A stretch of 62,876 bases of DNA from Comamonadaceae bacterium. GTDB taxonomy: Bacteria > Pseudomonadota > Gammaproteobacteria > Burkholderiales > Burkholderiaceae_C. The stretch's first letter is position 1; every line of letters begins with the position of its first letter. Below the pieces are notes generated by a model. The model was given only the letters and a program-made list of their open reading frames with translations. It was not told the DNA's origin and made no database searches. The translations under genes and the position numbers were made by a program. Shown here piece after piece: positions 1 through 62,876 of this stretch. The stretch is from the NCBI GenBank assembly GCA_015999985.1, contig JAECRA010000022.1, positions 1-62,876 on the forward strand. The letters are read 5' to 3'.

Positions 1-162
1 GAGCGTAGCGGAGGCAAACCTCAAGGTCGGAACGAACCAGGGGAGTTGCCGAGAATCGCGGCGGTCATCGCCCAACTGCGAGGAATTTCGGAGCAGGAGC
101 TCATGGAGCAAACCACCGGCAATGCGCTGGCGGCCATTCCTCGCCTCGCCAGGTCTTCGTGA
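1..162 (+). CDS. tatD: TatD-family metal-dependent DNase, 3' end only
   Basis: The first 53 codons of the window form an open frame that ends at TGA (160-162). It encodes the C-terminal tail of a TatD-like hydrolase. The residues NEPGELPRIAAVIAQLRGIS followed by a TTGNAL stretch match the end of this family, where an R.NEP..L..IA.E.A motif lies near the metal site and the last helix carries 'T..NA'. TatD enzymes are cytoplasmic Mg-dependent 3'-5' exonucleases of the amidohydrolase superfamily. The 5' part lies outside the window, so the metal-binding HxH cannot be checked. Confidence 0.75.
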   Translation, partial: ERSGGKPQGRNEPGELPRIAAVIAQLRGISEQELMEQTTGNALAAIPRLARSS

Positions 163-213
163 CCAATCACGGGCTCCTGGGATTGAAAGAAGCCGTCCGC
201 GTGAAGTCTTCGC

Positions 214-1380
214 TTATGCGTTTTCCAACCCGGTGACCTCTGGCATCAGCTCGACCGTAGTCACAAATTCTTCGAGGATGTTCTGGATGACCTGCCGGAC
301 CGAGCTCTCGTTATTGATGGTGCCCACGATCTGCCCCACTGGGCAAGTCATGTAGTCCAGCGCTCGGGCGCGATCGATGCGCAGCCGTGCTTCTGCGTTC
401 AGCACGTTTTGCCATGGCATGGGTAAGGTGGCTGGCGCGCCGGCTTGCACCCAGGCTTCCGTGTATTTACTGCGCAGCATCCGGCCTGGCTTGCCTGTTT
501 TGGAACGCGTTTGAACGGCATCTTCTGACCGGGCCTGATAGAGCAGCTGTTTCATTTCATCGGTCAGGTCGCTTTCGCGCGTGCCATGCCAGATGGAGCC
601 GCACCAGATGCCCTGCGCGCCCAATGCAAAGGCCGCTGCCATATGCCTTCCGCGGCCAATGCCTCCAGCGGCCAGCACGGGGATAGGGGCCACCGCATCC
701 ACCACTTCGGGCCACAACACCATCGAAGACACAACCCCGGTGTGCCCTGCGGCTTCCGAGCCTTGCGCGATGAGAAGGTCCAGGCCTGCTTCCTTGTGCT
801 TCAGGGCGTGCTGGACCTTGCCTGTCATGGCGCCCACCTTGATGCCGTGGGCGTGTAGGCGATCAAGAATATGACGGGGGGGCGAGCCCAGTGCGCTCAC
901 CACCATTTTGATGTTGGGGTGACGCAGCACGACTTCCAGCAGTTCATCTGCGAACTCGGGGGTCAGGTGCATCTGCGCCAGTTCGTCATTCAACAGGCGA
1001 TCTCGCTCCGATTCCGGTAAATCAGGAATACCTGCATCGTCCAGCAGTTTCTTCTGCCACGCAACGTGTGCCTGCGGGAGCTTGTCAAAACTGAGCGGCT
1101 CTCCCACGGTTTCGAACTTCTGCGGCAGCAGCATATTGATGGAGTAGGGCTTACCGCCCACCTGCTCATCTGTCCAGCTGAGCTCGATCTCCAATTGTTC
1201 TGGCGTGTAGTAAGCCGTACCGAGGCAACCCATCCCCCCTGCGCGCGTGATCTCGGACACCACGTTTCGGCAGTGGGAAAACCCGAAGACCGGGATCTCG
1301 ATTCCCAACATTTGACATACGTTGCTGTGGTTCATGGTGATGAAAAAGGGTTGAGAAGAAACGATGAGAAAGCAGCTCAC
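214..1380 (-). CDS. Nitronate monooxygenase (2-nitropropane dioxygenase family)
   Basis: A 388-residue flavoprotein of the NPD/NMO TIM-barrel family, which oxidises alkyl nitronates using FMN and O2 in the cytoplasm. Family features visible are IPVFGFSHCRNVV near the N terminus, a GSEAAGHTG loop at mid-protein (the phosphate- and substrate-binding region with its conserved His), and the later AAGGIGRGRHMAAAFALGAQ glycine-rich flavin site. The long reading starts at GTG (1380). An ATG at 1335 (MNHSNVCQ) removes 15 poorly conserved residues and fits the family length equally well; neither has a convincing ribosome site. The gene is divergent from the TTT binding-protein gene across 182 bp, which suggests shared control, perhaps by the GntR regulator. 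Confidence 0.8.
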   Translation of the reverse strand: MSCFLIVSSQPFFITMNHSNVCQMLGIEIPVFGFSHCRNVVSEITRAGGMGCLGTAYYTPEQLEIELSWTDEQVGGKPYSINMLLPQKFETVGEPLSFDKLPQAHVAWQKKLLDDAGIPDLPESERDRLLNDELAQMHLTPEFADELLEVVLRHPNIKMVVSALGSPPRHILDRLHAHGIKVGAMTGKVQHALKHKEAGLDLLIAQGSEAAGHTGVVSSMVLWPEVVDAVAPIPVLAAGGIGRGRHMAAAFALGAQGIWCGSIWHGTRESDLTDEMKQLLYQARSEDAVQTRSKTGKPGRMLRSKYTEAWVQAGAPATLPMPWQNVLNAEARLRIDRARALDYMTCPVGQIVGTINNESSVRQVIQNILEEFVTTVELMPEVTGLENA

Positions 1381-1484
1381 CTTGAGAAGGATGCTTGATG
1401 ATACAATAAAACATCAATACGGTGAGTGGTGTTGTTTGTCTGTGCGTTTGGCCCCGGCGTCTTTAATGCACAGGCACTGCGAAG

Positions 1485-1503
1485 TGGTCACCAAATTGGT
1501 CAC
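1485..1503. promoter_or_regulatory. Direct repeat TGGTCAC in divergent promoter region
   Basis: The heptamer TGGTCAC occurs at 1485-1491 and again at 1497-1503, 12 bp apart, with a short ACCAA-A-TTGGT palindrome between them. It lies upstream of the TTT binding-protein gene and could be an operator for the GntR regulator encoded two genes downstream. This is position-based inference only. Confidence 0.25.
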
Positions 1504-1562
1504 GGATCGATGGATTCGTTTTTCCCGGACTGTATGAACCGGACACAAAAAAAGGAGACTTC

Positions 1563-2525
1563 ATGCGTTGGAAGACATGGTTGGCAATGGCCGCCGCATC
1601 CGCAGTTGCCTTGTATGCAGTTCCTGCATTGGCGCAACCCACTCAAGTCACACGCTTCGTGTCGGGCAGCACGCCAGGCGGCGGTGTGGACACACTATCC
1701 AGGGTGCTCAGCGACTCCATGGCCACATCGATGGGTCGGACGATCATTGTTGAAAACAGGCCGGGTGCGGGCTACACGATTGCCACTGATTACGTCGCCA
1801 AGTCCAAGCCGGACGGCAACACCGTGCTGATTACCTTCAATGTGCAGCCGACCTTCGGTTTGGTCGGCTCCAAGCTGGCATTCGATCCCGTCAAGGATTT
1901 CCGGGCTGTCGGCATGATTGCGACCACGCCTTACGTGATCGTGGCCCACCCCAACCTGCCCGGAGCGGATCTCAAGCAGGTGCTGGCCTTGGCCAAGACG
2001 CAGGGCCGCTCACTGACCTTCGGCTCCATCGGCCTGGGTACCCCTCAGCACCTTATGATGGAGCGCCTGAAGGCGCAAACCGGTGTGGACATCCGAATGA
2101 TTCACTACAAGGGCGTCAGCGCCATGATGGATGTGATCGGCGGCACTGTGGATTTCAGCTTGTTAACGCCATCTTCCAGTGAAGCTCAGGTCAAGAACGG
2201 TCGATTGAAAGCGCTGGCGGTGAGCAGCCCCAACCGCTTGCCGGAACTTCCCAATGTGGCCACGGTGGCAGAGCAGGGTTACCAGGGCTTTATAAGTGAC
2301 GGCTGGTACGCCATGATGCTTCCAGCCAGGACACCGACAGCCATCGTCCAGGCGTACAACAAAGCGTTGAATGAAGCGCTGGCACAACCTACCGTTCGTG
2401 ACCGTATGCGCGCACTGAACGCAACCCCAGCGCCAGGTGCGCCTGAGGCGCTGGATCAGCTTATTCGCGAAGATGCCAAGACCTGGCGCAAGGTGATAGA
2501 AGACAACAAGATCAAGGCCGAGTAG
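1563..2525 (+). CDS. Bug-family tripartite tricarboxylate transporter substrate-binding protein
   Basis: A 320-residue secreted solute-binding protein. Residues 1-24 form a classical signal peptide ending at AlaLeuAla/Gln. The mature part begins with the family pattern VTRFVSGSTPGGGVD followed by ENRPGAGYTIATDYVAKSKPDG, which is typical of the TctC/Bug family that binds carboxylates in the periplasm. Length is normal for the family. A strong ribosome site (AAAGGAG, 1551-1557) precedes the ATG. No TctA or TctB membrane components are nearby, as is common for the many orphan Bug proteins of Burkholderiales. The ligand cannot be read from sequence; the neighbouring maleylacetate reductase-like gene hints at an aromatic-derived or dicarboxylic acid. 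Confidence 0.9.
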   Translation: MRWKTWLAMAAASAVALYAVPALAQPTQVTRFVSGSTPGGGVDTLSRVLSDSMATSMGRTIIVENRPGAGYTIATDYVAKSKPDGNTVLITFNVQPTFGLVGSKLAFDPVKDFRAVGMIATTPYVIVAHPNLPGADLKQVLALAKTQGRSLTFGSIGLGTPQHLMMERLKAQTGVDIRMIHYKGVSAMMDVIGGTVDFSLLTPSSSEAQVKNGRLKALAVSSPNRLPELPNVATVAEQGYQGFISDGWYAMMLPARTPTAIVQAYNKALNEALAQPTVRDRMRALNATPAPGAPEALDQLIREDAKTWRKVIEDNKIKAE

Positions 2526-2551
2526 CCTAAGACTGCATTGTTGGAACTGCT

Positions 2552-3352
2552 ATGCCGTCTGTAACCGTCTTACGTCCGGCCCCTCAGTTCACCCAGGGTG
2601 CGACTGCACTGTATGCGCAGTTGGCCAGCGTGCTCCGTAACCAGATCCTCAGCGGAGAATGGCCAGACGGCCAGGAAATCCCCAGCCTGCAGGAACTGGT
2701 CGATCTATATGGCGTCGGCCGCGTGACGGTTCGGCAGTCTGTGCAGATACTGGCGGACGAGGGTTTGCTCTCAAGTCAACGGGGGCGTCGCACCTTCGTG
2801 ACCTACAGCCCCCAGGATGCGCAGGCCGATTTGGCGGGCAAGCCACTGTTCACGTCCGTGGCTTCCATGGCACATCAATCGCCTTTGTACGGTGTAGCCT
2901 TGCTATCGCGCAGCCGTGCGGCAGGCTTACCCCCCGCCAGATGGCAAGTGGGGCGCGACGAGGGGCCTTACACACACGTTCGCAAGCTAGACCAGATAGA
3001 CGGATCGCCTTACGGACTGTCCTCTGTGCATGTGGCTGAAGATCTCTACGATCGCTTTCCAAAAGCGGCTGAAGAATCGGAGAAGTTGATTCAACTGGTG
3101 CGCCAGCATGTCCAGTCCGTGAGCTTGGCAAAAGAACGTGTGACGGTCATGCCCATGGATTTTGCTGCTGCTGCAGCACTGGGCTACCGCATGGCGGCGC
3201 CGGCTGCCAAGGCAGAGCGAGTTGTCTGCGACGCATCCGGCCGTGTGATCTATTTCGGTGTCACGATCTATCGAGGCGATCGCTTCGGCCTGGACCGTGA
3301 TCTGTTTGAGTACTTTGCTCCAAAGTTGCCTTCCTCCGCGCACAGAAAATAG
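2552..3352 (+). CDS. GntR-family transcriptional regulator (HutC/UTRA type)
   Basis: A 266-residue DNA-binding repressor or activator. Residues about 18-85 form the winged helix-turn-helix, with YAQLASVLRNQILSGEW, then IPSLQELVDLYGVGRVTVRQ as recognition region and the wing DEGLLSSQRGRRTFV. Residues about 105-260 look like a UTRA effector domain, ending in a beta-rich stretch (VIYFGVTIYRGDRF) seen in HutC-type members. It lies 26 bp after the TTT binding-protein gene and 9 bp before the dehydrogenase, so it is probably co-transcribed with them and controls them in response to the pathway substrate. Confidence 0.85.
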   Translation: MPSVTVLRPAPQFTQGATALYAQLASVLRNQILSGEWPDGQEIPSLQELVDLYGVGRVTVRQSVQILADEGLLSSQRGRRTFVTYSPQDAQADLAGKPLFTSVASMAHQSPLYGVALLSRSRAAGLPPARWQVGRDEGPYTHVRKLDQIDGSPYGLSSVHVAEDLYDRFPKAAEESEKLIQLVRQHVQSVSLAKERVTVMPMDFAAAAALGYRMAAPAAKAERVVCDASGRVIYFGVTIYRGDRFGLDRDLFEYFAPKLPSSAHRK

Positions 3353-3361
3353 GTTTCCGAT

Positions 3362-4576
3362 ATGCCCGCACACTCATCAGTTAGCACGCCGCCCCATTCA
3401 GGCTTGAACGACAGTCTGGCTTTTCAGCACGCTCCGTCTGCTCAACGGCTATTTTGTGGCTCGGAGAGCCTGGGCAGTCTGAGCCGTGAACTGGATCGCT
3501 TGGGTTGCTCGCGCGCAGTCATCATTTCGGGCTCATCACTGGCTAGTGATCAGGTGGCCTCACAGCGCTTGCGAGATGCTCTTGGACACAGGCTGGCGGG
3601 CTGGATTCCGGGGACCATGGAACACAGCCCCGTGCCTGCGGTGCTTGAGATGTCCCGGGAACTTGAGCGCCTGCAGGCAGATGCCGTCATTGCCGTGGGG
3701 GGAGGTTCCGCCATCGTCACAGCGCGGGCTGCGAGCATATTGCTCGCTGAAGGGGACGACGTCCACCGCCTGTGCTCTCAAAAAGATGCCGGCGGCAAAT
3801 GGATCAGCCCGCGCTTGACGCTTCCTAAGTTGCCGCAACTGGTGGTCCCGACAACCCCGACCACGGCTTGTGTCAAAGCAGGCAGCGCGGTGCTCGACCC
3901 TGTGAGCGGCTTGCGTCTTGCGCTTTTCGACCCCAAGACACGCGCCCAGGCCGTGTTCATAGACCCGCAACTGGTGGCTTCTGTGCCTGCCTCGCTGGTA
4001 CTGAGTTCCAGCATGAACACCTTGGCCATGGCCGTAGAAGGGCTGGAATCACCGCAGGCGAACCCTTTCTCGGACGCCTTGCTCATGCAGTCTCTGCGAA
4101 TGCTGTCTGATCACTTGCTGTCGGGAGTCAGTGGCAGTTCCTCCGGCCGCTGCGAACTGGTGGTGGCTGCGGCCCTGTGCGGGCAGGGCACCGACTTTGG
4201 TGGTGCCGGGCTGGCTTCCGTACTGGGTCATGCCATAGGCCACAAGCATGGCGTGGCCAACGGCCTGGTCAATGCGATTGTGTTGCCCCACACCATGCAT
4301 TTCAACGCGTCGGCCACGGGTCGCGGGGCACCCCATATCGCCATCGCCCTGGGCGCGGCCAGCCAGCCACAGCCGGATGTCAAAGATGCGATCGACCGCG
4401 TCGTATCTCTGCTTGAAACACTGCCCGTACCCAGCCGCCTGCGCGACGTGGGCATTGAACAAGCCGACCTTGGCGCCATTGCCGAAGATGCCCTGAGCGA
4501 CTGGTTTCTACAGCGTAATCCACGGCGTGTCACTTCCTCGGCGGAGGTGTTGGGCGTGCTTCAGGCTGCGTGGTAA
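3362..4576 (+). CDS. Iron-containing-alcohol-dehydrogenase-fold protein, maleylacetate reductase-like
   Basis: A 404-residue member of the Fe-ADH/maleylacetate reductase superfamily, which reduces carbonyls with NAD(P)H. The N-terminal Rossmann-like half carries AVGGGSAIVTARA and the nucleotide-associated VVPTTPTTACVKAGSAV. The C-terminal helical half carries SSMNTLAMAVEG and HAIGHKHGVANG, ending in a conserved LPH. Aligned to the family, the usual metal ligands Asp-x3-His read Asn-x3-Met, and the last His reads Asn, leaving one His. Maleylacetate reductases commonly have the Asn, so that subfamily is the best guess, but loss of the following His is unusual. It is the third gene of a tight operon with the TTT binding protein and GntR regulator. 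Substrate unknown. Confidence 0.75.
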   Translation: MPAHSSVSTPPHSGLNDSLAFQHAPSAQRLFCGSESLGSLSRELDRLGCSRAVIISGSSLASDQVASQRLRDALGHRLAGWIPGTMEHSPVPAVLEMSRELERLQADAVIAVGGGSAIVTARAASILLAEGDDVHRLCSQKDAGGKWISPRLTLPKLPQLVVPTTPTTACVKAGSAVLDPVSGLRLALFDPKTRAQAVFIDPQLVASVPASLVLSSSMNTLAMAVEGLESPQANPFSDALLMQSLRMLSDHLLSGVSGSSSGRCELVVAAALCGQGTDFGGAGLASVLGHAIGHKHGVANGLVNAIVLPHTMHFNASATGRGAPHIAIALGAASQPQPDVKDAIDRVVSLLETLPVPSRLRDVGIEQADLGAIAEDALSDWFLQRNPRRVTSSAEVLGVLQAAW

Positions 4577-4590
4577 GGCAAGATGAGCAC

Positions 4591-5622
4591 TTACTTCGCA
4601 ATATGACGATCAAGCCAGTCGGCTAACCAAGCGCCAATTTTTAAGCTGTGTTTATCTTGCATGAGCATGTGAGATGCACCAGGCAGGCCTACATCATTGA
4701 GCACAACTACTTCCGCTTTCGCGCCCGCCCGGTTCGCGGCGCTCGCGAATTCGCGGCAGGCCTTAAGCCGGCCTGCCCAACGTTCATGTTGGTCCACATA
4801 GTCTCCCCAAAGCACGAGTATCGGCATACCTTTATAGATACTCATATCGTCGCTCGCTTTGGGACATGCGCCAGGTTCAATGGACACGATGCCGGCAATG
4901 CTGCGCTGGTCCAGAGCAGCTGCCTCGAAAGGGTAAATGCCTGACTGCGAGTGGCTTACAAGTACCGCACCGTTGAGCTTGCGCGCCAGCTCGGACAGTG
5001 CTGGCACCGTCGGGTTGGGGGTGGGTAGAGCCCTCGACCAATCTGGGACCATCTGCTTCCAGAACTCCGCTTGAGCTTCCAGAGGAAACTCCATGCCGGG
5101 AAAGACCTTGGGATACTCTGGACCGAATCTGAAAATTTGCCAGGCACTTTCTTGGCCAGCACCGAATACATCAGGTAATTTGTCGGATCCAGCGCGACCG
5201 CTCTTGACCTGAACGATGGCAGAAGTATCCGCCGCGGATCGGCCTCGTGATGCTTGATCGACGACATAGGTCGGAAACCCTCGGCGCACAAACAACTCAT
5301 CCCAACCCATACGCCCATCCGGTGTCGACTCCCAGGTTTTTCCACTGAGGCAGCATCCGTGGACAAGCACCAGTGGTTTGCGTTGCGCTGCAACCGGCAC
5401 CTGGTAGTGCACGTATATCTGGTCTACCGTAATCGTGCCTGTCGGGGGGAAAAAACCAACCATGGCCAGATCATTCGATTTGACGTTTCGCCCGCCGACA
5501 AAAAAACTCCCCTGGCTGGCGATGGTGAGCGGATCAGAGGCCGAGGGGACTTTTGGAGCAGCGCAAGCTGCAAGACCGAAAGCCAACGCCATGACGGCAA
5601 AAAAATTACATAAGCGGTACAC
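4591..5622 (-). CDS. Alpha/beta-hydrolase lipoprotein
   Basis: A 343-residue predicted lipoprotein hydrolase. The start chosen is GTG at 5622 because AGAAGGAG lies at the right distance upstream; an upstream in-frame codon at 5664 would push the signal sequence inward. Residues 1-21 form a type II signal ending in a lipobox (Leu-Ala-Ala-Cys). The alpha/beta fold shows an oxyanion-hole stretch LVLVHGCCLSGKTWE, a nucleophile elbow SHSQSG with Ser as nucleophile, and a late GASHMLMQ holding the catalytic His. An Asp in a WGDYVDQH stretch may complete the triad. The GxSxG motif is modified to HSQSG. It probably acts on esters or lactones in the periplasm or outer membrane. The gene converges on the dehydrogenase gene with a 14-bp gap. 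Confidence 0.8.
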   Translation of the reverse strand: MYRLCNFFAVMALAFGLAACAAPKVPSASDPLTIASQGSFFVGGRNVKSNDLAMVGFFPPTGTITVDQIYVHYQVPVAAQRKPLVLVHGCCLSGKTWESTPDGRMGWDELFVRRGFPTYVVDQASRGRSAADTSAIVQVKSGRAGSDKLPDVFGAGQESAWQIFRFGPEYPKVFPGMEFPLEAQAEFWKQMVPDWSRALPTPNPTVPALSELARKLNGAVLVSHSQSGIYPFEAAALDQRSIAGIVSIEPGACPKASDDMSIYKGMPILVLWGDYVDQHERWAGRLKACREFASAANRAGAKAEVVVLNDVGLPGASHMLMQDKHSLKIGAWLADWLDRHIAK

Positions 5623-5746
5623 CGTGTCTCCTTCTATTTGAATATTTTCCGAACGAATACTCACTTATAGAGCCCGACGTGTACATGTTCGAATCCGCAA
5701 CTCTGCTTTGCAGTTCATTGAAAACGGCCGGTTCCCGGTCCCCGGT

Positions 5747-6976
5747 TCACCGTGGAGTTTTCAGCCGCACAATGAAAGCCAGCAGTGCGCTAGCAGATGC
5801 CAGGCCCGTGACTGCCACCCATCCAAACTCTGAAAATAAAGCGGCCGCCAATGCGGAACCTATGGCCATGCCAATGAACATACCTGTGAAAAGCACCGCG
5901 TTGAGTCTGCTGCGTGCATCAGCATCAATGCCATAGATGATGGTCTGATGGGCGATCAATGACGCTTGTATGCCCATATCAAAGCCCACGGCGCAAACCA
6001 CCAACAGCCACAGTTGAGAGCTTGAACTCATGAGTGGCGCTAACCCCATGGCGGCGAAGAAGACGAACACCAAGCCTGCACCTAAGCGTGTGACGAGCGG
6101 GGCGCCATAGCGGTCCGCGATACGTCCCGCAACGGGAGCAGCCAATGCGCCAGCAGCGCCTGCCAAGCCGAAGGCTCCGGCAGCGGCTGCACCTAAGTGA
6201 AATGGCTCACCGTGCAACATGATCGCAAGCGTGGACCAGAACGCGCTGAACCCAATTGACAACAAACCTTGCGCCCAGGTCGCCCTGCGAAGCGCTGTAT
6301 GCTGCTTCCACAGCGAACCCAGGGAGCGCAACAGAGCGAAGTAGGGCATTTGGGTGGTGGCCTGAAAGCCTGGCAGTCGACGCCACGCAGCCAAGCCTAC
6401 AAATCCGATGCTCGCCGCCGCGGCCGCGAACATTGCTCTCCAACCCCAATGCTCGGCTACAAAGCCGCTCACCACGCGCGACAGCAGAATGCCCAGCAAG
6501 AGGCCGGTCATCACGGTTCCTACAACTTTGCCGCGCTGCGACTCCGGTGCCAGAGTGGCAGCCGCTGGAACTATGTCCTGGGCCATAGTGGCGGCCAGGC
6601 CTATCACCAGGCTGGCTGCCAGCAGAGTTGGGAGCGAAGGAGACAGCGCCGCCACCAGTAAGGCTGCAAACAATATGGCGGCTTTGGTCAGGATGATCTT
6701 GCGGCGATCGTGTCGGTCACCTAAAGGGGCCAGAAAAAAGATGCCCAGGGCGTAACCTAGCTGAGTCAACGTAGGCAGCAGGCCCACCGCCTGCGCCGAG
6801 GCGCCTATATCGTCCCCCAGGACACCCAACATCGGCTGGCTGTAATAGATCGCAGCGACGGCCAGGCCGGCACCGCTGGCCAGCAGAAAGGTCAGGGACA
6901 GTGGCAGCCCATCCGTCGACGCTAGAGTGGCTGGGTCTTTGACGGACCTGGCGGGGTGAGTATGTGTTTTTGACAT
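5747..6976 (-). CDS. MFS transporter (probable drug/metabolite exporter)
   Basis: A 409-residue major facilitator with about 12 hydrophobic segments. The loop between helices 2 and 3 carries the MFS signature LGDRHDRRKII, and a second copy, GRIADRYGAPL, occurs at mid-protein. Cytoplasmic-membrane location is expected. It belongs to the Bcr/YdhC/AraJ-like efflux group by general appearance. It is divergent from the LysR gene across 91 bp containing a strong inverted repeat, the standard arrangement for a LysR-regulated exporter. Substrate cannot be predicted. Confidence 0.85.
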   Translation of the reverse strand: MSKTHTHPARSVKDPATLASTDGLPLSLTFLLASGAGLAVAAIYYSQPMLGVLGDDIGASAQAVGLLPTLTQLGYALGIFFLAPLGDRHDRRKIILTKAAILFAALLVAALSPSLPTLLAASLVIGLAATMAQDIVPAAATLAPESQRGKVVGTVMTGLLLGILLSRVVSGFVAEHWGWRAMFAAAAASIGFVGLAAWRRLPGFQATTQMPYFALLRSLGSLWKQHTALRRATWAQGLLSIGFSAFWSTLAIMLHGEPFHLGAAAAGAFGLAGAAGALAAPVAGRIADRYGAPLVTRLGAGLVFVFFAAMGLAPLMSSSSQLWLLVVCAVGFDMGIQASLIAHQTIIYGIDADARSRLNAVLFTGMFIGMAIGSALAAALFSEFGWVAVTGLASASALLAFIVRLKTPR

Positions 6977-6988
6977 GCCCTTAGCTTA

Positions 6989-7053
6989 AGCTTTGCGATG
7001 ATTTGGTTGAATACCTTGTAAATGCAACGTAATATTGCGAAAATCGCAAAGCT
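6989..7053. promoter_or_regulatory. LysR operator-like inverted repeats between MFS and lysR genes
   Basis: AGCTTTGCGAT (6989-6999) is exactly complementary to ATCGCAAAGCT (7043-7053). The right half also belongs to a shorter palindrome, TTGCGA-AAA-TCGCAA (7035-7049). Three TTGCGA-type half-sites between two divergent starts (6976 and 7068) fit recognition and activation sites of the adjacent LysR protein. Confidence 0.6.
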
Positions 7054-7067
7054 GGATCTGAATTGAT

Positions 7068-8036
7068 ATGGATAAATTGCACGCCTTGCGCGCTCTGGTG
7101 AGCGTGGCCGAAGTCGGGGGGTTCTCCAAAGCCGCACGGCAACTCGGCGTGGCAACCTCATCCCTGACCCGCTTGATAGACAGTCTGGAGGATTCTCTCG
7201 GTACGGCGCTTCTTACCCGGTCTACCCGTCGCGTCACGCTGACGGACGCCGGAGCGGCCTACCTTGAGCAGGTGACCAGGGTGCTGTCCGATCTGGATGA
7301 GGCCGACGGCAGCGTGTCAGACACCGGTGCGGAAGTGGTGGGGCCTTTGCGGGTATCGCTGCCGGTGACGTTTGCACGCTTGCATCTGAGCCAGCATTTC
7401 GCAGGTTTTCTGCGAGACAACCCGCGTGTCTCTCTAGACATTGTGTTGTCTGATGCCTATGTTGATTTGGCATCAGAACGAATTGATGTAGCGGTCCGAA
7501 TCGGAACGCCGTCATCTCAGCCGCAACTCATTGCTAGAACACTGGTGGAGCATCATCGATACGTGGTGGCGAGCCCTTCGTATTTGAAGCGCAATGGGAC
7601 GCCCGTGCGTCCCGAGCAATTGGCTGACCATGAGTGCCTGCGCTTTAATTACCAGGTGGGGCCACAACGCTGGTCTTTCGGGTCTCCAGAGCAGGAGAGC
7701 CACCATGTGGAAGTTCAGGGGCGTTTGGCCGCGAACAGCTCCGACATCCTTCGTGAGGCCGCACTGGACGGGCTTGGCATAGCGTTGCTGGCAGAATGGC
7801 TGGTCCGCGATGATGTACAGGCTGGGCGTCTAAAGCGACTCTTTACCGGCTATGAAATCAATCCACAGGAGCAGAAGACCTGTGTCTACGCCGCATACCT
7901 GCCAAACCGCCGCCATTCGAGAAAGGTCCAGGCATTCCTGGAGTTTCTGCAGACGCATTTGAAGAAACCAGGGCGCGTTGACCCGGACGAACCTCAAAGG
8001 TCCGAGAGCCAGCGGGTGAAGGCTGCAAAGAACTGA
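7068..8036 (+). CDS. LysR-family transcriptional regulator
   Basis: A 322-residue LysR regulator. The N-terminal helix-turn-helix (residues about 3-62) reads MDKLHALRALVSVAEVGGFS followed by AARQLGVATSSLTRLIDSLE, and the LysR substrate-binding domain follows from about residue 90 to 300 (a PLRVSLPVTFARLHL start, an IDVAVRIGTP strand, and a DGLGIALLAEWLV segment). This resembles the large DhcR/AaeR-like subgroup. It probably represses or activates the divergent MFS gene through the operator at 6989-7053. Its last 43 bp overlap the convergent hypothetical gene. Confidence 0.9.
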   Translation: MDKLHALRALVSVAEVGGFSKAARQLGVATSSLTRLIDSLEDSLGTALLTRSTRRVTLTDAGAAYLEQVTRVLSDLDEADGSVSDTGAEVVGPLRVSLPVTFARLHLSQHFAGFLRDNPRVSLDIVLSDAYVDLASERIDVAVRIGTPSSQPQLIARTLVEHHRYVVASPSYLKRNGTPVRPEQLADHECLRFNYQVGPQRWSFGSPEQESHHVEVQGRLAANSSDILREAALDGLGIALLAEWLVRDDVQAGRLKRLFTGYEINPQEQKTCVYAAYLPNRRHSRKVQAFLEFLQTHLKKPGRVDPDEPQRSESQRVKAAKN

Positions 8037-8356
8037 GTTGACCCGGCTAAAGAGAGTGTGGCCGTTGTGCGTCCGAGTGTTGGCGACGCCAGAAAGAGTT
8101 TGCCGCTCGCAGAATCGAAGCTGGCGGTAAGCTGTTGCCCATCATCGGCCACCGCTTGCAGGTCGTAATCCCAATCTCCTCCATCGTCGATGGCGTACTG
8201 ACGGCCGGGGAACTCCTGACTAGCCCAGCGCAATACCTGCTCGATTTCGTCCGCCATCGCGGTCACTCGGTCCGGGCCCACGCTGGCCATGGCATCCCAG
8301 TTGCTGATGCCATGCTCGTCTTCGCTGTAGTCAAAAATCAGATAGTCCAGATTCAT
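7994..8356 (-). CDS. Hypothetical acidic protein (120 aa)
   Basis: Not recognised as a named family. The 120-residue product is small, acidic and soluble, with no signal peptide or membrane segment. It starts MNLDYLIFDYSEDEHGISNW and looks like an alpha+beta domain: two early helices (DRVTAMADEIEQVLRWA), a central Asp-Gly-rich turn, and a C-terminal strand-helix pair ending FFAAFTRWLSDL. The open frame is clean and its composition is protein-like. It overlaps the lysR 3' end tail-to-tail by 43 bp, so the two share coding sequence on opposite strands. The start ATG (8356) is the only reasonable one. Function unknown. Confidence 0.65.
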   Translation of the reverse strand: MNLDYLIFDYSEDEHGISNWDAMASVGPDRVTAMADEIEQVLRWASQEFPGRQYAIDDGGDWDYDLQAVADDGQQLTASFDSASGKLFLASPTLGRTTATLSLAGSTQFFAAFTRWLSDL

Positions 8357-8494
8357 GGCCTATTGTCTGAGGAGAATGCGTGGGGAAAGCGGGTGCGGAT
8401 CTTTTTCCGCGTGACTACAGATTGAGGGTTCAACGGCTGCGCTTGGCAGACTGGTTCTATCGCACAGCCAGGCTTGTCTTCGCGCTATGCAAGC

Positions 8495-9415
8495 CTATTC
8501 AATATTCTGTATCTGCTCGCGCATCTGCTCGATCAGCACTTTCATATCCACGGATATCCGCGTCAGTTCCAGCACAGTTGATTTTGAACCCAGGGTATTG
8601 GCTTCACGGTGCAGCTCCTGAATCAGGAAGTCCAGCCGTTTGCCGACTTCTCCACCTTTCTTCAAGATGGCCTGGATTTCATCCAGGTGGGAGAGCAGCC
8701 GGCCCAACTCTTCCGATACGTCGATGCGGATTGCAAAGGCGGTGGCTTCGCTCAGCGCCCTTTCCTGGGCTGCAGCGGCAGGCGGCGCATTGTCCACCCC
8801 TGCCAAGGCGTCGTTCCAGCGCGCGAGAAAGCGCTGCGTCTGGCCGTCCACTGCTTTGGGGATCAGGGGTTCGGCTTCGCCGGCAAGTCGCCGCAGCTCC
8901 TTCAAGCGGACTTCCAGCAGCTGGGCCAAGCGTGCGCCTTCGCGTGCGCGGGCCTGCACAAACTCTTCCAGAACGGTCTGGGCAAGCGGCAGAACGGCTT
9001 CAGTGATGCTTGCAGCACTTTGATCTTCGGAGCCGCCGGCCAGGCGCAAGACGTCTGCAACAGAGAGTGCTGGCGCGTCTGGCAACCAGGCGCGAACCTG
9101 ATCCTGTACCGAAGACAGACGCTGCAATGCGCGTGGGGAGGGTTCCTGCAGGCCTGAAGAATCGCGGCCCTCAATGTAGGCACGCAACTCCACCTTGCCA
9201 CGCTTGAGTCGTTTGACCAGCAATTCGCGCAAGGCGGGTTCTTGCTGCCGCAACTCATCCGGAAGCCGAAATTGCAGATCCAGGAAGCGGCTGTTGACTG
9301 AACGCAATTCAATGGCGAGGCGCAAACGCGACGCCTTGGCTGCTGAAGATGCTTCTTCAGGCTTTGGGGCCGCTTGTTGACCGCTTGCGTAGCTGGTCAT
9401 ACTGTAAACTGACAT
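8495..9415 (-). CDS. yicC: YicC/YloC-family endoribonuclease
   Basis: A 306-residue member of the YicC family, whose E. coli founder is linked to RNA decay as an endoribonuclease. The start MSVYSMTSYASG matches the family signature MI.SMT.YG, followed by ELRSVNSRFLDLQFRLP. The C-terminal half contains the conserved block GKRLDFLIQELHREANTLGSKS and a final helix VDMKVLIEQMREQIQNIE (family end pattern KxxIEQ.REQ.QN.E). Length is slightly above the usual 290 because of an Ala-rich insertion at residues 12-28. It is divergent from the protein kinase gene with an 83-bp gap. Confidence 0.93.
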   Translation of the reverse strand: MSVYSMTSYASGQQAAPKPEEASSAAKASRLRLAIELRSVNSRFLDLQFRLPDELRQQEPALRELLVKRLKRGKVELRAYIEGRDSSGLQEPSPRALQRLSSVQDQVRAWLPDAPALSVADVLRLAGGSEDQSAASITEAVLPLAQTVLEEFVQARAREGARLAQLLEVRLKELRRLAGEAEPLIPKAVDGQTQRFLARWNDALAGVDNAPPAAAAQERALSEATAFAIRIDVSEELGRLLSHLDEIQAILKKGGEVGKRLDFLIQELHREANTLGSKSTVLELTRISVDMKVLIEQMREQIQNIE

Positions 9416-9498
9416 TTAAACCTTTCCGGGGTACGACGGTCTTGGCGGCCATTTTCTATCACCCGGTACAGACCGTCTGGGGATACTTGCCGCAAATT

Positions 9499-10500
9499 AT
9501 GTCAAAGCCGAAGCCAAGCCCTCTGCCGCCGAAGACGGTGATCGGCGGATATCGCATTGTGCGCAAGCTTTCAGCGGGCGGCTTCGGGGTGGTCTATCTG
9601 GCGACCGACAAGGACGGACAACAGGTCGCAATCAAAGAATACCTCCCTTCTGCTCTGTCCACTCGGGCGCCTGGAGAGTTGGTGCCTCAGGTGGCTTCGG
9701 AGAAGTTGTCGCTCTACCGTCTTGGCCTCAAGAGTTTCTTTGAAGAGGGGCGCTCTCTGGCCCAGATTTCGCACGCATCAGTTGTCAGCGTGTTGAATTT
9801 CTTCCGAGAAAATGAAACTGTCTACATGGTGATGAATTATCTGGAAGGTGCCACCTTACAGGATTTCATCGTGACCGCACGCGACCTCAAAAAGCAGAAG
9901 GTCTTTCGAGAATCCACCATTCGCTCGCTTTTTGATGAAATTCTTCGTGGCCTGCGAATCGTCCATCAGCACAAGATGCTGCATCTGGACCTGAAACCCG
10001 CCAACATATTCATCACCAATGACAACAAGGCGGTCATGCTCGATTTCGGCGCTGCGCGAGAGGTGCTGAACAAGGACGGAAATTTCACCCGTCCCATGTA
10101 CACGCCCGGATTTGCAGCGCCAGAGATGTACCGGCGTGATTCCACCATGGGTCCCTGGACGGACATCTACGCCATTGGCGGATGCATCTACTCCTGCATG
10201 CAAGGCTATCCACCCAACGACGCTCCCCAGCGGCTTGACAAGGATAGGCTGGGTTTGTCGCTGACTCGCATGCGGGGGGTGTACTCGGACAATCTGATCG
10301 AAATGGTTGAGTGGTGCATGTCGCTGGACCCCCTGTCGCGTCCCCAATCGGTGTTTGCGCTGCAGAAGGAACTTGGCCGTGAGGGAGAACGCCAATACAC
10401 CAAGCTTTCAGTTGGTGAAAAAGTACGGTTACAGTTTGATAATGTGATGTCCGATGCAAAAAAGAACATCATGCGTGCTACCCGGTTCAGCCCTAAATAA
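9499..10500 (+). CDS. Serine/threonine protein kinase (bacterial Hanks type)
   Basis: A 333-residue cytoplasmic kinase without a membrane segment. The start at ATG 9499 is preferred; the longer frame from 9349 would overlap yicC and adds non-kinase sequence. All core motifs are present: glycine loop KLSAGGFGVVYLA (about residues 23-35), invariant Lys in VAIKEYLP, catalytic loop HLDLKPANIF (HxDxKxxN), DFG in LDFGAAR, and an APE-type AAPEMY. A long insert with a Tyr/Leu-rich segment follows the Lys. It is paired with the PP2C phosphatase 91 bp downstream, which probably reverses its phosphorylations. No target-recognition domain is seen, so substrates are unknown. Confidence 0.92.
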   Translation: MSKPKPSPLPPKTVIGGYRIVRKLSAGGFGVVYLATDKDGQQVAIKEYLPSALSTRAPGELVPQVASEKLSLYRLGLKSFFEEGRSLAQISHASVVSVLNFFRENETVYMVMNYLEGATLQDFIVTARDLKKQKVFRESTIRSLFDEILRGLRIVHQHKMLHLDLKPANIFITNDNKAVMLDFGAAREVLNKDGNFTRPMYTPGFAAPEMYRRDSTMGPWTDIYAIGGCIYSCMQGYPPNDAPQRLDKDRLGLSLTRMRGVYSDNLIEMVEWCMSLDPLSRPQSVFALQKELGREGERQYTKLSVGEKVRLQFDNVMSDAKKNIMRATRFSPK

Positions 10501-10591
10501 TGCGCACAATGACGTGGCTGAAGGGCTCTCGGCATAGGACCTTTCAAGACATGTGAACTTAGCCTGGACCGAAGCGAACTCCGTAAATCCG

Positions 10592-11503
10592 ATGAAATTC
10601 TCTGTATTCCAGCTCAGTCGCGTCGGCGGCCGTGAAAAAAACGAAGACCGCATGGGCTATTGCTTCACGCGCGAAGCCAGCATGTTCATGCTGGCTGATG
10701 GAATGGGAGGACATCCTGAAGGAGAGATGGCTGCCCAGATTGCCCTGCAGACCATGTCCTCCCGTTTTCAGCGTGACGCCAAGCCACGCCTGCCCGAAGT
10801 CGCGCCCTTCCTGAGCAGCGCCGTCAAAGCCGCCCACCAGCAAATCGTTCGACACGCAAGCGCACGGGCCATGCTGGACACGCCCCGAACCACGTTGGTG
10901 GTGGCTTTGATCCAGGGTGGGCAACTGTATTGGGTCCACTGTGGAGACTCACGTCTGTACGTCATGCGCGGCGGCCAGTTGCTTGCGCGCACCCGCGACC
11001 ACTCCTACATTGAAGCGCAAAGCCGTGTCGGCATGCCGCTAAAAGGCGTCAACCGCAACGTTTTATTCACCTGCCTGGGTTCGGCCGTTCGGCCTGTTTT
11101 TGATATTTCCGGGCCTTTGCTATTGCGTGAGGGCGACAAGATCTTGCTCTGCTCGGATGGCCTTTGGAGCTGTGTGGACGACAAGCGTATTGTGCTGGCG
11201 CTATCGGAAAATCCTGTCGCCAAGGCAGTGCCGGAACTGGTGGATGAAGCACTGAGAAATGGCGGTGCCCAGGCAGACAATGTGACAGCGTTGGCGCTTG
11301 AGTGGGAGGGATCATCGCACCGAGCCGATGCTGCGAAGGATGGATTCACTCAAACGGATACCATGAGCCTGGAAGGCTTTGCTTCCACCATTCAATCGGA
11401 CGAACTCGAGCCCACGGGGGGGAGCCTGGATGAACGAGCGATCGATCGTTCCATCGAGGAAATCAACCAAGCCATCCAGCGCTCGATAGACCGCAGACGC
11501 TAA
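10592..11503 (+). CDS. PP2C-family serine/threonine phosphatase
   Basis: A 303-residue metal-dependent phosphatase. ATG 10592 (MKFSVFQLSRVGGREKNEDR) is chosen over the GTG at 10553 because family members start close to the first strand. Metal-binding motifs are intact: NEDRMG at the N terminus, LADGMGGH, HCGDSRLYVM and the terminal GGAQADNVTALAL. After residue about 245 there is an acidic, Ser/Thr-rich tail of some 55 residues, ending in an Arg-rich helix (IDRSIEEINQAIQRSIDRRR), which is not part of the catalytic fold and may bind a partner. It presumably counteracts the upstream kinase. A T6SS phosphorylation role (PppA type) is not supported because no T6SS genes are nearby. Confidence 0.9.
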   Translation: MKFSVFQLSRVGGREKNEDRMGYCFTREASMFMLADGMGGHPEGEMAAQIALQTMSSRFQRDAKPRLPEVAPFLSSAVKAAHQQIVRHASARAMLDTPRTTLVVALIQGGQLYWVHCGDSRLYVMRGGQLLARTRDHSYIEAQSRVGMPLKGVNRNVLFTCLGSAVRPVFDISGPLLLREGDKILLCSDGLWSCVDDKRIVLALSENPVAKAVPELVDEALRNGGAQADNVTALALEWEGSSHRADAAKDGFTQTDTMSLEGFASTIQSDELEPTGGSLDERAIDRSIEEINQAIQRSIDRRR

Positions 11504-11689
11504 TCGCAAATCTCAGGGCTGCACCGTTTTAATGGTGATTCGATCCGCTTGGGCTGCCCCTTGCGGATCTCTTCAATTGGCTGCTTCATGGCCTTCTCTC
11601 AACGGCGGAGCGCAGGCTCTGAGAAAATGGTTCATCTGCGCTGATGTGTCCAGCCGCACAGCTATATTCCTACCATTCAATCCTCCTAC

Positions 11690-12433
11690 ATGACTGCATC
11701 TTCTACATCTGGCTTGACGCAACGAATCGGCCGCGCGGCCAACGAGCTTCGCCCTGTGCGTATCACCCGTCATTACACCTTGCATGCCGAAGGATCTGTG
11801 CTCATTGAGTTCGGCAACACCCGGGTGTTGTGCAATGCCTCCGTTGAGGAAAAAGTGCCTCCGCACAAGCGGGGCAGCGGAGAAGGCTGGGTGACTGCAG
11901 AATATGGAATGCTGCCCCGCGCCACGCACACTCGGGGTGATCGGGAAGCCGCGCGCGGCAAACAGAGCGGCCGCACCCAGGAAATCCAACGTTTGATTGG
12001 TCGCAGCTTGCGGGCGGTTTTTGACCTCAAAAAACTCGGAGAGCGCACGCTGCATCTTGACTGTGATGTCATCCAGGCCGATGGCGGCACACGAACCGCC
12101 AGTATTACCGGCGCGTTCATTGCCGCTCAGGACGCAGTGAACTGGCTCATGCAGCGCGGCACCTTGACGGAGTCCCCCATCGTTCAACCTGTGGCGGCCA
12201 TATCGGTAGGTATCGTGGGGGGTGTTCCACTGCTTGATATTGACTACAGTGAAGACTCTGCTTGCGACACCGACATGAACGTCGTCATGACCGGTGCCGG
12301 CCACTTCGTGGAAGTTCAGGGAACGGCCGAAGGCGCTGCGTTTTCACGCGCCGAAATGAATGAACTGCTCGCGCTGGCAGAAAAAGGCATTTCTGAATTG
12401 ATTGCCGCTCAGCAGCAAGCGCTGTTGAAATAA
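11690..12433 (+). CDS. rph: Ribonuclease PH
   Basis: A 247-residue phosphorolytic 3'-5' exoribonuclease that trims the 3' ends of tRNA precursors. Family blocks are clear: [25 protein letters not shown] at the start (given here in the ATG 11690 frame), an [12 protein letters not shown] loop, the [15 protein letters not shown] helix important for hexamer and RNA contacts, and [20 protein letters not shown] with the phosphate-binding site. Length fits the family (about 238-250). Upstream, 186 bp separate it from the phosphatase. rdgB follows by 30 bp, so rph-rdgB-hemW form an operon. Confidence 0.97.
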
Positions 12434-12463
12434 TGCTGCTCGTGCGCAGGTGAGAACAAGGTT

Positions 12464-13063
12464 ATGAAAATCGTATTGGCTTCGAATAATCAGGGGAAGC
12501 TGGCTGAATTGCAGGCCATGCTTGCACCCTTGCAGATGACGCTGGTGCGCCAGTCCGAGATGGGAATTGGCGAAGCGGAAGAGCCTTACCGCACATTTGT
12601 TGAAAACGCGTTGACCAAGGCGCGGCACGCTAGTGCGGCCAGCGGCTTGCCGGCCTTGGCAGATGATGCCGGTCTGTGCGTCGATGCCTTTGGTGGCCTG
12701 CCTGGGGTGGATACGGCCTACTACGCTACCCAGTTTGGCTACGAAAAAAGTGATGCGAACAACGTACGTGCCTTGCTCGAACAAATGCGGGATGTAGACC
12801 ATCGCCGCGCCGCCCTGGTCAGTACCTTGGTCGCGCTGCGCAGTGCGGACGACCCGGAGCCTTTAATTGCCGTAGGCAGGGCTGTGGGAGAAATTGTTCG
12901 CGAGCCCAAGGGCCATAATGGCTTTGGTTTTGACCCTGTGATGTTTATTCCCAAGTTTGGAAAGACATTTGCGGAACTGCCCCCGGAAGTCAAGAACGCG
13001 CACAGCCATCGCGGCCAAGCCGCGCAGGCCATGGTAGCTCTCATGCGTGAACGCTGGCTGTGA
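12464..13063 (+). CDS. rdgB: RdgB/HAM1 non-canonical purine NTP pyrophosphatase
   Basis: A 199-residue enzyme that hydrolyses dITP, XTP and similar damaged purine triphosphates to monophosphates, keeping them out of DNA and RNA. Motifs: VLASNNQGKLAEL at the N terminus (triphosphate-binding loop), LADDAGLCVDAFGGLPGVDT (substrate and metal pocket), GHNGFGFDPVM and a final SHRGQAAQAM, all characteristic. Its TGA stop overlaps the GTG start of hemW, indicating translational coupling. Confidence 0.97.
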   Translation: MKIVLASNNQGKLAELQAMLAPLQMTLVRQSEMGIGEAEEPYRTFVENALTKARHASAASGLPALADDAGLCVDAFGGLPGVDTAYYATQFGYEKSDANNVRALLEQMRDVDHRRAALVSTLVALRSADDPEPLIAVGRAVGEIVREPKGHNGFGFDPVMFIPKFGKTFAELPPEVKNAHSHRGQAAQAMVALMRERWL

Positions 13064-14277
13064 AAGACATCACGCACTACATGCGCTATGGCACGCTGCA
13101 GCTACCTGCGCTGCCACCGCTTTCACTTTATGTGCATCTGCCCTGGTGCTTGAAAAAGTGCCCCTATTGCGACTTCAATTCACACGAGCCTCGTGCGGGT
13201 GTTGATAAAGCGGCGCAGCAGACGCGTTACGTGGATGCGCTGATTCAAGACCTTGAAGCCAGCTTGCCGCTCATATGGGGCCGCCAGATCCACAGCGTTT
13301 TCATTGGGGGCGGCACCCCCAGTTTGTTCGAGCCTGAGGCCATCGACCGACTGATTGCTGCCATCAGGGCACGGGTGCAGCTTGCGCCATTGTGCGAAAT
13401 CACGCTGGAAGCCAATCCTGGTACGTTCGAGCGCGAACGCTTTGCTGCTTTCCGCGGGGCGGGCGTGACCCGCCTTTCCATCGGTGTGCAAAGCTTCAAT
13501 GATGACAACCTGAGAGCTCTGGGGCGTGTGCATGATGGCGCTCAGGCGCTTGCAGCGGTAGAAGAAGCTGCCAGGTCCTTTGAGACCTTCAATCTGGACC
13601 TCATGTACGCGCTACCCGGTCAGACCCTGAAAGGCCTGGAGCAGGATGTACACACCGCTTTGGCCCTGTCACCCCCTCACATTTCGATCTATCACCTCAC
13701 GATAGAGCCGAACACGGTGTTCTTCAAGTTTCCACCCAAGGTCCCGGATGAAGACAGTGCCTGGACCATGCTTGATCGCATTACAGAACTCACTGCCAGC
13801 GCTGGCCTGGAACGTTACGAAGTGTCCGCCTATGCACGGCCAGGTCATCGCAGTGTGCATAACCTCAACTATTGGCAGTTTGGCGACTACCTGGGATTGG
13901 GCGCAGGGGCTCACGGCAAGCTGAGCTTTGCACATCGAATCATTCGCCAGGTTCGCTACCGTGAGCCGGACCTTTATATGGACAAGGCGCTGTCAGGAGA
14001 TGCGATCGCGCAGGAGCATGAGGTGGTGCGCAAGGATCTGCCTTTTGAATTCATGCTGAATGCCTTCCGGTTGAGAGACGGATTCTCATTGCAGGATTTT
14101 GCAGACCGTACCGGAATGCCTCCCAGCAGCATCGCGGAATCTTTGAAGACGGCCGAGAAAAACGGCTTGATTGAACGAGAGGGTGTGTGGGTGCGACCAA
14201 CCGAGCGCGGTTTCGATTTCCTCAGCGATCTACAGGAGCTGTTCCTTCCCGAGGACGGCGGAGAAAAAGCTTCGTAG
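13060..14277 (+). CDS. hemW: HemW, heme chaperone / radical SAM protein
   Basis: A 405-residue radical SAM protein of the HemN-like subfamily. Formerly annotated as oxygen-independent coproporphyrinogen III oxidase, HemW is now regarded as a heme-insertion chaperone. The cluster motif CLKKCPYC (Cx3CxxC with Tyr) follows YVHLPW at about residue 22. IGGGTPSLF, the SAM-contact strand TLEANPGTF and RLSIGVQSFND follow. The C-terminal HemN_C-like domain includes EHEVVRKDLPFEFMLNAFRL. The GTG start (13060) overlaps the rdgB stop by 4 bp; an in-frame ATG at 13081 would remove seven residues. It lacks the extra N-terminal Cys of true HemN. Confidence 0.93.
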   Translation: MKDITHYMRYGTLQLPALPPLSLYVHLPWCLKKCPYCDFNSHEPRAGVDKAAQQTRYVDALIQDLEASLPLIWGRQIHSVFIGGGTPSLFEPEAIDRLIAAIRARVQLAPLCEITLEANPGTFERERFAAFRGAGVTRLSIGVQSFNDDNLRALGRVHDGAQALAAVEEAARSFETFNLDLMYALPGQTLKGLEQDVHTALALSPPHISIYHLTIEPNTVFFKFPPKVPDEDSAWTMLDRITELTASAGLERYEVSAYARPGHRSVHNLNYWQFGDYLGLGAGAHGKLSFAHRIIRQVRYREPDLYMDKALSGDAIAQEHEVVRKDLPFEFMLNAFRLRDGFSLQDFADRTGMPPSSIAESLKTAEKNGLIEREGVWVRPTERGFDFLSDLQELFLPEDGGEKAS

Positions 14278-14416
14278 GCCTGAACTGACGCCGAGTAGGT
14301 GCGTACGCTGACTGACCTCAGCAGCAAATTTTTCTAAAGTAAACCCATCGCAGACGCTTTGTGTCCTGACTCTCAGGACCGGCTCGGTGAACCACTTTAG
14401 ATACAAGGAGCTGAAT

Positions 14417-14632
14417 ATGAATGAAGACCGCGTTAAAGGAAATTGGCTGCAATTCAAAGGCAAGGTTAAAGAGCAGTGGGGCAAGTTGACCGATGATGAT
14501 CTTGACGTGATCGCAGGCAAACGTGATCAGTTCATCGGCAAGCTCCAAGAGCGCCAAGGTATCGCCAAAGATGTTGCTGAAAAGGAATTGACCGATTGGG
14601 AATCCCGCAACAAGGATTTCCGCTGGGATTAA
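14417..14632 (+). CDS. CsbD-family stress protein
   Basis: A 71-residue, highly charged small protein of the CsbD/YjbJ family, often induced by general stress and of unknown biochemical role. The start is set at ATG 14417 because AAGGAG sits at 14406-14411; an upstream in-frame ATG at 14387 adds ten residues with no ribosome site. The sequence opens MNEDRVKGNWLQFKGKVKEQ and continues with the family's WGKLTDDDLDVIAGKRDQ repeat. It is cytoplasmic. A strong intrinsic terminator follows at 14676-14713, so it is probably a single-gene unit. Confidence 0.93.
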   Translation: MNEDRVKGNWLQFKGKVKEQWGKLTDDDLDVIAGKRDQFIGKLQERQGIAKDVAEKELTDWESRNKDFRWD

Positions 14633-14675
14633 GTCTCCCAAATCGGTATCAGCTTAAGGGCTGAGGCCATCCGTT

Positions 14676-14713
14676 AAAAAGCCGCACTGCGAATTTCGCA
14701 GTGCGGCTTTTTT
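14676..14713 (+). terminator. Intrinsic terminator after csbD-like gene
   Basis: GCCGCACTGCGA (14681-14692) pairs perfectly with TCGCAGTGCGGC (14696-14707) around a 3-nt ATT loop, followed by TTTTTT (14708-14713). An A-run precedes the stem, so it could also terminate minus-strand transcription. Confidence 0.92.
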
Positions 14714-14810
14714 GTTGCGCCGTTTAGACAATGTCTTGTGACAAAAGAGAATGGCTCATGTTCGTTAACTCTAAACCTTCAAGAGGCTCGGCTGAGCCGC
14801 TGTGCAGGTT

Positions 14811-15089
14811 TCAGATTTGGCGCCTACGCATAGAGCCCACGCCAAACATCAATAAGATGGACGACAAGCCCAGAAGCGACCATTGGCCGATTGTGGGGAC
14901 CGCAGTTGGAGTCGTAGGGACAGCAGGCGCATCGCTGCGTTGGCTTTTATCGCCAATAGCTCGGCTATTGGCCACAAAATCTGCCTTGCGCTGCATCTCT
15001 ATCATCGACCCGCGCTTCCCGCCAGAGTTTTGAACACAGTCGTCCCTAGGGGTTGAGGCTGTTGCGCCAGGACCTATGCCGCAGGTCAC
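14811..15089 (-). pseudogene. Short frame ending in an IPTL-CTERM-type tail, probably a gene remnant
   Basis: A 92-codon frame whose last ~30 residues match the IPTL-CTERM sorting tail: a VPTIGQWSLLGLSS motif, one hydrophobic segment, then an Arg cluster (MRRRQ). Such tails normally end larger secreted proteins. Here the preceding 55-60 residues have no signal peptide and no recognisable domain, and the GTG start (15089) overlaps the stop codon of the LOG-family gene. It is most simply the surviving 3' end of a deleted gene. A genuinely translated short product, coupled to the upstream gene, is the alternative. Confidence 0.5.
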
Positions 15090-15706
15090 TAAATCTCTTC
15101 GAGGCGCGTTGCGGTAGGTAGGCCTGCGCGCTCGATCAATTTTTCCAACAACGCCGCCGGACGTTCGCTTACCTCAATCAACCGCATTTGACCTTCGTCC
15201 ATGAAGCCTTGGTTCACGCTGTGTCCTAGAAAATCCAGCATGCTGCTGTAATAGCTGTCGTGATTTAGCAAGCCCAGCGGTTTATTGTGATAGCCCAATT
15301 GGCGCCATGTCCAGGTTTCGAAGAATTCTTCGAAAGTTCCTATGCCACCTGGCAATGCGAGAAACGCGTCCGAGTGCTCAGCCATGAGGCGTTTGCGCTC
15401 GTGCATGGTGTCCACAATCAGCAGTTCGGTGCAGCCCCTGTGGGCGTGCTCTCGGTCCACCAGAGCCTGAGGGATGACGCCGATCACTCGCGCTCCAGCT
15501 TCCAGCGCTGCGTCCGCTACGACACCCATCAAGCCGCTGCGACCCCCGCCATAGACCAGTTGGCCTTGGTGTTCGCCAATCCAATGTCCTACTTCGCGTG
15601 CGACCTCAGCGTAAGCGGGGGTGGCTCCGTTGCGCGAGCCGCAGTACACGCAGAGAGAGAAAGCGGGCTCTTGCCCGGGATTGGAAACGGAATCAGTGGT
15701 TTTCAT
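15089..15706 (-). CDS. LOG-family nucleotide 5'-monophosphate phosphoribohydrolase (TIGR00730 type)
   Basis: A 205-residue Rossmann-fold protein. Homologues cleave nucleoside 5'-monophosphates (AMP or cytokinin ribotides) to base and ribose 5-phosphate. Motifs: FSLCVYCGSRNG at the start, LVYGGGRSGLMGVVADAAL (nucleotide-binding loop), MHERKRLM and the catalytic PGGIGTFEEFFE. The start at ATG 15706 is set by the ATGA overlap with the dgkA stop; the longer frame to 15820 runs inside dgkA. It probably forms an operon with dgkA. Confidence 0.92.
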   Translation of the reverse strand: MKTTDSVSNPGQEPAFSLCVYCGSRNGATPAYAEVAREVGHWIGEHQGQLVYGGGRSGLMGVVADAALEAGARVIGVIPQALVDREHAHRGCTELLIVDTMHERKRLMAEHSDAFLALPGGIGTFEEFFETWTWRQLGYHNKPLGLLNHDSYYSSMLDFLGHSVNQGFMDEGQMRLIEVSERPAALLEKLIERAGLPTATRLEEI

Positions 15707-16140
15707 AAAACGAAAAATTTGACATAAATGGCCGCCAGCCAGATGCCAGTGGCCAGTAACAAGCTCAGCAGCACCGCGGCGCTGCCCATATCTTTGGCAC
15801 GCTTGGAGAGATCGTGCCATTCCGGCCCGATGCGGTCGATGGCGGTCTCAATACCCGTATTGAGCAACTCGACAATCATCACGATCAGAACGGAGCCGGC
15901 GAGAAGCGCAGTTTCAGCCCAGCTTCTGCCCAACCAGAAAGCCATGGGAATGAGCGCCATGGCTGCAATGGCTTCCTGTCGGAACGCCGTTTCGTGCCAG
16001 CCTGCACGCAGGCCCTCAATGGAATAGCCGGTGGCGTGCCAGATACGGGATAGACCCGTCCTTGCCTTTTGTGGATTGACCGGCTGGTTGGGGTCCCTGG
16101 TGGGGTTGGCAGGTTTCGATGGAGTGGGCATGGAGCTCAT
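15703..16140 (-). CDS. dgkA: Diacylglycerol kinase
   Basis: A 145-residue small integral membrane kinase that phosphorylates diacylglycerol to phosphatidate, recycling lipid released by membrane-derived oligosaccharide or LPS modification. A 28-residue Pro-rich N-terminal extension precedes the core. Core signatures are the amphipathic helix with AFRQE, then three transmembrane helices, with the catalytic ELLNTGIETAIDRIG between the second and third. Start codon ATG 16140; a second ATG two codons later is also possible. It overlaps the downstream LOG-family gene by 4 bp. Confidence 0.95.
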   Translation of the reverse strand: MSSMPTPSKPANPTRDPNQPVNPQKARTGLSRIWHATGYSIEGLRAGWHETAFRQEAIAAMALIPMAFWLGRSWAETALLAGSVLIVMIVELLNTGIETAIDRIGPEWHDLSKRAKDMGSAAVLLSLLLATGIWLAAIYVKFFVL

Positions 16141-16233
16141 TCGGCCATTTTCACGCAGAGATATGGCAACTTGTTGATGATCGCGTTGCTGCCTTTATTT
16201 CTGCTTTTTTCCTGCGTTGCTCCTGGTTCTTTT

Positions 16234-16791
16234 TCAGTTTTTTGGCTTGGCCTTGTCTTTCGGCGGCAACCGCGGTGCTTCGACCAGACGAGTGCCTGCC
16301 CATACGTCGTGCCAGAACTGGCCGTGCTGCTGAAAGCGGCTGAGCAGAGCCCAGACGATGACCCATCCGATCATCAGAACGGAGATCTCACCACCCGAAA
16401 GGCCGAAGGGCGCCATGACCAGAAGTGGAGGCAGAAACCAGATCCAGCTCAAAAAATACCGCAAAAGCGCCCGCCACTGCGGAAGCGGGAGGCCGTTGGA
16501 GCCGACGACGCGAATGTGCCAGGTCTTCATCGCCAAGGTCTGTCCTTTGGACCAGAACCAGGCAAAGTAGATACCCGCGACTACAAAAATGAACGCTTGC
16601 AGGCCGTGCCGGTTCTGCAGGGCGTGGCGGGTCTGGGTAAGCGCGCTAAACAGGTACCCGGCCAAAAATACAACGGCAAACATGAGCGTGCCTTCGTACA
16701 GCCAGCAGGCCATGCGGCGCCACAGAGCAGGAGCGGTGAACGCTGTGGAAGGCGCGCTGGAAGAGGAGGGCATCATCAAAAACGTAGGCAA
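16234..16791 (-). CDS. RDD-family membrane protein
   Basis: A 185-residue protein with an Ala/Ser-rich N terminus and about three or four transmembrane helices. RDD proteins are named for conserved Arg and Asp residues: here Arg-Arg at the start of helix 1 (LWRRMACWLYEG) and a conserved GQTLAMKTWHIRVV loop, with a final FWHDVWAGTRLV. Some family members have been linked to Na+/H+ exchange, but the function of this branch is unknown. The tail is Lys/Pro-rich and cytoplasmic. It lies 134 bp downstream of the DUF3106 gene on the same strand and may be the last member of the sigma-factor cassette. The start could also be the next Met (16776). Confidence 0.85.
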   Translation of the reverse strand: MPTFLMMPSSSSAPSTAFTAPALWRRMACWLYEGTLMFAVVFLAGYLFSALTQTRHALQNRHGLQAFIFVVAGIYFAWFWSKGQTLAMKTWHIRVVGSNGLPLPQWRALLRYFLSWIWFLPPLLVMAPFGLSGGEISVLMIGWVIVWALLSRFQQHGQFWHDVWAGTRLVEAPRLPPKDKAKPKN

Positions 16792-16925
16792 GGATCCAAA
16801 TGGCCGGACCTGCTTTCAGCAGCCCTCACTGGACGATGGTGTCCTGGAAACATGAAGAAAATTGGACCGGAAAAACACTTCACGCCCCCCGGCTGGTGCC
16901 GTCAGCGCGATCCGGCGAGCATACC

Positions 16926-17609
16926 TTAAGGGCGTGCTGCAGGCTGCGCTAGAGACGGTTCTGCGGGCTGAACTGTAGGCGCTGCTTTAGGCGCGGTTTG
17001 GGCTGGAGAGCGAGGCAGCAGCGTATTTCTGTTCAAGGGAGAGGGCGTTTGGGCACCGCCGATAGGTGCTTCGGCCGAGCGCGGTGCGGTGCGCAGAATT
17101 TTCTCAGGCGGTACCGGCCGTAATGCCGGAGCAGTACTTCGGGGCGGTTTGGGGCGATCTGCCGCCAAGCGTTCCCGCTCCTCAGCCGAGAGAGTTTGGT
17201 ACTCCTCCCACTTCGCTCTCTTCTCGTCCACCGGGAGCTTGCGTGCTTCCCCAAAGTTCAGACGGGCCTGCGTGCGCTGCGCTGGTGTCAATTTAGCCCA
17301 GTCGTTCATACGCTCCTGGAGCATATTTCGCTCTGTTGGAGACATGCGGTTGAAATTGTGAGCCAGCGCGATCCACTTGCGCTGATGATCACCGCTGAGC
17401 TTGGGCCACTGGCTTGCCAATGGGCTGAGCGCCGTTTTCTGCTCGCTGTTGAGCGTATTCCAGTTGATGGATCCCAACAAAGGGGTGGCCGGGGCCGCCA
17501 ATGGTGCAGGCTTGGCTGGAGGGGGGGTAAGTTGCGCATACGCAACAGCACCCGCCGCAGCCAATGCTATGGTCAAAACCGAAAGGCCACTTACCAACTT
17601 AGCGCGCAT
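16926..17609 (-). CDS. Secreted DUF3106-domain protein
   Basis: A 227-residue periplasmic protein. Residues 1-26 form a signal peptide (VLTIALAAAGAVAYA/Q). A Pro/Ala-rich linker is followed, at about residues 48-150, by the DUF3106 region with repeated motifs: LNSEQKTALSPLASQW, MSPTERNMLQERM, LTPAQRTQARLNF and LSAEERERLAA. The recurring 'Leu-Thr/Ser-x-x-Gln/Glu-Arg' is reminiscent of the LTxxQ helices of CpxP-type periplasmic stress sensors. The C-terminal ~75 residues are Pro/Ala-rich and disordered. Start at ATG 17609; a TTG two codons upstream is possible. It follows the DUF3619 gene by 16 bp, in one operon with the ECF sigma factor. Biochemical role unknown. Confidence 0.85.
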   Translation of the reverse strand: MRAKLVSGLSVLTIALAAAGAVAYAQLTPPPAKPAPLAAPATPLLGSINWNTLNSEQKTALSPLASQWPKLSGDHQRKWIALAHNFNRMSPTERNMLQERMNDWAKLTPAQRTQARLNFGEARKLPVDEKRAKWEEYQTLSAEERERLAADRPKPPRSTAPALRPVPPEKILRTAPRSAEAPIGGAQTPSPLNRNTLLPRSPAQTAPKAAPTVQPAEPSLAQPAARP

Positions 17610-17625
17610 GTGCAATAAACCAGAC

Positions 17626-18102
17626 TTATTGGCTCGAAGTGCGCTGGGCAGGAGCAGTTTTCAAGAATTGAAGAAACCCGGGGTCAGAATACGCCGCAGG
17701 AGGCAAATCGTCGGTCAGCAGTGCTGTATCGACCTCAGCGACTTCTGAGGCTCGGTCGTCTTCCTGGACAATATTGATGGTGACAAGGCCAACCGCCATT
17801 GCAATGACCAGCACGGTGGAGGCCAGCCGACCCCAGAGTCCCAAGACATCGTCACTGAAACCACCCAGTGCCACCGTGTTTCCGTATCGGGCGGCTACTG
17901 CGGGGGCTGTTCGCAGCCGTGTGACCGCAACAGCTTGTTTACGCCGTGCAATGGCTTGCTCGCGCGTGGCGCGCAGACGCTCGCCGATGTCATGCGGCAA
18001 TTCGGCGCTACCGGCTGACAGGCGTGCAGCCACTCTCAGTCCGAAGCGGTTTTGAAGTATCTCAGCGTGCGCACGGGTGTGCGGAAGTTGGCGGCTGTTC
18101 AT
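17626..18102 (-). CDS. DUF3619 single-pass membrane protein, candidate anti-sigma factor
   Basis: A 158-residue protein with a basic N-terminal cytoplasmic part (residues 1-86, Arg/Ala-rich helices such as ERLRATREQAIARRKQ), one transmembrane helix (about 88-112, LASTVLVIAMAVGLVTI) and a short acidic C-terminal part predicted in the periplasm. The family is DUF3619, found beside ECF sigma genes. The topology, size and 4-bp overlap with the sigma gene are what one expects of a membrane-anchored anti-sigma factor, although no known anti-sigma domain (RseA, ZAS) is visible. The function is therefore inference from context. Confidence 0.8.
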   Translation of the reverse strand: MNSRQLPHTRAHAEILQNRFGLRVAARLSAGSAELPHDIGERLRATREQAIARRKQAVAVTRLRTAPAVAARYGNTVALGGFSDDVLGLWGRLASTVLVIAMAVGLVTINIVQEDDRASEVAEVDTALLTDDLPPAAYSDPGFLQFLKTAPAQRTSSQ

Positions 18103-18665
18103 GGCATGATTCCCTTGGCCCGGAGTGCCTTCGCAAGCGCCTGGACTGCACGGGAGCAGTGCGTCTTGACACTACCTTCCGAACAACCCATGGCCGCTGC
18201 TGTTTCGGCAACATCCATCTCTTCCCAATAACGCATCAGAAAAGCCTCACGTTGACGCCCGGGCAATTCTTGGACTTGTAACTCTATAGCGTGGAGAATT
18301 TGTGCGCGCCGCGTGAGGTCCTCGGCGCTTTCAGTTTGCTGTGAATCTGCCACCCCCGCAAAGGTTTCCAGCAGATCAAAATCGTTGTCACTCTCAGCCG
18401 TCTCGAAATCGCTCATGTTCGAGAACAAAGCCTTGCGTGTCTTCTGCCGGCGGAACCAGTCAAGGGTAGTGTTGGATAGGATGCGCTGATAGAGCATCGG
18501 CAGCTCCGCTGCCGGCTTGTCGCCGTAGTGCTCGGCGAGCTTCATCATGCTGTCCTGGACGATATCCAAGGCAGCTTCGTCATCGCGGACGTGGTATAGC
18601 GCGCGCTTGAACGATCGCTTTTCGACGCTCTTCAGAAAGTCGGAGAGTTCTTGTTCGGTGGCCAA
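18099..18665 (-). CDS. ECF-type RNA polymerase sigma factor
   Basis: A 188-residue sigma-70-family factor of the extracytoplasmic type. Region 2 (about residues 8-80) has FKRALYHVRDDEAALDIVQD and the promoter-melting MLYQRILSNTTLDWFRRQ. An acidic linker of about 40 residues follows. Region 4 (about 130-185) contains LPGRQREAFLMRYWEEMDVA and the helix-turn-helix AAAMGCSEGSVKTHCSRAV. The start is TTG at 18665 because no ATG or GTG is available in frame; no strong ribosome site is visible. It is first in a minus-strand operon with the DUF3619 and DUF3106 genes, and is divergent from ilvI across 306 bp. Confidence 0.93.
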   Translation of the reverse strand: MATEQELSDFLKSVEKRSFKRALYHVRDDEAALDIVQDSMMKLAEHYGDKPAAELPMLYQRILSNTTLDWFRRQKTRKALFSNMSDFETAESDNDFDLLETFAGVADSQQTESAEDLTRRAQILHAIELQVQELPGRQREAFLMRYWEEMDVAETAAAMGCSEGSVKTHCSRAVQALAKALRAKGIMP

Positions 18666-18971
18666 TGGACGGTTCGCGACGAGAGTTGATGCGGTCGGTG
18701 GGAGGGGTGTGGGCGAGACGTCGCGAGAAAAACGTCACTTTTTGCGGGCGATTATGGCATCCGTGCGGGAATTTTTTCATAAGCGCTCAGACAACTCTCA
18801 TGTTGCAGTGCGATAATCTTGGCTGCAGTCAAAAAAGGCAAACGGGTCTCAGCACGGCGGATGGTTCTTTCGCCCATGGCTGGTGGCCTCAAGTCCTGAC
18901 GCGGCCTCATAAGGGCTGGCAAGGGGCACCCAAGGTATTTCGTCAGAGAAATTCTCGAAAGGTTTATCAAA
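18666..18971. other. Divergent intergenic region, sigma factor / ilvI
   Basis: 306 bp with no credible gene. It must hold the promoters of the ECF sigma operon and of ilvI. I looked for a branched-chain leader peptide like that of leuA and saw none: there is no run of Leu, Val or Ile codons followed by a terminator. A purine-rich stretch precedes the ilvI start but is not a strong ribosome site. Confidence 0.6.
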
Positions 18972-20750
18972 ATGGAAATCTCCAAAGCCGAAATCAAATC
19001 GGCCGCTGCCGCCTCCGCGGGCAGCCAATCCTCCGAACTCCGTGGCGCTGAAATTCTCGTCAAAGCTTTGCAGCTTGAAGGCGTGAAACACATTTGGGGT
19101 TACCCAGGTGGTGCAGCGTTGCACATTTACGACGCACTCTACAAGCAAGACGTCGTCCAACACGTTCTGGTTCGCCACGAACAGGGCGCTGTCCATGCAG
19201 CCGACGGCTTTGCCCGCGCGACCGGCGAAGTCGGCGTGGCCTTGGTCACATCCGGGCCAGGCGTGACCAATGCGGTCACTGGAATTGCCACGGCCTACAT
19301 GGACTCCATTCCGATGGTCATCATCACCGGTCAGGTGCCTGCCACCGCCATCGGTCAAGATGCCTTCCAGGAATGTGACACCGTGGGTATCACGCGGCCT
19401 ATCGTGAAGCACAACTTCCTGGTCAAGGATGTGCGGCAGATGGCAGACATCGTGAAGAAGGCATTTCATATCGCCCGTACTGGCCGTCCTGGCCCCGTGG
19501 TGGTGGATGTGCCCAAGGACATCGCTTTCGCCAAGGCCCCCTGGACGGGCTATCCAGAAAAAGTCGAGATGCGCTCATACAACCCTGTGAAAAAAGGCCA
19601 TGGCGGCCAGATTCGCAAGGCGATGCAGCTCTTGATGGCGGCCAAGCGCCCGTATATCTACACGGGTGGTGGTGTCCTGCTCTCCAATGCCTCAGGCGAG
19701 CTGCGTCAATTGGTCGACATGTTGAACACGCCGATCACCAACACCCTCATGGGTCTTGGGGCGTTTCCGGCTACAGACCGCCGCTTCCTTGGCATGCTGG
19801 GCATGCACGGTACGTGGGAAGCCAACAACGCCATGCAGAACTGCGATGTTCTGCTGGCCGTGGGTGCGCGTTTTGATGATCGAGTCATCGGTAACCCCAA
19901 ACATTTTGCGCAAAACGAGCGCAAGATCATTCACATCGACATTGATCCGTCGAGCATCTCCAAGCGCGTCAAGGTCGATGTGCCCATCGTGGGCGACGTC
20001 AAAGACGTCCTGATCGAGCTCATGGGCATGATCAAGGAAAGCGGAGCGAAACTCGATCAGCCTGCGCTTGATTCATGGTGGCAGCAGATTGAAGGCTGGC
20101 GCGCTCGCGACTGCATGAAATATGACAGCGACAACCAGGACGTCATCAAGCCGCAGAAAGTCATCCAGACTCTGTGGGAAATGACCAAGGACGCTGACGC
20201 GTACATCACCTCTGACGTCGGCCAGCATCAGATGTGGGCGGCGCAGTATTACAAATTCAATGAACCACGCCGGTGGATCAACTCTGGTGGCTTGGGCACC
20301 ATGGGCGTCGGTATTCCCTATGCCATGGGCATCAAACTGGCCAAGCCCGAGAGCGAAGTGTTTTGCGTAACCGGTGAAGGTTCGGTGCAGATGTGCATCC
20401 AGGAACTCTCCACCTGCCTGCAATACAACACTCCCATCAAGGTGCTTTCCCTGAACAACAGGTATCTGGGCATGGTTCGTCAATGGCAGGAGATTGAGTA
20501 CTCTGGCCGCTACAGCCACAGCTACATGGATGCGCTTCCCAACTTTGTGAAACTGGCAGAGGCTTACGGCCACGTCGGCATCCTGGTGGAAGACCCGAAA
20601 GACGTGGAGCCAGCGTTGCGCGAAGCGCGCAAGCTGAAAGACCGCACCGTATTCATTGATTTCCGCACGGATCCCACCGAGAACGTTTTCCCGATGGTTC
20701 AGGCCGGTAAAGGCATCACAGAGATGCTGCTGGGGTCTGAAGATCTGTGA
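18972..20750 (+). CDS. ilvI: Acetolactate synthase, catalytic (large) subunit
   Basis: A 592-residue thiamine-diphosphate enzyme that condenses two pyruvates, or pyruvate plus 2-oxobutyrate, in the first common step of valine, leucine and isoleucine synthesis. It shows GAEILVKALQLEGVKHIWGY with the catalytic Glu farther on (RHEQGAVHAADG), the FAD-associated central domain, and the C-terminal ThDP site VTGEGSVQMCIQEL...LNNRYLGM. The metal-binding GDG of the ThDP motif reads Gly-Glu-Gly here. About 25 extra residues precede the core. ilvH and ilvC follow on the same strand. Confidence 0.97.
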   Translation: MEISKAEIKSAAAASAGSQSSELRGAEILVKALQLEGVKHIWGYPGGAALHIYDALYKQDVVQHVLVRHEQGAVHAADGFARATGEVGVALVTSGPGVTNAVTGIATAYMDSIPMVIITGQVPATAIGQDAFQECDTVGITRPIVKHNFLVKDVRQMADIVKKAFHIARTGRPGPVVVDVPKDIAFAKAPWTGYPEKVEMRSYNPVKKGHGGQIRKAMQLLMAAKRPYIYTGGGVLLSNASGELRQLVDMLNTPITNTLMGLGAFPATDRRFLGMLGMHGTWEANNAMQNCDVLLAVGARFDDRVIGNPKHFAQNERKIIHIDIDPSSISKRVKVDVPIVGDVKDVLIELMGMIKESGAKLDQPALDSWWQQIEGWRARDCMKYDSDNQDVIKPQKVIQTLWEMTKDADAYITSDVGQHQMWAAQYYKFNEPRRWINSGGLGTMGVGIPYAMGIKLAKPESEVFCVTGEGSVQMCIQELSTCLQYNTPIKVLSLNNRYLGMVRQWQEIEYSGRYSHSYMDALPNFVKLAEAYGHVGILVEDPKDVEPALREARKLKDRTVFIDFRTDPTENVFPMVQAGKGITEMLLGSEDL

Positions 20751-20760
20751 CAACAAGGCC

Positions 20761-20844
20761 CGGCGCCCATGATGGGCGCCGCGCAATCAATAATTTCTTA
20801 GACGAATCTATTGCCTGCCGAGCCTGCGCATTACCGTGCGCAGG
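20761..20844 (+). repeat. Two perfect stem-loops between ilvI and ilvH
   Basis: CGGCGCCCA (20761-20769) pairs with TGGGCGCCG (20773-20781) around TGA. CCTGCGCA (20823-20830) pairs with TGCGCAGG (20837-20844) around TTACCG. Neither is followed by a T-run, so they are not classical terminators. They sit between subunit genes of one enzyme, just upstream of the ilvH ribosome site. Confidence 0.75.
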
Positions 20845-20874
20845 GGAGGGCAGCGAAAAGAGGAATCTTTCATC

Positions 20875-21366
20875 ATGAAACACATCATTTCCGTACTGAT
20901 TGAGAACGAGGCAGGCGCACTGTCTCGTGTGGTGGGCCTGTTTTCTGCCCGTGGTTACAACATCGAATCCTTGATCGTTGCACCCACAGAGGACGAGAGC
21001 CTTTCTCGCATGACCATCCAGACCCGAGGTTCGGACGAAGTCATTGAGCAGATCACCAAGCATTTGAACCGCTTGATCGAAGTGGTCAAGGTGGTTGATC
21101 TCACCGAAGGCGCCTATATCGAACGCGAGCACATGATGGTCAAGGTGCGGGCGGTGGGCAAGGAGCGCGAAGAAATCAAGCGCATGTCCGACATCTTCCG
21201 CGGCCACATCATTGATGTTACCGACAAGAGCTACACCATCGAGTTGACAGGCGATCAGGCCAAGAACGACGCCTTCCTGAGCGCTATCGACAAATCTGCC
21301 ATTCTGGAAACTGTGCGCACTGGTGCCAGCGGTATCGGGCGGGGCGAGCGGTTGCTGCGAGTGTGA
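20875..21366 (+). CDS. ilvH: Acetolactate synthase, regulatory (small) subunit
   Basis: A 163-residue regulatory subunit that stimulates the large subunit and mediates valine feedback. The ACT domain is at the N terminus: MKHIISVLIENEAGALSRVV with the effector-site stretch GLFSARGYNIESLIVAPTED. The C-terminal domain ends in GRGERLLRV. The start at ATG 20875 matches the family; the longer frame from 20836 adds 13 residues through the second hairpin. An AGAGGAA sequence lies upstream. Confidence 0.97.
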   Translation: MKHIISVLIENEAGALSRVVGLFSARGYNIESLIVAPTEDESLSRMTIQTRGSDEVIEQITKHLNRLIEVVKVVDLTEGAYIEREHMMVKVRAVGKEREEIKRMSDIFRGHIIDVTDKSYTIELTGDQAKNDAFLSAIDKSAILETVRTGASGIGRGERLLRV

Positions 21367-21447
21367 TCGTCTTTTCGCGCTGCCACAGGTCGTGCAGTTC
21401 GCGGCCCGGCGCGATACTTGTTGATTAATTTATTGACTGTTTCCTAG

Positions 21448-22473
<1,026 letters not shown>

Positions 22474-22518
22474 TCATCGAGCAAGCGCCGTGAATTTCAC
22501 GGCACTTGCCTGGTAGGC

Positions 22519-22553
22519 AAAAAAGAAGCCACGCAATGCGTGGCTTCTTTTTT
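22519..22553 (+). terminator. Intrinsic terminator after ilvC
   Basis: AAAAAAGAAGCCACGC pairs with GCGTGGCTTCTTTTTT around a 3-nt AAT loop. The T-run on the plus side ends the ilvIHC unit; the symmetrical A-run would also work on the minus strand. Confidence 0.93.
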
Positions 22554-22604
22554 GGCTTTTCTAAAGCAAGGATCGGAGTGCTTGCTACAGAAGCGGGATG
22601 TCCT

Positions 22605-22687
22605 CCTGGCAGCGCCAAGCTCCAGCTTGGCATCTTCCGGGTCTCTGCAAGCGCCGCAGTGCCAAGCTGGAGCTTAGCGCTCCCAGG
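22605..22687. repeat. Dispersed double-hairpin repeat, copy A
   Basis: Two 28-bp arms (22605-22632 and 22660-22687) are inverted repeats of one another with 26 of 28 positions matching, separated by 27 bp. Each arm also contains its own hairpin, CCAAGCT-CC-AGCTTGG. A related element with the same architecture lies at 61477-61554. It sits in the gene-free space after ilvC. It is of the REP/MITE kind, with no transposase nearby. Confidence 0.85.
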
Positions 22688-22831
22688 GTATACCGATGCA
22701 TTCCAGGCTGCGATGTGGCAATTTTCGAACTTGCCACTAGGGCGTGTCATCTGTAGCCAGCGCCCGGGTCGGGTATCTGAGTCTGACGTGGGAAAGAAAA
22801 GGCATGGCTGGTCGGTAACCCGATGGCTAGC

Positions 22832-22866
22832 AAAAAGACCCCGGGAGATCGCAGAGATCTCGGAGT
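22832..22866 (-). terminator. Probable terminator after hemP (minus strand)
   Basis: Read on the minus strand, CCGAGATC, a short loop, and GATCTCCCGG form a stem with a two-base bulge, followed after GGTC by TTTTT. It lies 22 bp downstream of the hemP stop. The bulge makes this less certain than the other terminators. Confidence 0.55.
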
Positions 22867-22887
22867 CGTCCCACGATGAAACTGAAT

Positions 22888-23172
22888 CTATTTGGTCAAA
22901 ATGAGTTTGCCTAGCTTCGTAGCTTGCAACTTGTATACGAAGCCGTTGTGCGAAATCTGTACTGTTTTCTGCCCGCACAGCAAAGCAGCGCTGTCAAGAC
23001 GGGGCGCTGACAGATCAGCATCATCAAAACGTTGTGTGGCCGGCTGGCTGGACAGAGCTTCATGCTCCGCTTCCAGGCTCTTTGGTACCGCCATGGGCGG
23101 CATCGCAACCGGGCGCGACACACGTAGCGTGCGCCGACCGTTCGAAGGAGCTAGCGAGGTGTTCAAGGACAT
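22888..23172 (-). CDS. hemP: HemP/HmuP-family hemin uptake protein
   Basis: A 94-residue protein whose last ~40 residues match the small HemP family: an LLCGQKTVQISHNGFVY strand pair followed by KLQATKLGKLILTK, the family's characteristic C terminus. HemP/HmuP proteins are needed for expression of heme-uptake genes in several proteobacteria and may bind nucleic acid. The N-terminal ~50 residues are Pro/Ala-rich and not conserved; starts at either of two internal Met codons (MPPMAVPK) would give a more typical length. A Fur-box-like palindrome lies 54 bp upstream of the start. No heme receptor gene is adjacent, which is unusual. Confidence 0.85.
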   Translation of the reverse strand: MSLNTSLAPSNGRRTLRVSRPVAMPPMAVPKSLEAEHEALSSQPATQRFDDADLSAPRLDSAALLCGQKTVQISHNGFVYKLQATKLGKLILTK

Positions 23173-23225
23173 GGCGGCAAAGTTTTTGCAAGGAGGAAGA
23201 ACTAATCTGAGTGCAGTTTAGCATT

Positions 23226-23246
23226 AAATGCGATTGATTCGCATTT
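23226..23246 (-). promoter_or_regulatory. Fur-box-like palindrome upstream of hemP
   Basis: AAATGCGA (23226-23233) and TCGCATTT (23239-23246) form a perfect 8-bp inverted repeat around TTGAT. The pattern resembles GC-modified Fur boxes of betaproteobacteria. Its place 54 bp before hemP fits iron repression of that gene. Confidence 0.65.
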
Positions 23247-23549
23247 GCGAGAATATTTTTTCGATATCGTGGCCCGTCGGGGGCAGATACATGAGTGCCT
23301 GGGGTTTTTTGTAACCCTGAATTGCAGGAAATCATATATAAAACAATGACTTGCGGTTAATTTAACGCCAGTTGAAACGGATGTGGCGTCCTGTAGCACG
23401 ACAGGGCAAAGTGCTTTTCTTCAGACGTGCATTGACTTTAGACGTCATGACCAGCGCTATTGTGTCGCGCGTTCTCAGGGATTTTTCTGACATGGAGCCA
23501 AGCCGAATTACACTGCCCCTCATGCCAAAAAGGCGCTAATCTTTACTAA
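23247..23549. other. Intergenic region upstream of pssA
   Basis: 303 bp, AT-richer than its surroundings, between the hemP control site and pssA. No protein-like frame is visible. It presumably contains the pssA promoter and part of the hemP promoter. A GGGTTTTTTGTAACCC-type short inverted repeat occurs near 23300-23316. Confidence 0.5.
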
Positions 23550-24437
23550 ATGACAGAACCAGACGCATTCAACGAGCCGAATCTTCCTCAAGCGGGAGAC
23601 GCTCCCCCGGTGCGTAAACCCCGCAAGGGCATTTACGTGCTGCCTAATCTTTTCACGCTCGCGGGTCTCTTCGGTGGTTTCTACGCCGTCGTGATGGCTA
23701 TGAACGGGCGCTTTGACCTGGCAACGACTGGTATTTTTGCAGCCATGGTGCTCGATAGCCTGGACGGTCGGGTAGCGCGCATGACGGGTACGCAAAGTGC
23801 CTTTGGCGAGCAGATGGACTCGCTCGCGGACATGGTGAGCTTTGGCGCGGCGCCTGCATTGATCGCTTATGAGTGGGCGCTCCGACCCTTGGGTCGTTGG
23901 GGTTGGATTGCTGCATTTGTCTACTGCGCCTGTGCTGCACTTCGTCTGGCGCGCTTTAACGTCAATACATCCGTCGTCGACAAGCGATTTTTCCAGGGCC
24001 TGCCTTCCCCGGCTGCCGCAGCATTGGTGGCCGGGTTCATCTGGTTGACCAGCACCATGCTGTCGGCTCAGCACGAAGTACCGATTTTCAGGGACCTGAT
24101 GTCGCTCTTTGGCGGTATGAGGATTGAGCGCTCGGATTTCGCGTGGATCATGTTTTGCGTCACCTTGTTTACCGGACTGACCATGGTGACCAATATTCCC
24201 TACTACAGCTTCAAGGATTTTGGCGGAAGGCGCAGTGTTCCCTTTGCGGTGCTCGTGCTGATTGCCTTGGTTATTGCCATCATCAGCCTTGAACCTGCCA
24301 CCTTGCTTTTCGTTCTGTTCGTGGGATACGCACTTTCTGGCTACGTGATCTACGCTTGGCGTCGCGCGAATGGGCATCGGACGAGTATTGTCAGCACCTC
24401 CACGGATGAACCCGAGGAGCGGGGATTGCATCAATAG
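23550..24437 (+). CDS. pssA: CDP-diacylglycerol-serine O-phosphatidyltransferase
   Basis: A 295-residue membrane enzyme that makes phosphatidylserine, precursor of phosphatidylethanolamine. The CDP-alcohol phosphotransferase motif is complete: DGRVAR, then eight residues, G, three residues, D, three residues, D (in GTQSAFGEQMDSLAD, residues about 70-95). Around seven or eight transmembrane helices follow. It is of the PssA type II (Bacillus-like, integral) family rather than the E. coli peripheral type. It lies between ilvC and leuA on the same strand. The start ATG 23550 lacks a strong ribosome site. Confidence 0.95.
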   Translation: MTEPDAFNEPNLPQAGDAPPVRKPRKGIYVLPNLFTLAGLFGGFYAVVMAMNGRFDLATTGIFAAMVLDSLDGRVARMTGTQSAFGEQMDSLADMVSFGAAPALIAYEWALRPLGRWGWIAAFVYCACAALRLARFNVNTSVVDKRFFQGLPSPAAAALVAGFIWLTSTMLSAQHEVPIFRDLMSLFGGMRIERSDFAWIMFCVTLFTGLTMVTNIPYYSFKDFGGRRSVPFAVLVLIALVIAIISLEPATLLFVLFVGYALSGYVIYAWRRANGHRTSIVSTSTDEPEERGLHQ

Positions 24438-24510
24438 TTTTCGCTCTAGGGGGCGCCCAGCCGCGCAGCCTCCTGGCCCCGCTTAAAAGCTTGTGCTATA
24501 TTCATATCCA

Positions 24511-24564
24511 ATGAACGCTAAATCTCTAGCCCTACTACTAACACCCAACGGGTGGAGGCGGTAG
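24511..24564 (+). CDS. leuL: leu operon leader peptide (17 aa)
   Basis: A 17-codon frame, MNAKSLALLLTPNGWRR and stop. Four of its codons are leucine and all four are CTA (24526, 24532, 24535, 24538), three in a row, in a GC-rich genome where CTA should be rare. It ends 30 bp before a perfect terminator hairpin (24594-24631) and 108 bp before leuA. This is the design of a ribosome-mediated transcription attenuator, as in enterobacterial leuL, which also uses rare CTA codons. Shortage of charged tRNA-Leu would stall the ribosome at codons 8-10 and let an alternative hairpin form. Confidence 0.85.
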   Translation: MNAKSLALLLTPNGWRR

Positions 24565-24593
24565 CGCGCAAGTTCGGCGTTTTCCCAAACTCT

Positions 24594-24631
24594 CGGCCCG
24601 TTCGCACCAGCAACGGGCCGTTTGTTTTTTT
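24594..24631 (+). terminator. leu attenuator terminator hairpin
   Basis: CGGCCCGTT (24594-24602) pairs perfectly with AACGGGCCG (24612-24620) around a 9-nt loop, followed by TTTGTTTTTTT (24621-24631). The 5' arm's CCCGTT (24597-24602) can alternatively pair with AACGGG at 24547-24552, inside the last codons of the leader peptide, giving an antiterminator. Confidence 0.87.
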
Positions 24632-24671
24632 GGGGTTGCTGGATGCCTTGTTTACTGATGAGGACCTTTCC

Positions 24672-26336
24672 ATGTTGTTGCAACCCGCTTCCAAATACCG
24701 TCCGTTCGCACCTATTCGCCTTGCCGATCGCACTTGGCCTGACGCCGTACTGACCCGTGCGCCCACGTGGCTGTCTACAGATCTGCGTGATGGGAATCAG
24801 GCTCTGGTGGAGCCCATGGACGCTGCGCGCAAGATGCGCATGTACGAAATGTTGCTGCGCATTGGGTTCAAGGAAATCGAGGTGGGGTTTCCCGCGGCCT
24901 CGCAGATCGAATATGACTTTCTGCGCAAACTTATTGACGAAAAGCTCATTCCAGATGACGTCACCATTCAGGTGATGACGCCTGCTCGGGAAGAGCTGAT
25001 AGCGCGCACTATTGAATCGCTCCGTGGGGCTCCTCGTGCCATCGTTCACGTCTACAACGCTGTGGCACCTGCCTGGCGTGATGTGGTGTTCGGCATGACC
25101 GTTCCAGAAGTGATGGAGCTCGTGAAACGCAGCATCGAGCAAGTGCGCCGACTCACTGACGCAGAACCTCAGACAGAGTGGACTCTGCAGTACTCCCCCG
25201 AAACGTTCAGCTTGGCAGAGCTTGAAGTGTCGGCCCAGGCTTGTGAGACGGCCATTGCCGCATGGGGCGAAGGTCGTCCCATCATTCTTAACTTGCCGAC
25301 CACCGTGGAAAATGCCACGCCTAACGTGTTCGCCGATCAGATCGAGTGGATGTGCCGCCGCTTCAAAAAGCAGCCTGGCGTGGTCATTTCTGTCCACCCG
25401 CACAATGACCGTGGAACCGGTACCGCCGCGGCGGAACTTGCTTTGATGGCGGGGGCGGACCGCGTGGAAGGTTGCCTCTTTGGAAATGGCGAACGAACCG
25501 GCAACCTGGATGTAGTCAACGTCGCATTGAATCTCTATACGCAAGGCGTTGCGCCGGACTTGGATTTTTCGGATATTGACGCTGTTCGTGCAGAGGTCGA
25601 ATATTGCAACCAATTGCCTGTTTCCCCTCGTCATCCTTACGCGGGCGATCTGGTTTATACGTCTTTTTCGGGTTCCCATCAGGACGCCATCAAGAAGGCG
25701 TTCGCGGCTCGTCTCGAATCGGACGCATGGAATATTCCCTATCTTCCGATTGACCCCAAAGATCTGGGGCGCAGTTACGAGGCCGTGATTCGGGTCAACA
25801 GCCAATCTGGAAAGGGCGGTATTTCTTACTTGCTCGAGCACGAATACGGCCTGCAGTTGCCCCGCCGCTTGCAGATCGAATTCAGTCAGATCGTCCAGCG
25901 AGAGATGGATGTAGGCGGCAAGGAATTGACGGCTCAGGACATTCATGCGCTTTTTGAGCGCGCCTATCATCCATCGGAGGATTCTCTGCAGGATCTGCAG
26001 ACGCAAGCCAGAGGCGATGAGGTGCAGGTCAGTGCAATCTGGAAGGGGCAAGCTGTTTCCGGCACCGGCAATGGTCCGGTGGATGCCTTGACTCAGGCGT
26101 TCTGCAAAGTGACGGGTAGCCAGGTGCGAGTCCTGGATTACCACGAACACGCCATCGGCAGCGGTGCGGACGCTCGCGCCATGGCTTATGTGGAGCTGCG
26201 GGTGAACGAAGAGCGAACGCTCTTCGGCGTTGGTATGCACCACGACATCACATGCGCAGCGCTTCATGCACTGGCCAATGGCGTCGGCCGGGCAGCTCTG
26301 GCACCCACGGCACAATACGAGGTTGCGACCGCCTGA
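24672..26336 (+). CDS. leuA: 2-isopropylmalate synthase, long (class II-like) form
   Basis: A 554-residue enzyme that condenses acetyl-CoA with 2-oxoisovalerate, the first step of leucine synthesis. The start is ATG 24672 ([20 protein letters not shown]), preceded by GAGGACC; a longer frame from 24552 would run through the attenuator hairpin and leader. The TIM barrel shows [11 protein letters not shown] (catalytic Arg-Asp) and the metal-binding His pair in [12 protein letters not shown]-terminal LeuA allosteric dimer domain (about residues 430-545) ends [20 protein letters not shown] and should bind leucine for feedback inhibition. The gene is controlled by the upstream attenuator. Confidence 0.95.
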
Positions 26337-26446
26337 GACCGTCTGAACGACTCCAGCATGCCCAGCTTGATTTCCCGGGCGTGCCGGATTCATTCAACCG
26401 TTCCGAGGCTGCAAGACCGAACCCGCTTGATATACGAAAGACCCAC

Positions 26447-27985
26447 ATGACTGACAAGCTCATCATTTTCGACACCACATTGCGTGACGGCGAACAATCT
26501 CCTGGCGCGAGCATGACCAAGGACGAGAAGCTCCGTATCGCACGCCAGCTGGAGCGGCTCAAGGTAGATGTGATTGAAGCGGGTTTCGCAGCCAGCAGCA
26601 ATGGCGACTTTGAGTGCGTGCAGGCGATCGCCGCCGCCATCAAGGATTCCACCGTATGCTCGCTTTCACGGGCCAATGACCGGGACATCGCTCGTGCAGC
26701 GGAGGCGTTGAAACCTGCGGCGCGCGGTCGGATCCATACCTTCATTGCGACGAGTCCGCTGCACATGGAGAAAAAGCTGCGCATGACGCCTGAAGAGGTC
26801 TTGGAGCAGTCCAAGCTCGCGGTTCGCTTTGCGCGTAACCAGATTGACGATGTGGAGTTCAGCGCTGAGGATGGCTATCGCAGCGAGATGGACTTTCTTT
26901 GCCGCGTGATTGAAGCGGTCATCAAGGAAGGAGCCACCACGGTCAACATACCTGACACCGTGGGCTATGCAATACCGGAACTGTATGGCGATTTCATCAA
27001 GACGCTGCGCGAGCGCGTGCCTAACAGTGACAAGGCGATCTGGAGCGTGCACTGCCACAACGACCTCGGCATGGCGGTCGCGAATTCTCTCGCGGGTGTG
27101 AAGATCGGCGGAGCCCGCCAGATTGAATGCACGATCAACGGCCTGGGTGAGCGAGCGGGCAACTGTTCGCTCGAAGAAGTGGTAATGGCCGTCAAGACCC
27201 GCAGGGACTATTTTGGGCTCGATGTCGACATCGATGCATCGCACATTGTGGCTGCCAGCCGCATGGTGAGCCAGACGACGGGCTTTGTGGTTCAGCCCAA
27301 CAAGGCTGTGGTGGGAGCCAACGCCTTTGCGCATGCCAGCGGCATCCATCAGGATGGCGTCTTGAAAGCGCGGGATACCTACGAAATCATGCGCGCCGAA
27401 GATGTGGGTTGGAGCGCGAACAAGATCGTGCTCGGCAAACTCAGCGGGCGCAATGCCTTCAAGCAGCGCTTGCAGGAACTCGGCGTCATGCTGGAGTCTG
27501 AAGGGGAAATCATGGCTGCGTTTGCCAAGTTCAAGGACTTGGCTGACCGCAAGAGCGAAATCTTCGACGAAGACATCCTGGCGCTTGTCAGCGATGAAAG
27601 CGTCACAGCCGAAAAAGAGCAATATGGTTTTATATCACTCTCTCAGCACAGTGAAACTGGGGAAAGACCGCAGGCAGAAGTAGTATTTTCTGTCGGTGGT
27701 AAGGAAGTGAAAGGTACCTCTGACGGTAATGGTCCGGTAGACGCATCACTGAAAGCCATTGAAAGCCATGTGCAAAGCGGAGCCGAAATGGTGCTTTATT
27801 CCGTTAATGCCATCAGCGGCTCAACTGAAAGCCAGGGCGAGGTAACAGTGCGTCTGCAGAACTCCGGCCGGGTGGTGAACGGCGTGGGTGCTGATCCGGA
27901 CATCATCGTAGCTTCAGCCAAGGCTTATCTGAGTGCTCTCAACAAGTTACACAGCAAAGCTGAACGAGTGGCGGCCCAGGGCTAG
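26447..27985 (+). CDS. leuA: 2-isopropylmalate synthase, class I form
   Basis: A 512-residue second 2-isopropylmalate synthase, of the E. coli LeuA type. The start [20 protein letters not shown] at 26447 is family-standard; the long upstream frame from 26252 overlaps the first leuA. Catalytic and metal motifs are DTTLRDGEQ, the [13 protein letters not shown] barrel strand and [13 protein letters not shown] with further metal-site His residues. A C-terminal regulatory domain is present (about 385-505, including [18 protein letters not shown]). It lies 110 bp after the first paralogue, so both are probably read from the attenuated promoter. Close relatives such as homocitrate or citramalate synthase are less likely because the match to LeuA runs full length. 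Confidence 0.93.
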
Positions 27986-28102
27986 GTTTTTATACAGTTA
28001 TATTAAATTAGGTTAACAAAATAAAATAACTCTCTGATATTGCATGATTTTTCTCATTTGAATACACTGCCTGCAATCGTTGTTTAAGGGTGAGAAAAAA
28101 TC

Positions 28103-29290
28103 ATGTGGACTGTTGCGCTTCGCAATCTGGGATCGATATCCAAGAGGGTCCTCATGGTGACGACTGCCACGAGTTTGATTTGGCTGGCGCCTTCCGCACC
28201 TGTGGAGGCGTCCTCCAAGAAAGCTGCTGAACGTCAAACGACCAAGCGGACCGCTGCGGCACCGTCAAAGGCCAAACCGGTCGCGCAAAAAGCGGGTAAA
28301 GCAAAAGCCTCTGTAGCGGAATCTCGTTCCACCAAAGCCAAATCGTCAAAGACAGCCGGAAAAAGCAGGAATGAGCGCGTGACTGCCAGTCTGGGTGGCA
28401 AGGGCGCCCATGGAGGCCGGTCACTTGCCGCACGTGAAACAAGGCTGTCGATGCGGACGCGCGCAGCAGAGCGTCCCGTGGCGCCACCTAGATTGTCTTT
28501 CGGTCAGATGGCCGGCTTGCATGCAGTCGATGATCCGCTGGATCTGAAATCAAGTGTCGCTCTGGTGGTTGATCAAGATACGCGCGAGGTTCTTCTCAGC
28601 AAGAACGATCACGCTATTTTGCCGATTGCGTCACTTACCAAGCTGATGACCGGCCTCATCATCTCCGACGCTCATCTGCCGCTCGACGAGATGATCACCA
28701 TTACCGCAGAAGACGTGGACACGGAAAAAGGCAGCCGCTCACGCCTGGCCGTCGGCAGCACGTTGACACGTGGCGAACTGATGCACCTTGCACTCATGTC
28801 CAGCGAAAATCGCGCTGCTCATGCGCTAGGGCGTAGTTTCCCCGGGGGTATGACGCGCTTTGTAGCGCTCATGAATGCCCGCGCCATCATGCTCGGCATG
28901 AAAGATACGCGTTATGTAGAGCCTACTGGCCTCTCCAGCGGGAATCGCTCCAGTGCAGTTGATCTGGCCACCTTGGTGGCGACGGCTTCTCAAGATGCTC
29001 TGCTACGGCAGCTGTCCACTTCGCCAGGCTATGAGGTGGCGGTAGGGAGCCGGGTTCTCCAGTACAACAACACCAATCGACTCGTGCATAACCCTGACTG
29101 GCAGATTGGCCTGCAAAAAACCGGCTATATCTCTGAGGCGGGACAATGCCTGGTCATGCAAGCAAGTGTTGCCGGTCGCAAGATCATCATGGTCTTTCTT
29201 GATTCAGCGGGCAAGTTCAGCAGAATCGCTGATGCAGAGCGCGTGCGCCGCTGGATGGAGCATCAGCATTTGGCTGCAGCTGCAGGCTGA
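28103..29290 (+). CDS. pbpG: D-alanyl-D-alanine endopeptidase (PBP7-like)
   Basis: A 395-residue periplasmic penicillin-binding protein of the S11 family, which cuts D-Ala-mDAP cross-links during cell-wall growth. A signal peptide (residues about 1-35, cut near VEA/SS) is followed by some 100 residues of Lys/Ser/Ala-rich, strongly basic linker (about 36-130), unusually long for the family. The catalytic domain holds SLTK (Ser177, Lys180), SEN (234-236) and KTG (339-341), all intact. The ribosome site is AAGGGTGAG. The basic linker may bind peptidoglycan or anionic polymers. An AT-rich region precedes the gene. Confidence 0.92.
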   Translation: MWTVALRNLGSISKRVLMVTTATSLIWLAPSAPVEASSKKAAERQTTKRTAAAPSKAKPVAQKAGKAKASVAESRSTKAKSSKTAGKSRNERVTASLGGKGAHGGRSLAARETRLSMRTRAAERPVAPPRLSFGQMAGLHAVDDPLDLKSSVALVVDQDTREVLLSKNDHAILPIASLTKLMTGLIISDAHLPLDEMITITAEDVDTEKGSRSRLAVGSTLTRGELMHLALMSSENRAAHALGRSFPGGMTRFVALMNARAIMLGMKDTRYVEPTGLSSGNRSSAVDLATLVATASQDALLRQLSTSPGYEVAVGSRVLQYNNTNRLVHNPDWQIGLQKTGYISEAGQCLVMQASVAGRKIIMVFLDSAGKFSRIADAERVRRWMEHQHLAAAAG

Positions 29291-29353
29291 TCTGACTCCT
29301 TAGGATATTGAGTTTCTACCCCGGTTGACAGCGCAAGCTAGCGCGTGCGAGAT

Positions 29354-30139
29354 TTAGCGCGCTGCTTCATGATTGCCCAACGCGGCTGAAATCTGATTGG
29401 CTGTCTGTTTGAGCTTGGGGTGCCAGTTGTCCTCCAGCCGATCGGCCGGCGCTGAAATGGAAAGGCCGGCCACAAGTTTTCCCTGATCATCATAGATGCC
29501 GGCCGCCATGCAGCGCACCCCGGTTTCCAGTTCTTCGTTGTCCACGGCCATACCGAGCTGGCGGGTTTTCACGAGTTCGCGCTCCAGTATCTGCAGCTGG
29601 GTGATGCTGTTGCGTGTGTGTCCTGGAAGGCCTGTGCGGGTGGCATAGGCCCTCACGCGAGCAAGATCGTCTGCGGCCAGGAACAACTTGCCCACTGACG
29701 TCAGATGGAGCGGAGCGCGACCGCCTATGGCGCGCACCACTTGCATGCCAGATCTCTCGCTATAGGTGCGCTCGATGTAGACGATTTCATCGCCTTGACG
29801 AACGCTCAGGTTGACCGGCTGTTGGATAAGCTTGTGCAGCTCGCGCATGGGCTCCAGAGCTGCATCGCGTACGTTGAGTCTGCCTTTGACGAGGTTGCCC
29901 AATTCCAGAAGCCGCATGCCAAGGCGATAGCTGCCCGCTTCCGGGCGATCCACGAAACGCCCGGAGGCCAGATCATTGAGGATGCGGTGGGTGGTAGATG
30001 GATGCAGCCCGGTTTGCTCGCTAATTTCCTTGAGTGACATGGCGTCTTCGCGTGATGCCAGGACATCGATCAGCGCGAACATGCGCTCAATTACCTGAAT
30101 AGTGGGTGTGACGTGGGCATCTGGGTTGGACTTGCGCAT
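29354..30139 (-). CDS. IclR-family transcriptional regulator
   Basis: A 261-residue regulator. The N-terminal winged helix (residues about 12-75) reads IQVIERMFALIDVLASRED, then LKEISEQTGLHPSTTHRILN. The effector domain (about 85-255) ends in the family pattern CMAAGIYDDQGKLVAGLSIS with the ligand-pocket residues GVRCMAAG. It is convergent with pbpG and precedes nothing obvious on its own strand, so its target genes are probably elsewhere or are itself. Effector unknown. Confidence 0.9.
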   Translation of the reverse strand: MRKSNPDAHVTPTIQVIERMFALIDVLASREDAMSLKEISEQTGLHPSTTHRILNDLASGRFVDRPEAGSYRLGMRLLELGNLVKGRLNVRDAALEPMRELHKLIQQPVNLSVRQGDEIVYIERTYSERSGMQVVRAIGGRAPLHLTSVGKLFLAADDLARVRAYATRTGLPGHTRNSITQLQILERELVKTRQLGMAVDNEELETGVRCMAAGIYDDQGKLVAGLSISAPADRLEDNWHPKLKQTANQISAALGNHEAAR

Positions 30140-30314
30140 GGTTGGTTAGTTTTTTTAGGCGCGGATAGCCTCAGGAAAATGAAGCCGCCAGTTCAAAGCG
30201 CAAAGCACCACCGCAGTCCGGGCTACGACGAGCATTTGCGCGGCCCGCGCAGGCAACGCCGAGCGGATGAGGTTTGACAGTCAAGGCGGGCATGGGGGAT
30301 TCGTATACACCTTC

Positions 30315-31094
30315 TTAGGCGTTTTGATCGTCAGCAGGCTGGGTACGAGCATTTTGATGGGCAATCCAATGGTCGCCTTCCAGCCGCTCGGAAGGCCCGA
30401 AGCGTGCCTTATATTCCATTTTTGGGCTGCCTTTGATCCAATAACCGAGATAGACGTAGGGTAAGCCGAGTGCGGCAGCCTGCTCAATTTGCCATAGGAC
30501 ACCGTAAGTGCCGTAGCTGGTCTTGGGCAGGGGATCGTAGAAAGTGTAAACGGCGGAGATCCCGTCATTCAGAAGGTCGATGATGGACACCATGCGCAAG
30601 GCGCCCGGAGAGTCGCTGCCATCTATGGCAGGCTCACGAAATTCCACCAATCTGGAGTTCACCTGGCTTTGCAACAGGAACTGAGTGTATTGGTCCACAC
30701 TGTCATGGTCCATTCCGCCTCCCGTGTGGCGGCCCGTCTGATAGCGCAAGTAAAGCTGGTAGTGCTCGGGCACGAAACACAGCTTCAGTATTCGCACCTG
30801 CAAACCCACATGCTGCTGGCGCGCGCGGCGCTGGCTGCGGTCCGGCAGGAAGTCAGCCACCTTGATGCGAACCGGCATGCATGCATTGCAGCCGTCGCAA
30901 TAGGGACGATAGGTGAACATTCCGCTGCGGCGAAAGCCCTTGAGCACCAGGCCTGAATAAGCGTCGCTATTGATCAAGTGGCTTGGCGTGGCAACTTGAG
31001 AGCGTGCCTGGCGGGCTGGCAGATAGCTGCACGGATAGGGAGCCGTGGCATAGAACTGCAGCGTCTGAAATGGAAGGTCCTTGAGGTGCGTCAC
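30315..31094 (-). CDS. bpt: Aspartate/glutamate leucyltransferase
   Basis: A 259-residue GNAT-fold aminoacyl-tRNA-protein transferase that attaches leucine to N-terminal Asp or Glu, creating a degron for ClpS-ClpAP. The N-terminal region has the conserved Cys cluster [13 protein letters not shown] preceded by [16 protein letters not shown], and the C-terminal half has VYTFYDP and [20 protein letters not shown], as in the Bpt/ATE family. Its ATG overlaps the aat stop (ATGA), so both N-degron enzymes are translated together. Confidence 0.95.
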
Positions 31095-31858
31095 CGGTCG
31101 GCAGGGGAGGGAGGCATCAACGTGTTCCAGTATACGGGGTCGAACTGCCAGCGTGGCGCGGCTTTGTGCAGCTGCGCCTTGACAGCGTCTGCAAACTGCC
31201 TGCGCGGCACTGGGTTGGCACCAAGGGAAGCCAGGTGACGGGTGGCTTGCTGGCAGTCGATGAAAGCGATCTCCTGTTCACGGCAAAAAGCTACAAGCGC
31301 CGCCAGGGCGATCTTCGAGCCGTCGCTGACAGTGGTGAACATCGACTCGCCAAAAACGGCGCGCCCGATGGATACGCAATATAGTCCCGCCACCAAACGA
31401 CCTTCCATCCAGGTCTCCACGCTATGTGCGTGGCCTGCGGCATGTAGGGCCTTATAGGCCTGCACCATGTCGGGAACGATCCAGGTGCCCGCCTGATCTG
31501 AGCGCTCTATACCGGCGCACGCGGTGATCACGCGGTCAAATGCTGAGTCAACACGGATTTCGCAGGTCGCGTTCATGCGAAATCGCTGCAAGGTCTTGCG
31601 CATCGAACGATGCAGTCGAAATGCTGAAACATCCAGCACCATGCGGGGATCAGGGCTCCACCAGAGAATGGGCTCGCCTTCACTGAACCAGGGAAAAATG
31701 GTGGACGAGTAGGCTGCCACCAACGAGGGGACATCCAGCGCGCCGCCCATGGCCAGCAAGCCCGGAGCAGCGGAATCCTCCGGCCAAGCCTGCTCCAATG
31801 GAGGAAAGGGCTCGCCAGGGCGCAGGAGCGCGAGTGGAGGGTGAGGGCCAGGTTCCAC
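31091..31858 (-). CDS. aat: Leucyl/phenylalanyl-tRNA-protein transferase
   Basis: A 255-residue transferase that adds Leu or Phe to N-terminal Lys or Arg, the other arm of the bacterial N-degron pathway. Signatures: [24 protein letters not shown]-like [40 protein letters not shown] and [17 protein letters not shown]. The start is GTG (31858), immediately after the TAA of the NUDIX gene, which suggests coupled translation of all three genes (NUDIX, aat, bpt). Confidence 0.96.
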
Positions 31859-32425
31859 TTACTGCGGTGGCTGCCAATGGATGTCGATGTCGATGTCGTG
31901 GACACCCCACGCCCCGCGTCGAAGGTCGTCGAAGAAGCATTTGAGCGTCTCCCTTACCGTGGTGAAAGAGATCTCGTCCCACGGCACTTCGGACTCATGA
32001 AACAGTCGGGCCTCCATGGTTTCAAACCCAGGGGAAAATTGATCATTCAGCAGCCGGGCCAGGTAGAAGACGTGGACCTGGCCAACGCGCGGGATGCTCA
32101 TGGTGCTGAAAAATGGTCCCATCTCAATCTGGGCACCGGCTTCCTCCGCGGTTTCGCGCGCAGCTCCCTGGGCTACAGATTCGTCCATCTCCATGAAACC
32201 CGCGGGCAATGTCCACTTGCCCAGCCTGGGTTCAATGTTGCGCTTGCAAAGCAGAACCCTGTCGCCGAGATAAGGAACAGTACCCACCACTAGCAATGGG
32301 TTGACGTAATGAATGGTGCCACAGTTAGGACAAATGGCACGCTCTCGCGTATCGCCATCGTCGGGAATGCGGTAGCCCACGGCGGTTCCGCATTCGCGGC
32401 AATGCTTGATCTGTTTGCGCTGCAT
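31859..32425 (-). CDS. NUDIX hydrolase with N-terminal zinc ribbon
   Basis: A 188-residue protein. An N-terminal zinc ribbon (CRECG at about 9-13 and CPNCG at about 32-36) resembles that of NudC-type and other nucleotide pyrophosphatases. The NUDIX box is GFMEMDESVAQGAARETAEE followed by AG, matching Gx5Ex7REUxEExGU. Members hydrolyse nucleoside-diphosphate-linked compounds such as NADH, ADP-ribose or FAD; the substrate here is not evident, and the NADH-specificity array of NudC was not found. The C-terminal ~20 residues are Asp/Ile/His-rich. It is the first gene of the aat-bpt operon. Confidence 0.92.
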   Translation of the reverse strand: MQRKQIKHCRECGTAVGYRIPDDGDTRERAICPNCGTIHYVNPLLVVGTVPYLGDRVLLCKRNIEPRLGKWTLPAGFMEMDESVAQGAARETAEEAGAQIEMGPFFSTMSIPRVGQVHVFYLARLLNDQFSPGFETMEARLFHESEVPWDEISFTTVRETLKCFFDDLRRGAWGVHDIDIDIHWQPPQ

Positions 32426-32706
32426 GAGAACCGCAGTGTAGCTGCGGCTTAACCTGGTTGGAGGGACAACGCTGGTTTAGGCATCCAACGAGGCCGGGCT
32501 ATCTGATCGACAGCGCGTTGATTCATTGAATGCCCATTTAAAGGCAAAAATCTAGATTTCGTCCTACAGCGGGGGGCAGCGGTTTCGGTTCAAATCAGCA
32601 TGAAACGTTCGTGGGCTTGGAACAGAACACAGTCTCTACGACTATGCTTGGAACGTACTGCGGAGCGGCCCATCGGGGTTCGCAGCTTTGACAAAGGATG
32701 ACAGAT

Positions 32707-33423
32707 ATGAAACGCACTATTTTTTCCAGTCGGACCTTGGTACTTTCGGTCAGTGCGGCAGCTGTATTCATGACCGGTTGTGCGAATATGACTGAAACGC
32801 AGCGCAACACCGGTATTGGTGCCGGTATTGGAGCTGTGGCGGGTGGGCTGATAGGTGATGGCGGCGGCGCCGCAATAGGCGCAGGCGTTGGAGCCCTTGG
32901 GGGCTACGCATGGTCTCGGTACATGGAAAACAAGAAGACTGAGATGCAGCGTGCGACCGCGGGCACAGGCGTTCAAGTCACTCAGACTCAGGATAACCAG
33001 CTTAAGTTGAACATTCCGAACGACATCTCGTTCACCGTGGGCCGTGCTGACATCCAGCCTGCACTTCGTCCTATCCTCGATCAGTTCGCGAATGGTCTCG
33101 GTACACAGCCCAACACTGAGGTGGTCATCGTTGGTCACACCGACTCCACTGGCAGCGATTCCATCAACAACCCCCTGTCTGTTGAGCGTGCCAACAGCGT
33201 TCGTGACTACCTATCTGCGCGCGGTGTTGATTCACGCCGCGTGAGGACAGAAGGGCGAGGTTCTCATGAGCCGATCGCCAATAACGGGACAGATGCAGGT
33301 CGTGCGCAAAATCGCCGTGTGGAAATTTTCCTCGCCGAGCGCGCAGTGGCTGCGGCGCCTATGCAGCAGCAGCCAATGGGTTCGCCCATGGGCACGCCTG
33401 TCGGTACACCGGTCAGGTACTGA
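32707..33423 (+). CDS. OmpA-family peptidoglycan-associated lipoprotein
   Basis: A 238-residue outer-membrane lipoprotein. The start at ATG 32707 is favoured by AAGGA at 32693-32697; an ATG at 32698 overlaps that site. The type II signal ends in VFMTGC (lipidated Cys). A Gly-rich segment follows, GIGAGIGAVAGGLIGDGGG, typical of YMGG/glycine-zipper lipoproteins. The C-terminal OmpA domain (about 100-220) contains the peptidoglycan-binding residues in VVIVGHTDSTGS and LSVERANSVRDYL...GRAQNRRVEIFL. The tail is Met/Pro/Gln-rich. It probably tethers the outer membrane to the wall. A terminator follows at 33519. Confidence 0.93.
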   Translation: MKRTIFSSRTLVLSVSAAAVFMTGCANMTETQRNTGIGAGIGAVAGGLIGDGGGAAIGAGVGALGGYAWSRYMENKKTEMQRATAGTGVQVTQTQDNQLKLNIPNDISFTVGRADIQPALRPILDQFANGLGTQPNTEVVIVGHTDSTGSDSINNPLSVERANSVRDYLSARGVDSRRVRTEGRGSHEPIANNGTDAGRAQNRRVEIFLAERAVAAAPMQQQPMGSPMGTPVGTPVRY

Positions 33424-33518
33424 GCCCGCCGTCTCGTAGGGTAATCAAGCCACTGGCATCACCACGTTGATGTAGCCCGCTGGCATAGTTTGGGAGGCGA
33501 TCCCTCCAGGCTTGATCG

Positions 33519-33549
33519 AAAGCCGCCATCAATTCTGGCGGCTTTTTTT
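33519..33549 (+). terminator. Intrinsic terminator after ompA-family gene
   Basis: AAAGCCGCCA (33519-33528) pairs with TGGCGGCTTT (33536-33545) around a 7-nt loop, running into TTTTTTT (33543-33549). The stem ends 22 bp before the tag start codon, so tag must rely on read-through or a promoter inside this short space. Confidence 0.9.
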
Positions 33550-33570
33550 CGTCCGTGCTACAACTATGGC

Positions 33571-34218
33571 ATGAGTACTTCAATTGCCGGTCCGGATGGG
33601 CAACTGCGTTGTCATTGGTGTTCTGGGGCGCAGGAATTTTTTCCCTATCACGACAAGGAGTGGGGCTTTCCGGTCAACGACGATCGCACTCTGTTTGAAA
33701 AACTTAGCCTTGAAGGGTTTCAGTCGGGGCTCAGCTGGCGAACCATATTGGTCAAGCGCGAGAATTTCCGGGCGGCTTTTCACAACTTTGAAATCGATCG
33801 CGTCTCTCGGTTCACTCAGGACGATGTCCAGAGACTGCTCGCCGACAGTGGAATCGTCCGTCACCGCGGGAAGATTGAAGCGGTGATCCAAAACGCGCGG
33901 TGTGCCCAGCAGATGGTCGAACGCGAAGGCTCTCTGGCGGCGTTCTTCTGGAGCTATGAGGCTGCGCAGGCTGAGGGCGCATTGCCACAGTCTGTCTCGA
34001 CTTCCGCCCAGTCTGTTCAGCTCTCCAAAGATCTGAAAAAGCTGGGCTGGAAGTTTGTAGGGCCGACCACGATGTATGCCTTCATGCAGGCGGCAGGCAT
34101 TGTGAATGACCATGCCGCAGATTGCATTGTCCGGGCCAAGGTCCACAAGGCCCGTGCGGTATTTAAAACTCCTGGAAATGCTCTACGTTCGGGGGTGCCG
34201 CGAAAAACGGCCCGATGA
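33571..34218 (+). CDS. tag: DNA-3-methyladenine glycosylase I
   Basis: A 215-residue base-excision repair enzyme that removes 3-methyladenine from alkylated DNA. Signatures are the N-terminal zinc ligand Cys in LRCHWCSG, YHDKEWGFPVNDDRTLFEKL, LEGFQSGLSWRTILVKRENF and the C-terminal zinc ligands in VNDHAADC. The start ATG 33571 gives the family N terminus; the frame from 33490 runs through the terminator. The last 56 bp overlap the convergent monooxygenase-like gene. Confidence 0.95.
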   Translation: MSTSIAGPDGQLRCHWCSGAQEFFPYHDKEWGFPVNDDRTLFEKLSLEGFQSGLSWRTILVKRENFRAAFHNFEIDRVSRFTQDDVQRLLADSGIVRHRGKIEAVIQNARCAQQMVEREGSLAAFFWSYEAAQAEGALPQSVSTSAQSVQLSKDLKKLGWKFVGPTTMYAFMQAAGIVNDHAADCIVRAKVHKARAVFKTPGNALRSGVPRKTAR

Positions 34219-34453
34219 TCGCGCGCCATTCTCCGAACAGGGGAGATTCACGAAAGCCCTTGGTATGGTCTTCCAAGGTCTCCCACTGCACTTGCAGCAC
34301 GTAGCGCTCTGGCGATTCGATACTGCGCCGGACCGTGGCGCCCTTGAAACCCTTGGCCTTTGAGATCACGCTGGCAATGGCTCGCTGTAGCTCCGGCTCG
34401 AATTCAGCCTGTCGACCGGGGGTGATACGGATATCTGCTATTTCAAGAATCAA
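34163..34453 (-). CDS. ABM-domain (antibiotic biosynthesis monooxygenase-like) protein
   Basis: A 96-residue dimeric ferredoxin-like barrel protein. The start is TTG at 34453 because GGGAGA lies at correct spacing upstream and the sequence then reads LEIADIRITPGRQAEFEPEL, the usual first strand and helix of ABM proteins. It continues with SPERYVLQVQWETLEDHTKGF and ends with a buried aromatic segment. Roles in the family range from quinone or heme oxidation to unknown; nothing here identifies the substrate. It overlaps tag tail-to-tail by 56 bp and is divergent from maiA by 55 bp. Confidence 0.8.
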   Translation of the reverse strand: MILEIADIRITPGRQAEFEPELQRAIASVISKAKGFKGATVRRSIESPERYVLQVQWETLEDHTKGFRESPLFGEWRAIIGPFFAAPPNVEHFQEF

Positions 34454-34508
34454 GGAGTTCTCCCTTTTGGTGATATGGAATGCCGTTAGGCGTTGTATCC
34501 TTTGGACC

Positions 34509-35150
34509 ATGAAACTCTACAGCTACTTTCGCTCCTCTGCCTCGTTTCGCGTGCGGATCGCGCTTAATTTGAAGAGCTTGGCGTATGACTACATGCCAGT
34601 TCACCTGAATAAGAGCGAGCAGAAGACACCAGAATTCGCCGCCTTGACGTCTGAACAACTGTTGCCCGTTTTGGAGACGGACCAGGGCCGGCGCTTGACC
34701 CAGTCCATGGCCATCATCGAATACCTCGATGAAACACACCCCGAGCCCCCGCTGTTGCCAGCCGATTCGCTTGGCCGGGCCCGCGTGAGGGCTCTATCGC
34801 AAATCATTGCCTGCGAAGTTCATCCCCTCAACAATCTGCGGGTGCTCAAATATCTTGTGAAAGACCTTGGCGTGAGCGATGACTCCAAGAACAATTGGTA
34901 CAAGCATTGGGTTCGTACCGGGCTGGAGTCTTTTGAGGCTAATTTGGCTACCACACCGAACTCCACCTACAGCCACGGTGAAACACCTTCATTGGCCGAT
35001 TGTTGTCTCGTCCCGCAGATCTTCAATGCCCAGCGTTTTGACTGTGATCTCAGCGGCCTGGATCGAACTATGGCAGTTTTCCAGACGTGCATGAAACTGG
35101 AAGCTTTTCAGAAAGCGCAACCTTCGGCTTGCCCAGACTTCGAGGCTTGA
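34509..35150 (+). CDS. maiA: Maleylacetoacetate isomerase / zeta-class glutathione S-transferase
   Basis: A 213-residue GST. The N-terminal thioredoxin-like domain begins MKLYSYFRSSASFRVRIALN, the zeta-class signature except that the usual SSCxxRVRIAL reads SSASFRVRIAL, so the Cys is Ala while both Ser remain. QSMAIIEYLDETHPEP supplies the glutathione-binding Ser. The C-terminal helical domain carries the family's HPLNNLRVL and PSLADCCLVPQIFNAQRF. The enzyme isomerises maleylacetoacetate or maleylpyruvate in aromatic breakdown. Its TGA overlaps the pgeF ATG, so the pair is co-translated. No other tyrosine or gentisate pathway genes are in the window. Confidence 0.92.
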   Translation: MKLYSYFRSSASFRVRIALNLKSLAYDYMPVHLNKSEQKTPEFAALTSEQLLPVLETDQGRRLTQSMAIIEYLDETHPEPPLLPADSLGRARVRALSQIIACEVHPLNNLRVLKYLVKDLGVSDDSKNNWYKHWVRTGLESFEANLATTPNSTYSHGETPSLADCCLVPQIFNAQRFDCDLSGLDRTMAVFQTCMKLEAFQKAQPSACPDFEA

Positions 35151-35965
35151 TGCCAGAAAATTCGGATTGGATCGTGCCTGACTGGCCTGCACCAGCGGGT
35201 GTCAGAGCGGTGTTCACGACGCGCAGAGGTCACTCGGGAGCGGAGGGCGCTTCCCGGCCCCCTTGGGATCGCTTCAATCTGGGCGATCATGTCGGTGATG
35301 ATGCCTTTGATGTGGCGGCCAACCGCGCCGCGCTGCAGCAGAGCCTGACGGCGCAACCGGTATTCTTGAATCAGGTGCACGGCGTGGCAGTGGCTTGCCT
35401 CGATGCGACCACCAAGCATGGCACGGTGGCAGACGGCGTCATTAGCGCCCACCGCGGCCTGGCCTGCACGGTCATGGTTGCAGACTGCCTTCCGGTGCTG
35501 TTCACCGATGCTACGGGCGCCGTGGTGGGGGCCGCCCATGCAGGATGGCGTGGTCTGGCAACTGGTGTTTTGGAAAACACGGCACGCGCGCTCCGCAAAA
35601 TGGCGGCCGAAGCACTTGCTCAGCGCAAGGCTCCTCACGAGTCCATTGAGCTGATGGCCTGGCTGGGCCCGTGCATAGGCCCAAGCGCCTTTGAGGTGGG
35701 GGCAGAAGTAAAAGAAGCGTTTGTTCAAGATGATCCGGGTGCACAAGTATGTTTTGTCAGTACCCATGCAGGCAAGTATCTCGCCGACCTGCAGGGCTTG
35801 GCCCGCCGCCGCCTGATGGCCGACGGGGTGATGAATATTTACGGCAACGATGGGTCCAGTAGCTGGTGCACCGTGAGCGACTCTCGCCGCTACTTCTCGT
35901 ATCGCCGCGATCAGTCCCTGCTTGGCGGTACTGGACGCATGGCGGCCTGTATCTGGCGGGCCTGA
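35150..35965 (+). CDS. pgeF: YfiH/PgeF-family copper/zinc purine nucleoside phosphorylase-like protein
   Basis: A 271-residue member of the laccase-domain (DUF152) family. Homologues have been described as peptidoglycan editing factor and as purine nucleoside phosphorylase/deaminase. The metal-site motifs are intact: NQVHG, TVMVADCLPVLF, AAHAGWRGLATGVLE and the late LGPCIGPSAFEVG. The start at ATG 35150 comes from the TGATG overlap with maiA and matches the family N terminus (WIVPDWPAPAGVRAVFTTR). A cytoplasmic location is expected since no signal is present. Confidence 0.93.
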   Translation: MPENSDWIVPDWPAPAGVRAVFTTRRGHSGAEGASRPPWDRFNLGDHVGDDAFDVAANRAALQQSLTAQPVFLNQVHGVAVACLDATTKHGTVADGVISAHRGLACTVMVADCLPVLFTDATGAVVGAAHAGWRGLATGVLENTARALRKMAAEALAQRKAPHESIELMAWLGPCIGPSAFEVGAEVKEAFVQDDPGAQVCFVSTHAGKYLADLQGLARRRLMADGVMNIYGNDGSSSWCTVSDSRRYFSYRRDQSLLGGTGRMAACIWRA

Positions 35966-36148
35966 TGGAAGAGGCCAGTCTGTGCTCAACTGTGGAAAGT
36001 GGCCCTTTTGCCTATTATTTAATCAGTTCAAAAGCTCACCTTATAGATCAACCACTTGGATGTGCCATACAGCGTTTGCCATGGGTTATCCACATCTTTG
36101 TCCAGTGCCGTTAGGGATAACCCCAGACATTTCTGAGTCCTTCCAATC

Positions 36149-37159
36149 ATGAACACAGAGCTTTATCGAGCTTCCGAACACATTCAATCTTCAGGCACTG
36201 CCCGTGATGTCGATTGGCGCAAGCTCCTCTATGCAAGCGCGACGCAGCCTCCTGATTCGGCCACTCTGGCGAGGGGCTTGCAGCGCGGTCTATTGATTGC
36301 GGCCGCGTTGCTGGGTGGTTCCGGATTGATCTTCTGGATCGCCGCCAATTGGCAGGAGTTGTCGCGTGTGGCGAGACTCGCGCTCATTGAAGGCAGCTTG
36401 CTGGTGATGCTGGTGGCTGCCTGCTTTTTGCCGCGTGCTCGCGAAGCCTGTCTGGTGGGGGCTTTCCTCGCTCTGGGTGGCTTATTGGCGTTTATCGGTC
36501 AGACCTATCAAACAGGGGCTGACGCCTGGCAGTTGTTTGCCGCCTGGGCCGCGCTTTCGCTGCCCTGGGTTCTCGGCACACGCAGCGACCTCCTGTGGAC
36601 ACCTTGGGTGGCTGTGGCGGCCCTGGCGCTCAGCCTCTGGACCGGACCGCTTGGATTGATGAGTTGGTTCGACTCCACTGAGCCTCATGGGCTGGAGCTC
36701 ATGGTGACGTTCCTGGCCTGGCTGGTGCTGGGCCTGCTGCCATTGGCTGTCGCGCACATCACGTGGTTGCGTTTGCCTGGGGGGCTGGGCCGTTGGTCGC
36801 ACCGTCTTGCACTGGGTCTGGCTCTTAGTGCCTGGGCGGGGCTTGGTTTGGCAAGGCTGTTCATGTCCGAGTCCATCTCCGCGTCCATGTCCTTTGCGTG
36901 GCTGTTGGCGGCAGGGTTGGTCATGGGCGTGATGTGGATGAGTCTGCGTAGCCGCTGGCGAGACTTGCCAACTCTTGCGTTGGCTTTGTTGGCGGCCAAT
37001 GTGCTGGTCATGGGTTTGGCTGTACGCCTGGTATTTGCAAACGATACTGACATTGGAGGTCTGCTTGTGTTGGGTTTGCTGGGCCTCGTCTGTCTAGGCC
37101 TTAGTGCCACTTGGTTGATGCGCCAGCAGCAAGCCTGGGCTGATGGAGCAATGGCATGA
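36149..37159 (+). CDS. DUF2157 membrane protein
   Basis: A 336-residue polytopic membrane protein with about nine or ten hydrophobic segments. The N-terminal part (residues about 20-150) is the DUF2157 region: a cytoplasmic helix, then GLLIAAALLGGSGLIFWIAANW, and the FIGQTYQTGADAW stretch with its conserved Gly-Gln-x-Tyr-Gln, a hallmark of this family. Its stop overlaps the next gene's ATG by 4 bp (ATGA), so the two membrane proteins are made together. Function unknown; no catalytic motif is visible. Confidence 0.85.
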   Translation: MNTELYRASEHIQSSGTARDVDWRKLLYASATQPPDSATLARGLQRGLLIAAALLGGSGLIFWIAANWQELSRVARLALIEGSLLVMLVAACFLPRAREACLVGAFLALGGLLAFIGQTYQTGADAWQLFAAWAALSLPWVLGTRSDLLWTPWVAVAALALSLWTGPLGLMSWFDSTEPHGLELMVTFLAWLVLGLLPLAVAHITWLRLPGGLGRWSHRLALGLALSAWAGLGLARLFMSESISASMSFAWLLAAGLVMGVMWMSLRSRWRDLPTLALALLAANVLVMGLAVRLVFANDTDIGGLLVLGLLGLVCLGLSATWLMRQQQAWADGAMA

Positions 37160-38838
37160 GCACACCACGTCCATGGATTGAACAGGCGCAAGCGCAAGGA
37201 TGGCTTCCGGCCGAATGGGGCAAGGGCCCTGGCCATGCCGAACCATCTTCTCTCTTGGTGGCCCTGGTGCTGCTTGGCGCCCTGGTGTGCAGCGTGCCAC
37301 TATTGATTTTTCTCGGCCTTGGCCTGGGAAAAGTGCTCTCTGAAACGGCCGCAGGCTATGTGGTGGGAGCGCTCAGCATGGTGGCTGCCCTGTGGGTTCT
37401 GCGCCGTACCCGCCATATTTTTGCTATTTGCCTGGCCATCGTGTGGTGGGGATTGGGTGCAACCCTCGTCTTGTGGCGTTGGATGGACGACACCAATGGC
37501 AGTGCCGGAGCCACGCTGGCTGCAGGTGTCTTTTTGCTCGTTTGCCTGTTGGGTAGCGCCGCCCTGATTCGGGCACTATGGGTTAACCGGCTCATAGGTT
37601 TTGCCTTGGTGCCTACCTTGTTCGCAGTGGTGATGCTCACCCTTCAAATAATGGGAATCCAGGAAGAATGGTGGGTCATGTGGTGGCCCTTGGGCTTGAT
37701 GTGTCTGGCATTGATCTGGGCTTGGTGGTGCTGGCGCGAGGAAGGCTTCTTAGGTCAACGAGACGCCGCGCGGTTCGCGGCACTTGCGGACGGCTTCGCA
37801 GATGGCATATTGGCCGGCGCGCTGTTTCTTAGTGTCTGGCCTGCGCTCGCTTTGGGCTTCCTCGGCGATGTATGGGGCAGTGGCTTCTCAAGGTGGATGG
37901 ACGGATCCTCACGGGCCATGGCCGTCATCATTTGTCTCGGAAGCGGATTGGCATTGTTCTGGCGCTGGCGAAGTCTGCGCGGGCCTTCAGACTCCGCGGT
38001 GCAGCACAGCGACACATTGCTCGGCCTGACCTTTGGAGTGTTGGCTGCAGCGAGTTGGTTCAGTCCTGCGGTGAGTGTGGTGGCCTTGGTGGCTGCTGTG
38101 GCGGCAGCGACTGCACGCTGGAGATTGGTCATAGCTGCGGCAGTGGTGTCGCTGGCCTTATTGTCAAATTTCTATTACAGCCTGGCTTGGCCGCTGGTGA
38201 CCAAGGCCTTGGGGTTGGCAGTCATAGGGGGCGCCCTGGCGTTGGGCGTATTCGTATTGCAGTTGGGGCCTCGCTCGCGCAAGCAACCCAATGAGGCCAC
38301 GGCGCCGCGTGCTCGGTGGCAGCTGGCATGGATTCTCGTGGGAGGCGCTCTGGCACTGGGATTGGCCAATGCAGATGTCTGGCGCAAAGAGCAAGTGATC
38401 GCTCACGGGCAGCGCATACTGGTTCCACTCGTGCCTGTGGACCCTCGCTCACTGATGCAGGGCGACTACATGCAACTGCGCTTCTCGATTCCGCCAGAGA
38501 TGTTGGAGGCGTTGAATGCGTCTGCAACTTCCCGTTTGTCAAAACAGGCCGTCGTGATTGCTCGTTTGAATGAACGTGCCGAGGCACAGCTTGTTCGCCT
38601 GGCTGGCTCTGGCGAGACCTTGGGCGAGGGGGAAATCAAATTGCCGATGCAGCAACTCAAGGGAGATTGGGTGCTGGTTACCGATGCCTACTTCTTTCCT
38701 GAAGGCCAGGGGACACGGTTTGAGCAGGCGCGGTTCGGAGAGTTTCGAGTGCTCTCCGATGGACGCGCCTTGTTGGTGGGACTGGCCGATCAGGATGGAC
38801 GCGGCATTGCGAATTGGGAATCCGAGCGGGAAAAATGA
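37156..38838 (+). CDS. DUF4401/GDYXXLXY-domain membrane protein (apparent fusion)
   Basis: A 560-residue protein. The first ~390 residues form about ten transmembrane helices of the DUF4401 kind. The last ~160 residues (about 400-558) form a soluble GDYXXLXY domain after one helix, with PLVPVDPRSLMQGDYMQLRF carrying the motif, here GDYMQLRF, followed by strands ending RGIANWESEREK. In many bacteria these two domains are separate genes next to DUF2157; here they form one protein. The soluble domain is expected on the periplasmic face. No activity is known. Confidence 0.83.
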   Translation: MSTPRPWIEQAQAQGWLPAEWGKGPGHAEPSSLLVALVLLGALVCSVPLLIFLGLGLGKVLSETAAGYVVGALSMVAALWVLRRTRHIFAICLAIVWWGLGATLVLWRWMDDTNGSAGATLAAGVFLLVCLLGSAALIRALWVNRLIGFALVPTLFAVVMLTLQIMGIQEEWWVMWWPLGLMCLALIWAWWCWREEGFLGQRDAARFAALADGFADGILAGALFLSVWPALALGFLGDVWGSGFSRWMDGSSRAMAVIICLGSGLALFWRWRSLRGPSDSAVQHSDTLLGLTFGVLAAASWFSPAVSVVALVAAVAAATARWRLVIAAAVVSLALLSNFYYSLAWPLVTKALGLAVIGGALALGVFVLQLGPRSRKQPNEATAPRARWQLAWILVGGALALGLANADVWRKEQVIAHGQRILVPLVPVDPRSLMQGDYMQLRFSIPPEMLEALNASATSRLSKQAVVIARLNERAEAQLVRLAGSGETLGEGEIKLPMQQLKGDWVLVTDAYFFPEGQGTRFEQARFGEFRVLSDGRALLVGLADQDGRGIANWESEREK

Positions 38839-39084
38839 GGGTGCTTGCTGGATGAAGTGCACCAAACAGGTGAGTTTTCAAGAAACTCTTTACTTGATGT
38901 AAACGGTGTCCGGTGCGACGGCGACTTTAGTGTGCAACGTGCAACCGTCCTAATGGTATGTCCTGAGAGCAGGTGGCCCGAACACCCCTCAATCTCAGCG
39001 TATATTGATGCTGTCAGGCGGTAGTCACGTAGGCGACGGATACTTCCGTCAAAAACCCGCTTTGCATGTAAGGAGAGATATCCG

Positions 39085-40833
39085 ATGATTCAAAACCCCG
39101 CCGGTGGTCTGTGGCCTGGGATGGCCGATGTTTTTCCATCGGCCATGAACCAGTCCCTTGGGCAGGGTTTCACTGAGGGCTGGACCAAGGCCTTTCAGGC
39201 GTTCCAGAATATCGACGTAGGCCAGCTCGCAGCACACGCACCTTCCATTGAGGCGCAAGCACTCAAGTTCTCTCCTGAAAAGCTGCAGCAGCTTCAGTCG
39301 GAATACATCAAGGAGGCCGCCCAGCTGTGGAACCAGTCCCTGCAAACCAGCCAACCGCTGAAGGATCGCCGCTTCAAAGCCGACGCCTGGAGCAGTAATC
39401 CCCTCGCTTCGTTTACGGCGGCTGTCTATCTGCTCAATGCCCGCACCTTGATGGCGATGGCCGATGCCGCTGAAGGCGACGCCAAGACCAGGAATCGATT
39501 GCGCTTTGCGGTCGAGCAATGGATGGCCGCGTCCGCTCCCAGCAATTACCTGGCCCTCAACGCTGAAGCTCAACAAAAAGCCGTAGAGACCAAAGGGGAA
39601 AGCTTGGCGATGGGCCTGAAGAACATGTTGAACGACATGAAGCAGGGCCATATGTCCATGACGGATGAAAGCCTCTTCGAGGTCGGCCGCAACGTGGCGA
39701 CTTCCGAAGGTGCGGTGGTTTTTGAAAATGAGTTTTTCCAGCTCATCGAGTACAAACCTCTCACCGCCAAGATCTATGAGCGCCCGTTTTTGCTGGTACC
39801 TCCGTGCATCAACAAGTTCTACATCCTTGACCTTCAACCGGAGAACTCGCTCATTCGTTATGCGGTCAGTCAGGGGCACCGGACCTTTGTCGTGAGTTGG
39901 CGAAACCCTGACCAGTCACTGGCTGAAAAAACCTGGGATGACTACATCGAAGACGCCGCCATCAAGGCCATTCACACGGTGCAGGACATCACAGGTGCGC
40001 CGCAGATCAATGCGCTTGGTTTTTGCGTCGGGGGTACCATCCTGACGAGCGCCCTTGCGGTGCTGGCGGCACGAGGGGAAAAGCCGGTTGCATCTGCAAC
40101 CTTGCTGACGACCCTGGTTGATTTCTCCGACACCGGCATCCTTGATGTCTTCATCGATGAAGAGATGGTGAAGTTTCGCGAGATGCAGATGGGCCAGGGA
40201 GGCATGCTCAAAGGCCAGGATCTTGCGTCCACCTTCAGTTTCCTCAGGCCCAACGACCTGGTCTGGAATTATGTGGTCGGCAATTATCTGAAAGGCGAGA
40301 CGCCTCCACCGTTTGACCTGCTCTACTGGAACAGCGATTCGACCAATCTCCCTGGTCCGTTTTATGCATGGTATTTGCGCAATACCTATCTGGAAAACAA
40401 CCTGGTCAAACCAGGCAAGTGCACGGTCGCTGGAGAGAAGATTGATTTGCGTAAGCTGGACATACCGTTCTATATCTACGGCTCGCGTGAGGACCACATT
40501 GTTCCCATTGGCGGCGCCTACGCGTCCACGCAAGTGATTCCGGGCAAGAAGCGCTTCATGATGGGCGCGTCCGGACATATTGCGGGCGTCATCAACCCAC
40601 CTGCAGCCAAGAAGCGCAGCCACTGGGTGCGCGACGATGGAAAATTTCCAAAGACAGCGGAAGAATGGATTGCCGGTGCGAAGGAAGTGCCCGGCAGTTG
40701 GTGGACAGATTGGGCGGCCTGGCTTAAAGGTCACGCGGGCAAACAGATCGTTGCCCCCAAAGCGTACGGCAAAGCTGGCAAATACAAGGCGAGTGAGCCC
40801 GCACCGGGTCGTTATGTGAAGGCAAGGTCCTGA
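39085..40833 (+). CDS. phaC: Class I poly(3-hydroxyalkanoate) synthase
   Basis: A 582-residue polymerase that joins 3-hydroxybutyryl-CoA units into polyhydroxybutyrate at the granule surface. The N-terminal ~180 residues form the PhaC_N domain (a PLKDRRFKADAWSSN motif). The alpha/beta-hydrolase core has the modified lipase box GFCVGG with catalytic Cys at residue 314, Asp in SREDHIVPIGGAY and His in GASGHIAGV. Length is typical of class I (C. necator PhaC, 589 aa). The ribosome site is AAGGAGAG. phaA and phaB follow on the same strand. Confidence 0.97.
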   Translation: MIQNPAGGLWPGMADVFPSAMNQSLGQGFTEGWTKAFQAFQNIDVGQLAAHAPSIEAQALKFSPEKLQQLQSEYIKEAAQLWNQSLQTSQPLKDRRFKADAWSSNPLASFTAAVYLLNARTLMAMADAAEGDAKTRNRLRFAVEQWMAASAPSNYLALNAEAQQKAVETKGESLAMGLKNMLNDMKQGHMSMTDESLFEVGRNVATSEGAVVFENEFFQLIEYKPLTAKIYERPFLLVPPCINKFYILDLQPENSLIRYAVSQGHRTFVVSWRNPDQSLAEKTWDDYIEDAAIKAIHTVQDITGAPQINALGFCVGGTILTSALAVLAARGEKPVASATLLTTLVDFSDTGILDVFIDEEMVKFREMQMGQGGMLKGQDLASTFSFLRPNDLVWNYVVGNYLKGETPPPFDLLYWNSDSTNLPGPFYAWYLRNTYLENNLVKPGKCTVAGEKIDLRKLDIPFYIYGSREDHIVPIGGAYASTQVIPGKKRFMMGASGHIAGVINPPAAKKRSHWVRDDGKFPKTAEEWIAGAKEVPGSWWTDWAAWLKGHAGKQIVAPKAYGKAGKYKASEPAPGRYVKARS

Positions 40834-40885
40834 GAACGTGTGGACGTTCTGGTAGCCCTAACCGATTTCAAAAGGAGAGATCTAA

Positions 40886-42064
40886 GTGGAAGATATTGTG
40901 ATTGTTTCGGCCGCGCGTACTGGCGTTGGCAAGTTTGGTGGCTCTCTGGCCAAAGTGTCTGCGACCGAACTGGGCAGCATTGCAATCAAAGCTGCGCTTG
41001 AGCGAGCCAAGTTGGGCCTCGATCAGGTGGGCGAGGTCATCATGGGCCAGGTGCTGGCAGCCGGTGCCGGTCAGAATCCTGCGCGTCAGGCGCTGATCAA
41101 GGCTGGCATCGCCAAAGCCACTCCTGGGCTGACCATCAACGCGGTTTGCGGCTCCGGCTTGAAAGCGGTCATGCTCGCGCACCAGGCGGTAGTTACAGGC
41201 GACAGCGAAATTGTCGTCGCTGGCGGCCAGGAGAACATGAGCGCGAGCCCGCACGTCCTGCTGGGAAGCCGTGACGGCCAGCGCATGGGCGACTGGAAGA
41301 TGATCGACTCCATGATCGTCGACGGCCTGTGGGATGTGTACAACCAGTATCACATGGGCATCACCGCCGAGAACGTGGCCAAGCAAGAAGGCATTACGCG
41401 AGACCAGCAAGATGAGTTGGCCCTCGGAAGCCAGAAAAAAGCGTCTGCCGCGCAGGCTGCCGGAAAGTTCAAGGACGAGATCGTCCCTGTGAACATCCCG
41501 CAGCGCAAGGGTGACCCGGTGGTGTTTGAAACCGATGAATACATCAACACGAAGACCAGCGCTGAAGCCCTGGCCGGTTTGCGTCCAGCTTTCGACAAGG
41601 CAGGTACGGTCACCGCAGGCAATGCCAGCGGCATCAATGACGGTGCGGCTGCGGTGGTTGTCATGACGGCCAAGAAAGCAGCAGCCTTGGGCTTGACACC
41701 TTTGGCACGCATTGCCAGTTATGCCACTGTGGGCCTGGACCCCGCCACCATGGGGCTGGGTCCCGTAGGTGCCACTCAGAAGGCGCTTTCGCGCGCTGGT
41801 TGGAACGTGGGCGATGTCGACCTGTTCGAACTCAATGAAGCCTTCGCTGCACAAGCATGTGCAGTGAACAAGCTACTGGGTGTGGACCCCGCCAAAGTGA
41901 ACGTCAACGGTGGCGCCATTGCCATCGGGCACCCCATCGGTGCCAGCGGTTGCCGCATTCTCGTGACCCTGCTGCACGAAATGCAGCGCAGCGGCGCCAA
42001 GAAAGGCGTGGCGGGGCTGTGCATTGGTGGTGGCATGGGTGTAGCGCTGGCTCTTGAGCGATAA
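40886..42064 (+). CDS. phaA: Acetyl-CoA C-acetyltransferase (beta-ketothiolase)
   Basis: A 392-residue thiolase that condenses two acetyl-CoA to acetoacetyl-CoA, the first step of polyhydroxybutyrate synthesis. Catalytic Cys is in NAVCGSGLKAV (about residue 88), His in IAIGHPIGASG and the second Cys in GLCIGGGMG. The start codon is GTG (40886) with AAAGGAGAG upstream. It lies 52 bp after phaC. Its substrate range cannot be separated from catabolic thiolases by sequence alone, but the phaC-phaA-phaB order makes the biosynthetic role likely. Confidence 0.96.
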   Translation: MEDIVIVSAARTGVGKFGGSLAKVSATELGSIAIKAALERAKLGLDQVGEVIMGQVLAAGAGQNPARQALIKAGIAKATPGLTINAVCGSGLKAVMLAHQAVVTGDSEIVVAGGQENMSASPHVLLGSRDGQRMGDWKMIDSMIVDGLWDVYNQYHMGITAENVAKQEGITRDQQDELALGSQKKASAAQAAGKFKDEIVPVNIPQRKGDPVVFETDEYINTKTSAEALAGLRPAFDKAGTVTAGNASGINDGAAAVVVMTAKKAAALGLTPLARIASYATVGLDPATMGLGPVGATQKALSRAGWNVGDVDLFELNEAFAAQACAVNKLLGVDPAKVNVNGGAIAIGHPIGASGCRILVTLLHEMQRSGAKKGVAGLCIGGGMGVALALER

Positions 42065-42177
42065 GCACCTGGCTGCAACTGCGTCATAGGGGCTCGCAGC
42101 GGTCTGGCCGGAGACGGTGGCTGCTTGCGGGCGTCCGTGAAATTGGTTAGCTATTTTTTGATTGATTAAGGAGACAA

Positions 42178-42918
42178 ATGATGGGTAAAAGAGTCGCATA
42201 CGTAACGGGTGGCATGGGTGGTATCGGAACCGCTATTTGCCAGCGCTTGCATAAAGAGGGCATGACCGTTATCGCTGGCTGCGGCCCTACACGCGATTTC
42301 AAGAAATGGCTTGATGAGCAGAAGGCTTTGGGCTATGAGTTTCACGCCAGCGTTGGCAATGTGAGTGACTGGCAATCCACTACGGATGCGTTTACCAAGG
42401 CCAAGGCCGAACATGGCCCTATCGAGGTGTTGGTCAACAACGCAGGCATCACTCGTGACCGCATGTTCTTGAAAATGACCCGTGACGACTGGGATGCGGT
42501 GATCGACACCAACCTCAATTCCATGTTCAACGTCACTAAACAAGTGGTGCCAGACATGGTGGAGGGTGGCTGGGGCCGAATCATCCAGATCAGCTCAGTG
42601 AACGGTGAGAAGGGCCAGTCTGGGCAGACGAACTACTCTGCTGCCAAGGCAGGCATGCACGGTTTTACCATGGCTCTGGCGCAGGAAATGGCGAATAAGG
42701 GCGTCACTGTGAATACAGTGAGTCCTGGCTACATCGGAACCGACATGGTCAAGGCTATTCGCCCAGACGTGCTGGAAAAGATTGTGGCCACTATTCCCGT
42801 CAAGCGTCTGGGCACGCCGGAGGAAATCGGCTCAATCGTCGCCTGGCTGGCCAGCGAAGATTCCGGCTTCACCACCGGTGCTGACTTCTCGTGCAACGGC
42901 GGCCTGCACATGGGCTGA
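42178..42918 (+). CDS. phaB: Acetoacetyl-CoA reductase
   Basis: A 246-residue short-chain dehydrogenase giving (R)-3-hydroxybutyryl-CoA with NADPH. Motifs: nucleotide loop VTGGMGGIGTAIC, NNAG in VLVNNAGITRDR, and catalytic Ser-Tyr-Lys in ISSVNGEKGQSGQTNYSAAK. Two consecutive ATG codons open the gene; AAGGAG lies four bases before the first, so the second (42181) may be used. Length matches PhaB (246). A terminator follows at 42971. Confidence 0.96.
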   Translation: MMGKRVAYVTGGMGGIGTAICQRLHKEGMTVIAGCGPTRDFKKWLDEQKALGYEFHASVGNVSDWQSTTDAFTKAKAEHGPIEVLVNNAGITRDRMFLKMTRDDWDAVIDTNLNSMFNVTKQVVPDMVEGGWGRIIQISSVNGEKGQSGQTNYSAAKAGMHGFTMALAQEMANKGVTVNTVSPGYIGTDMVKAIRPDVLEKIVATIPVKRLGTPEEIGSIVAWLASEDSGFTTGADFSCNGGLHMG

Positions 42919-42970
42919 TAGGGCCAAGCTCAGCTTGCGTGCGAGCGGCTTGACCGGTTGCGCGGACCTG

Positions 42971-43009
42971 ACCCCACGTTTGGACTTGCGTCCGAGCCTG
43001 GGGTTTTTT
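42971..43009 (+). terminator. Probable terminator of the phaCAB operon
   Basis: ACCCCA (42971-42976) pairs with TGGGGT (42999-43004), with an inner GGAC/GTCC helix (42982-42985 and 42990-42993), followed by a run of T to 43009. It is a two-part stem with an internal loop. Confidence 0.75.
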
Positions 43010-43091
43010 GCTGTAACCAGGTGTTGCATGCCCAGATCCGCACCGCATAATGGCTCTGTCACGCCCGGCTCCGCTTCACTCAAGGCTTTTC

Positions 43092-44150
43092 ATGCCCCTT
43101 ATCTCGCCACGCCTGTTCTCATCTGCCATCGCCGTGTGGGCGGGCGCAGTCATGATGATGAGCAGCCAACCCCTCTTCGCGCAGACCACCGCCGCCCCCC
43201 GCGTCATAGCCTACCTGGGCGGGGGGCCGAGCGATCCGGAGCGGCTTTGCATGGCCGAACTGCGGGCCGCTTTGGAAGCGGTCGGCTGGTCGTTTGACAA
43301 GCAAGTGAAGCTTGAATGGAACGACGCTGGCCACGATCCGGCGCGCCTCGTACCGCTGGCAGAGGCACTGGTGGCGCGCCGCCCAGATGTGCTGCTGAGC
43401 ACTACGGTCGCGTCGACTGCCGCTCTGATGCAGGCCACAAAGACTTTGCCGATCGTTGTCATCGGTCCGGGCAACCTGGACCGGGTCGTCGATGCGCAGG
43501 CGCGTCCTCTGGCCAATGTGACGGGCGTGGTGCTGAGCCTGACGGGCCAGCATGGCATCAAGCCGATGGAGGTGCTGCTGCAGGCTTTCCCCGGCGCACG
43601 CCGTATCGGGCTGGTCGAAAATAGCGGTAACCCTCTGCATGCCAAAGCGGGGGAGGGCGGGCTTGGGCCTGTCCAGGATATGGTACGGCGCGCTGACGCC
43701 AAACTGTTCCGGGTGCATTTTTCGGGCGAGGCAGGCATTGCCGGTGCCTGGGAGGAGTTGGCCCGGCTCAAGGTCGATGCCGTCATGATCCGGCCAGACT
43801 CGCCGGGAATGCTGGCCGAGCATGCGCGCCAGTCGCTGCGGTTGCGGCTTCCCGCGATCTCGCATCACGCTTGGTTCAGCAACCGCGTCGGAGGCTTGCT
43901 CAGCTATGGCGTCATCGGGCGCATAGATTTCTGTGGCCGCGCGGCGCTGTATGTCGATCAAGTGCTGCGAGGCAGAGCCGTGGCCGAGTTGCCGGTCCAG
44001 CAGCTTTATGAAGCGGGGCTGAGCATCAACCTCGACACCGCCGAGCAGATGGGCGTACAACTACCTGCCGCGATGATTGCGCGCGCCGATCGCCTGATCA
44101 GGCCGCAAATGGCGAACACGCCCGGGAGCTTCAGCGGGAAAGCGCCCTGA
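43092..44150 (+). CDS. ABC-type periplasmic binding protein, probable sensor partner
   Basis: A 352-residue secreted binding protein of the 'ABC transporter substrate binding protein' (TrpX-like, PF04392-type) kind. Start at ATG 43092 with a signal peptide of about 33 residues ending LFAQ/T; the frame from 43050 adds 14 residues. Two-lobed fold features: VIAYLGGGPSDPERLCMAELRAAL, then LSTTVASTAALMQATKTLPIVVIG, and PAISHHAWFSNRVGGLLSYG with the family's 'GGLmSYG'. No permease or ATPase gene is present. Its TGA overlaps the ATG of the hybrid kinase, so it is more likely the kinase's ligand sensor than part of a transporter. Ligand unknown. Confidence 0.83.
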   Translation: MPLISPRLFSSAIAVWAGAVMMMSSQPLFAQTTAAPRVIAYLGGGPSDPERLCMAELRAALEAVGWSFDKQVKLEWNDAGHDPARLVPLAEALVARRPDVLLSTTVASTAALMQATKTLPIVVIGPGNLDRVVDAQARPLANVTGVVLSLTGQHGIKPMEVLLQAFPGARRIGLVENSGNPLHAKAGEGGLGPVQDMVRRADAKLFRVHFSGEAGIAGAWEELARLKVDAVMIRPDSPGMLAEHARQSLRLRLPAISHHAWFSNRVGGLLSYGVIGRIDFCGRAALYVDQVLRGRAVAELPVQQLYEAGLSINLDTAEQMGVQLPAAMIARADRLIRPQMANTPGSFSGKAP

Positions 44151-46462
44151 TGCGCCTGCCCAGGCACCGCCTGTGGCGCAGCTATGCCCTATGGGTTACC
44201 GGGCTGGTGACGCTGGTCATTTTGGCCAGCGGCTGTGCGCAGCTCTGGCTGATCCAACGCGAGACTCGTGTGGCCCTGCAGGCGCTGCAAGCCCTGGAAG
44301 CTACACAAGCGTCGGTGCGGATCGAGCGCTTCTTCGGCGAGGCTGGTGCCTTGCTACGCTCCAGCCTGTCGCTATTGGATTCGGGCCATATTGGCGATGT
44401 GGACGGTGATATTCAGGTCGAGCTGTACCGCCTGATGAAGCAATCGCTGGCGATCGAGACGCTCTACTGGATCGACGGCGATGGGCGCGAGCGCGTGCGC
44501 ATCTCGCGCATGGCTCCAGACCGAATCGGCCAGGGCGAAGACCGCAGCCAGTCGCCCGAGTTTGTATACGCGCGTGCCGCAGCCCCATGGTTTGGCACGA
44601 CCACATTCATAGTCAACCAGCCACGCGTGGTCATGGCGCTGCGGGGCAAGGTTCCGGAGAGCGGAGTGCTCGCCGCGCAACTTGATCTGGCGCAACTGCG
44701 CGAGATCATCGGCGAGACCCGCTTTGGCCGCGAGGGCGTTGCTTATGTGATTGATGGCGAAGGGCACCTGTTGGCGCACCCCGATTTTTTGCAAGTGCTG
44801 GCTCGCCCTGATGGCGCCGCGCGCCCGCCGGTGCGCGCGGCGCTCGCCGAAGGCCTTGCGGGCAGCGATGGTGGACTGATCGAATTCAAGACGCCCGGGG
44901 GCCGCGCGATGGTTGCCCGCGCCGCCACTCTGAGCGTGCCCGGCTGGCGGCTGATCACGGAGCAGCCGCGCGACGAAGCGTATGCGCCGGTGCGCCGTGC
45001 CCTGTTCGCCACGCTGTTGATCCTGGCGCTTGCCGTGGTCGCCGGCTCCGCCGTCGGCATCGTCCTGGCACGCCGGGTGGTGCGGCCAATCCAGCAGCTT
45101 GCTGAAGGTGCCGACCGCATCGGTGAAGGCCATCTCGATCACCGCATCGCCCTGGCGCGCGGCGATGAACTAGGTCAACTCGCGGCCCGCTTCAACCAGA
45201 TGGCCGAGCGCTTGGGCGATTCGTATCAGCTGCTGGAAACCCGGGTAGCTGAGCGCACACACGAACTGGTGGCCAAGCGCGAGGAAGCCGAACAGGCGAA
45301 CCAGGCCAAGACGCGCTTTCTGGCCTCGGCCAGCCACGACCTGCGCCAACCCCTGCACACCATCAGCCTGCTGGTGGGGGTGCTGCGTCGGCAACCTGTC
45401 ACGGCCGATGTTGGCACGCTGGTGGAACACATCCAGGTGTCGGTTGCCGCCATGGAGGCGCTGTTCGTTGGTCTGCTTGATATCTCCAAGCTGGATGCGG
45501 GCATGTCTCAGCCAGTGCTAGGCGATCATGCGCTGGCCGAGTTGCTGCGTCGGGTGGCCGCCAGCCACCAGCCGCAAGCTGCGCGTAAGCAGCTGCGGCT
45601 GGCTGTGGTGTCCTCGCGCTGTGCCGTGCGCACGGATGCGGCCATGCTGGAGCGGGTGTTGAACAACCTGGTCTCGAATGCGATCCGCTATACCGAGCGT
45701 GGAAAAATTTTGGTTGGATGTCGGCGGCGCAAGGACGGTATTGAACTGCAGGTCTGGGACACCGGTATCGGCATTGCGCCGGCCCAACTGCCGCACGTCT
45801 TTGAGGAGTTCTTCCAGATCGACAATCCGGAGCGCGACCGCGACAAGGGGCTCGGGCTCGGCCTGGCCATCGTCAAGCGCACACTGGCGCTGCTGAGGCA
45901 TCCCTACACAGTGCGTTCGGTCCCGGGCCGTGGCACCTGTTTTTCGATCTTGCTGCCGATGGCCGAGGCGCTTCCCGTGGTGGTGCCTCGGCCCCAGAGC
46001 TTGGCGAGCCCGGAGCGCATTGCGGGCGCATTCATCGCGGTTATCGACGACGAGGCTGATACGCGCCGGGCGATGCAGGCGCTGTGTCACAGCTGGGGGG
46101 CGCACGTGCTCACTGCCGCATCGGCCGGGCAATGCCTGGCGCTGCTGGGAGAGCACTTGCGAGACCCTGACCTGATCCTGTGCGACTACCGGCTGCGTGA
46201 GGGTGAAAACGGGCTGGCCGCCATTGAGCAATTGCGAGCGCACATCGGTCAGGCCGTACCCGCGATCATTGTCACCGGCGACATTGCTGCCGCCGACCTG
46301 CGGCGCGTGGCTGATGCGGGCCTGCCGCTGCTGCACAAGCCGGTTGGCGCTGAGCGCCTGCTTGCGGCCATTGAGACTGCGCTGGAAGATCACCCAAGCG
46401 GGGGAGGCGGGCTGGTGCAAACTGGTGCAGACTCGGACCATGAAGATCCTGCTGGTCGATGA
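44150..46462 (+). CDS. Hybrid sensor histidine kinase / receiver protein
   Basis: A 770-residue membrane kinase. Domains in order: transmembrane helix 1 (about 11-33), a periplasmic Cache-like sensor (about 45-275, with DGDGRERVRISRM and FGREGVAYVIDGEG), transmembrane helix 2 (about 283-306), HAMP (about 307-360), HisKA with SHDLRQPLHTI (His396), HATPase with NNLVSNAIRYTE, DTGIGI and GLGLGLAIVKR, then a C-terminal receiver (about 625-745, phospho-Asp679 in CDYRLREGENG). The DLRQPLH-type H-box is typical of PAS/Cache hybrid kinases paired with LuxR regulators. It overlaps the response regulator gene by 23 bp. Confidence 0.93.
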   Translation: MRLPRHRLWRSYALWVTGLVTLVILASGCAQLWLIQRETRVALQALQALEATQASVRIERFFGEAGALLRSSLSLLDSGHIGDVDGDIQVELYRLMKQSLAIETLYWIDGDGRERVRISRMAPDRIGQGEDRSQSPEFVYARAAAPWFGTTTFIVNQPRVVMALRGKVPESGVLAAQLDLAQLREIIGETRFGREGVAYVIDGEGHLLAHPDFLQVLARPDGAARPPVRAALAEGLAGSDGGLIEFKTPGGRAMVARAATLSVPGWRLITEQPRDEAYAPVRRALFATLLILALAVVAGSAVGIVLARRVVRPIQQLAEGADRIGEGHLDHRIALARGDELGQLAARFNQMAERLGDSYQLLETRVAERTHELVAKREEAEQANQAKTRFLASASHDLRQPLHTISLLVGVLRRQPVTADVGTLVEHIQVSVAAMEALFVGLLDISKLDAGMSQPVLGDHALAELLRRVAASHQPQAARKQLRLAVVSSRCAVRTDAAMLERVLNNLVSNAIRYTERGKILVGCRRRKDGIELQVWDTGIGIAPAQLPHVFEEFFQIDNPERDRDKGLGLGLAIVKRTLALLRHPYTVRSVPGRGTCFSILLPMAEALPVVVPRPQSLASPERIAGAFIAVIDDEADTRRAMQALCHSWGAHVLTAASAGQCLALLGEHLRDPDLILCDYRLREGENGLAAIEQLRAHIGQAVPAIIVTGDIAAADLRRVADAGLPLLHKPVGAERLLAAIETALEDHPSGGGGLVQTGADSDHEDPAGR

Positions 46463-47114
46463 TCACGCGCTGTTCCGCGACGGCGTCGCGCTGCTGCTCA
46501 AGGAGCTGGACCCCGGGGTTCAGGTCTGCCACGCAGCCAACGTTCGCGAGGCGCTGGCCGCCCTCGACGCCAGTGCCGGCATCGAGCTTATCCTGCTCGA
46601 CGTCATTCTGCCGGGCACGCATGGCCTGCAGGCGTTGGAGGTGGTGCGCGAGCAACATCCTGGTGTACCGCTGGTGATGATGTCCTCGCTGGAGGACCAA
46701 GTCACCATCTTGCGCTCGATCCAGTTGGGCGCGATGGGTTTTATTCCGAAATCAGCTTCGTCACAGCAGATGTTCGAAGCTTTACGCACCGTGCTGGCGC
46801 ACGGCATCTACGTGCCGCCGCTCAGCCTTGCGGGCGTGGCGCTGGCGATACCCATGCAGCCGCGCACCACGCCCGCCGAGCTGGGGCTGACGCCCCGCCA
46901 AACTCAGGTGCTGCGACTTATCCTGGAGGGTAAGCCGATGAAGCTGATTGCGCAGGAACTGGGTTTGAGCCACAACACTGCCAAGACCCATGTCAGCGCG
47001 GTGCTGCGCGGTCTGGACGTCACCACACGCACGCAAGCGATCGTGGCGGCCAGCCGGATGGGGCTGATGCTGGATGGCGACCGCTCCCGCGCAGCCCCCG
47101 CTGCTACGCGATAA
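46440..47114 (+). CDS. LuxR/NarL-type response regulator
   Basis: A 224-residue regulator. The receiver domain (residues 1-120) begins MKILLVDDHALFRDGVALLL, with phospho-Asp54 in LILLDVILPG, and Ser/Lys switch positions in VMMSSLED and GFIPKSASS. The helix-turn-helix (about 150-210) has LTPRQTQVLRLILEGKPMKL and LGLSHNTAKTHVSAVL. The start ATG 46440 lies inside the end of the kinase gene. It probably receives phosphate from the kinase's receiver or His396 and may control the adjacent LRR protein gene 130 bp downstream. Confidence 0.93.
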   Translation: MKILLVDDHALFRDGVALLLKELDPGVQVCHAANVREALAALDASAGIELILLDVILPGTHGLQALEVVREQHPGVPLVMMSSLEDQVTILRSIQLGAMGFIPKSASSQQMFEALRTVLAHGIYVPPLSLAGVALAIPMQPRTTPAELGLTPRQTQVLRLILEGKPMKLIAQELGLSHNTAKTHVSAVLRGLDVTTRTQAIVAASRMGLMLDGDRSRAAPAATR

Positions 47115-47244
47115 CCGCATCACCCAACCGGGTGATGCGCGCAAGACCTGCTATTCGTAACATGTTTATGCATGCGGGCTAGCTTAGACCTTGAGCTGGT
47201 TCTGCGCGAAACAGTTACTTCATACCTGAATCAGAGGGGCTTTC

Positions 47245-48144
47245 ATGTCGTGGCCTTCCAATTTACAAGCCGTTGCTGCACTGCTGCTGACCGCTAGCCT
47301 TTCACCCGCCTTGGCGGACATTCCCGCCTCCGAGCGTGCTGTGCTCGATGCCCTCTACACCAGTACCAACGGACCTGGCTGGGTTACCAAGACTGGCTGG
47401 GATAGTCCTGGGTCTACCGTATGCACAGGTAACGGCCCTGGTGCATGGTTCGGCATCACCTGCGGCTTGAACGATGGCACCTACGATCATGTCGTTGCCA
47501 TCCGCCTCCCCGACAACAACCTCAGTGGCCCGCTGCCCGCGCTTGGGGGCCTGACCGAGCTGCGCGGCTTCATCGCCTTCAGCACCAACGGAGACGGCAG
47601 CAGCAATCTCACCAGCCTTCCCCCCGATCTGGCAAGCTTGACCACGCTGCGAAACTTCTCCGTCGCCGCCAATGGTCCCGGCCTGACCGGCACGATCCCT
47701 TCGCTCGCTGCGCTGACCGACCTCGAAACCTTCCGTGTCAACTACAACGGTCTCACGGGCTCGCTGCCTTCGCTGGCAGGATTGAACAGTCTGACGCTGT
47801 TCTGGGCGCACAACAACCAACTCACGGGTGCCATCCCCGACCTCACAGGTTCTAATCTCACCGCATTCATGGTGGGGAACAACCGGTTGACGGGCAACCC
47901 ACCCGCCGCCCCGGCATCGCTGATTGCCAACGGCTCCAGCCTGTGCGCCAATAACTTGAGCAAACCCTACGCAGACAGTCCGGCTTGGGATGTTGCTACA
48001 GGCAGCACGCCGTGGTGGCGTGCCTGCGACAGGGCCACTCCCTCTGTCGCAACCGCTGTGCCGACGCTGAGTGAGTGGGCGCTGATCCTGCTGGGCAGCA
48101 TGCTTGTCGGCGTGGTGACTCTGCGCCGAAAGAGCCGCCTCTGA
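47245..48144 (+). CDS. Secreted leucine-rich-repeat protein with IPTL-CTERM tail
   Basis: A 299-residue exported protein. Signal peptide residues 1-25 (ending ALA/D). Residues about 26-80 resemble the N-terminal cap of plant-type LRR proteins (ASERAVLDALYTSTNGPGW, then a GAWFGITCG). About five plant-like LRRs follow (about 83-220) with the LxGxIP consensus, such as NNLSGPLPALGGL, GLTGTIPSLAAL, NGLTGSLPSLAGL and NQLTGAIPDL. The tail (about 268-299) is an IPTL-CTERM sorting signal: AVPTLSEWALILLGS, a hydrophobic helix, then RRKSR. Expected at the cell surface, probably after protease processing. It follows the two-component genes and may be their output. Confidence 0.88.
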   Translation: MSWPSNLQAVAALLLTASLSPALADIPASERAVLDALYTSTNGPGWVTKTGWDSPGSTVCTGNGPGAWFGITCGLNDGTYDHVVAIRLPDNNLSGPLPALGGLTELRGFIAFSTNGDGSSNLTSLPPDLASLTTLRNFSVAANGPGLTGTIPSLAALTDLETFRVNYNGLTGSLPSLAGLNSLTLFWAHNNQLTGAIPDLTGSNLTAFMVGNNRLTGNPPAAPASLIANGSSLCANNLSKPYADSPAWDVATGSTPWWRACDRATPSVATAVPTLSEWALILLGSMLVGVVTLRRKSRL

Positions 48145-48589
48145 TGTGGTGGGGGTATAACATTCATCAACCAATAGATTCCCAGCCTGAGCACCGGGCT
48201 GCGATGCTTTTGGGGCACGGTATTACGAGCCGGCCCTCGAGCGGTTTCACCGGATCGACGCGGCAACATTGATCCTGCACGTGACGCAAGCCTTCGTGTC
48301 TGGCGATCGAGGATTTCGCAAGGGCCCAGTGACAAGGGCCTGCGCGCCGAAACAGCCCTGATGATGCGGATAGCCCTGTCATTCCTCTTCGCCGCGTTCG
48401 GGACTGGGCCGCGACAGCCTGGCTAAGCTGACAGCGCGGCCTCGCTCGCTGCTGTTGTCCATGTGCCCATACGGACTCTTGCACTGCCTCAACCTGCCCC
48501 TAAGGCACGACAACGGGCATTATTTATCTAACAAGAGCGCTTTCCTAGCTTCTGAAACACATTGGGAGGTATAGCGGAGGGGTTTTGTC
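48145..48589. other. Gene-free stretch before the iron-uptake operon
   Basis: 445 bp without a convincing gene. Several short frames exist on both strands, but none has a ribosome site or a recognisable product. No transposon ends or tRNA were seen. It separates the LRR gene from the Fur-controlled operon and may contain decayed coding sequence. Confidence 0.5.
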
Positions 48590-48613
48590 AAATGATAATA
48601 ATTATCATTTAAC
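48585..48613 (+). promoter_or_regulatory. Perfect 21-bp Fur box overlapping a promoter-like sequence
   Basis: AAATGATAAT (48590-48599), a central A, and ATTATCATTT (48601-48610) form a perfect palindrome that closely fits the Fur box consensus. A possible -35 TTGTCA (48585-48590) and -10 TTTAAC (48608-48613), 17 bp apart, flank it, so Fur-Fe2+ would block RNA polymerase. The first gene downstream starts at 48694. Confidence 0.88.
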
Positions 48614-48693
48614 ATCGGGGGTCGGAAGTAGAGCATTCACTGGCAAGTCTGTGTAGCTGCTCGTGCTATTTGAATAGAAGTCAAAGGAAATTC

Positions 48694-50100
48694 ATGACCA
48701 AACCCTCCATCGCCATGGGCAGATCTATCGCAGCGCTGTCGCTTGCCGTAGTCTTGGCGGCGTGTGCCTCTCCTGGCTTTGAGGCGCCAGACGCGAGCTT
48801 CAAAGGGCGTGTGAATGTCATCGAAACGCCCGTAGTTTTGGCCGGAAGCAATGTGAAGCTTGCCGGCCAGGACTTCAAGCCCGGCCAGGAAGTGACCATC
48901 TATTACGCAGGTACTGCGCTGAACCAGGCGCCTGCCTTAGTGGGTGCTGATGGAAAATTTCAGACACAGTTTAGGGTGCCACAAGGCGCGCAGACAGGAA
49001 ACCATTCGCTTACTGTGAACGCCGCCAAGCCGGCCGCAGCCGTATTGCTTCCGCTCAAGGTGTCTCCAGATGTGCCTTTGTCAGGGCAGGCGCGCTTTGA
49101 TGTCAAAGTGCAGAAGCTCGTGCCGGGTCTCTATCAGGCCGCATACAGCGCCAGGAATGACCGTGTTTTCGTGACATCCGCCGTCGGGCGGCCCCCCATC
49201 AGCCAGACGGAACTGATCAAGATCAACCCTCAGACTCTGGCCATTGAGGCTCGTGTCGAAGCGGGTCTTGTGCCTGCTGCCGCTGCCGCTTCGGGCAACA
49301 CGCCAGCGGTCAATCGATTTGCCGTTTATGGCGTGGCAGTGGACGATGTCAACGGTACTGTCTGGGTGACCAACACGCGCCAGGATACCGTGGCCGTGTA
49401 CAACCAGGCTGATTTGAAGCTGATCAAACAGTTTGAGGTTGGCGTGGTACCGCACGCGCGTGATGTGGTGGTGGATGCCGCGCTTGGTAAAGCCTACGCG
49501 ACACCCGTCGGCCAGACCGAAATTGTGGTCTTTGACACCAAGGCGCTCGCAGTGCTGAAGAAAATTCCTCTGCAGACCACGATCAAAGGCCCCGGCGACC
49601 GCAAATTCTCGCCTATGAGTCTTGAGCTCGACGCAGCCAATCACCGTCTCTTCACGGTGAGCATGTCCACCAACGAAGCTGCGGTGATCAACACACGTAC
49701 TGATCAGGTTGAAAAAGTGTTTGCTATCGAAGGTGCCCGGTCTGCTTCCGGCGTTGCCTACGATTCCAAGACCAACCGCATTCTGGTCGCATCCCAAGGT
49801 TCTGACAATTTGATCATCGCCGATGTGGCAACCGGCAAGGTGCTGCACGATGTGAAGGTGGGGGCTGGCACGTTGAACGTAGCGTTCGACCCGGTGAGCA
49901 ACCTGGCGTACGTGTCTAACCGCGCATCGGACACGGTGACCGTGGTGGATATCAACGGCCGGATCGTTGCCAATCTGGCGGGCGGCTCTTTCCCTAACCA
50001 CGCTGCGATTGACGGCAAGGGCGGAGTCTTCGCCGTGAACAAAGCACGTGGCTCAGATGATGCTCAAGGTGACCGCATCACGTACATCAAATTGCGTTGA
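48694..50100 (+). CDS. Iron-regulated beta-propeller lipoprotein (YncE-like)
   Basis: A 468-residue predicted lipoprotein. Start at ATG 48694 with AAAGGAA upstream; a TTG at 48670 gives a longer, less likely form. The type II signal ends in VVLAAC. Residues about 35-140 look like an Ig-like domain (VVLAGSNVKLAGQDFKPGQE). Residues about 145-465 form a YVTN/YncE-type propeller with repeats such as VYGVAVDDVNGTVWVTNTRQ, NRILVASQGSDNLIIADVAT and LAYVSNRASDTVTVVDI. E. coli YncE is also Fur-regulated, though its role is unclear. It lies directly behind the Fur box and heads the siderophore gene row, 204 bp before the transporter. Confidence 0.85.
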   Translation: MTKPSIAMGRSIAALSLAVVLAACASPGFEAPDASFKGRVNVIETPVVLAGSNVKLAGQDFKPGQEVTIYYAGTALNQAPALVGADGKFQTQFRVPQGAQTGNHSLTVNAAKPAAAVLLPLKVSPDVPLSGQARFDVKVQKLVPGLYQAAYSARNDRVFVTSAVGRPPISQTELIKINPQTLAIEARVEAGLVPAAAAASGNTPAVNRFAVYGVAVDDVNGTVWVTNTRQDTVAVYNQADLKLIKQFEVGVVPHARDVVVDAALGKAYATPVGQTEIVVFDTKALAVLKKIPLQTTIKGPGDRKFSPMSLELDAANHRLFTVSMSTNEAAVINTRTDQVEKVFAIEGARSASGVAYDSKTNRILVASQGSDNLIIADVATGKVLHDVKVGAGTLNVAFDPVSNLAYVSNRASDTVTVVDINGRIVANLAGGSFPNHAAIDGKGGVFAVNKARGSDDAQGDRITYIKLR

Positions 50101-50304
50101 TTCGCCAAGGATCAAAGCCTCTCTCGCTCCATGGACAACCGACCGAGGGGCAGGGCTGTTTGAGGGGGCTCGCTCCCCATTCAACAGCGGGTGTGCCCGG
50201 CATGGGGAGCAGGCTTTTGGCAGTTGCGTCTTGGCGCTTACAAGGCGCGATCCAACAGAGCGCCCCGTTGTCTTGTCGATAAAAAATTACTCCATCCCAC
50301 CGAT

Positions 50305-51306
50305 ATGTCTAAAAACAATCGCCTTGCGGTACTGACCGGCGTCTCTGCGGCCTTGGCCCTGTCCGTCGTTCTGGGTTTCCCTGTCATGACCAACGCACAA
50401 GCGTTGCCGCCTGGCTGGTTGGCCGTTGGTGAGCCGCACAGCCTGAAGGTCTCTAGCGCAACCCCCAAACTGCCTGTCGCGGTGACGTCTGACGACGGTG
50501 CCACAGTGCGCATTACCGATGCGTCCCGCGTGATCGTGGGCGGTGACGATGTCATAGGCATCATGGAGGCGCTTGGACTGGGCAGCCGCGTTTTTGCGGC
50601 GCCTGAGAGCTCTGTCACCGCGGCCGGGCGCAAGGCCCCCAATCATTTTCTTTTCAACCGAACCACAGGGGCTGAAGGCGTTTTAAGCCTGGATGGCACG
50701 CTGTTTGTGGGCAACAGCCTGCGGCGGCATGCCAAGCTGTCTGAAACCCTCCGCAAGACTGGTTTGCCGTCCATTGTGATTGACGATCTGCAGCCGGCCC
50801 CCCAAAAAGTCCGCAAAACTGCGGCGGCGTTCGGCCTGAAAAACGAAGGCGAGAACCTCGCACGTGAACTGGAGCGTCAGTACAAGCAAGCAGAGACTCT
50901 TGCCCGACAATTGCCGCGCCGCACACGCATCCTTCATATTTCCGCTACCGGAGGTGGCGGTCGTCCCACGGTGGGCGGCAAGGATACGGCGGCAGCTCAG
51001 CTCATTCGCCTGGCAGGCGGCGTCAATGTGGGGGACGACGCCAAAGCGGGCGACTACACGTCGCTGAGCAACGAAGGCATGGTGGCCGCCGCACCGGAAG
51101 TCGTGTTGCTAACCCGCAGCGATCTGGAGCTCTTCGGAGGTGAAGCCGGAATATGGCGCAGTTACCCCGCGCTAAAACAGACGCCTGCCGGGCAGGGCAA
51201 CCGCATCTGGGTCATGCCTGATGAGCAGCTCAAGATCGTGGGTGTGCATTCCGGTGAGGGTGCTCTCGCACTTGCAAACGCACTCAAGGGTTTGAATTCG
51301 AAGTGA
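50305..51306 (+). CDS. hmuT: Heme/siderophore ABC transporter, periplasmic binding protein (HmuT-like)
   Basis: A 333-residue class III binding protein. Start at ATG 50305; the frame from 50191 adds non-signal sequence. Signal peptide about residues 1-31 (MTNAQA). The two lobes show VIVGGDDVIGIMEALGLGSR, GAEGVLSLDGTLFVGN, and GGGRPTVGGKDTAAAQLIRL then AGGVN and a YTSLSNEGMVAAAPEVVLL stretch, a pattern more like HmuT (heme) than FepB. A stretch of about 45 residues precedes the first lobe. Because the gene is embedded in a siderophore cluster, the ligand may be a ferric catecholate. Its stop overlaps the permease start. Confidence 0.83.
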   Translation: MSKNNRLAVLTGVSAALALSVVLGFPVMTNAQALPPGWLAVGEPHSLKVSSATPKLPVAVTSDDGATVRITDASRVIVGGDDVIGIMEALGLGSRVFAAPESSVTAAGRKAPNHFLFNRTTGAEGVLSLDGTLFVGNSLRRHAKLSETLRKTGLPSIVIDDLQPAPQKVRKTAAAFGLKNEGENLARELERQYKQAETLARQLPRRTRILHISATGGGGRPTVGGKDTAAAQLIRLAGGVNVGDDAKAGDYTSLSNEGMVAAAPEVVLLTRSDLELFGGEAGIWRSYPALKQTPAGQGNRIWVMPDEQLKIVGVHSGEGALALANALKGLNSK

Positions 51307-52364
51307 GTTCCGACGCCACTACCTTGCGCTCGGGCGTTCGACGTCCCAGTGGATATTTACTGCTTGTGTTGCTGTCCGGCGTGCTGCTTGCTGCCATGGT
51401 GCTTTCTTTTGGTATCGGACCGCTCAAGGTAGCGCCTGCGGACGTACTGCGCATCGTGCTTGAGCGCTTTGGCCTTGGAGATGCTGAAGGCTTGAAGGCT
51501 CGCGACATGGCCGTCATCTGGAACTTGCGCATTCCCCGTGCACTCATGGGTGCGCTGGTGGGCGCGGCTTTGGCCATGGCCGGTGCCGGGTTGCAGGGCC
51601 TCTTTGGAAACCCCCTGGCAGACCCCGGCGTGGTGGGTGTGAGCCAAGGCGCCGCACTTGGTGCGGTCAGTGCGATCGTGATGGGAGCCAGTGCTTTAGG
51701 TGAATGGACCGTTCCTGTGGCGGCGTTTGTGGGTGGCATGGTCTCTACCACGCTGATCTACCTGTTGGCCCGGCCCGGGCGAGGGAGCGGAACGGTCACG
51801 TTGCTTCTGGTCGGCATCGCCATTGGGGCTGCCTGCTCGGCGGCTATCGGATTTCTGACCTACCGCGCCAATGCCGCCCAGTTGCAGTCACTGGTATTCT
51901 GGCAGATGGGCTCGCTAGGTTCTGCAGACTGGTCCGACCTGGCTGCGGCCTTGCCGGTGTTCCTGCTTGGTGTGACGGGGATGTTGTTGCTGGCCAAGCC
52001 GCTCGACATGCTTGCCCTGGGGGAGCGGCAGGCGCAGCACATCGGCCTGGATGTGCGGCGTGCTCGAGTCTTGCTGGTGACTTGTTCTGCGCTCCTGGTA
52101 GGGGCAGGGGTGGCGTTTGCGGGCACCATAGGCTTTGTCGGTCTGGTTGTGCCTCACGTGGTACGGCTGCTGGCCGGCCCGGGGCATCGTTGGTTATTGC
52201 CCCTTTCCGCATTGACGGGGGCCGCCTTGATTGTCGTGGCTGATACCGCTGCGCGCACCCTGGACCCTCCCTCCGAAATTCCGCTCGGGCTATTTTCTGC
52301 CGCCATTGGCGCGCCATTTTTCCTCTGGTTGGTTTTGCGCCAGCGGCCGGGAGGCGCGCGATGA
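51303..52364 (+). CDS. hmuU: FecCD-family iron/heme ABC permease
   Basis: A 353-residue permease with about nine or ten transmembrane helices. Family marks are IWNLRIPRALMGALVGAALA with AGAGLQGLFGNPLADPGVVG, GAALGAVSAI and FVGLVVPHVVRLLAGPGHRW near the C terminus (the FecCD signature). Starts with GTG (51303) inside the hmuT stop, and its stop overlaps the ATPase start (ATGA), so hmuT-U-V are translated as a unit. It forms the inner-membrane channel. Confidence 0.94.
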   Translation: MSSDATTLRSGVRRPSGYLLLVLLSGVLLAAMVLSFGIGPLKVAPADVLRIVLERFGLGDAEGLKARDMAVIWNLRIPRALMGALVGAALAMAGAGLQGLFGNPLADPGVVGVSQGAALGAVSAIVMGASALGEWTVPVAAFVGGMVSTTLIYLLARPGRGSGTVTLLLVGIAIGAACSAAIGFLTYRANAAQLQSLVFWQMGSLGSADWSDLAAALPVFLLGVTGMLLLAKPLDMLALGERQAQHIGLDVRRARVLLVTCSALLVGAGVAFAGTIGFVGLVVPHVVRLLAGPGHRWLLPLSALTGAALIVVADTAARTLDPPSEIPLGLFSAAIGAPFFLWLVLRQRPGGAR

Positions 52365-53143
52365 AATCGACCACCGGACAGGCGCTACTGAGCTTGCGCG
52401 ATGCAAGCTTTGCGATCGATGGACAAGCCCTGGTGCAGGGGGTGTCGCTTGACTTCCAGCCCGGCACGCTCACGGCCCTGGTCGGGCCCAATGGCGCTGG
52501 CAAGTCGACCTTGCTTGCTCTGGCCGCTGGCGACCATGTTCCTACTCAAGGCAGCGTGCAGGTGCACGGCAAGCCGATTGACCGTTGGCGTGTGCGTGAG
52601 CTTGCGCGCGAGCGATCGGTCATGCCGCAGGATCATGCCGTGCGTTTCGCATTTTCAGTGTATGAAGTCGTTGCCATGGGGCGCCTGCCGCATCCGCCTG
52701 ACCCTGCTCAGGACGCGCAGATTGTCGACGCTTGCATGGCAGCTGCCGATGTGAGCCACCTCGCACAGCGCGACGTGCAATCCCTTTCCGGCGGAGAGTC
52801 GGCGCGCACCGCATTTGCACGTGTGCTTTCGCAGCAGACGCCCCTCATCTTGCTGGACGAACCCACTGCGGCACTCGACCTTAAACATCAGGAGTCGATG
52901 CTGCGCAGCATGAGAGGTCTCACCCAGGCCGGGCACTGTGTGATTGCGGTGCTTCACGATCTCAATCTTGCGGCCGCCTACGCGGACAGGATCGTCATGT
53001 TGAGCCGAGGGCGTGTGATGGCCGACGGCACACCGCGTGAAGTGCTGACACGTGAGCGCATCCATTCCATCTACGGGCAACCCGTCACAGTGATCGAACA
53101 TCCGACCCGCCCGATTCCCTTGATTGTCACCATAGACCCATGA
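52361..53143 (+). CDS. hmuV: Iron/heme ABC transporter ATPase
   Basis: A 260-residue ATPase. Walker A GPNGAGKST (residues 42-50), Q-loop in VMPQDHAV, signature LSGGESAR, Walker B LILLDEP and switch His in VIAVLHDLN are all intact. The overall match is to HmuV, but FepC-type proteins are close relatives. It overlaps hmuU and the downstream esterase gene by 4 bp each, making the transporter and siderophore genes one operon. Confidence 0.94.
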   Translation: MKSTTGQALLSLRDASFAIDGQALVQGVSLDFQPGTLTALVGPNGAGKSTLLALAAGDHVPTQGSVQVHGKPIDRWRVRELARERSVMPQDHAVRFAFSVYEVVAMGRLPHPPDPAQDAQIVDACMAAADVSHLAQRDVQSLSGGESARTAFARVLSQQTPLILLDEPTAALDLKHQESMLRSMRGLTQAGHCVIAVLHDLNLAAAYADRIVMLSRGRVMADGTPREVLTRERIHSIYGQPVTVIEHPTRPIPLIVTIDP

Positions 53144-54180
53144 CCCCTTCGTTCCATCGGCCTCGCCGGATTGTCTTGCTCGCCTTGGCCGGCGGCGCTT
53201 TTATGCAAGGCTGCGCCAGCAGCACAAAGACGATGACGATGACCGCCGCTCCATCGGATCAGCCCATTCCGCCTACCAATCTGGATCTGTCCACGTACTC
53301 TTTGAACCGGCCGGTGGGTAAGAGCGTTGCCGATGTGGGCTCGCTTCACTACCGGTTTGAGCACTTCAAGCTTGACTCTGCAGATGGAAAGCGTCATTAC
53401 CGAGTGCAATTGGCAGTGCCCAAGGCACCTCCACCGCCTGCAGGCTATCCCTTGCTGCTGATGCTGGATGGCAATGCTTCTTTTGCTTCCCTGACCGAAG
53501 ACCAATTGAAGCAGATGGCGGACAGCAACCGACCTGTGGCCATTGCAGCCCTGGGTTATGAGACCCATCTTGGGGTGGATGTGGCGGCACGTTCCTTTGA
53601 TTACACGCCGCCGGTGCCAGGTGAGGACCCCACGTGGGACGACGAAATGCGTAAGCGCCTGGGCGGTGGGGCAGATGTTTTCCTGGATCTGCTTGAACAA
53701 AAAATGCTGCCTGAGATTCGACGCCGCATACCCAGCGACCCGGCACGCACCACGCTGTGGGGCCACTCGTACGGAGGCCTGCTGACGCTCTACACACTTT
53801 TCACGCGTCCGCAGTTATTTCCGCGCTACGCTGCCGCCGATTCCTCCTTGTGGTGGCACGAGGGCTTCATCTTGAAGGTCGAAGCCAATGCGCGGCCTGT
53901 TCCCTCAGGCCGCACCACTGAATTGCTGTTGATGGCCGGCAGTTCCGGGCTGGAAGTGCAAAACGAAACGCGCGCTCTGCGTCCTGGGCTCGATCCGGCG
54001 ATGGTCTTGGCAGCACGTGAGCGTCGGCGCTCGGTACCACCGGATGCGGCACTCAAGCTTGCGGAGCGTCAGGCCCTGCGCCAAGGCGTGGCCGTGACGT
54101 GGAAGCCCTTTCCCGGCGTCAGCCACGGACCGATGCGTCCGGCTTCCATCCCCCCTACGCTTGAGTTTGCAGCGCGTTGA
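53140..54180 (+). CDS. Siderophore esterase-like lipoprotein (IroE/BesA-type)
   Basis: A 346-residue alpha/beta hydrolase of the esterase (putative esterase / IroE) group. A lipobox in AFMQGC suggests a lipid-anchored, periplasmic enzyme. The hydrolase core has PLLLMLDGNASFASL, nucleophile elbow WGHSYGGLL (Ser210), and a late GVSHGPMRP with the catalytic His. IroE-type enzymes cut ester bonds of trilactone catecholate siderophores. The 4-bp overlap with hmuV and the DHB-ligase and EntF-like genes downstream support a role in trimming the secreted siderophore or releasing iron from it in the periplasm. Confidence 0.85.
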   Translation: MTPSFHRPRRIVLLALAGGAFMQGCASSTKTMTMTAAPSDQPIPPTNLDLSTYSLNRPVGKSVADVGSLHYRFEHFKLDSADGKRHYRVQLAVPKAPPPPAGYPLLLMLDGNASFASLTEDQLKQMADSNRPVAIAALGYETHLGVDVAARSFDYTPPVPGEDPTWDDEMRKRLGGGADVFLDLLEQKMLPEIRRRIPSDPARTTLWGHSYGGLLTLYTLFTRPQLFPRYAAADSSLWWHEGFILKVEANARPVPSGRTTELLLMAGSSGLEVQNETRALRPGLDPAMVLAARERRRSVPPDAALKLAERQALRQGVAVTWKPFPGVSHGPMRPASIPPTLEFAAR

Positions 54181-54185
54181 ACGCC

Positions 54186-55436
54186 ATGAATTCCACGTCC
54201 GCCCCGTTTCGCATATTTCCTCTGCTGTTTGCGGCCTTGACGGGGACCATGGCCATGATGTCCTACGTGGCTGTGATCGGTCCCATCGTGCGCCGTCTCG
54301 GCTTGCCTGAGTGGATCGCAGGGCTGTCACTTACCGTGGGTGGAGTGTTCTGGATGCTGCTGGCGCGCTGGTGGGGGCGTGTCAGTGACCGCCACGGCCG
54401 CAAGCGGGTGTTGCTCATCGGCTTGGCCGTATTTGCACTGGTCTATGCGGGCCTGGCCGTTGGCGTTGATGTCGCCCTGCGCGGATATGCGGGCGTGACC
54501 GCAGTGGCCGTGCTGCTGATCGTCACTCGATCCCTGATCGGCGCCTTTTATGCCGCCGTGCCACCCACGGCCGCGGCTGCGGTGGCAGACAATACCTTGC
54601 CAAGAGATCGCCCCTCCGCCATGGCCAAGCTGGGCACCGCCAATGCGCTCGGCATGGTGGCTGGACCTGCAGCCGCGGGGTGGTTGGCCACTCTGAGCCT
54701 GGGGGGCGCGCTCTATGCAGCGGCCGTGCTGCCTGCCTTGGGTTTCCTCGTTATCGCTTTCTGCTTGCCAGCTGACCAGCCTCTGGCGGCTGAGAAGGCT
54801 GCGCTGCGTGCACAGGCTGCACCGGGCCAGCGTCCCCGCGCAGGGCTGACTTGGTGGGACCCGCGACTGCGTCACCTGAATCTGACGGCATTCACGGCGA
54901 TGGGCTCCGTGGCCATCGCACAGGTTCTGGTGGGATTTTTCTCCATGGATCGTCTTGGCCTCAGCGAAGCAGAGGGCGCACGAGTGGCTGGGCTCTCACT
55001 CACGGTGGTGGGTTTTGCGCTCATTTTTTCCCAGCAGTTTGTCATGCGCCTGAAAAGCGTGCCCCCGACGCGTTGGATTTGGCTGGGCGCTTTGATTGCT
55101 GCGCTCGGTTTTTCCAGCGTCACGCTCGCACATGTCCAATCCGCCATCCTGTTGGGCTACGGAGTCGGGGCCTTCGGCATGGGCATGATTTTTCCGACCT
55201 TTCAAGCCATGGCCGCCAATGCAGTGGACTCCCATGAACAGGGCGCTGCAGCGGGCACCCTGGCTGCTGCGCAGGGCTTGGGCATGGTGGTGGGGCCCCT
55301 GGCGGGCACCGTGCTTTATCAAATGGCGCCGGCCTTGCCTTATCTATTCGTTGCGGGTGGCCTGCTCATCCTGAGTGTGGGCACTGTCCTTATTCGGGCT
55401 AACAAGGCGGTGCCTGCTTCGAGCCAGGACGTTTGA
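54186..55436 (+). CDS. MFS transporter, probable siderophore exporter
   Basis: A 416-residue major facilitator with 12 predicted helices. The helix 2-3 loop has WWGRVSDRHGRKRVLLIG. ATG 54186 is taken as the start; a TTG at 54177 overlapping the esterase stop would add three residues and follow the 4-bp overlap pattern of this operon. The setting between a siderophore esterase and assembly enzymes points to export of the siderophore across the inner membrane, in the role of EntS. Substrate by context only. Confidence 0.83.
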   Translation: MNSTSAPFRIFPLLFAALTGTMAMMSYVAVIGPIVRRLGLPEWIAGLSLTVGGVFWMLLARWWGRVSDRHGRKRVLLIGLAVFALVYAGLAVGVDVALRGYAGVTAVAVLLIVTRSLIGAFYAAVPPTAAAAVADNTLPRDRPSAMAKLGTANALGMVAGPAAAGWLATLSLGGALYAAAVLPALGFLVIAFCLPADQPLAAEKAALRAQAAPGQRPRAGLTWWDPRLRHLNLTAFTAMGSVAIAQVLVGFFSMDRLGLSEAEGARVAGLSLTVVGFALIFSQQFVMRLKSVPPTRWIWLGALIAALGFSSVTLAHVQSAILLGYGVGAFGMGMIFPTFQAMAANAVDSHEQGAAAGTLAAAQGLGMVVGPLAGTVLYQMAPALPYLFVAGGLLILSVGTVLIRANKAVPASSQDV

Positions 55437-55502
55437 ATGCGGGCGCAAGTTCATCTTTCATCTGAACTCAGATCTCACTGCGAATTCACATCCACACGGA
55501 CC

Positions 55503-57173
55503 ATGTCAGAGCCACTCATTGCCCTGCGTCAAACCTGGCCAGAGGAATTCGTTCAACGCTATCGCCAGGCTGGATATTGGCGCGGCGAGACCTTTCCGGG
55601 ATTCTTGCGCGAGAGGGCAAGGCGTCACTCAGAGCGTACTGCCATTGTTGACCATGAAAAGCGTTGGACCTATGCAGAATTAGGTGAGCATGCGGAGACG
55701 ATCGCGTCGGGCCTGCTGGCCTTGGGTCTGCAACGGGGAGATCGTGTCGTCGTGCAGATCGGCAACGTCGCGGAGTTCTACGGCGTGGCGTTCGGGCTGT
55801 TTTTGGCAGGCATGATCCCGGTCTATGCACTGCCCGCGCACCGCATCACGGAAATCAGCCATTTCGTCCGCAAGTCACAGGCTTCGGCTTACATAGCGCA
55901 GCAGCAATACGGCGGGTTTGACTACCGCACTCTGGCGCGCGAGTTGATGGCACGCGAGCCTGCTATCAAGCAGGTGGTGATATCTGGCGACGCGGCGGAG
56001 TTCACGTCGCTTCAGGACTTCAAGCACAACGCTGCGCGGCTTCCCGCACAAGACCCCAATCCGCAATCGGTGGCGTTCTTGCAGATCTCGGGGGGAAGCA
56101 CGGGTCTTTCCAAGCTCATCCCACGCACGCACGACGACTACATATACAGCTTCCGGGCGAGCAACGACATATGCGCCATCACCGAGAACAGTCGCTATAT
56201 GGTGGTCTTGCCAGCGGCTCATAATTTCCCTATGAGTTCTCCGGGCGCTCTTGGCGTGCTTTACTCCGGAGGCACTGTCGTGCTCTCGCGCTCGACTGCA
56301 CCGGAAGACGCCTTTGCGCTGATTGAACGCGAGCGTGTCACTGATCTCGGCCTGGTGCCCCCCTTGGCGCTGCTGTGGGCACAAGCAGCACAGCAGACAA
56401 GATGTGATCTGTCCAGCCTCAAGGTGCTCCAAGTGGGCGGGGCCAAACTCACGCCAGAAGCGGCGCGCCGCGTGATTGCCGGATTTGGGTGCCAATTGCA
56501 GCAGGTGTTTGGCATGGCAGAGGGACTGGTCAACTACACACGTTTGGATGATGACGAATCCATCGTTCTGAACACGCAAGGCCGCCCCATCAGTCCGGAT
56601 GACGAAGTTCTGGTGGTCGACGATCAAGGGCAGGAGGTACCCATAGGGCAGATCGGCTACCTGCTCACGCGTGGCCCGTACACCATTCGCGGCTATCACA
56701 ATGACGACGCTGCCAATGCCCGGGCTTTCACGGAAGATGGTTTTTATCGTACTGGCGATGTGGTGCAACGCTCAGCCGACGGCTACCTCACGGTTCAAGG
56801 CCGCGCCAACGACCACATCAACCGGGCTGGCGAAAAAATATCCGCTGAAGAAGTTGAAGACCATCTCCTGGCTCATCCACAGGTGTTCGATGCCGCGGTG
56901 GTTTCCATTCCGGACGAATACCTGGGCGAGCGCATCTGTGCATTCATCATCGTGCGTGGTGAGAAGCCGCGCGCGCCTGTACTCAAGGCCTGGATGCGAG
57001 AGCGCGGGTTGGCAGCCTTCAAGATTCCGGACCAGATCGTCTTTGTAGATGCATTCGAGAACACGGCTGTCGGCAAGACCAGCCGCAAGGAATTGCGTGC
57101 CCGCCTGCGTGGCGAGTTCCTGGATGGCCAGAGCGCTTCGGCCAAATTCCCTTCTAACAACCCAGTGACATGA
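55503..57173 (+). CDS. entE: 2,3-dihydroxybenzoate-AMP ligase
   Basis: A 556-residue free-standing aryl-acid adenylation enzyme, which activates 2,3-dihydroxybenzoate (DHB) and loads it onto an aryl carrier protein. ATG 55503 (MSEPLIALRQTWPEEFVQRY) is preferred over the frame start at 55437. Motifs: LQISGGSTGLSKLIPRTH (A3), aryl-acid core HNFPMSSPG (His240, Asn241, Ser246) and VFGMAEGLVNYT with Val343, and GRANDHINRAGEKIS. Ser246 and Val343 align with DhbE Ser240 and Val337, residues associated with DHB rather than salicylate, where Cys and Leu are seen. It overlaps the carrier-protein gene by 4 bp (ATGA). Confidence 0.92.
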   Translation: MSEPLIALRQTWPEEFVQRYRQAGYWRGETFPGFLRERARRHSERTAIVDHEKRWTYAELGEHAETIASGLLALGLQRGDRVVVQIGNVAEFYGVAFGLFLAGMIPVYALPAHRITEISHFVRKSQASAYIAQQQYGGFDYRTLARELMAREPAIKQVVISGDAAEFTSLQDFKHNAARLPAQDPNPQSVAFLQISGGSTGLSKLIPRTHDDYIYSFRASNDICAITENSRYMVVLPAAHNFPMSSPGALGVLYSGGTVVLSRSTAPEDAFALIERERVTDLGLVPPLALLWAQAAQQTRCDLSSLKVLQVGGAKLTPEAARRVIAGFGCQLQQVFGMAEGLVNYTRLDDDESIVLNTQGRPISPDDEVLVVDDQGQEVPIGQIGYLLTRGPYTIRGYHNDDAANARAFTEDGFYRTGDVVQRSADGYLTVQGRANDHINRAGEKISAEEVEDHLLAHPQVFDAAVVSIPDEYLGERICAFIIVRGEKPRAPVLKAWMRERGLAAFKIPDQIVFVDAFENTAVGKTSRKELRARLRGEFLDGQSASAKFPSNNPVT

Positions 57174-57433
57174 CGACTCCAGCAACTTCCGACGCTACAG
57201 CTTTCACACTTGAGCGCATTCGCGGCGACATTGCGAATCTGATTGGTGAGTCGCCCAACGACATCGGTCTGGATGACAACCTGATGGACCTTGGCCTGGA
57301 CTCCATGCGTCTGCTTGGCCTCATTGCCGAGTGGACTCAAGCAGGCCTGCAGATTGATATCTTTGAGTTGGGTGAACATACGACCCTGGGAGGGTGGTGG
57401 AGTGTGATCCAGAAGCACCAGGGTCAGGCGTGA
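57170..57433 (+). CDS. Free-standing aryl carrier protein
   Basis: An 87-residue phosphopantetheine-binding protein. The carrier motif is DLGLDSMRLL with the prosthetic-group Ser at residue 45. It resembles the C-terminal ArCP domain of EntB but has no isochorismatase domain. It presumably accepts DHB from the ligase encoded just upstream and presents it to the condensation domain of the peptide synthetase just downstream. Its start overlaps the ligase stop, and its TGA overlaps the GTG of the synthetase (GTGA), so three assembly proteins are translated in sequence. Confidence 0.92.
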   Translation: MTTPATSDATAFTLERIRGDIANLIGESPNDIGLDDNLMDLGLDSMRLLGLIAEWTQAGLQIDIFELGEHTTLGGWWSVIQKHQGQA

Positions 57434-60400
57434 CCACCGTTTCCGATTCGCAAGCTGAGCCCTCTGCTGCGCAATATGAGGCTTCGGCCGAGACCCCTCC
57501 CATCATCGTCGTAGCAGTCTCTCAGCCATGGCCGTTGACCGAAGCCCAGCTCGGCCTTTGGTACGCGCAGCGCCTGGCCCCAGAGAACCCCAGTTTCAAT
57601 ACCGGACATGCGCTGTGGATTCGCGGTGAGCTGAACGAAGCCGCCTTTACTGAAGCTGCGTTGCAAGCTGCGAGTGAGGCACAGTCACTGAGCCTGGCGT
57701 TTCGTGATGGTTTTGATGGGCCGCGCCAGTGGCTGGACGCGTCGCGTCTCCCCGATCTGGAGCGGGTTGATCTAAGCACCTCACCAGACGCGGCCACCTG
57801 CGCTCGCGAGATCTTCCTGCAGGACATGCAGACACCGATTGACCCAGTGACTGCGCCGCTTTCACGGCAGTGTTTGTTTGTTCTGGGGCCCGATGCTTAT
57901 GTCTGGTATCAGCGCGTCCACCATCTGGCCAACGATGGGTATGGCATGGCTTTATGGGGCGCCCGAGTGTGCGAGCTTTATGCACGCCGCGTCCATGGTG
58001 CGGCTGATCGCTCGCCCTTGAATGGTTTGAAAGCCGTGGTGGAAGAAGACGCCAACTACGGCCAAAGTGATCGCCGCGTGAACGACGCGGCGTTCTGGCG
58101 CGAGAGCTTTGGGGATGTGCCTGAGGTTTCCAGCATGGCGTCCGGGCGAGCCATCAGCGCGTCTACTTGCCATAGGCTGACGGTGGCCATGGATCCTGAG
58201 CTTACCGTTCGCCTGTTGGCGTTCGCTCAATCAGCCAAACTGCCTTGGCCAGATGTGCTCACATCGCTTACGGCCCTGTATGTGCAGCGCATGTCCGGTG
58301 CGGCGCAAACGGTTGTGGGCGTTCCCTACATGGGCAGGTTGGGCAGCACCAGCGCGCGCGCCACGGCCACTGTGATGAATGTCCTGCCACTTCGAGTGGC
58401 CGCGACGCTCGAATTGCCGCTGACCCAGTTTCTCCAGGACATGGCAGGCCAGCAGGCCCGCGCTCGCCGCCACGGCCGCTACCGCAGCGAGCAGCTAAGG
58501 CGGGACCTTGGCTTGTTGGGTGGACAGCGCAGGCTTTATGGGCCATTGATCAACGTACAGCCCTTCTATCGGCCGCTGGACTTGGTGGGTGTGAGCGCTG
58601 ATCTGGAGATTCTGGGCACCGGACCTATTGATGACATCACCCTGGGTTTTCGAGGCGACGGCGTTCACCGCCTTGACCTCGAGATTGAAGCCAATCCTGA
58701 TTTATACAGTCTTGCTTCTGTGCAGGCGCACAAGGAACGCTTGTTGGCTTTCCTGGAAGCCGCCATGTCCGCACACACGGTCGGCGACATCCCCTTGGCC
58801 AGCCCTGCAGAAGCCAGACGCTATCTTGTCGATGTCAACGCCACTGAGCATGACGTACCCCAGACATCACTCTCTGCCTTGATGGAAGAGCGCATGGCCA
58901 ACACGCCGCAGGCAGTTGCGCTGGAGTTTGAAGGTGAGCAGCTTACCTATGGTGAGCTGGAACTGCGCACGCGCGCACTGGCGTTGGCGCTGCGCAGGCG
59001 AGGCGTTGGGCGCGAGAGTCTGGTCGTTGTGGCGCTTCCTCGGTCGCTGGAACTGGTGATTGCGCTGGTTGCTGTATTGCGATCTGGCGCGGCCTATCTT
59101 CCGCTAGATCTAGACCATCCGCCCGAGCGTCTTGCTCGTGTGATTGCTCTCGCACGGCCAGAATGCGCCCTGGTGCGCCATGCCGACGCAGCATGCCTGC
59201 CTTCAGCGCTGGCCATACTTGATCCGTCGGAGTGGCCTCTTGAACCTGAGTCTGCCCCACACGGGTTGTCCTTGACGCCGCCAGCTCCGCAAGATGCGGC
59301 TTACGTCATCTATACCTCAGGATCTACGGGAGAGCCCAAAGGCGTGGTGATAGAACACCGGGCCATCGTGAACAGGCTCGAATGGATGCGCCAGCACTAT
59401 GGCTTTGATGAGACTGATCGCATTCTTCAGAAAACCCCAGCCACTTTTGATGTCTCGGTCTGGGAGTTCTTCCTGCCCCTTGTGACCGGTTGCACCTTGG
59501 TGCTTGCACCACCGCAAGCTCACCGCGACCCCGCGTGGTTGGCATCCATCATTCGCCAGCACAAGATCGGAACCTGCCACTTCGTGCCTTCCATGCTCGC
59601 AGCTTTTCTGGCCCATCCAGGTTCACGGGGCCTGCGTCTTCGCCGAATTTTCTGCAGCGGTGAGGAGCTGCCGGCCACGCTCCGCGAGCGCTTGCATGCC
59701 ACATTGAATAGCGAACTGCACAACCTCTACGGACCCACAGAGGCCGCAGTGGACGTAAGCTATTGGCCAGCCGATATTCAAGACCATTCGCATCCAGTAC
59801 CTATTGGGTATCCGGTATGGAACACCCGCCTTTATGTGCTTGATGGGAACATGAATCCGCTTCCGCCTGGTGTGGCCGGCGATCTCTACCTGGGGGGTGC
59901 ACAGCTTGCCCGCGGTTACCTGGGGCGCGAAGACTTGACTGCTGAACGCTTCCTGCCTGACCCTTACCGCGCAGGTGAACGAATCTACAAAACCGGCGAT
60001 CTGGCGCGCTGGCGTGATGACGGCGCAGCCGTGTTTCTGGGACGCAGCGACCACCAGATCAAACTGCGTGGCTTGCGCATCGAGCTAGGCGACATAGAAG
60101 CGGCGATGGCATCGTTTGGCCAAGTGGTGCGCTCTGGCGTCGTGGTGCGCGAGGACCGCCCCGGTGACAGGCGTCTAGTTGCCTATGTGCAACCCGGTGC
60201 TGCATACGAACCCAGTGCGCTTCACGCCCATGTGGCAGGGCGGGTACCAGATTACATGGTACCCAGCGCTTTCGTCGTCCTTGATGACTGGCCCGTGACC
60301 AGCAACGGCAAGCTTGACCGCGCGCGCCTGCCGGCACCCGATCTTGACATGGTGAGCGGCCAAAGGCTTCAGACGCGCACAGAAGTGACACTGGCTGAAG

Positions 60401-61410
60401 TGTTCAATCAGGTGCTTCAGTTGAAACCGGGCACTCCTCTGACGAGAGAGGCAGACTTTTTCAGTCTCGGGGGAGATTCGCTTCTGGCGGTTCAAATGCT
60501 GCAACGGGTGCAGGACATCTGGGAACGAAACCCCGGGTTGGGTACCTTATTTGCCAACCCCAGCCTAGGGGCGTTGGCCGCGGCCATTGACGCCCAAGAG
60601 GTGCGTTTTGACAGCGGTTTGGCACCGTTGATTCAGCTGGCTTCTGGTGATCCCGCTCAACCGCTGGTCTTTGCCGTGCATCCTGCAGGGGGCATTTCTT
60701 GGGGGTACCGACTGCTGGCGCGCGCCTTGGCTCAGACAGAGCAGGGGAGCACAAGAAGCGTGTACGGCCTGCAGTCTCCGGCGCTGGAGCCTGAGGCGCC
60801 GTTGCCTCACAGCATTGACGAGCTTGCCAAACAGTACGTGTCGCGTGCGCTCGAACTGCAGCCCCGCGGGCCCATCCACCTATTGGGTTGGTCTGTTGGC
60901 GGAATCATCGCCCAGGCGATGGCTGTCGAGCTGCAGGCACGTGGCCGTGAGGTGGGCATGGTTGCGCTGCTGGATGCCTATCCTGCCGATGTTTGGCGAG
61001 CCGAGCCCGAGCCAACCCCTATCCAGGCCCTGCGCGCCTTGCTGGCTGTGGCCGGCCATGATCCAGAAGGCCACCCGGAGCTCACCACACGTGAGGCTGT
61101 GATCAAATTTCTGCGAGAAGGCAATACGGCACTGGGCCATCTTCCCGATAAAGCGCTGCAAGGCGTTGTACGGGTGGTGACCGACACCAACCGATTGATT
61201 CGGCAGCACCACCACCAGTATTTTGGCGGCACCATCACGCACGTGCGCGCAGCTCGCGACCATGCGAACAAGCCACAACTGCAAGCCAGTCGATGGCAGC
61301 AGTATGCTGCGCGGGTAGATACCTTGGAAGTGCCTTTGCTGCACGCCGAGATGACCGGCGTGCAAGCTACCGCGCTCATTGCGCCAGCACTGCTGCGGCG
61401 TCTGCTTTAG
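57430..61410 (+). CDS. entF: EntF-like nonribosomal peptide synthetase (C-A-T-TE, serine)
   Basis: A 1326-residue synthetase. GTG 57430 is the start, overlapping the carrier gene. Domains: condensation (about 40-475; HHLANDG, His164-Gly170), adenylation (about 480-975; YTSGSTGEPKG from Tyr628), thiolation (Ser1017 in GGDSLLAVQ) and thioesterase (about 1050-1326; GWSVGG Ser1155, Asp1182, His1305). Pocket residues read D674, V675, W678, then H, F, S, L, V, D from the HFVPSML, FCSGEELP and LYGPTEAAVD segments, plus the usual Lys, which is the EntF serine code. The single module with a terminal thioesterase can make DHB-Ser and may cyclise a trimer, as EntF does. An MbtH protein is not seen in the window. 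Confidence 0.93.
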   Translation: MTTVSDSQAEPSAAQYEASAETPPIIVVAVSQPWPLTEAQLGLWYAQRLAPENPSFNTGHALWIRGELNEAAFTEAALQAASEAQSLSLAFRDGFDGPRQWLDASRLPDLERVDLSTSPDAATCAREIFLQDMQTPIDPVTAPLSRQCLFVLGPDAYVWYQRVHHLANDGYGMALWGARVCELYARRVHGAADRSPLNGLKAVVEEDANYGQSDRRVNDAAFWRESFGDVPEVSSMASGRAISASTCHRLTVAMDPELTVRLLAFAQSAKLPWPDVLTSLTALYVQRMSGAAQTVVGVPYMGRLGSTSARATATVMNVLPLRVAATLELPLTQFLQDMAGQQARARRHGRYRSEQLRRDLGLLGGQRRLYGPLINVQPFYRPLDLVGVSADLEILGTGPIDDITLGFRGDGVHRLDLEIEANPDLYSLASVQAHKERLLAFLEAAMSAHTVGDIPLASPAEARRYLVDVNATEHDVPQTSLSALMEERMANTPQAVALEFEGEQLTYGELELRTRALALALRRRGVGRESLVVVALPRSLELVIALVAVLRSGAAYLPLDLDHPPERLARVIALARPECALVRHADAACLPSALAILDPSEWPLEPESAPHGLSLTPPAPQDAAYVIYTSGSTGEPKGVVIEHRAIVNRLEWMRQHYGFDETDRILQKTPATFDVSVWEFFLPLVTGCTLVLAPPQAHRDPAWLASIIRQHKIGTCHFVPSMLAAFLAHPGSRGLRLRRIFCSGEELPATLRERLHATLNSELHNLYGPTEAAVDVSYWPADIQDHSHPVPIGYPVWNTRLYVLDGNMNPLPPGVAGDLYLGGAQLARGYLGREDLTAERFLPDPYRAGERIYKTGDLARWRDDGAAVFLGRSDHQIKLRGLRIELGDIEAAMASFGQVVRSGVVVREDRPGDRRLVAYVQPGAAYEPSALHAHVAGRVPDYMVPSAFVVLDDWPVTSNGKLDRARLPAPDLDMVSGQRLQTRTEVTLAEVFNQVLQLKPGTPLTREADFFSLGGDSLLAVQMLQRVQDIWERNPGLGTLFANPSLGALAAAIDAQEVRFDSGLAPLIQLASGDPAQPLVFAVHPAGGISWGYRLLARALAQTEQGSTRSVYGLQSPALEPEAPLPHSIDELAKQYVSRALELQPRGPIHLLGWSVGGIIAQAMAVELQARGREVGMVALLDAYPADVWRAEPEPTPIQALRALLAVAGHDPEGHPELTTREAVIKFLREGNTALGHLPDKALQGVVRVVTDTNRLIRQHHHQYFGGTITHVRAARDHANKPQLQASRWQQYAARVDTLEVPLLHAEMTGVQATALIAPALLRRLL

Positions 61411-61476
61411 GCAGGTTGCCTTCCGGCTTGTAGATGGTTTCATGGCCTGCGCGCCTATGGGGTTTTTGGATGCCCG

Positions 61477-61554
61477 CTGGGACCGCCGAGCTCCTGCTCG
61501 GCATCTTCGGTTCTTCAGGCGCAGCCATGCCGAGCAGGAGCTCGGCGGTCCCAG
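61477..61554. repeat. Dispersed double-hairpin repeat, copy B
   Basis: Two perfectly complementary 28-bp arms (61477-61504 and 61527-61554) flank a 22-bp spacer. Each arm has its own inner hairpin, CCGAGC-TCCT-GCTCGG. It has the same plan as copy A at 22605-22687, with paired substitutions in the stems. It lies between the convergent ends of the synthetase and amidohydrolase genes and may serve as a two-way terminator. Confidence 0.9.
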
Positions 61555-61581
61555 AAAATACCGTTCAGGGCGCAGCTTCCC

Positions 61582-62772
61582 TTAGGCCTTTGCCAGCCAG
61601 CGTTGCACAAGCCGGACAAAGAAACTCGCTCCCAGGGGGAGCAGGTCGTCATTGAAGTCGTAACTGGTGTTGTGCACCACACAAGGCCCCGCTCCGTGCC
61701 CTGGGTCTCTATGGCCGCCTTCGCCATTGCCAATGAAGGCGTAGCAACCAGGCACGGCTTCAAGCATGAAAGAAAAGTCCTCCGCCGCCATGATCGGTGT
61801 TTGAGTGATGACCTGGGATGCAGGCAACATCTCTGAAAGTACCTGACGCGCGAAAGCGGTTTCCGCCTCGTGATTGACAGTAGAGGGGTAGTTGCGACGA
61901 AACTCGAAATTACACGCCGCGCCAAACATGGCGCCAGCGTGTTCCGTGATCTCACGCATGCGACGCTCGATCAGGTCCAGGGTCTCTGCGGTATAGGCAC
62001 GCACAGACCCCTGGATCACGCAGTTGTCCGGAATCACATTGGGTACATCGCCTGCGTGAATCATCGTGACCGACACCACGGCTGTTTCCAGTGGCTTTTT
62101 GCTGCGCGTGATGATGGTCTGAAGTGCAGGCAAGATCTGGCTGGCTACCGCAATAGGGTCTACAGACAGCTGCGGCATGGCTGCATGCCCGCCCTTGCCA
62201 CGCACGGTGATTTTGAATTCGTTATTGGAAGCCAGCACAGGCCCTGGTGAGGCTGCTATGGTCCCCACCGGAATGCCCGGCATGTTGTGCATGCCAAATA
62301 CCGCATCCATAGGAAATAGTTCGAACAAGCCGTCGCGCATCATCTCGCGTGCACCGGCCCCGTGTTCCTCCGCCGGCTGAAAGATGAGGTAGACCGTGCC
62401 ATCGAAGTCGCGGTGCTGGGCGAGGTATTGCGCCGCGCCCAACAGCATGGTTGTATGGCCATCATGTCCGCACGCGTGCATTTTCCCGGGGTGCTGGCTG
62501 GCATGCTCGAACTGATTCGACTCCTGCATGGGCAGGGCGTCCATGTCGGCACGCAGGCCGATGGCGCGGTTAGAGCTGCCTTGCTTGAGAATGCCCACCA
62601 CACCTGTCTTGCCCAGACCTCGGTGAATGGGAATGCCCCATTGCGTCAACAGATCAGCCACCAGATCCGACGTGCGAGTCTCTTCAAATGCCAGTTCAGG
62701 GTGAGCGTGAATGTCACGCCGGACAGTGCGCAAATACGCGGCCTGGCTCACGATGTCATCAATCAATTTCAT
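61582..62772 (-). CDS. M20-family amidohydrolase (hippurate hydrolase / aminoacylase type)
   Basis: A 396-residue zinc metallopeptidase-fold enzyme that cleaves N-acyl amino acids. N terminus: RRDIHAHPELAFEE. Metal ligands appear in MHACGHDGHTTMLLGA (Cys and His), FQPAEEHGAGA (Glu-Glu) and a GMHNMPGIPVG stretch. The dimerisation domain includes GKGGHAAMPQLSVDPIAVAS, and the late AAEDFSFMLEAVPG completes the site. Length is typical. It is convergent with the peptide synthetase, separated by the copy B repeat. The substrate (hippurate, indole-3-acetyl conjugates or others) cannot be assigned. Confidence 0.92.
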   Translation of the reverse strand: MKLIDDIVSQAAYLRTVRRDIHAHPELAFEETRTSDLVADLLTQWGIPIHRGLGKTGVVGILKQGSSNRAIGLRADMDALPMQESNQFEHASQHPGKMHACGHDGHTTMLLGAAQYLAQHRDFDGTVYLIFQPAEEHGAGAREMMRDGLFELFPMDAVFGMHNMPGIPVGTIAASPGPVLASNNEFKITVRGKGGHAAMPQLSVDPIAVASQILPALQTIITRSKKPLETAVVSVTMIHAGDVPNVIPDNCVIQGSVRAYTAETLDLIERRMREITEHAGAMFGAACNFEFRRNYPSTVNHEAETAFARQVLSEMLPASQVITQTPIMAAEDFSFMLEAVPGCYAFIGNGEGGHRDPGHGAGPCVVHNTSYDFNDDLLPLGASFFVRLVQRWLAKA

Positions 62773-62822
62773 ATGGCTTGCAAAAAATCCGTGTGGGTTT
62801 CAGTCAGGTTCTTGGTTCAGAC

Positions 62823-62876
62823 TCAGAAGGTGTGAACGAATCCGGCGTGTCCGAAAGGGCCGCCAAAAGTCGCCCG
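62823..62876 (-). CDS. 3' end of an unidentified minus-strand gene
   Basis: The last 54 bases, read on the minus strand, give 17 in-frame codons and TGA (62825-62823). The peptide, RATFGGPFGHAGFVHTF, is too short to identify. It lies 51 bp before the amidohydrolase start on the same strand, a normal operon spacing. It may be a chance open frame. Confidence 0.3.
   Translation of the reverse strand, partial: RATFGGPFGHAGFVHTF

Follow-up and report, generated by a model that had tools for sequence, protein, structure and literature searches.

The enterobactin system of Escherichia coli comprises entCEBAF, entD, entS, fes and fepABCDG. The Comamonadaceae locus described here resembles it in its EntE–EntF logic, serine code, esterase, exporter and FecCD-type import, but it has no EntB fusion, its operon lacks entCBA, its esterase carries a lipoprotein-type signal, and its ABC transporter is of another subfamily. 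In Stenotrophomonas maltophilia, entCEBB'FA directs an enterobactin-like siderophore and has a separate carrier gene (PMC12210187, accessible part of the text). The present locus is similar in its separate aryl carrier gene and in its EntE and EntF relatives; unlike in Stenotrophomonas, entC is unlinked, entA and entB were not found in the genome, and transport genes and an esterase belong to the operon row. Six Stenotrophomonas loci (L175, L180, L182, L186, L205 and L181, the last titled [Pseudomonas] hibiscicola) have the order entC-entE-isochorismatase-ArCP-entF-entA, with an MFS gene in front in five of them, and their EntE proteins are 69–70% identical to the one studied here.

Ten NRP metallophore clusters without chelator genes anywhere in their genomes are described in the accessible part of PMC12971057, where decay, an exogenous precursor and novel synthesis are given as options. 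Clusters of this kind are already published, and their meaning is left there as several options. The precedent for an exogenous precursor is equibactin, a siderophore assembly line fed from outside (PMC12971057). The present operon is like the ten clusters in having an assembly line without a chelator pathway, and unlike equibactin, which is another siderophore from another organism. The terms Comamonadaceae, Roseomonas and Burkholderi- do not occur in the accessible main text of that paper, and the clade studied here may be among the ten cases, in its supplement. Published literature pairing Comamonadaceae with enterobactin exists. According to the same accessible text, the 2,3-dihydroxybenzoate (DHB) branch of the antiSMASH NRP-metallophore rule asks for EntA and EntC in the cluster; since neither was found in the window, the locus would be missed by this branch. 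Mining for catechol clusters leans largely on DHB genes. It overlooks loci of the present kind, which may therefore be more numerous than estimated.

Gene content and organization of the operon

The window, that is, the whole stretch of 62,876 nucleotides analyzed, is the complete contig C30 of a draft genome that is 79% complete (G000). Domain and profile searches with a sequence check reproduced the gene identities, order and strand of the original prediction: nine plus-strand genes encode a beta-propeller lipoprotein, an ABC transporter, an esterase, an MFS exporter, a DHB-AMP ligase, an aryl carrier protein (ArCP) and a serine-type C-A-T-TE synthetase. The predicted placement in Burkholderiales agrees with its kin, and Vandammella and Saezia genomes are in the same family group. 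Overlaps of 4 bp, expected from the transporter on, are exact at five junctions (binding protein/permease, permease/ATPase, ATPase/esterase, esterase/MFS and ligase/carrier). The carrier/synthetase overlap depends on the start codon of the synthetase, measuring 4 bp with GTG 57430 and 40 bp with GTG 57394; the MFS/ligase gap is 0 or 66 bp depending on the ligase start, and about 200 bp lie between the lipoprotein and binding protein genes. The contig ends close to the operon both here and in the closest relative, G274.

The first gene (48694..50100) encodes a YncE-like beta-propeller lipoprotein with a signal ending in LAAC, read by eye; it scores below the cut-offs of both NCBIfam 7_blade_YncE (93 bits; cut-off 400) and Pfam YNCE (25.9; cut-off 27.1). 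It is followed by a periplasmic binding protein of the siderophore/heme/B12 ABC class (50305..51306; PF01497, 50.9 bits), a FecCD-family permease (51303..52364; PF01032, 316.8 bits) and an HmuV-type ABC ATPase (52361..53143). The transporter had been called heme-type, a putative label that derives from the ATPase only (NF010068 heme ABC ATPase, 307 bits; cut-off 261). The esterase of the Fes/IroE class (53140..54180) matched PF00756 with 43.3 bits and the enterochelin esterase model with 27.9 bits (cut-off 222); its lipoprotein-type signal, seen by eye, suggests that it is perhaps periplasmic. The MFS exporter (54177..55436; PF07690) would have an EntS-like role, given its gene position.

The ligase (55503..57173; alternative start 55437) was assigned as EntE, 2,3-dihydroxybenzoate-AMP ligase, with 736.5 bits on TIGR02275, above the curated cut-off of 723.55. 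Its pocket segment AHNFPMSSPG resembles AHNYPLSSPG of DhbE, and the two salicylate ligases compared have cysteine at the second serine, a residue that we take to mark a DHB-type ligase; a salicylate-type ligase is disfavored by this segment. The protein is also 70–76% identical to the ligases that Xenophilus, Pseudothauera and Stenotrophomonas carry next to complete entA-entC-isochorismatase sets. An acyl group other than 2,3-DHB, such as salicylate or 3,4-dihydroxybenzoate, would account for the missing 2,3-DHB genes, but the pocket, the TIGR02275 score and this identity make it improbable.

The stand-alone, EntB'-like ArCP (57170..57433; PF00550) contains the attachment motif DLGLDSMR. The EntF-like serine synthetase (57430..61410; alternative start 57394) was identified by domain search as C-A-T-TE and scores 840 bits on NF007605 EntF, below the cut-off of 2400. 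Its closest solved relative is EntF 5ja1, its catalytic motifs are intact, and it shares with 5ja1 the segments FDVSVWE, HFVPSM, FCSGE and VDVS, which presumably hold the serine-code positions. Taken together, EntE, ArCP and EntF support an enterobactin-type assembly line, the product of which would be an enterobactin-like siderophore.

Fur-like sites and TonB receptors

A perfect 19-bp palindrome, AATGATAATAATTATCATT, lies at 48591..48609, about 85 bp upstream of the first gene. As predicted, it is a perfect Fur box, with no mismatch to AATGATAATNATTATCATT, which we take to be the Fur consensus and used for scoring sites. Among the sites scored in the draft, it is the sole perfect one; seven were found at three or fewer mismatches and none with the reversed control pattern. 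A Fur box with one mismatch precedes the operon copy of G274. These sites suggest that the operon is apparently under Fur control. A genome-wide check for Fur-boxed TonB receptors, proposed with the original prediction, yielded two genes with a Plug domain, on contigs C59 and C24, downstream of imperfect boxes with two and three mismatches.

Search for DHB-synthesis genes

The core of the original prediction, an enterobactin-type operon in a window without DHB genes, was confirmed. No chorismate-binding or isochorismatase family match was found on contig C30, and proteins of relatives used as tblastn queries against the window (two receptors, three phosphopantetheinyl transferases, EntA, isochorismatase and EntC) gave a single match, an SDR. 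This SDR was rejected as EntA, with 28% identity to EntA in the tblastn match (42190–42903) and 124 bits on TIGR04316 (42196–42906).

A second locus had been proposed as one source of DHB. This held for an EntC/DhbC-type isochorismate synthase encoded on contig C20, which scores 254 bits on TIGR00543 (cut-off 224.75), below the EntC and DhbC equivalog cut-offs, and has DhbC as its closest match. It did not hold for EntA or an EntB-type isochorismatase, neither of which was found genome-wide. The best of 58 SDR matches in the 79% complete draft scored 171.8 bits on TIGR04316 (cut-off 300) with 39% identity; as a control, the EntA of a relative scored 323 bits. The best matches to an EntB-type isochorismatase were a partial one of 29% in G000 and one of 32% in G274, both drafts. 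No such isochorismatase was found in G000, G274, G230, G126 or G086, and the same query recovered isochorismatases of 53–84% identity in nine relatives. G146 has neither such an isochorismatase nor an EntE of the operon type.

The missing entA and entB might simply lie elsewhere in the real genome, outside the 79% complete assembly, as in an ordinary two-locus system. About one fifth of the genome is missing, the orphan EntC indicates dispersed parts, and G188, G022 and G150 hold DHB genes at places other than the assembly locus. Furthermore, of 25 searched genomes in which the fetched flank of the EntE locus contains no DHB gene, 13 carry some or all of the DHB genes beyond that flank, in certain cases on the same contig, and 12 gave no DHB-gene match genome-wide in a search with a fused query, a strict E-value and at most 27 candidates scored per genome. 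However, G274, a 99% complete draft with the same operon gene order and orphan EntC, also gave neither EntA nor an EntB-type isochorismatase, and in G230, a closed single-contig genome listed as 100% complete, the assembly genes are present and entA, entC and the isochorismatase gene are all missing. We regard the two-locus explanation as rather unlikely.

G230 and G258 are genomes of the same genus. In G258, entA-entC-isochorismatase occupies an interval of about 2,980 bp; the corresponding interval in G230 is about 250 bp, and the locus is otherwise collinear. This pair, differing at the locus by the DHB cassette, turns the published remark on clusters without chelator genes into a testable comparison. 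ORFs in the high-GC relative loci were called by a codon model.

Selection on the operon genes

Between G000 and G274, dN/dS was 0.04–0.12 for the nine operon genes, a rough estimate as synonymous sites are near saturation, and 0.06 for the orphan EntC; these values show purifying selection. In the G230–G258 pair, with dS saturated, the values were higher (EntE, 0.10; EntF, 0.23). A relative-rate test of MFS, EntE, ArCP and EntF in G230 and G258, with Xenophilus as the outgroup, gave no significant difference. In synthetases from genomes with no DHB gene or with EntC only, the motifs and serine-code segments, read from alignment columns, were kept in all 14, the sole departure being HHLLTDA instead of HHxxxDG in Saezia.

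These data bear on whether the operon is a decaying remnant, out of use since its precursor pathway was lost. The loss of DHB genes and the EntF dN/dS of 0.23 in the G230–G258 pair would fit such decay, and non-functional fragments are among the options named for such clusters in the accessible part of PMC12971057. Nevertheless, all nine frames are open, the synthetase motifs are kept, dN/dS is low between G000 and G274, the Fur box is kept in both, and G230 shows no significant acceleration; decay is disfavored on these grounds and appears very improbable.

Possible sources of DHB

Overall, we consider it probable that a Fur-controlled enterobactin-like operon is at work here and is supplied with DHB from outside the operon. 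EntE would activate DHB, which ArCP would then carry; EntF would couple it to serine, and the TE domain would release the oligomer. The MFS protein would export the finished siderophore, the esterase would cleave the ester bonds of the returning siderophore, probably in the periplasm, and the ABC transporter would import iron or iron-DHB-Ser. The operon could be regarded as an entCEBB'FA-type system, as seen in Stenotrophomonas, that has become separated from its genes for DHB synthesis. Against this reading, the gap in the 79% complete genome may hold the missing genes, and G274 is also a draft.

In G000 and G274, the orphan EntC may still make isochorismate. Since neither the usual isochorismatase nor EntA was found in this lineage, the last DHB steps would be carried out by unrelated enzymes, or DHB would be taken up. 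Homology searches would miss isochorismatases or SDRs that share this activity but are unrelated to the usual enzymes. Under non-orthologous replacement, which overlaps with an outside supply of DHB, a different isochorismatase-fold hydrolase and a different dehydrogenase would convert the EntC product. In both genomes EntC is intact and shows purifying selection, and the 58 SDR matches offer dehydrogenase candidates. A candidate hydrolase is an isochorismatase-fold protein on contig C72, which has, by eye, glycine at the usual cysteine; EntB, we presume, likewise lacks this cysteine, and the C72 protein could be a substitute for EntB. In addition, G175 and G069 encode EntC and isochorismatase, whereas no EntA above 39% identity was found in them, and the Pseudorhodoferax locus L169 shows a similar pattern. 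On the other hand, the 18-kb EntC contig has no Fur-like site at four or fewer mismatches, the candidate genes are unlinked, and genomes without EntC (G230, Saezia and four Acetobacterales) are left unexplained. Replacement is a tentative possibility.

For G230, Saezia, several Roseomonas and Rhodobacterales, the searches found none of the three usual DHB enzymes, and this suggests that their DHB is imported. The proposal that DHB is taken from another pathway or another organism is strengthened by these relatives, as far as gene content can tell.

Distribution of EntE loci

The original prediction regarded catecholate trilactones as classically enterobacterial and a Burkholderiales case as odd. 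This view was not sustained: EntE-ArCP-EntF loci were recovered from Burkholderiales, Stenotrophomonas, Brevundimonas, Paracoccus, Roseomonas and others, among them many alpha- and betaproteobacteria, and the S. maltophilia entCEBB'FA system has been studied. The standout feature is not occurrence in Burkholderiales but that assembly and DHB synthesis have been uncoupled repeatedly, as the gene inventories indicate for Burkholderiales, Acetobacterales and Rhodobacterales.

Neighboring genes and DHB salvage

Downstream of the operon, on the minus strand, lies a gene for an M20-family amidohydrolase (61582..62772; TIGR01891, above cut-off), the closest solved relative of which is the IAA-amino acid hydrolase 1xmb; the protein resembles plant enzymes of this type and is a possible N-aroyl amino acid hydrolase. 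The M20 gene is a recurrent neighbor of operons of this type: G274 and G230 have it next to theirs, and in three Acetobacterales it lines up with the operon. In a salvage route, DHB or N-DHB-amino acids, e.g., DHB-Ser from the cell's own or other species' siderophores, would be imported, DHB would be freed by the M20 protein, and it would be rebuilt into the cell's own enterobactin-like siderophore, with recycled or stolen catechol taking the place of chorismate. The carboxylate importers would be of the TctC/Bug type, encoded nearby in Burkholderiales and Acetobacterales, or TRAP transporters in Rhodobacterales. Were DHB taken up, cells would rely on their neighbors to assemble the siderophore, and this would amount to precursor piracy. 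The association of neighboring genes with salvage is only suggestive, and the route is attractive but unproven and, in our estimation, unlikely. A literature search for a DHB-Ser amidohydrolase found none among the matches listed.

M20/Bug genes were considered as a marker of DHB-less genomes, which is weakened because G258 and Xenophilus also carry them, next to complete entA-entC-isochorismatase sets; they therefore look ancestral in that group. Saezia and Roseomonas rosea have no M20/Bug genes near the operon. TRAP genes were found near five of the six Rhodobacterales loci that gave no DHB match (L210, L218, L224, L235 and L243; not L212) and near two of six with DHB genes (L206 and L223; not L208, L216, L220 or L225), in a post hoc comparison that leaves out L217, groups loci by genus name (confirmed only for Carideicomes and Falsigemmobacter), and includes several flanks that end nearby and three of seven matches that are fragments at the locus end. 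TRAP as a mark of DHB-less loci is weakened by the two loci with DHB genes. The synthetase and M20 genes converge on a terminator-like perfect 26-bp inverted repeat at 61479..61552, with a predicted RNA fold of −75.8 kcal/mol (z −8.2).

Operon structure and assembly-line enzymes

The siderophore operon is a plus-strand row of nine genes from 48694 to 61410, as delimited by gene calls and domain and family profiles, with a perfect Fur box at 48591–48609 on its 5′ side. The window is one entire contig (C30; 62,876 bases) of a 4.34-Mb draft genome that has 115 contigs and is 79% complete. Overlaps of 4 bp were found at five gene junctions, and at a sixth if the synthetase starts at 57430. The synthetase gene is the last of the row and is followed by a convergent M20 amidohydrolase gene on the minus strand. 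Between the two lies a perfect 26-bp inverted repeat (61479–61552; arms approximately 22 bp apart) with an RNA fold z of −8.2, and none of the 277 loci compared matches its 23-bp core exactly. The convergent gene and the repeat indicate that the operon does not continue into 2,3-dihydroxybenzoate (DHB) genes on that side. The G + C content of the operon is 0.607 compared with 0.58 for bases 1–48000, and its GC3 (0.63–0.70) is near that of two other window genes (0.69 and 0.75), so there is no compositional sign of recent import. The sole Rfam match in the window at gathering thresholds was an ilvH RNA motif (RF02993, 96.9 bits) at 20801–20868.

Protein families and gene order suggest that the operon would assemble, export, and re-import a siderophore. 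The ligase scores above the curated threshold for DHB-AMP ligases, and its nearest relative among solved structures is DhbE (1md9). The second serine of its SSPG pocket, a position that we take to discriminate DHB from salicylate, is kept; two salicylate ligases compared (5wm2 and 7tyb) have a cysteine there. The aryl carrier is a stand-alone protein of 87 residues, and lipoprotein-type signals were seen by eye on the esterase and the first gene product. The synthetase has the domain order C-A-T-TE, EntF (5ja1) as best solved relative, and the segments in which EntF holds its serine code. Synthetase motifs and these segments were kept in all 14 synthetases examined from genomes with no DHB gene or EntC only, apart from one departure in the C domain of Saezia (HHLLTDA for HHxxxDG).

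DHB genes in the genome and its relatives

A genome search for the entA, entB, and entC homologues that the original prediction did not see in the window recovered EntC on contig C20; EntA and EntB-type isochorismatase were not found in the 79%-complete draft. The draft encodes two chorismate-binding enzymes: a 541-residue protein of TrpE size and a 394-residue protein on C20. The latter is a DhbC/EntC-type isochorismate synthase (254 bits on TIGR00543; cut-off, 224.75), which scored 315, 251, and 102 bits against solved DhbC (3os6), EntC, and MenF, respectively. None of 58 TIGR04316 matches exceeded the EntA cut-off; the top score was 171.8 bits, a true EntA of a relative reaches 323 bits, and other SDR models give up to 177 on that EntA. 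Four isochorismatase-fold proteins were found, the best matching a relative's isochorismatase at 29% over partial length. One of them, on contig C72, has by eye a glycine in place of the usual cysteine and is a candidate for the isochorismatase role, as a lead only.

The orphan EntC gene adjoins a Bug-type gene amid catabolic-looking genes (by eye), and no Fur-like site was found on its 18-kb contig when up to 4 mismatches were allowed. A 93% identical copy occupies the syntenic position in the closest relative, G274, and the dN/dS of 0.06 between the two genomes places the gene under constraint. The dS between these genomes was 0.62 for EntC (L007 6924–8108 and L161 7805–8989) and 0.37–0.67 for three neighbours; the operon genes gave 1.06–1.65, and a thiolase and an SDR gene upstream of the operon gave 0.99 and 0.77. 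The operon region may have a different history from the EntC region. G274 has an operon of identical gene order and the same orphan EntC, and EntA and EntB-type isochorismatase were not found in its genome. The retained EntC argues that this lineage would use an isochorismate-based route with later steps by unrelated enzymes, or that genes are missing from the drafts.

Among 29 genomes of the genus, five including our own encode a ligase more than 50% identical: G274 (89%), G230 and G258 (74%), and G265 (54%), whose synthetase is just 30% alike. Across 250 family genomes, EntE above 600 bits occurred in 12, our own included. All three DHB genes are present in five (G079, G188, G022, G150, and G028, the last with a partial EntA match only), EntC and isochorismatase without EntA above 39% in two (G175 and G069), EntC only in our own, and none at the level used in four (G230, G126, G086, and G015). 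The G015 cluster is of another kind, and G086 has EntE and an MFS gene with no carrier or synthetase nearby. EntF is followed by EntC and isochorismatase in G175, G069, and Pseudorhodoferax sp. Leaf265 (L060, L063, and L169). Genome-wide, the best EntA matches were 39% in G175 and 37% in G069, with none at 1e-34 in Pseudorhodoferax; another dehydrogenase may finish DHB in these three. In the fetched flanks of Lampropedia (L170), Vandammella (L172), Allofranklinella (L173; flank ending at the contig end), and G188 (L059), EntE comes with neither a carrier nor a synthetase gene; an MFS gene accompanies it in three of the four.

The same-genus pair G230 and G258 offers a useful natural experiment. 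In G258, entA, entC, and the isochorismatase gene immediately follow entF; at the collinear locus of G230, a single contig, entF leads directly to the next gene, and the interval between matched blocks is approximately 250 bp compared with approximately 2,980 bp in G258. Since Xenophilus and G079 share the order entF-entA-entC-isochorismatase, the simplest reading is that G230 lost the DHB genes. With Xenophilus as reference, amino acids changed only in G230 and only in G258 numbered 16 and 19 in EntE, 72 and 65 in EntF, 11 and 18 in the MFS protein, and 4 and 6 in the carrier; dN/dS between the pair was 0.10 for EntE and 0.23 for EntF.

Wider distribution and source of DHB

The best 80 loci were taken from a ligase-alignment scan of genome contigs, a sample rather than a census. 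In 26 of them, neither EntA nor isochorismatase nor EntC scored above the cut-offs used in the fetched flank on the same strand as the ligase; some of these flanks end at contig ends, and L220 has EntA on the opposite strand at the flank's end. Carrier and synthetase were in the flank in 22 of the 26. A genome-wide search of 25 (L217 left out; L172 and L213 taken as G086 and G126) gave no DHB-gene match at 1e-34 in 12 (L172, which has no synthetase nearby, L176, L178, L185, L197, L210, L212, L213, L218, L224, L235, and L243), and at least part of the DHB set outside the flank, sometimes on the same contig, in 13. With G230, 13 genomes lacked a match among 34 searched, which were chosen for bare loci, plus controls, with at most 27 candidates scored per genome and no stated completeness for locus-derived genomes. 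The same search recovered two or three DHB genes in other Rhodobacterales, and one Roseomonas locus (L184) carries the full set, so the query reaches these groups. For genomes lacking all three genes, the plainest reading is that DHB would be taken up. In Saezia, a phosphopantetheinyl transferase gene adjoins the ligase.

Decoupling of the assembly line from the DHB genes is of a kind already known. One study lists clusters with the chelator pathway elsewhere in the genome (21 cases) or nowhere (ten cases) (PMC12971057), and another describes isochorismatase and carrier as separate genes in Stenotrophomonas and griseobactin producers (PMC12210187). Among the papers listed in our literature searches, none was seen to treat such a case in Comamonadaceae; the present one is a variant of that kind.

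Neighboring genes and other Fur-like sites

M20 amidohydrolase and TctC/Bug-type binding protein genes are recurring neighbours of such operons. The order is EntF-Bug-Bug-M20 in G230 (same direction), MFS-M20-esterase-EntE in Roseomonas (Pararoseomonas) indoligenes, MFS-M20-Bug-EntE in Roseomonas sp. SXEYE001, and M20-Bug-MFS-EntE in an Acetobacteraceae MAG, and the M20 proteins are 43–48% identical between the two groups. The nearest solved relative of the window's M20 protein is IAA-amino acid hydrolase; no paper on a DHB-Ser amidohydrolase was seen among those listed in the literature searches. Because both kinds of neighbour also accompany the DHB genes in G258 and Xenophilus, a link of M20 and Bug to DHB salvage is put forward as a hypothesis. 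TRAP transporter genes lie near Rhodobacterales EntE-ArCP-EntF loci without DHB matches (L210 6455–9183, L224 17398–20183, L235 20217–21596, L218 21057–21548, and L243 21101–21625) and near L206 and L223, whose DHB genes sit elsewhere; the fetched flank of L212 has none. A cytochrome b561-like gene, perhaps part of a ferric reductase, stands beside 13 ent loci (L197, L198, L206, L208, L210, L212, L216, L218, L223, L224, L225, L235, and L243).

Candidates for the TonB receptor that the original prediction did not see in the window lie elsewhere in the genome: two genes with a TonB Plug domain, on C59 and C24, stand behind Fur-like sites with 2 and 3 mismatches. Apart from the box of the operon, Fur-like sites of the genome (L025 939–1496, L023, and L024) are found next to a gene for an ECF-type sigma factor (Pfam), a Plug-domain receptor gene near a bacterioferritin-like gene, and a superoxide dismutase-like gene, the names bacterioferritin-like and superoxide dismutase-like being assigned by eye.
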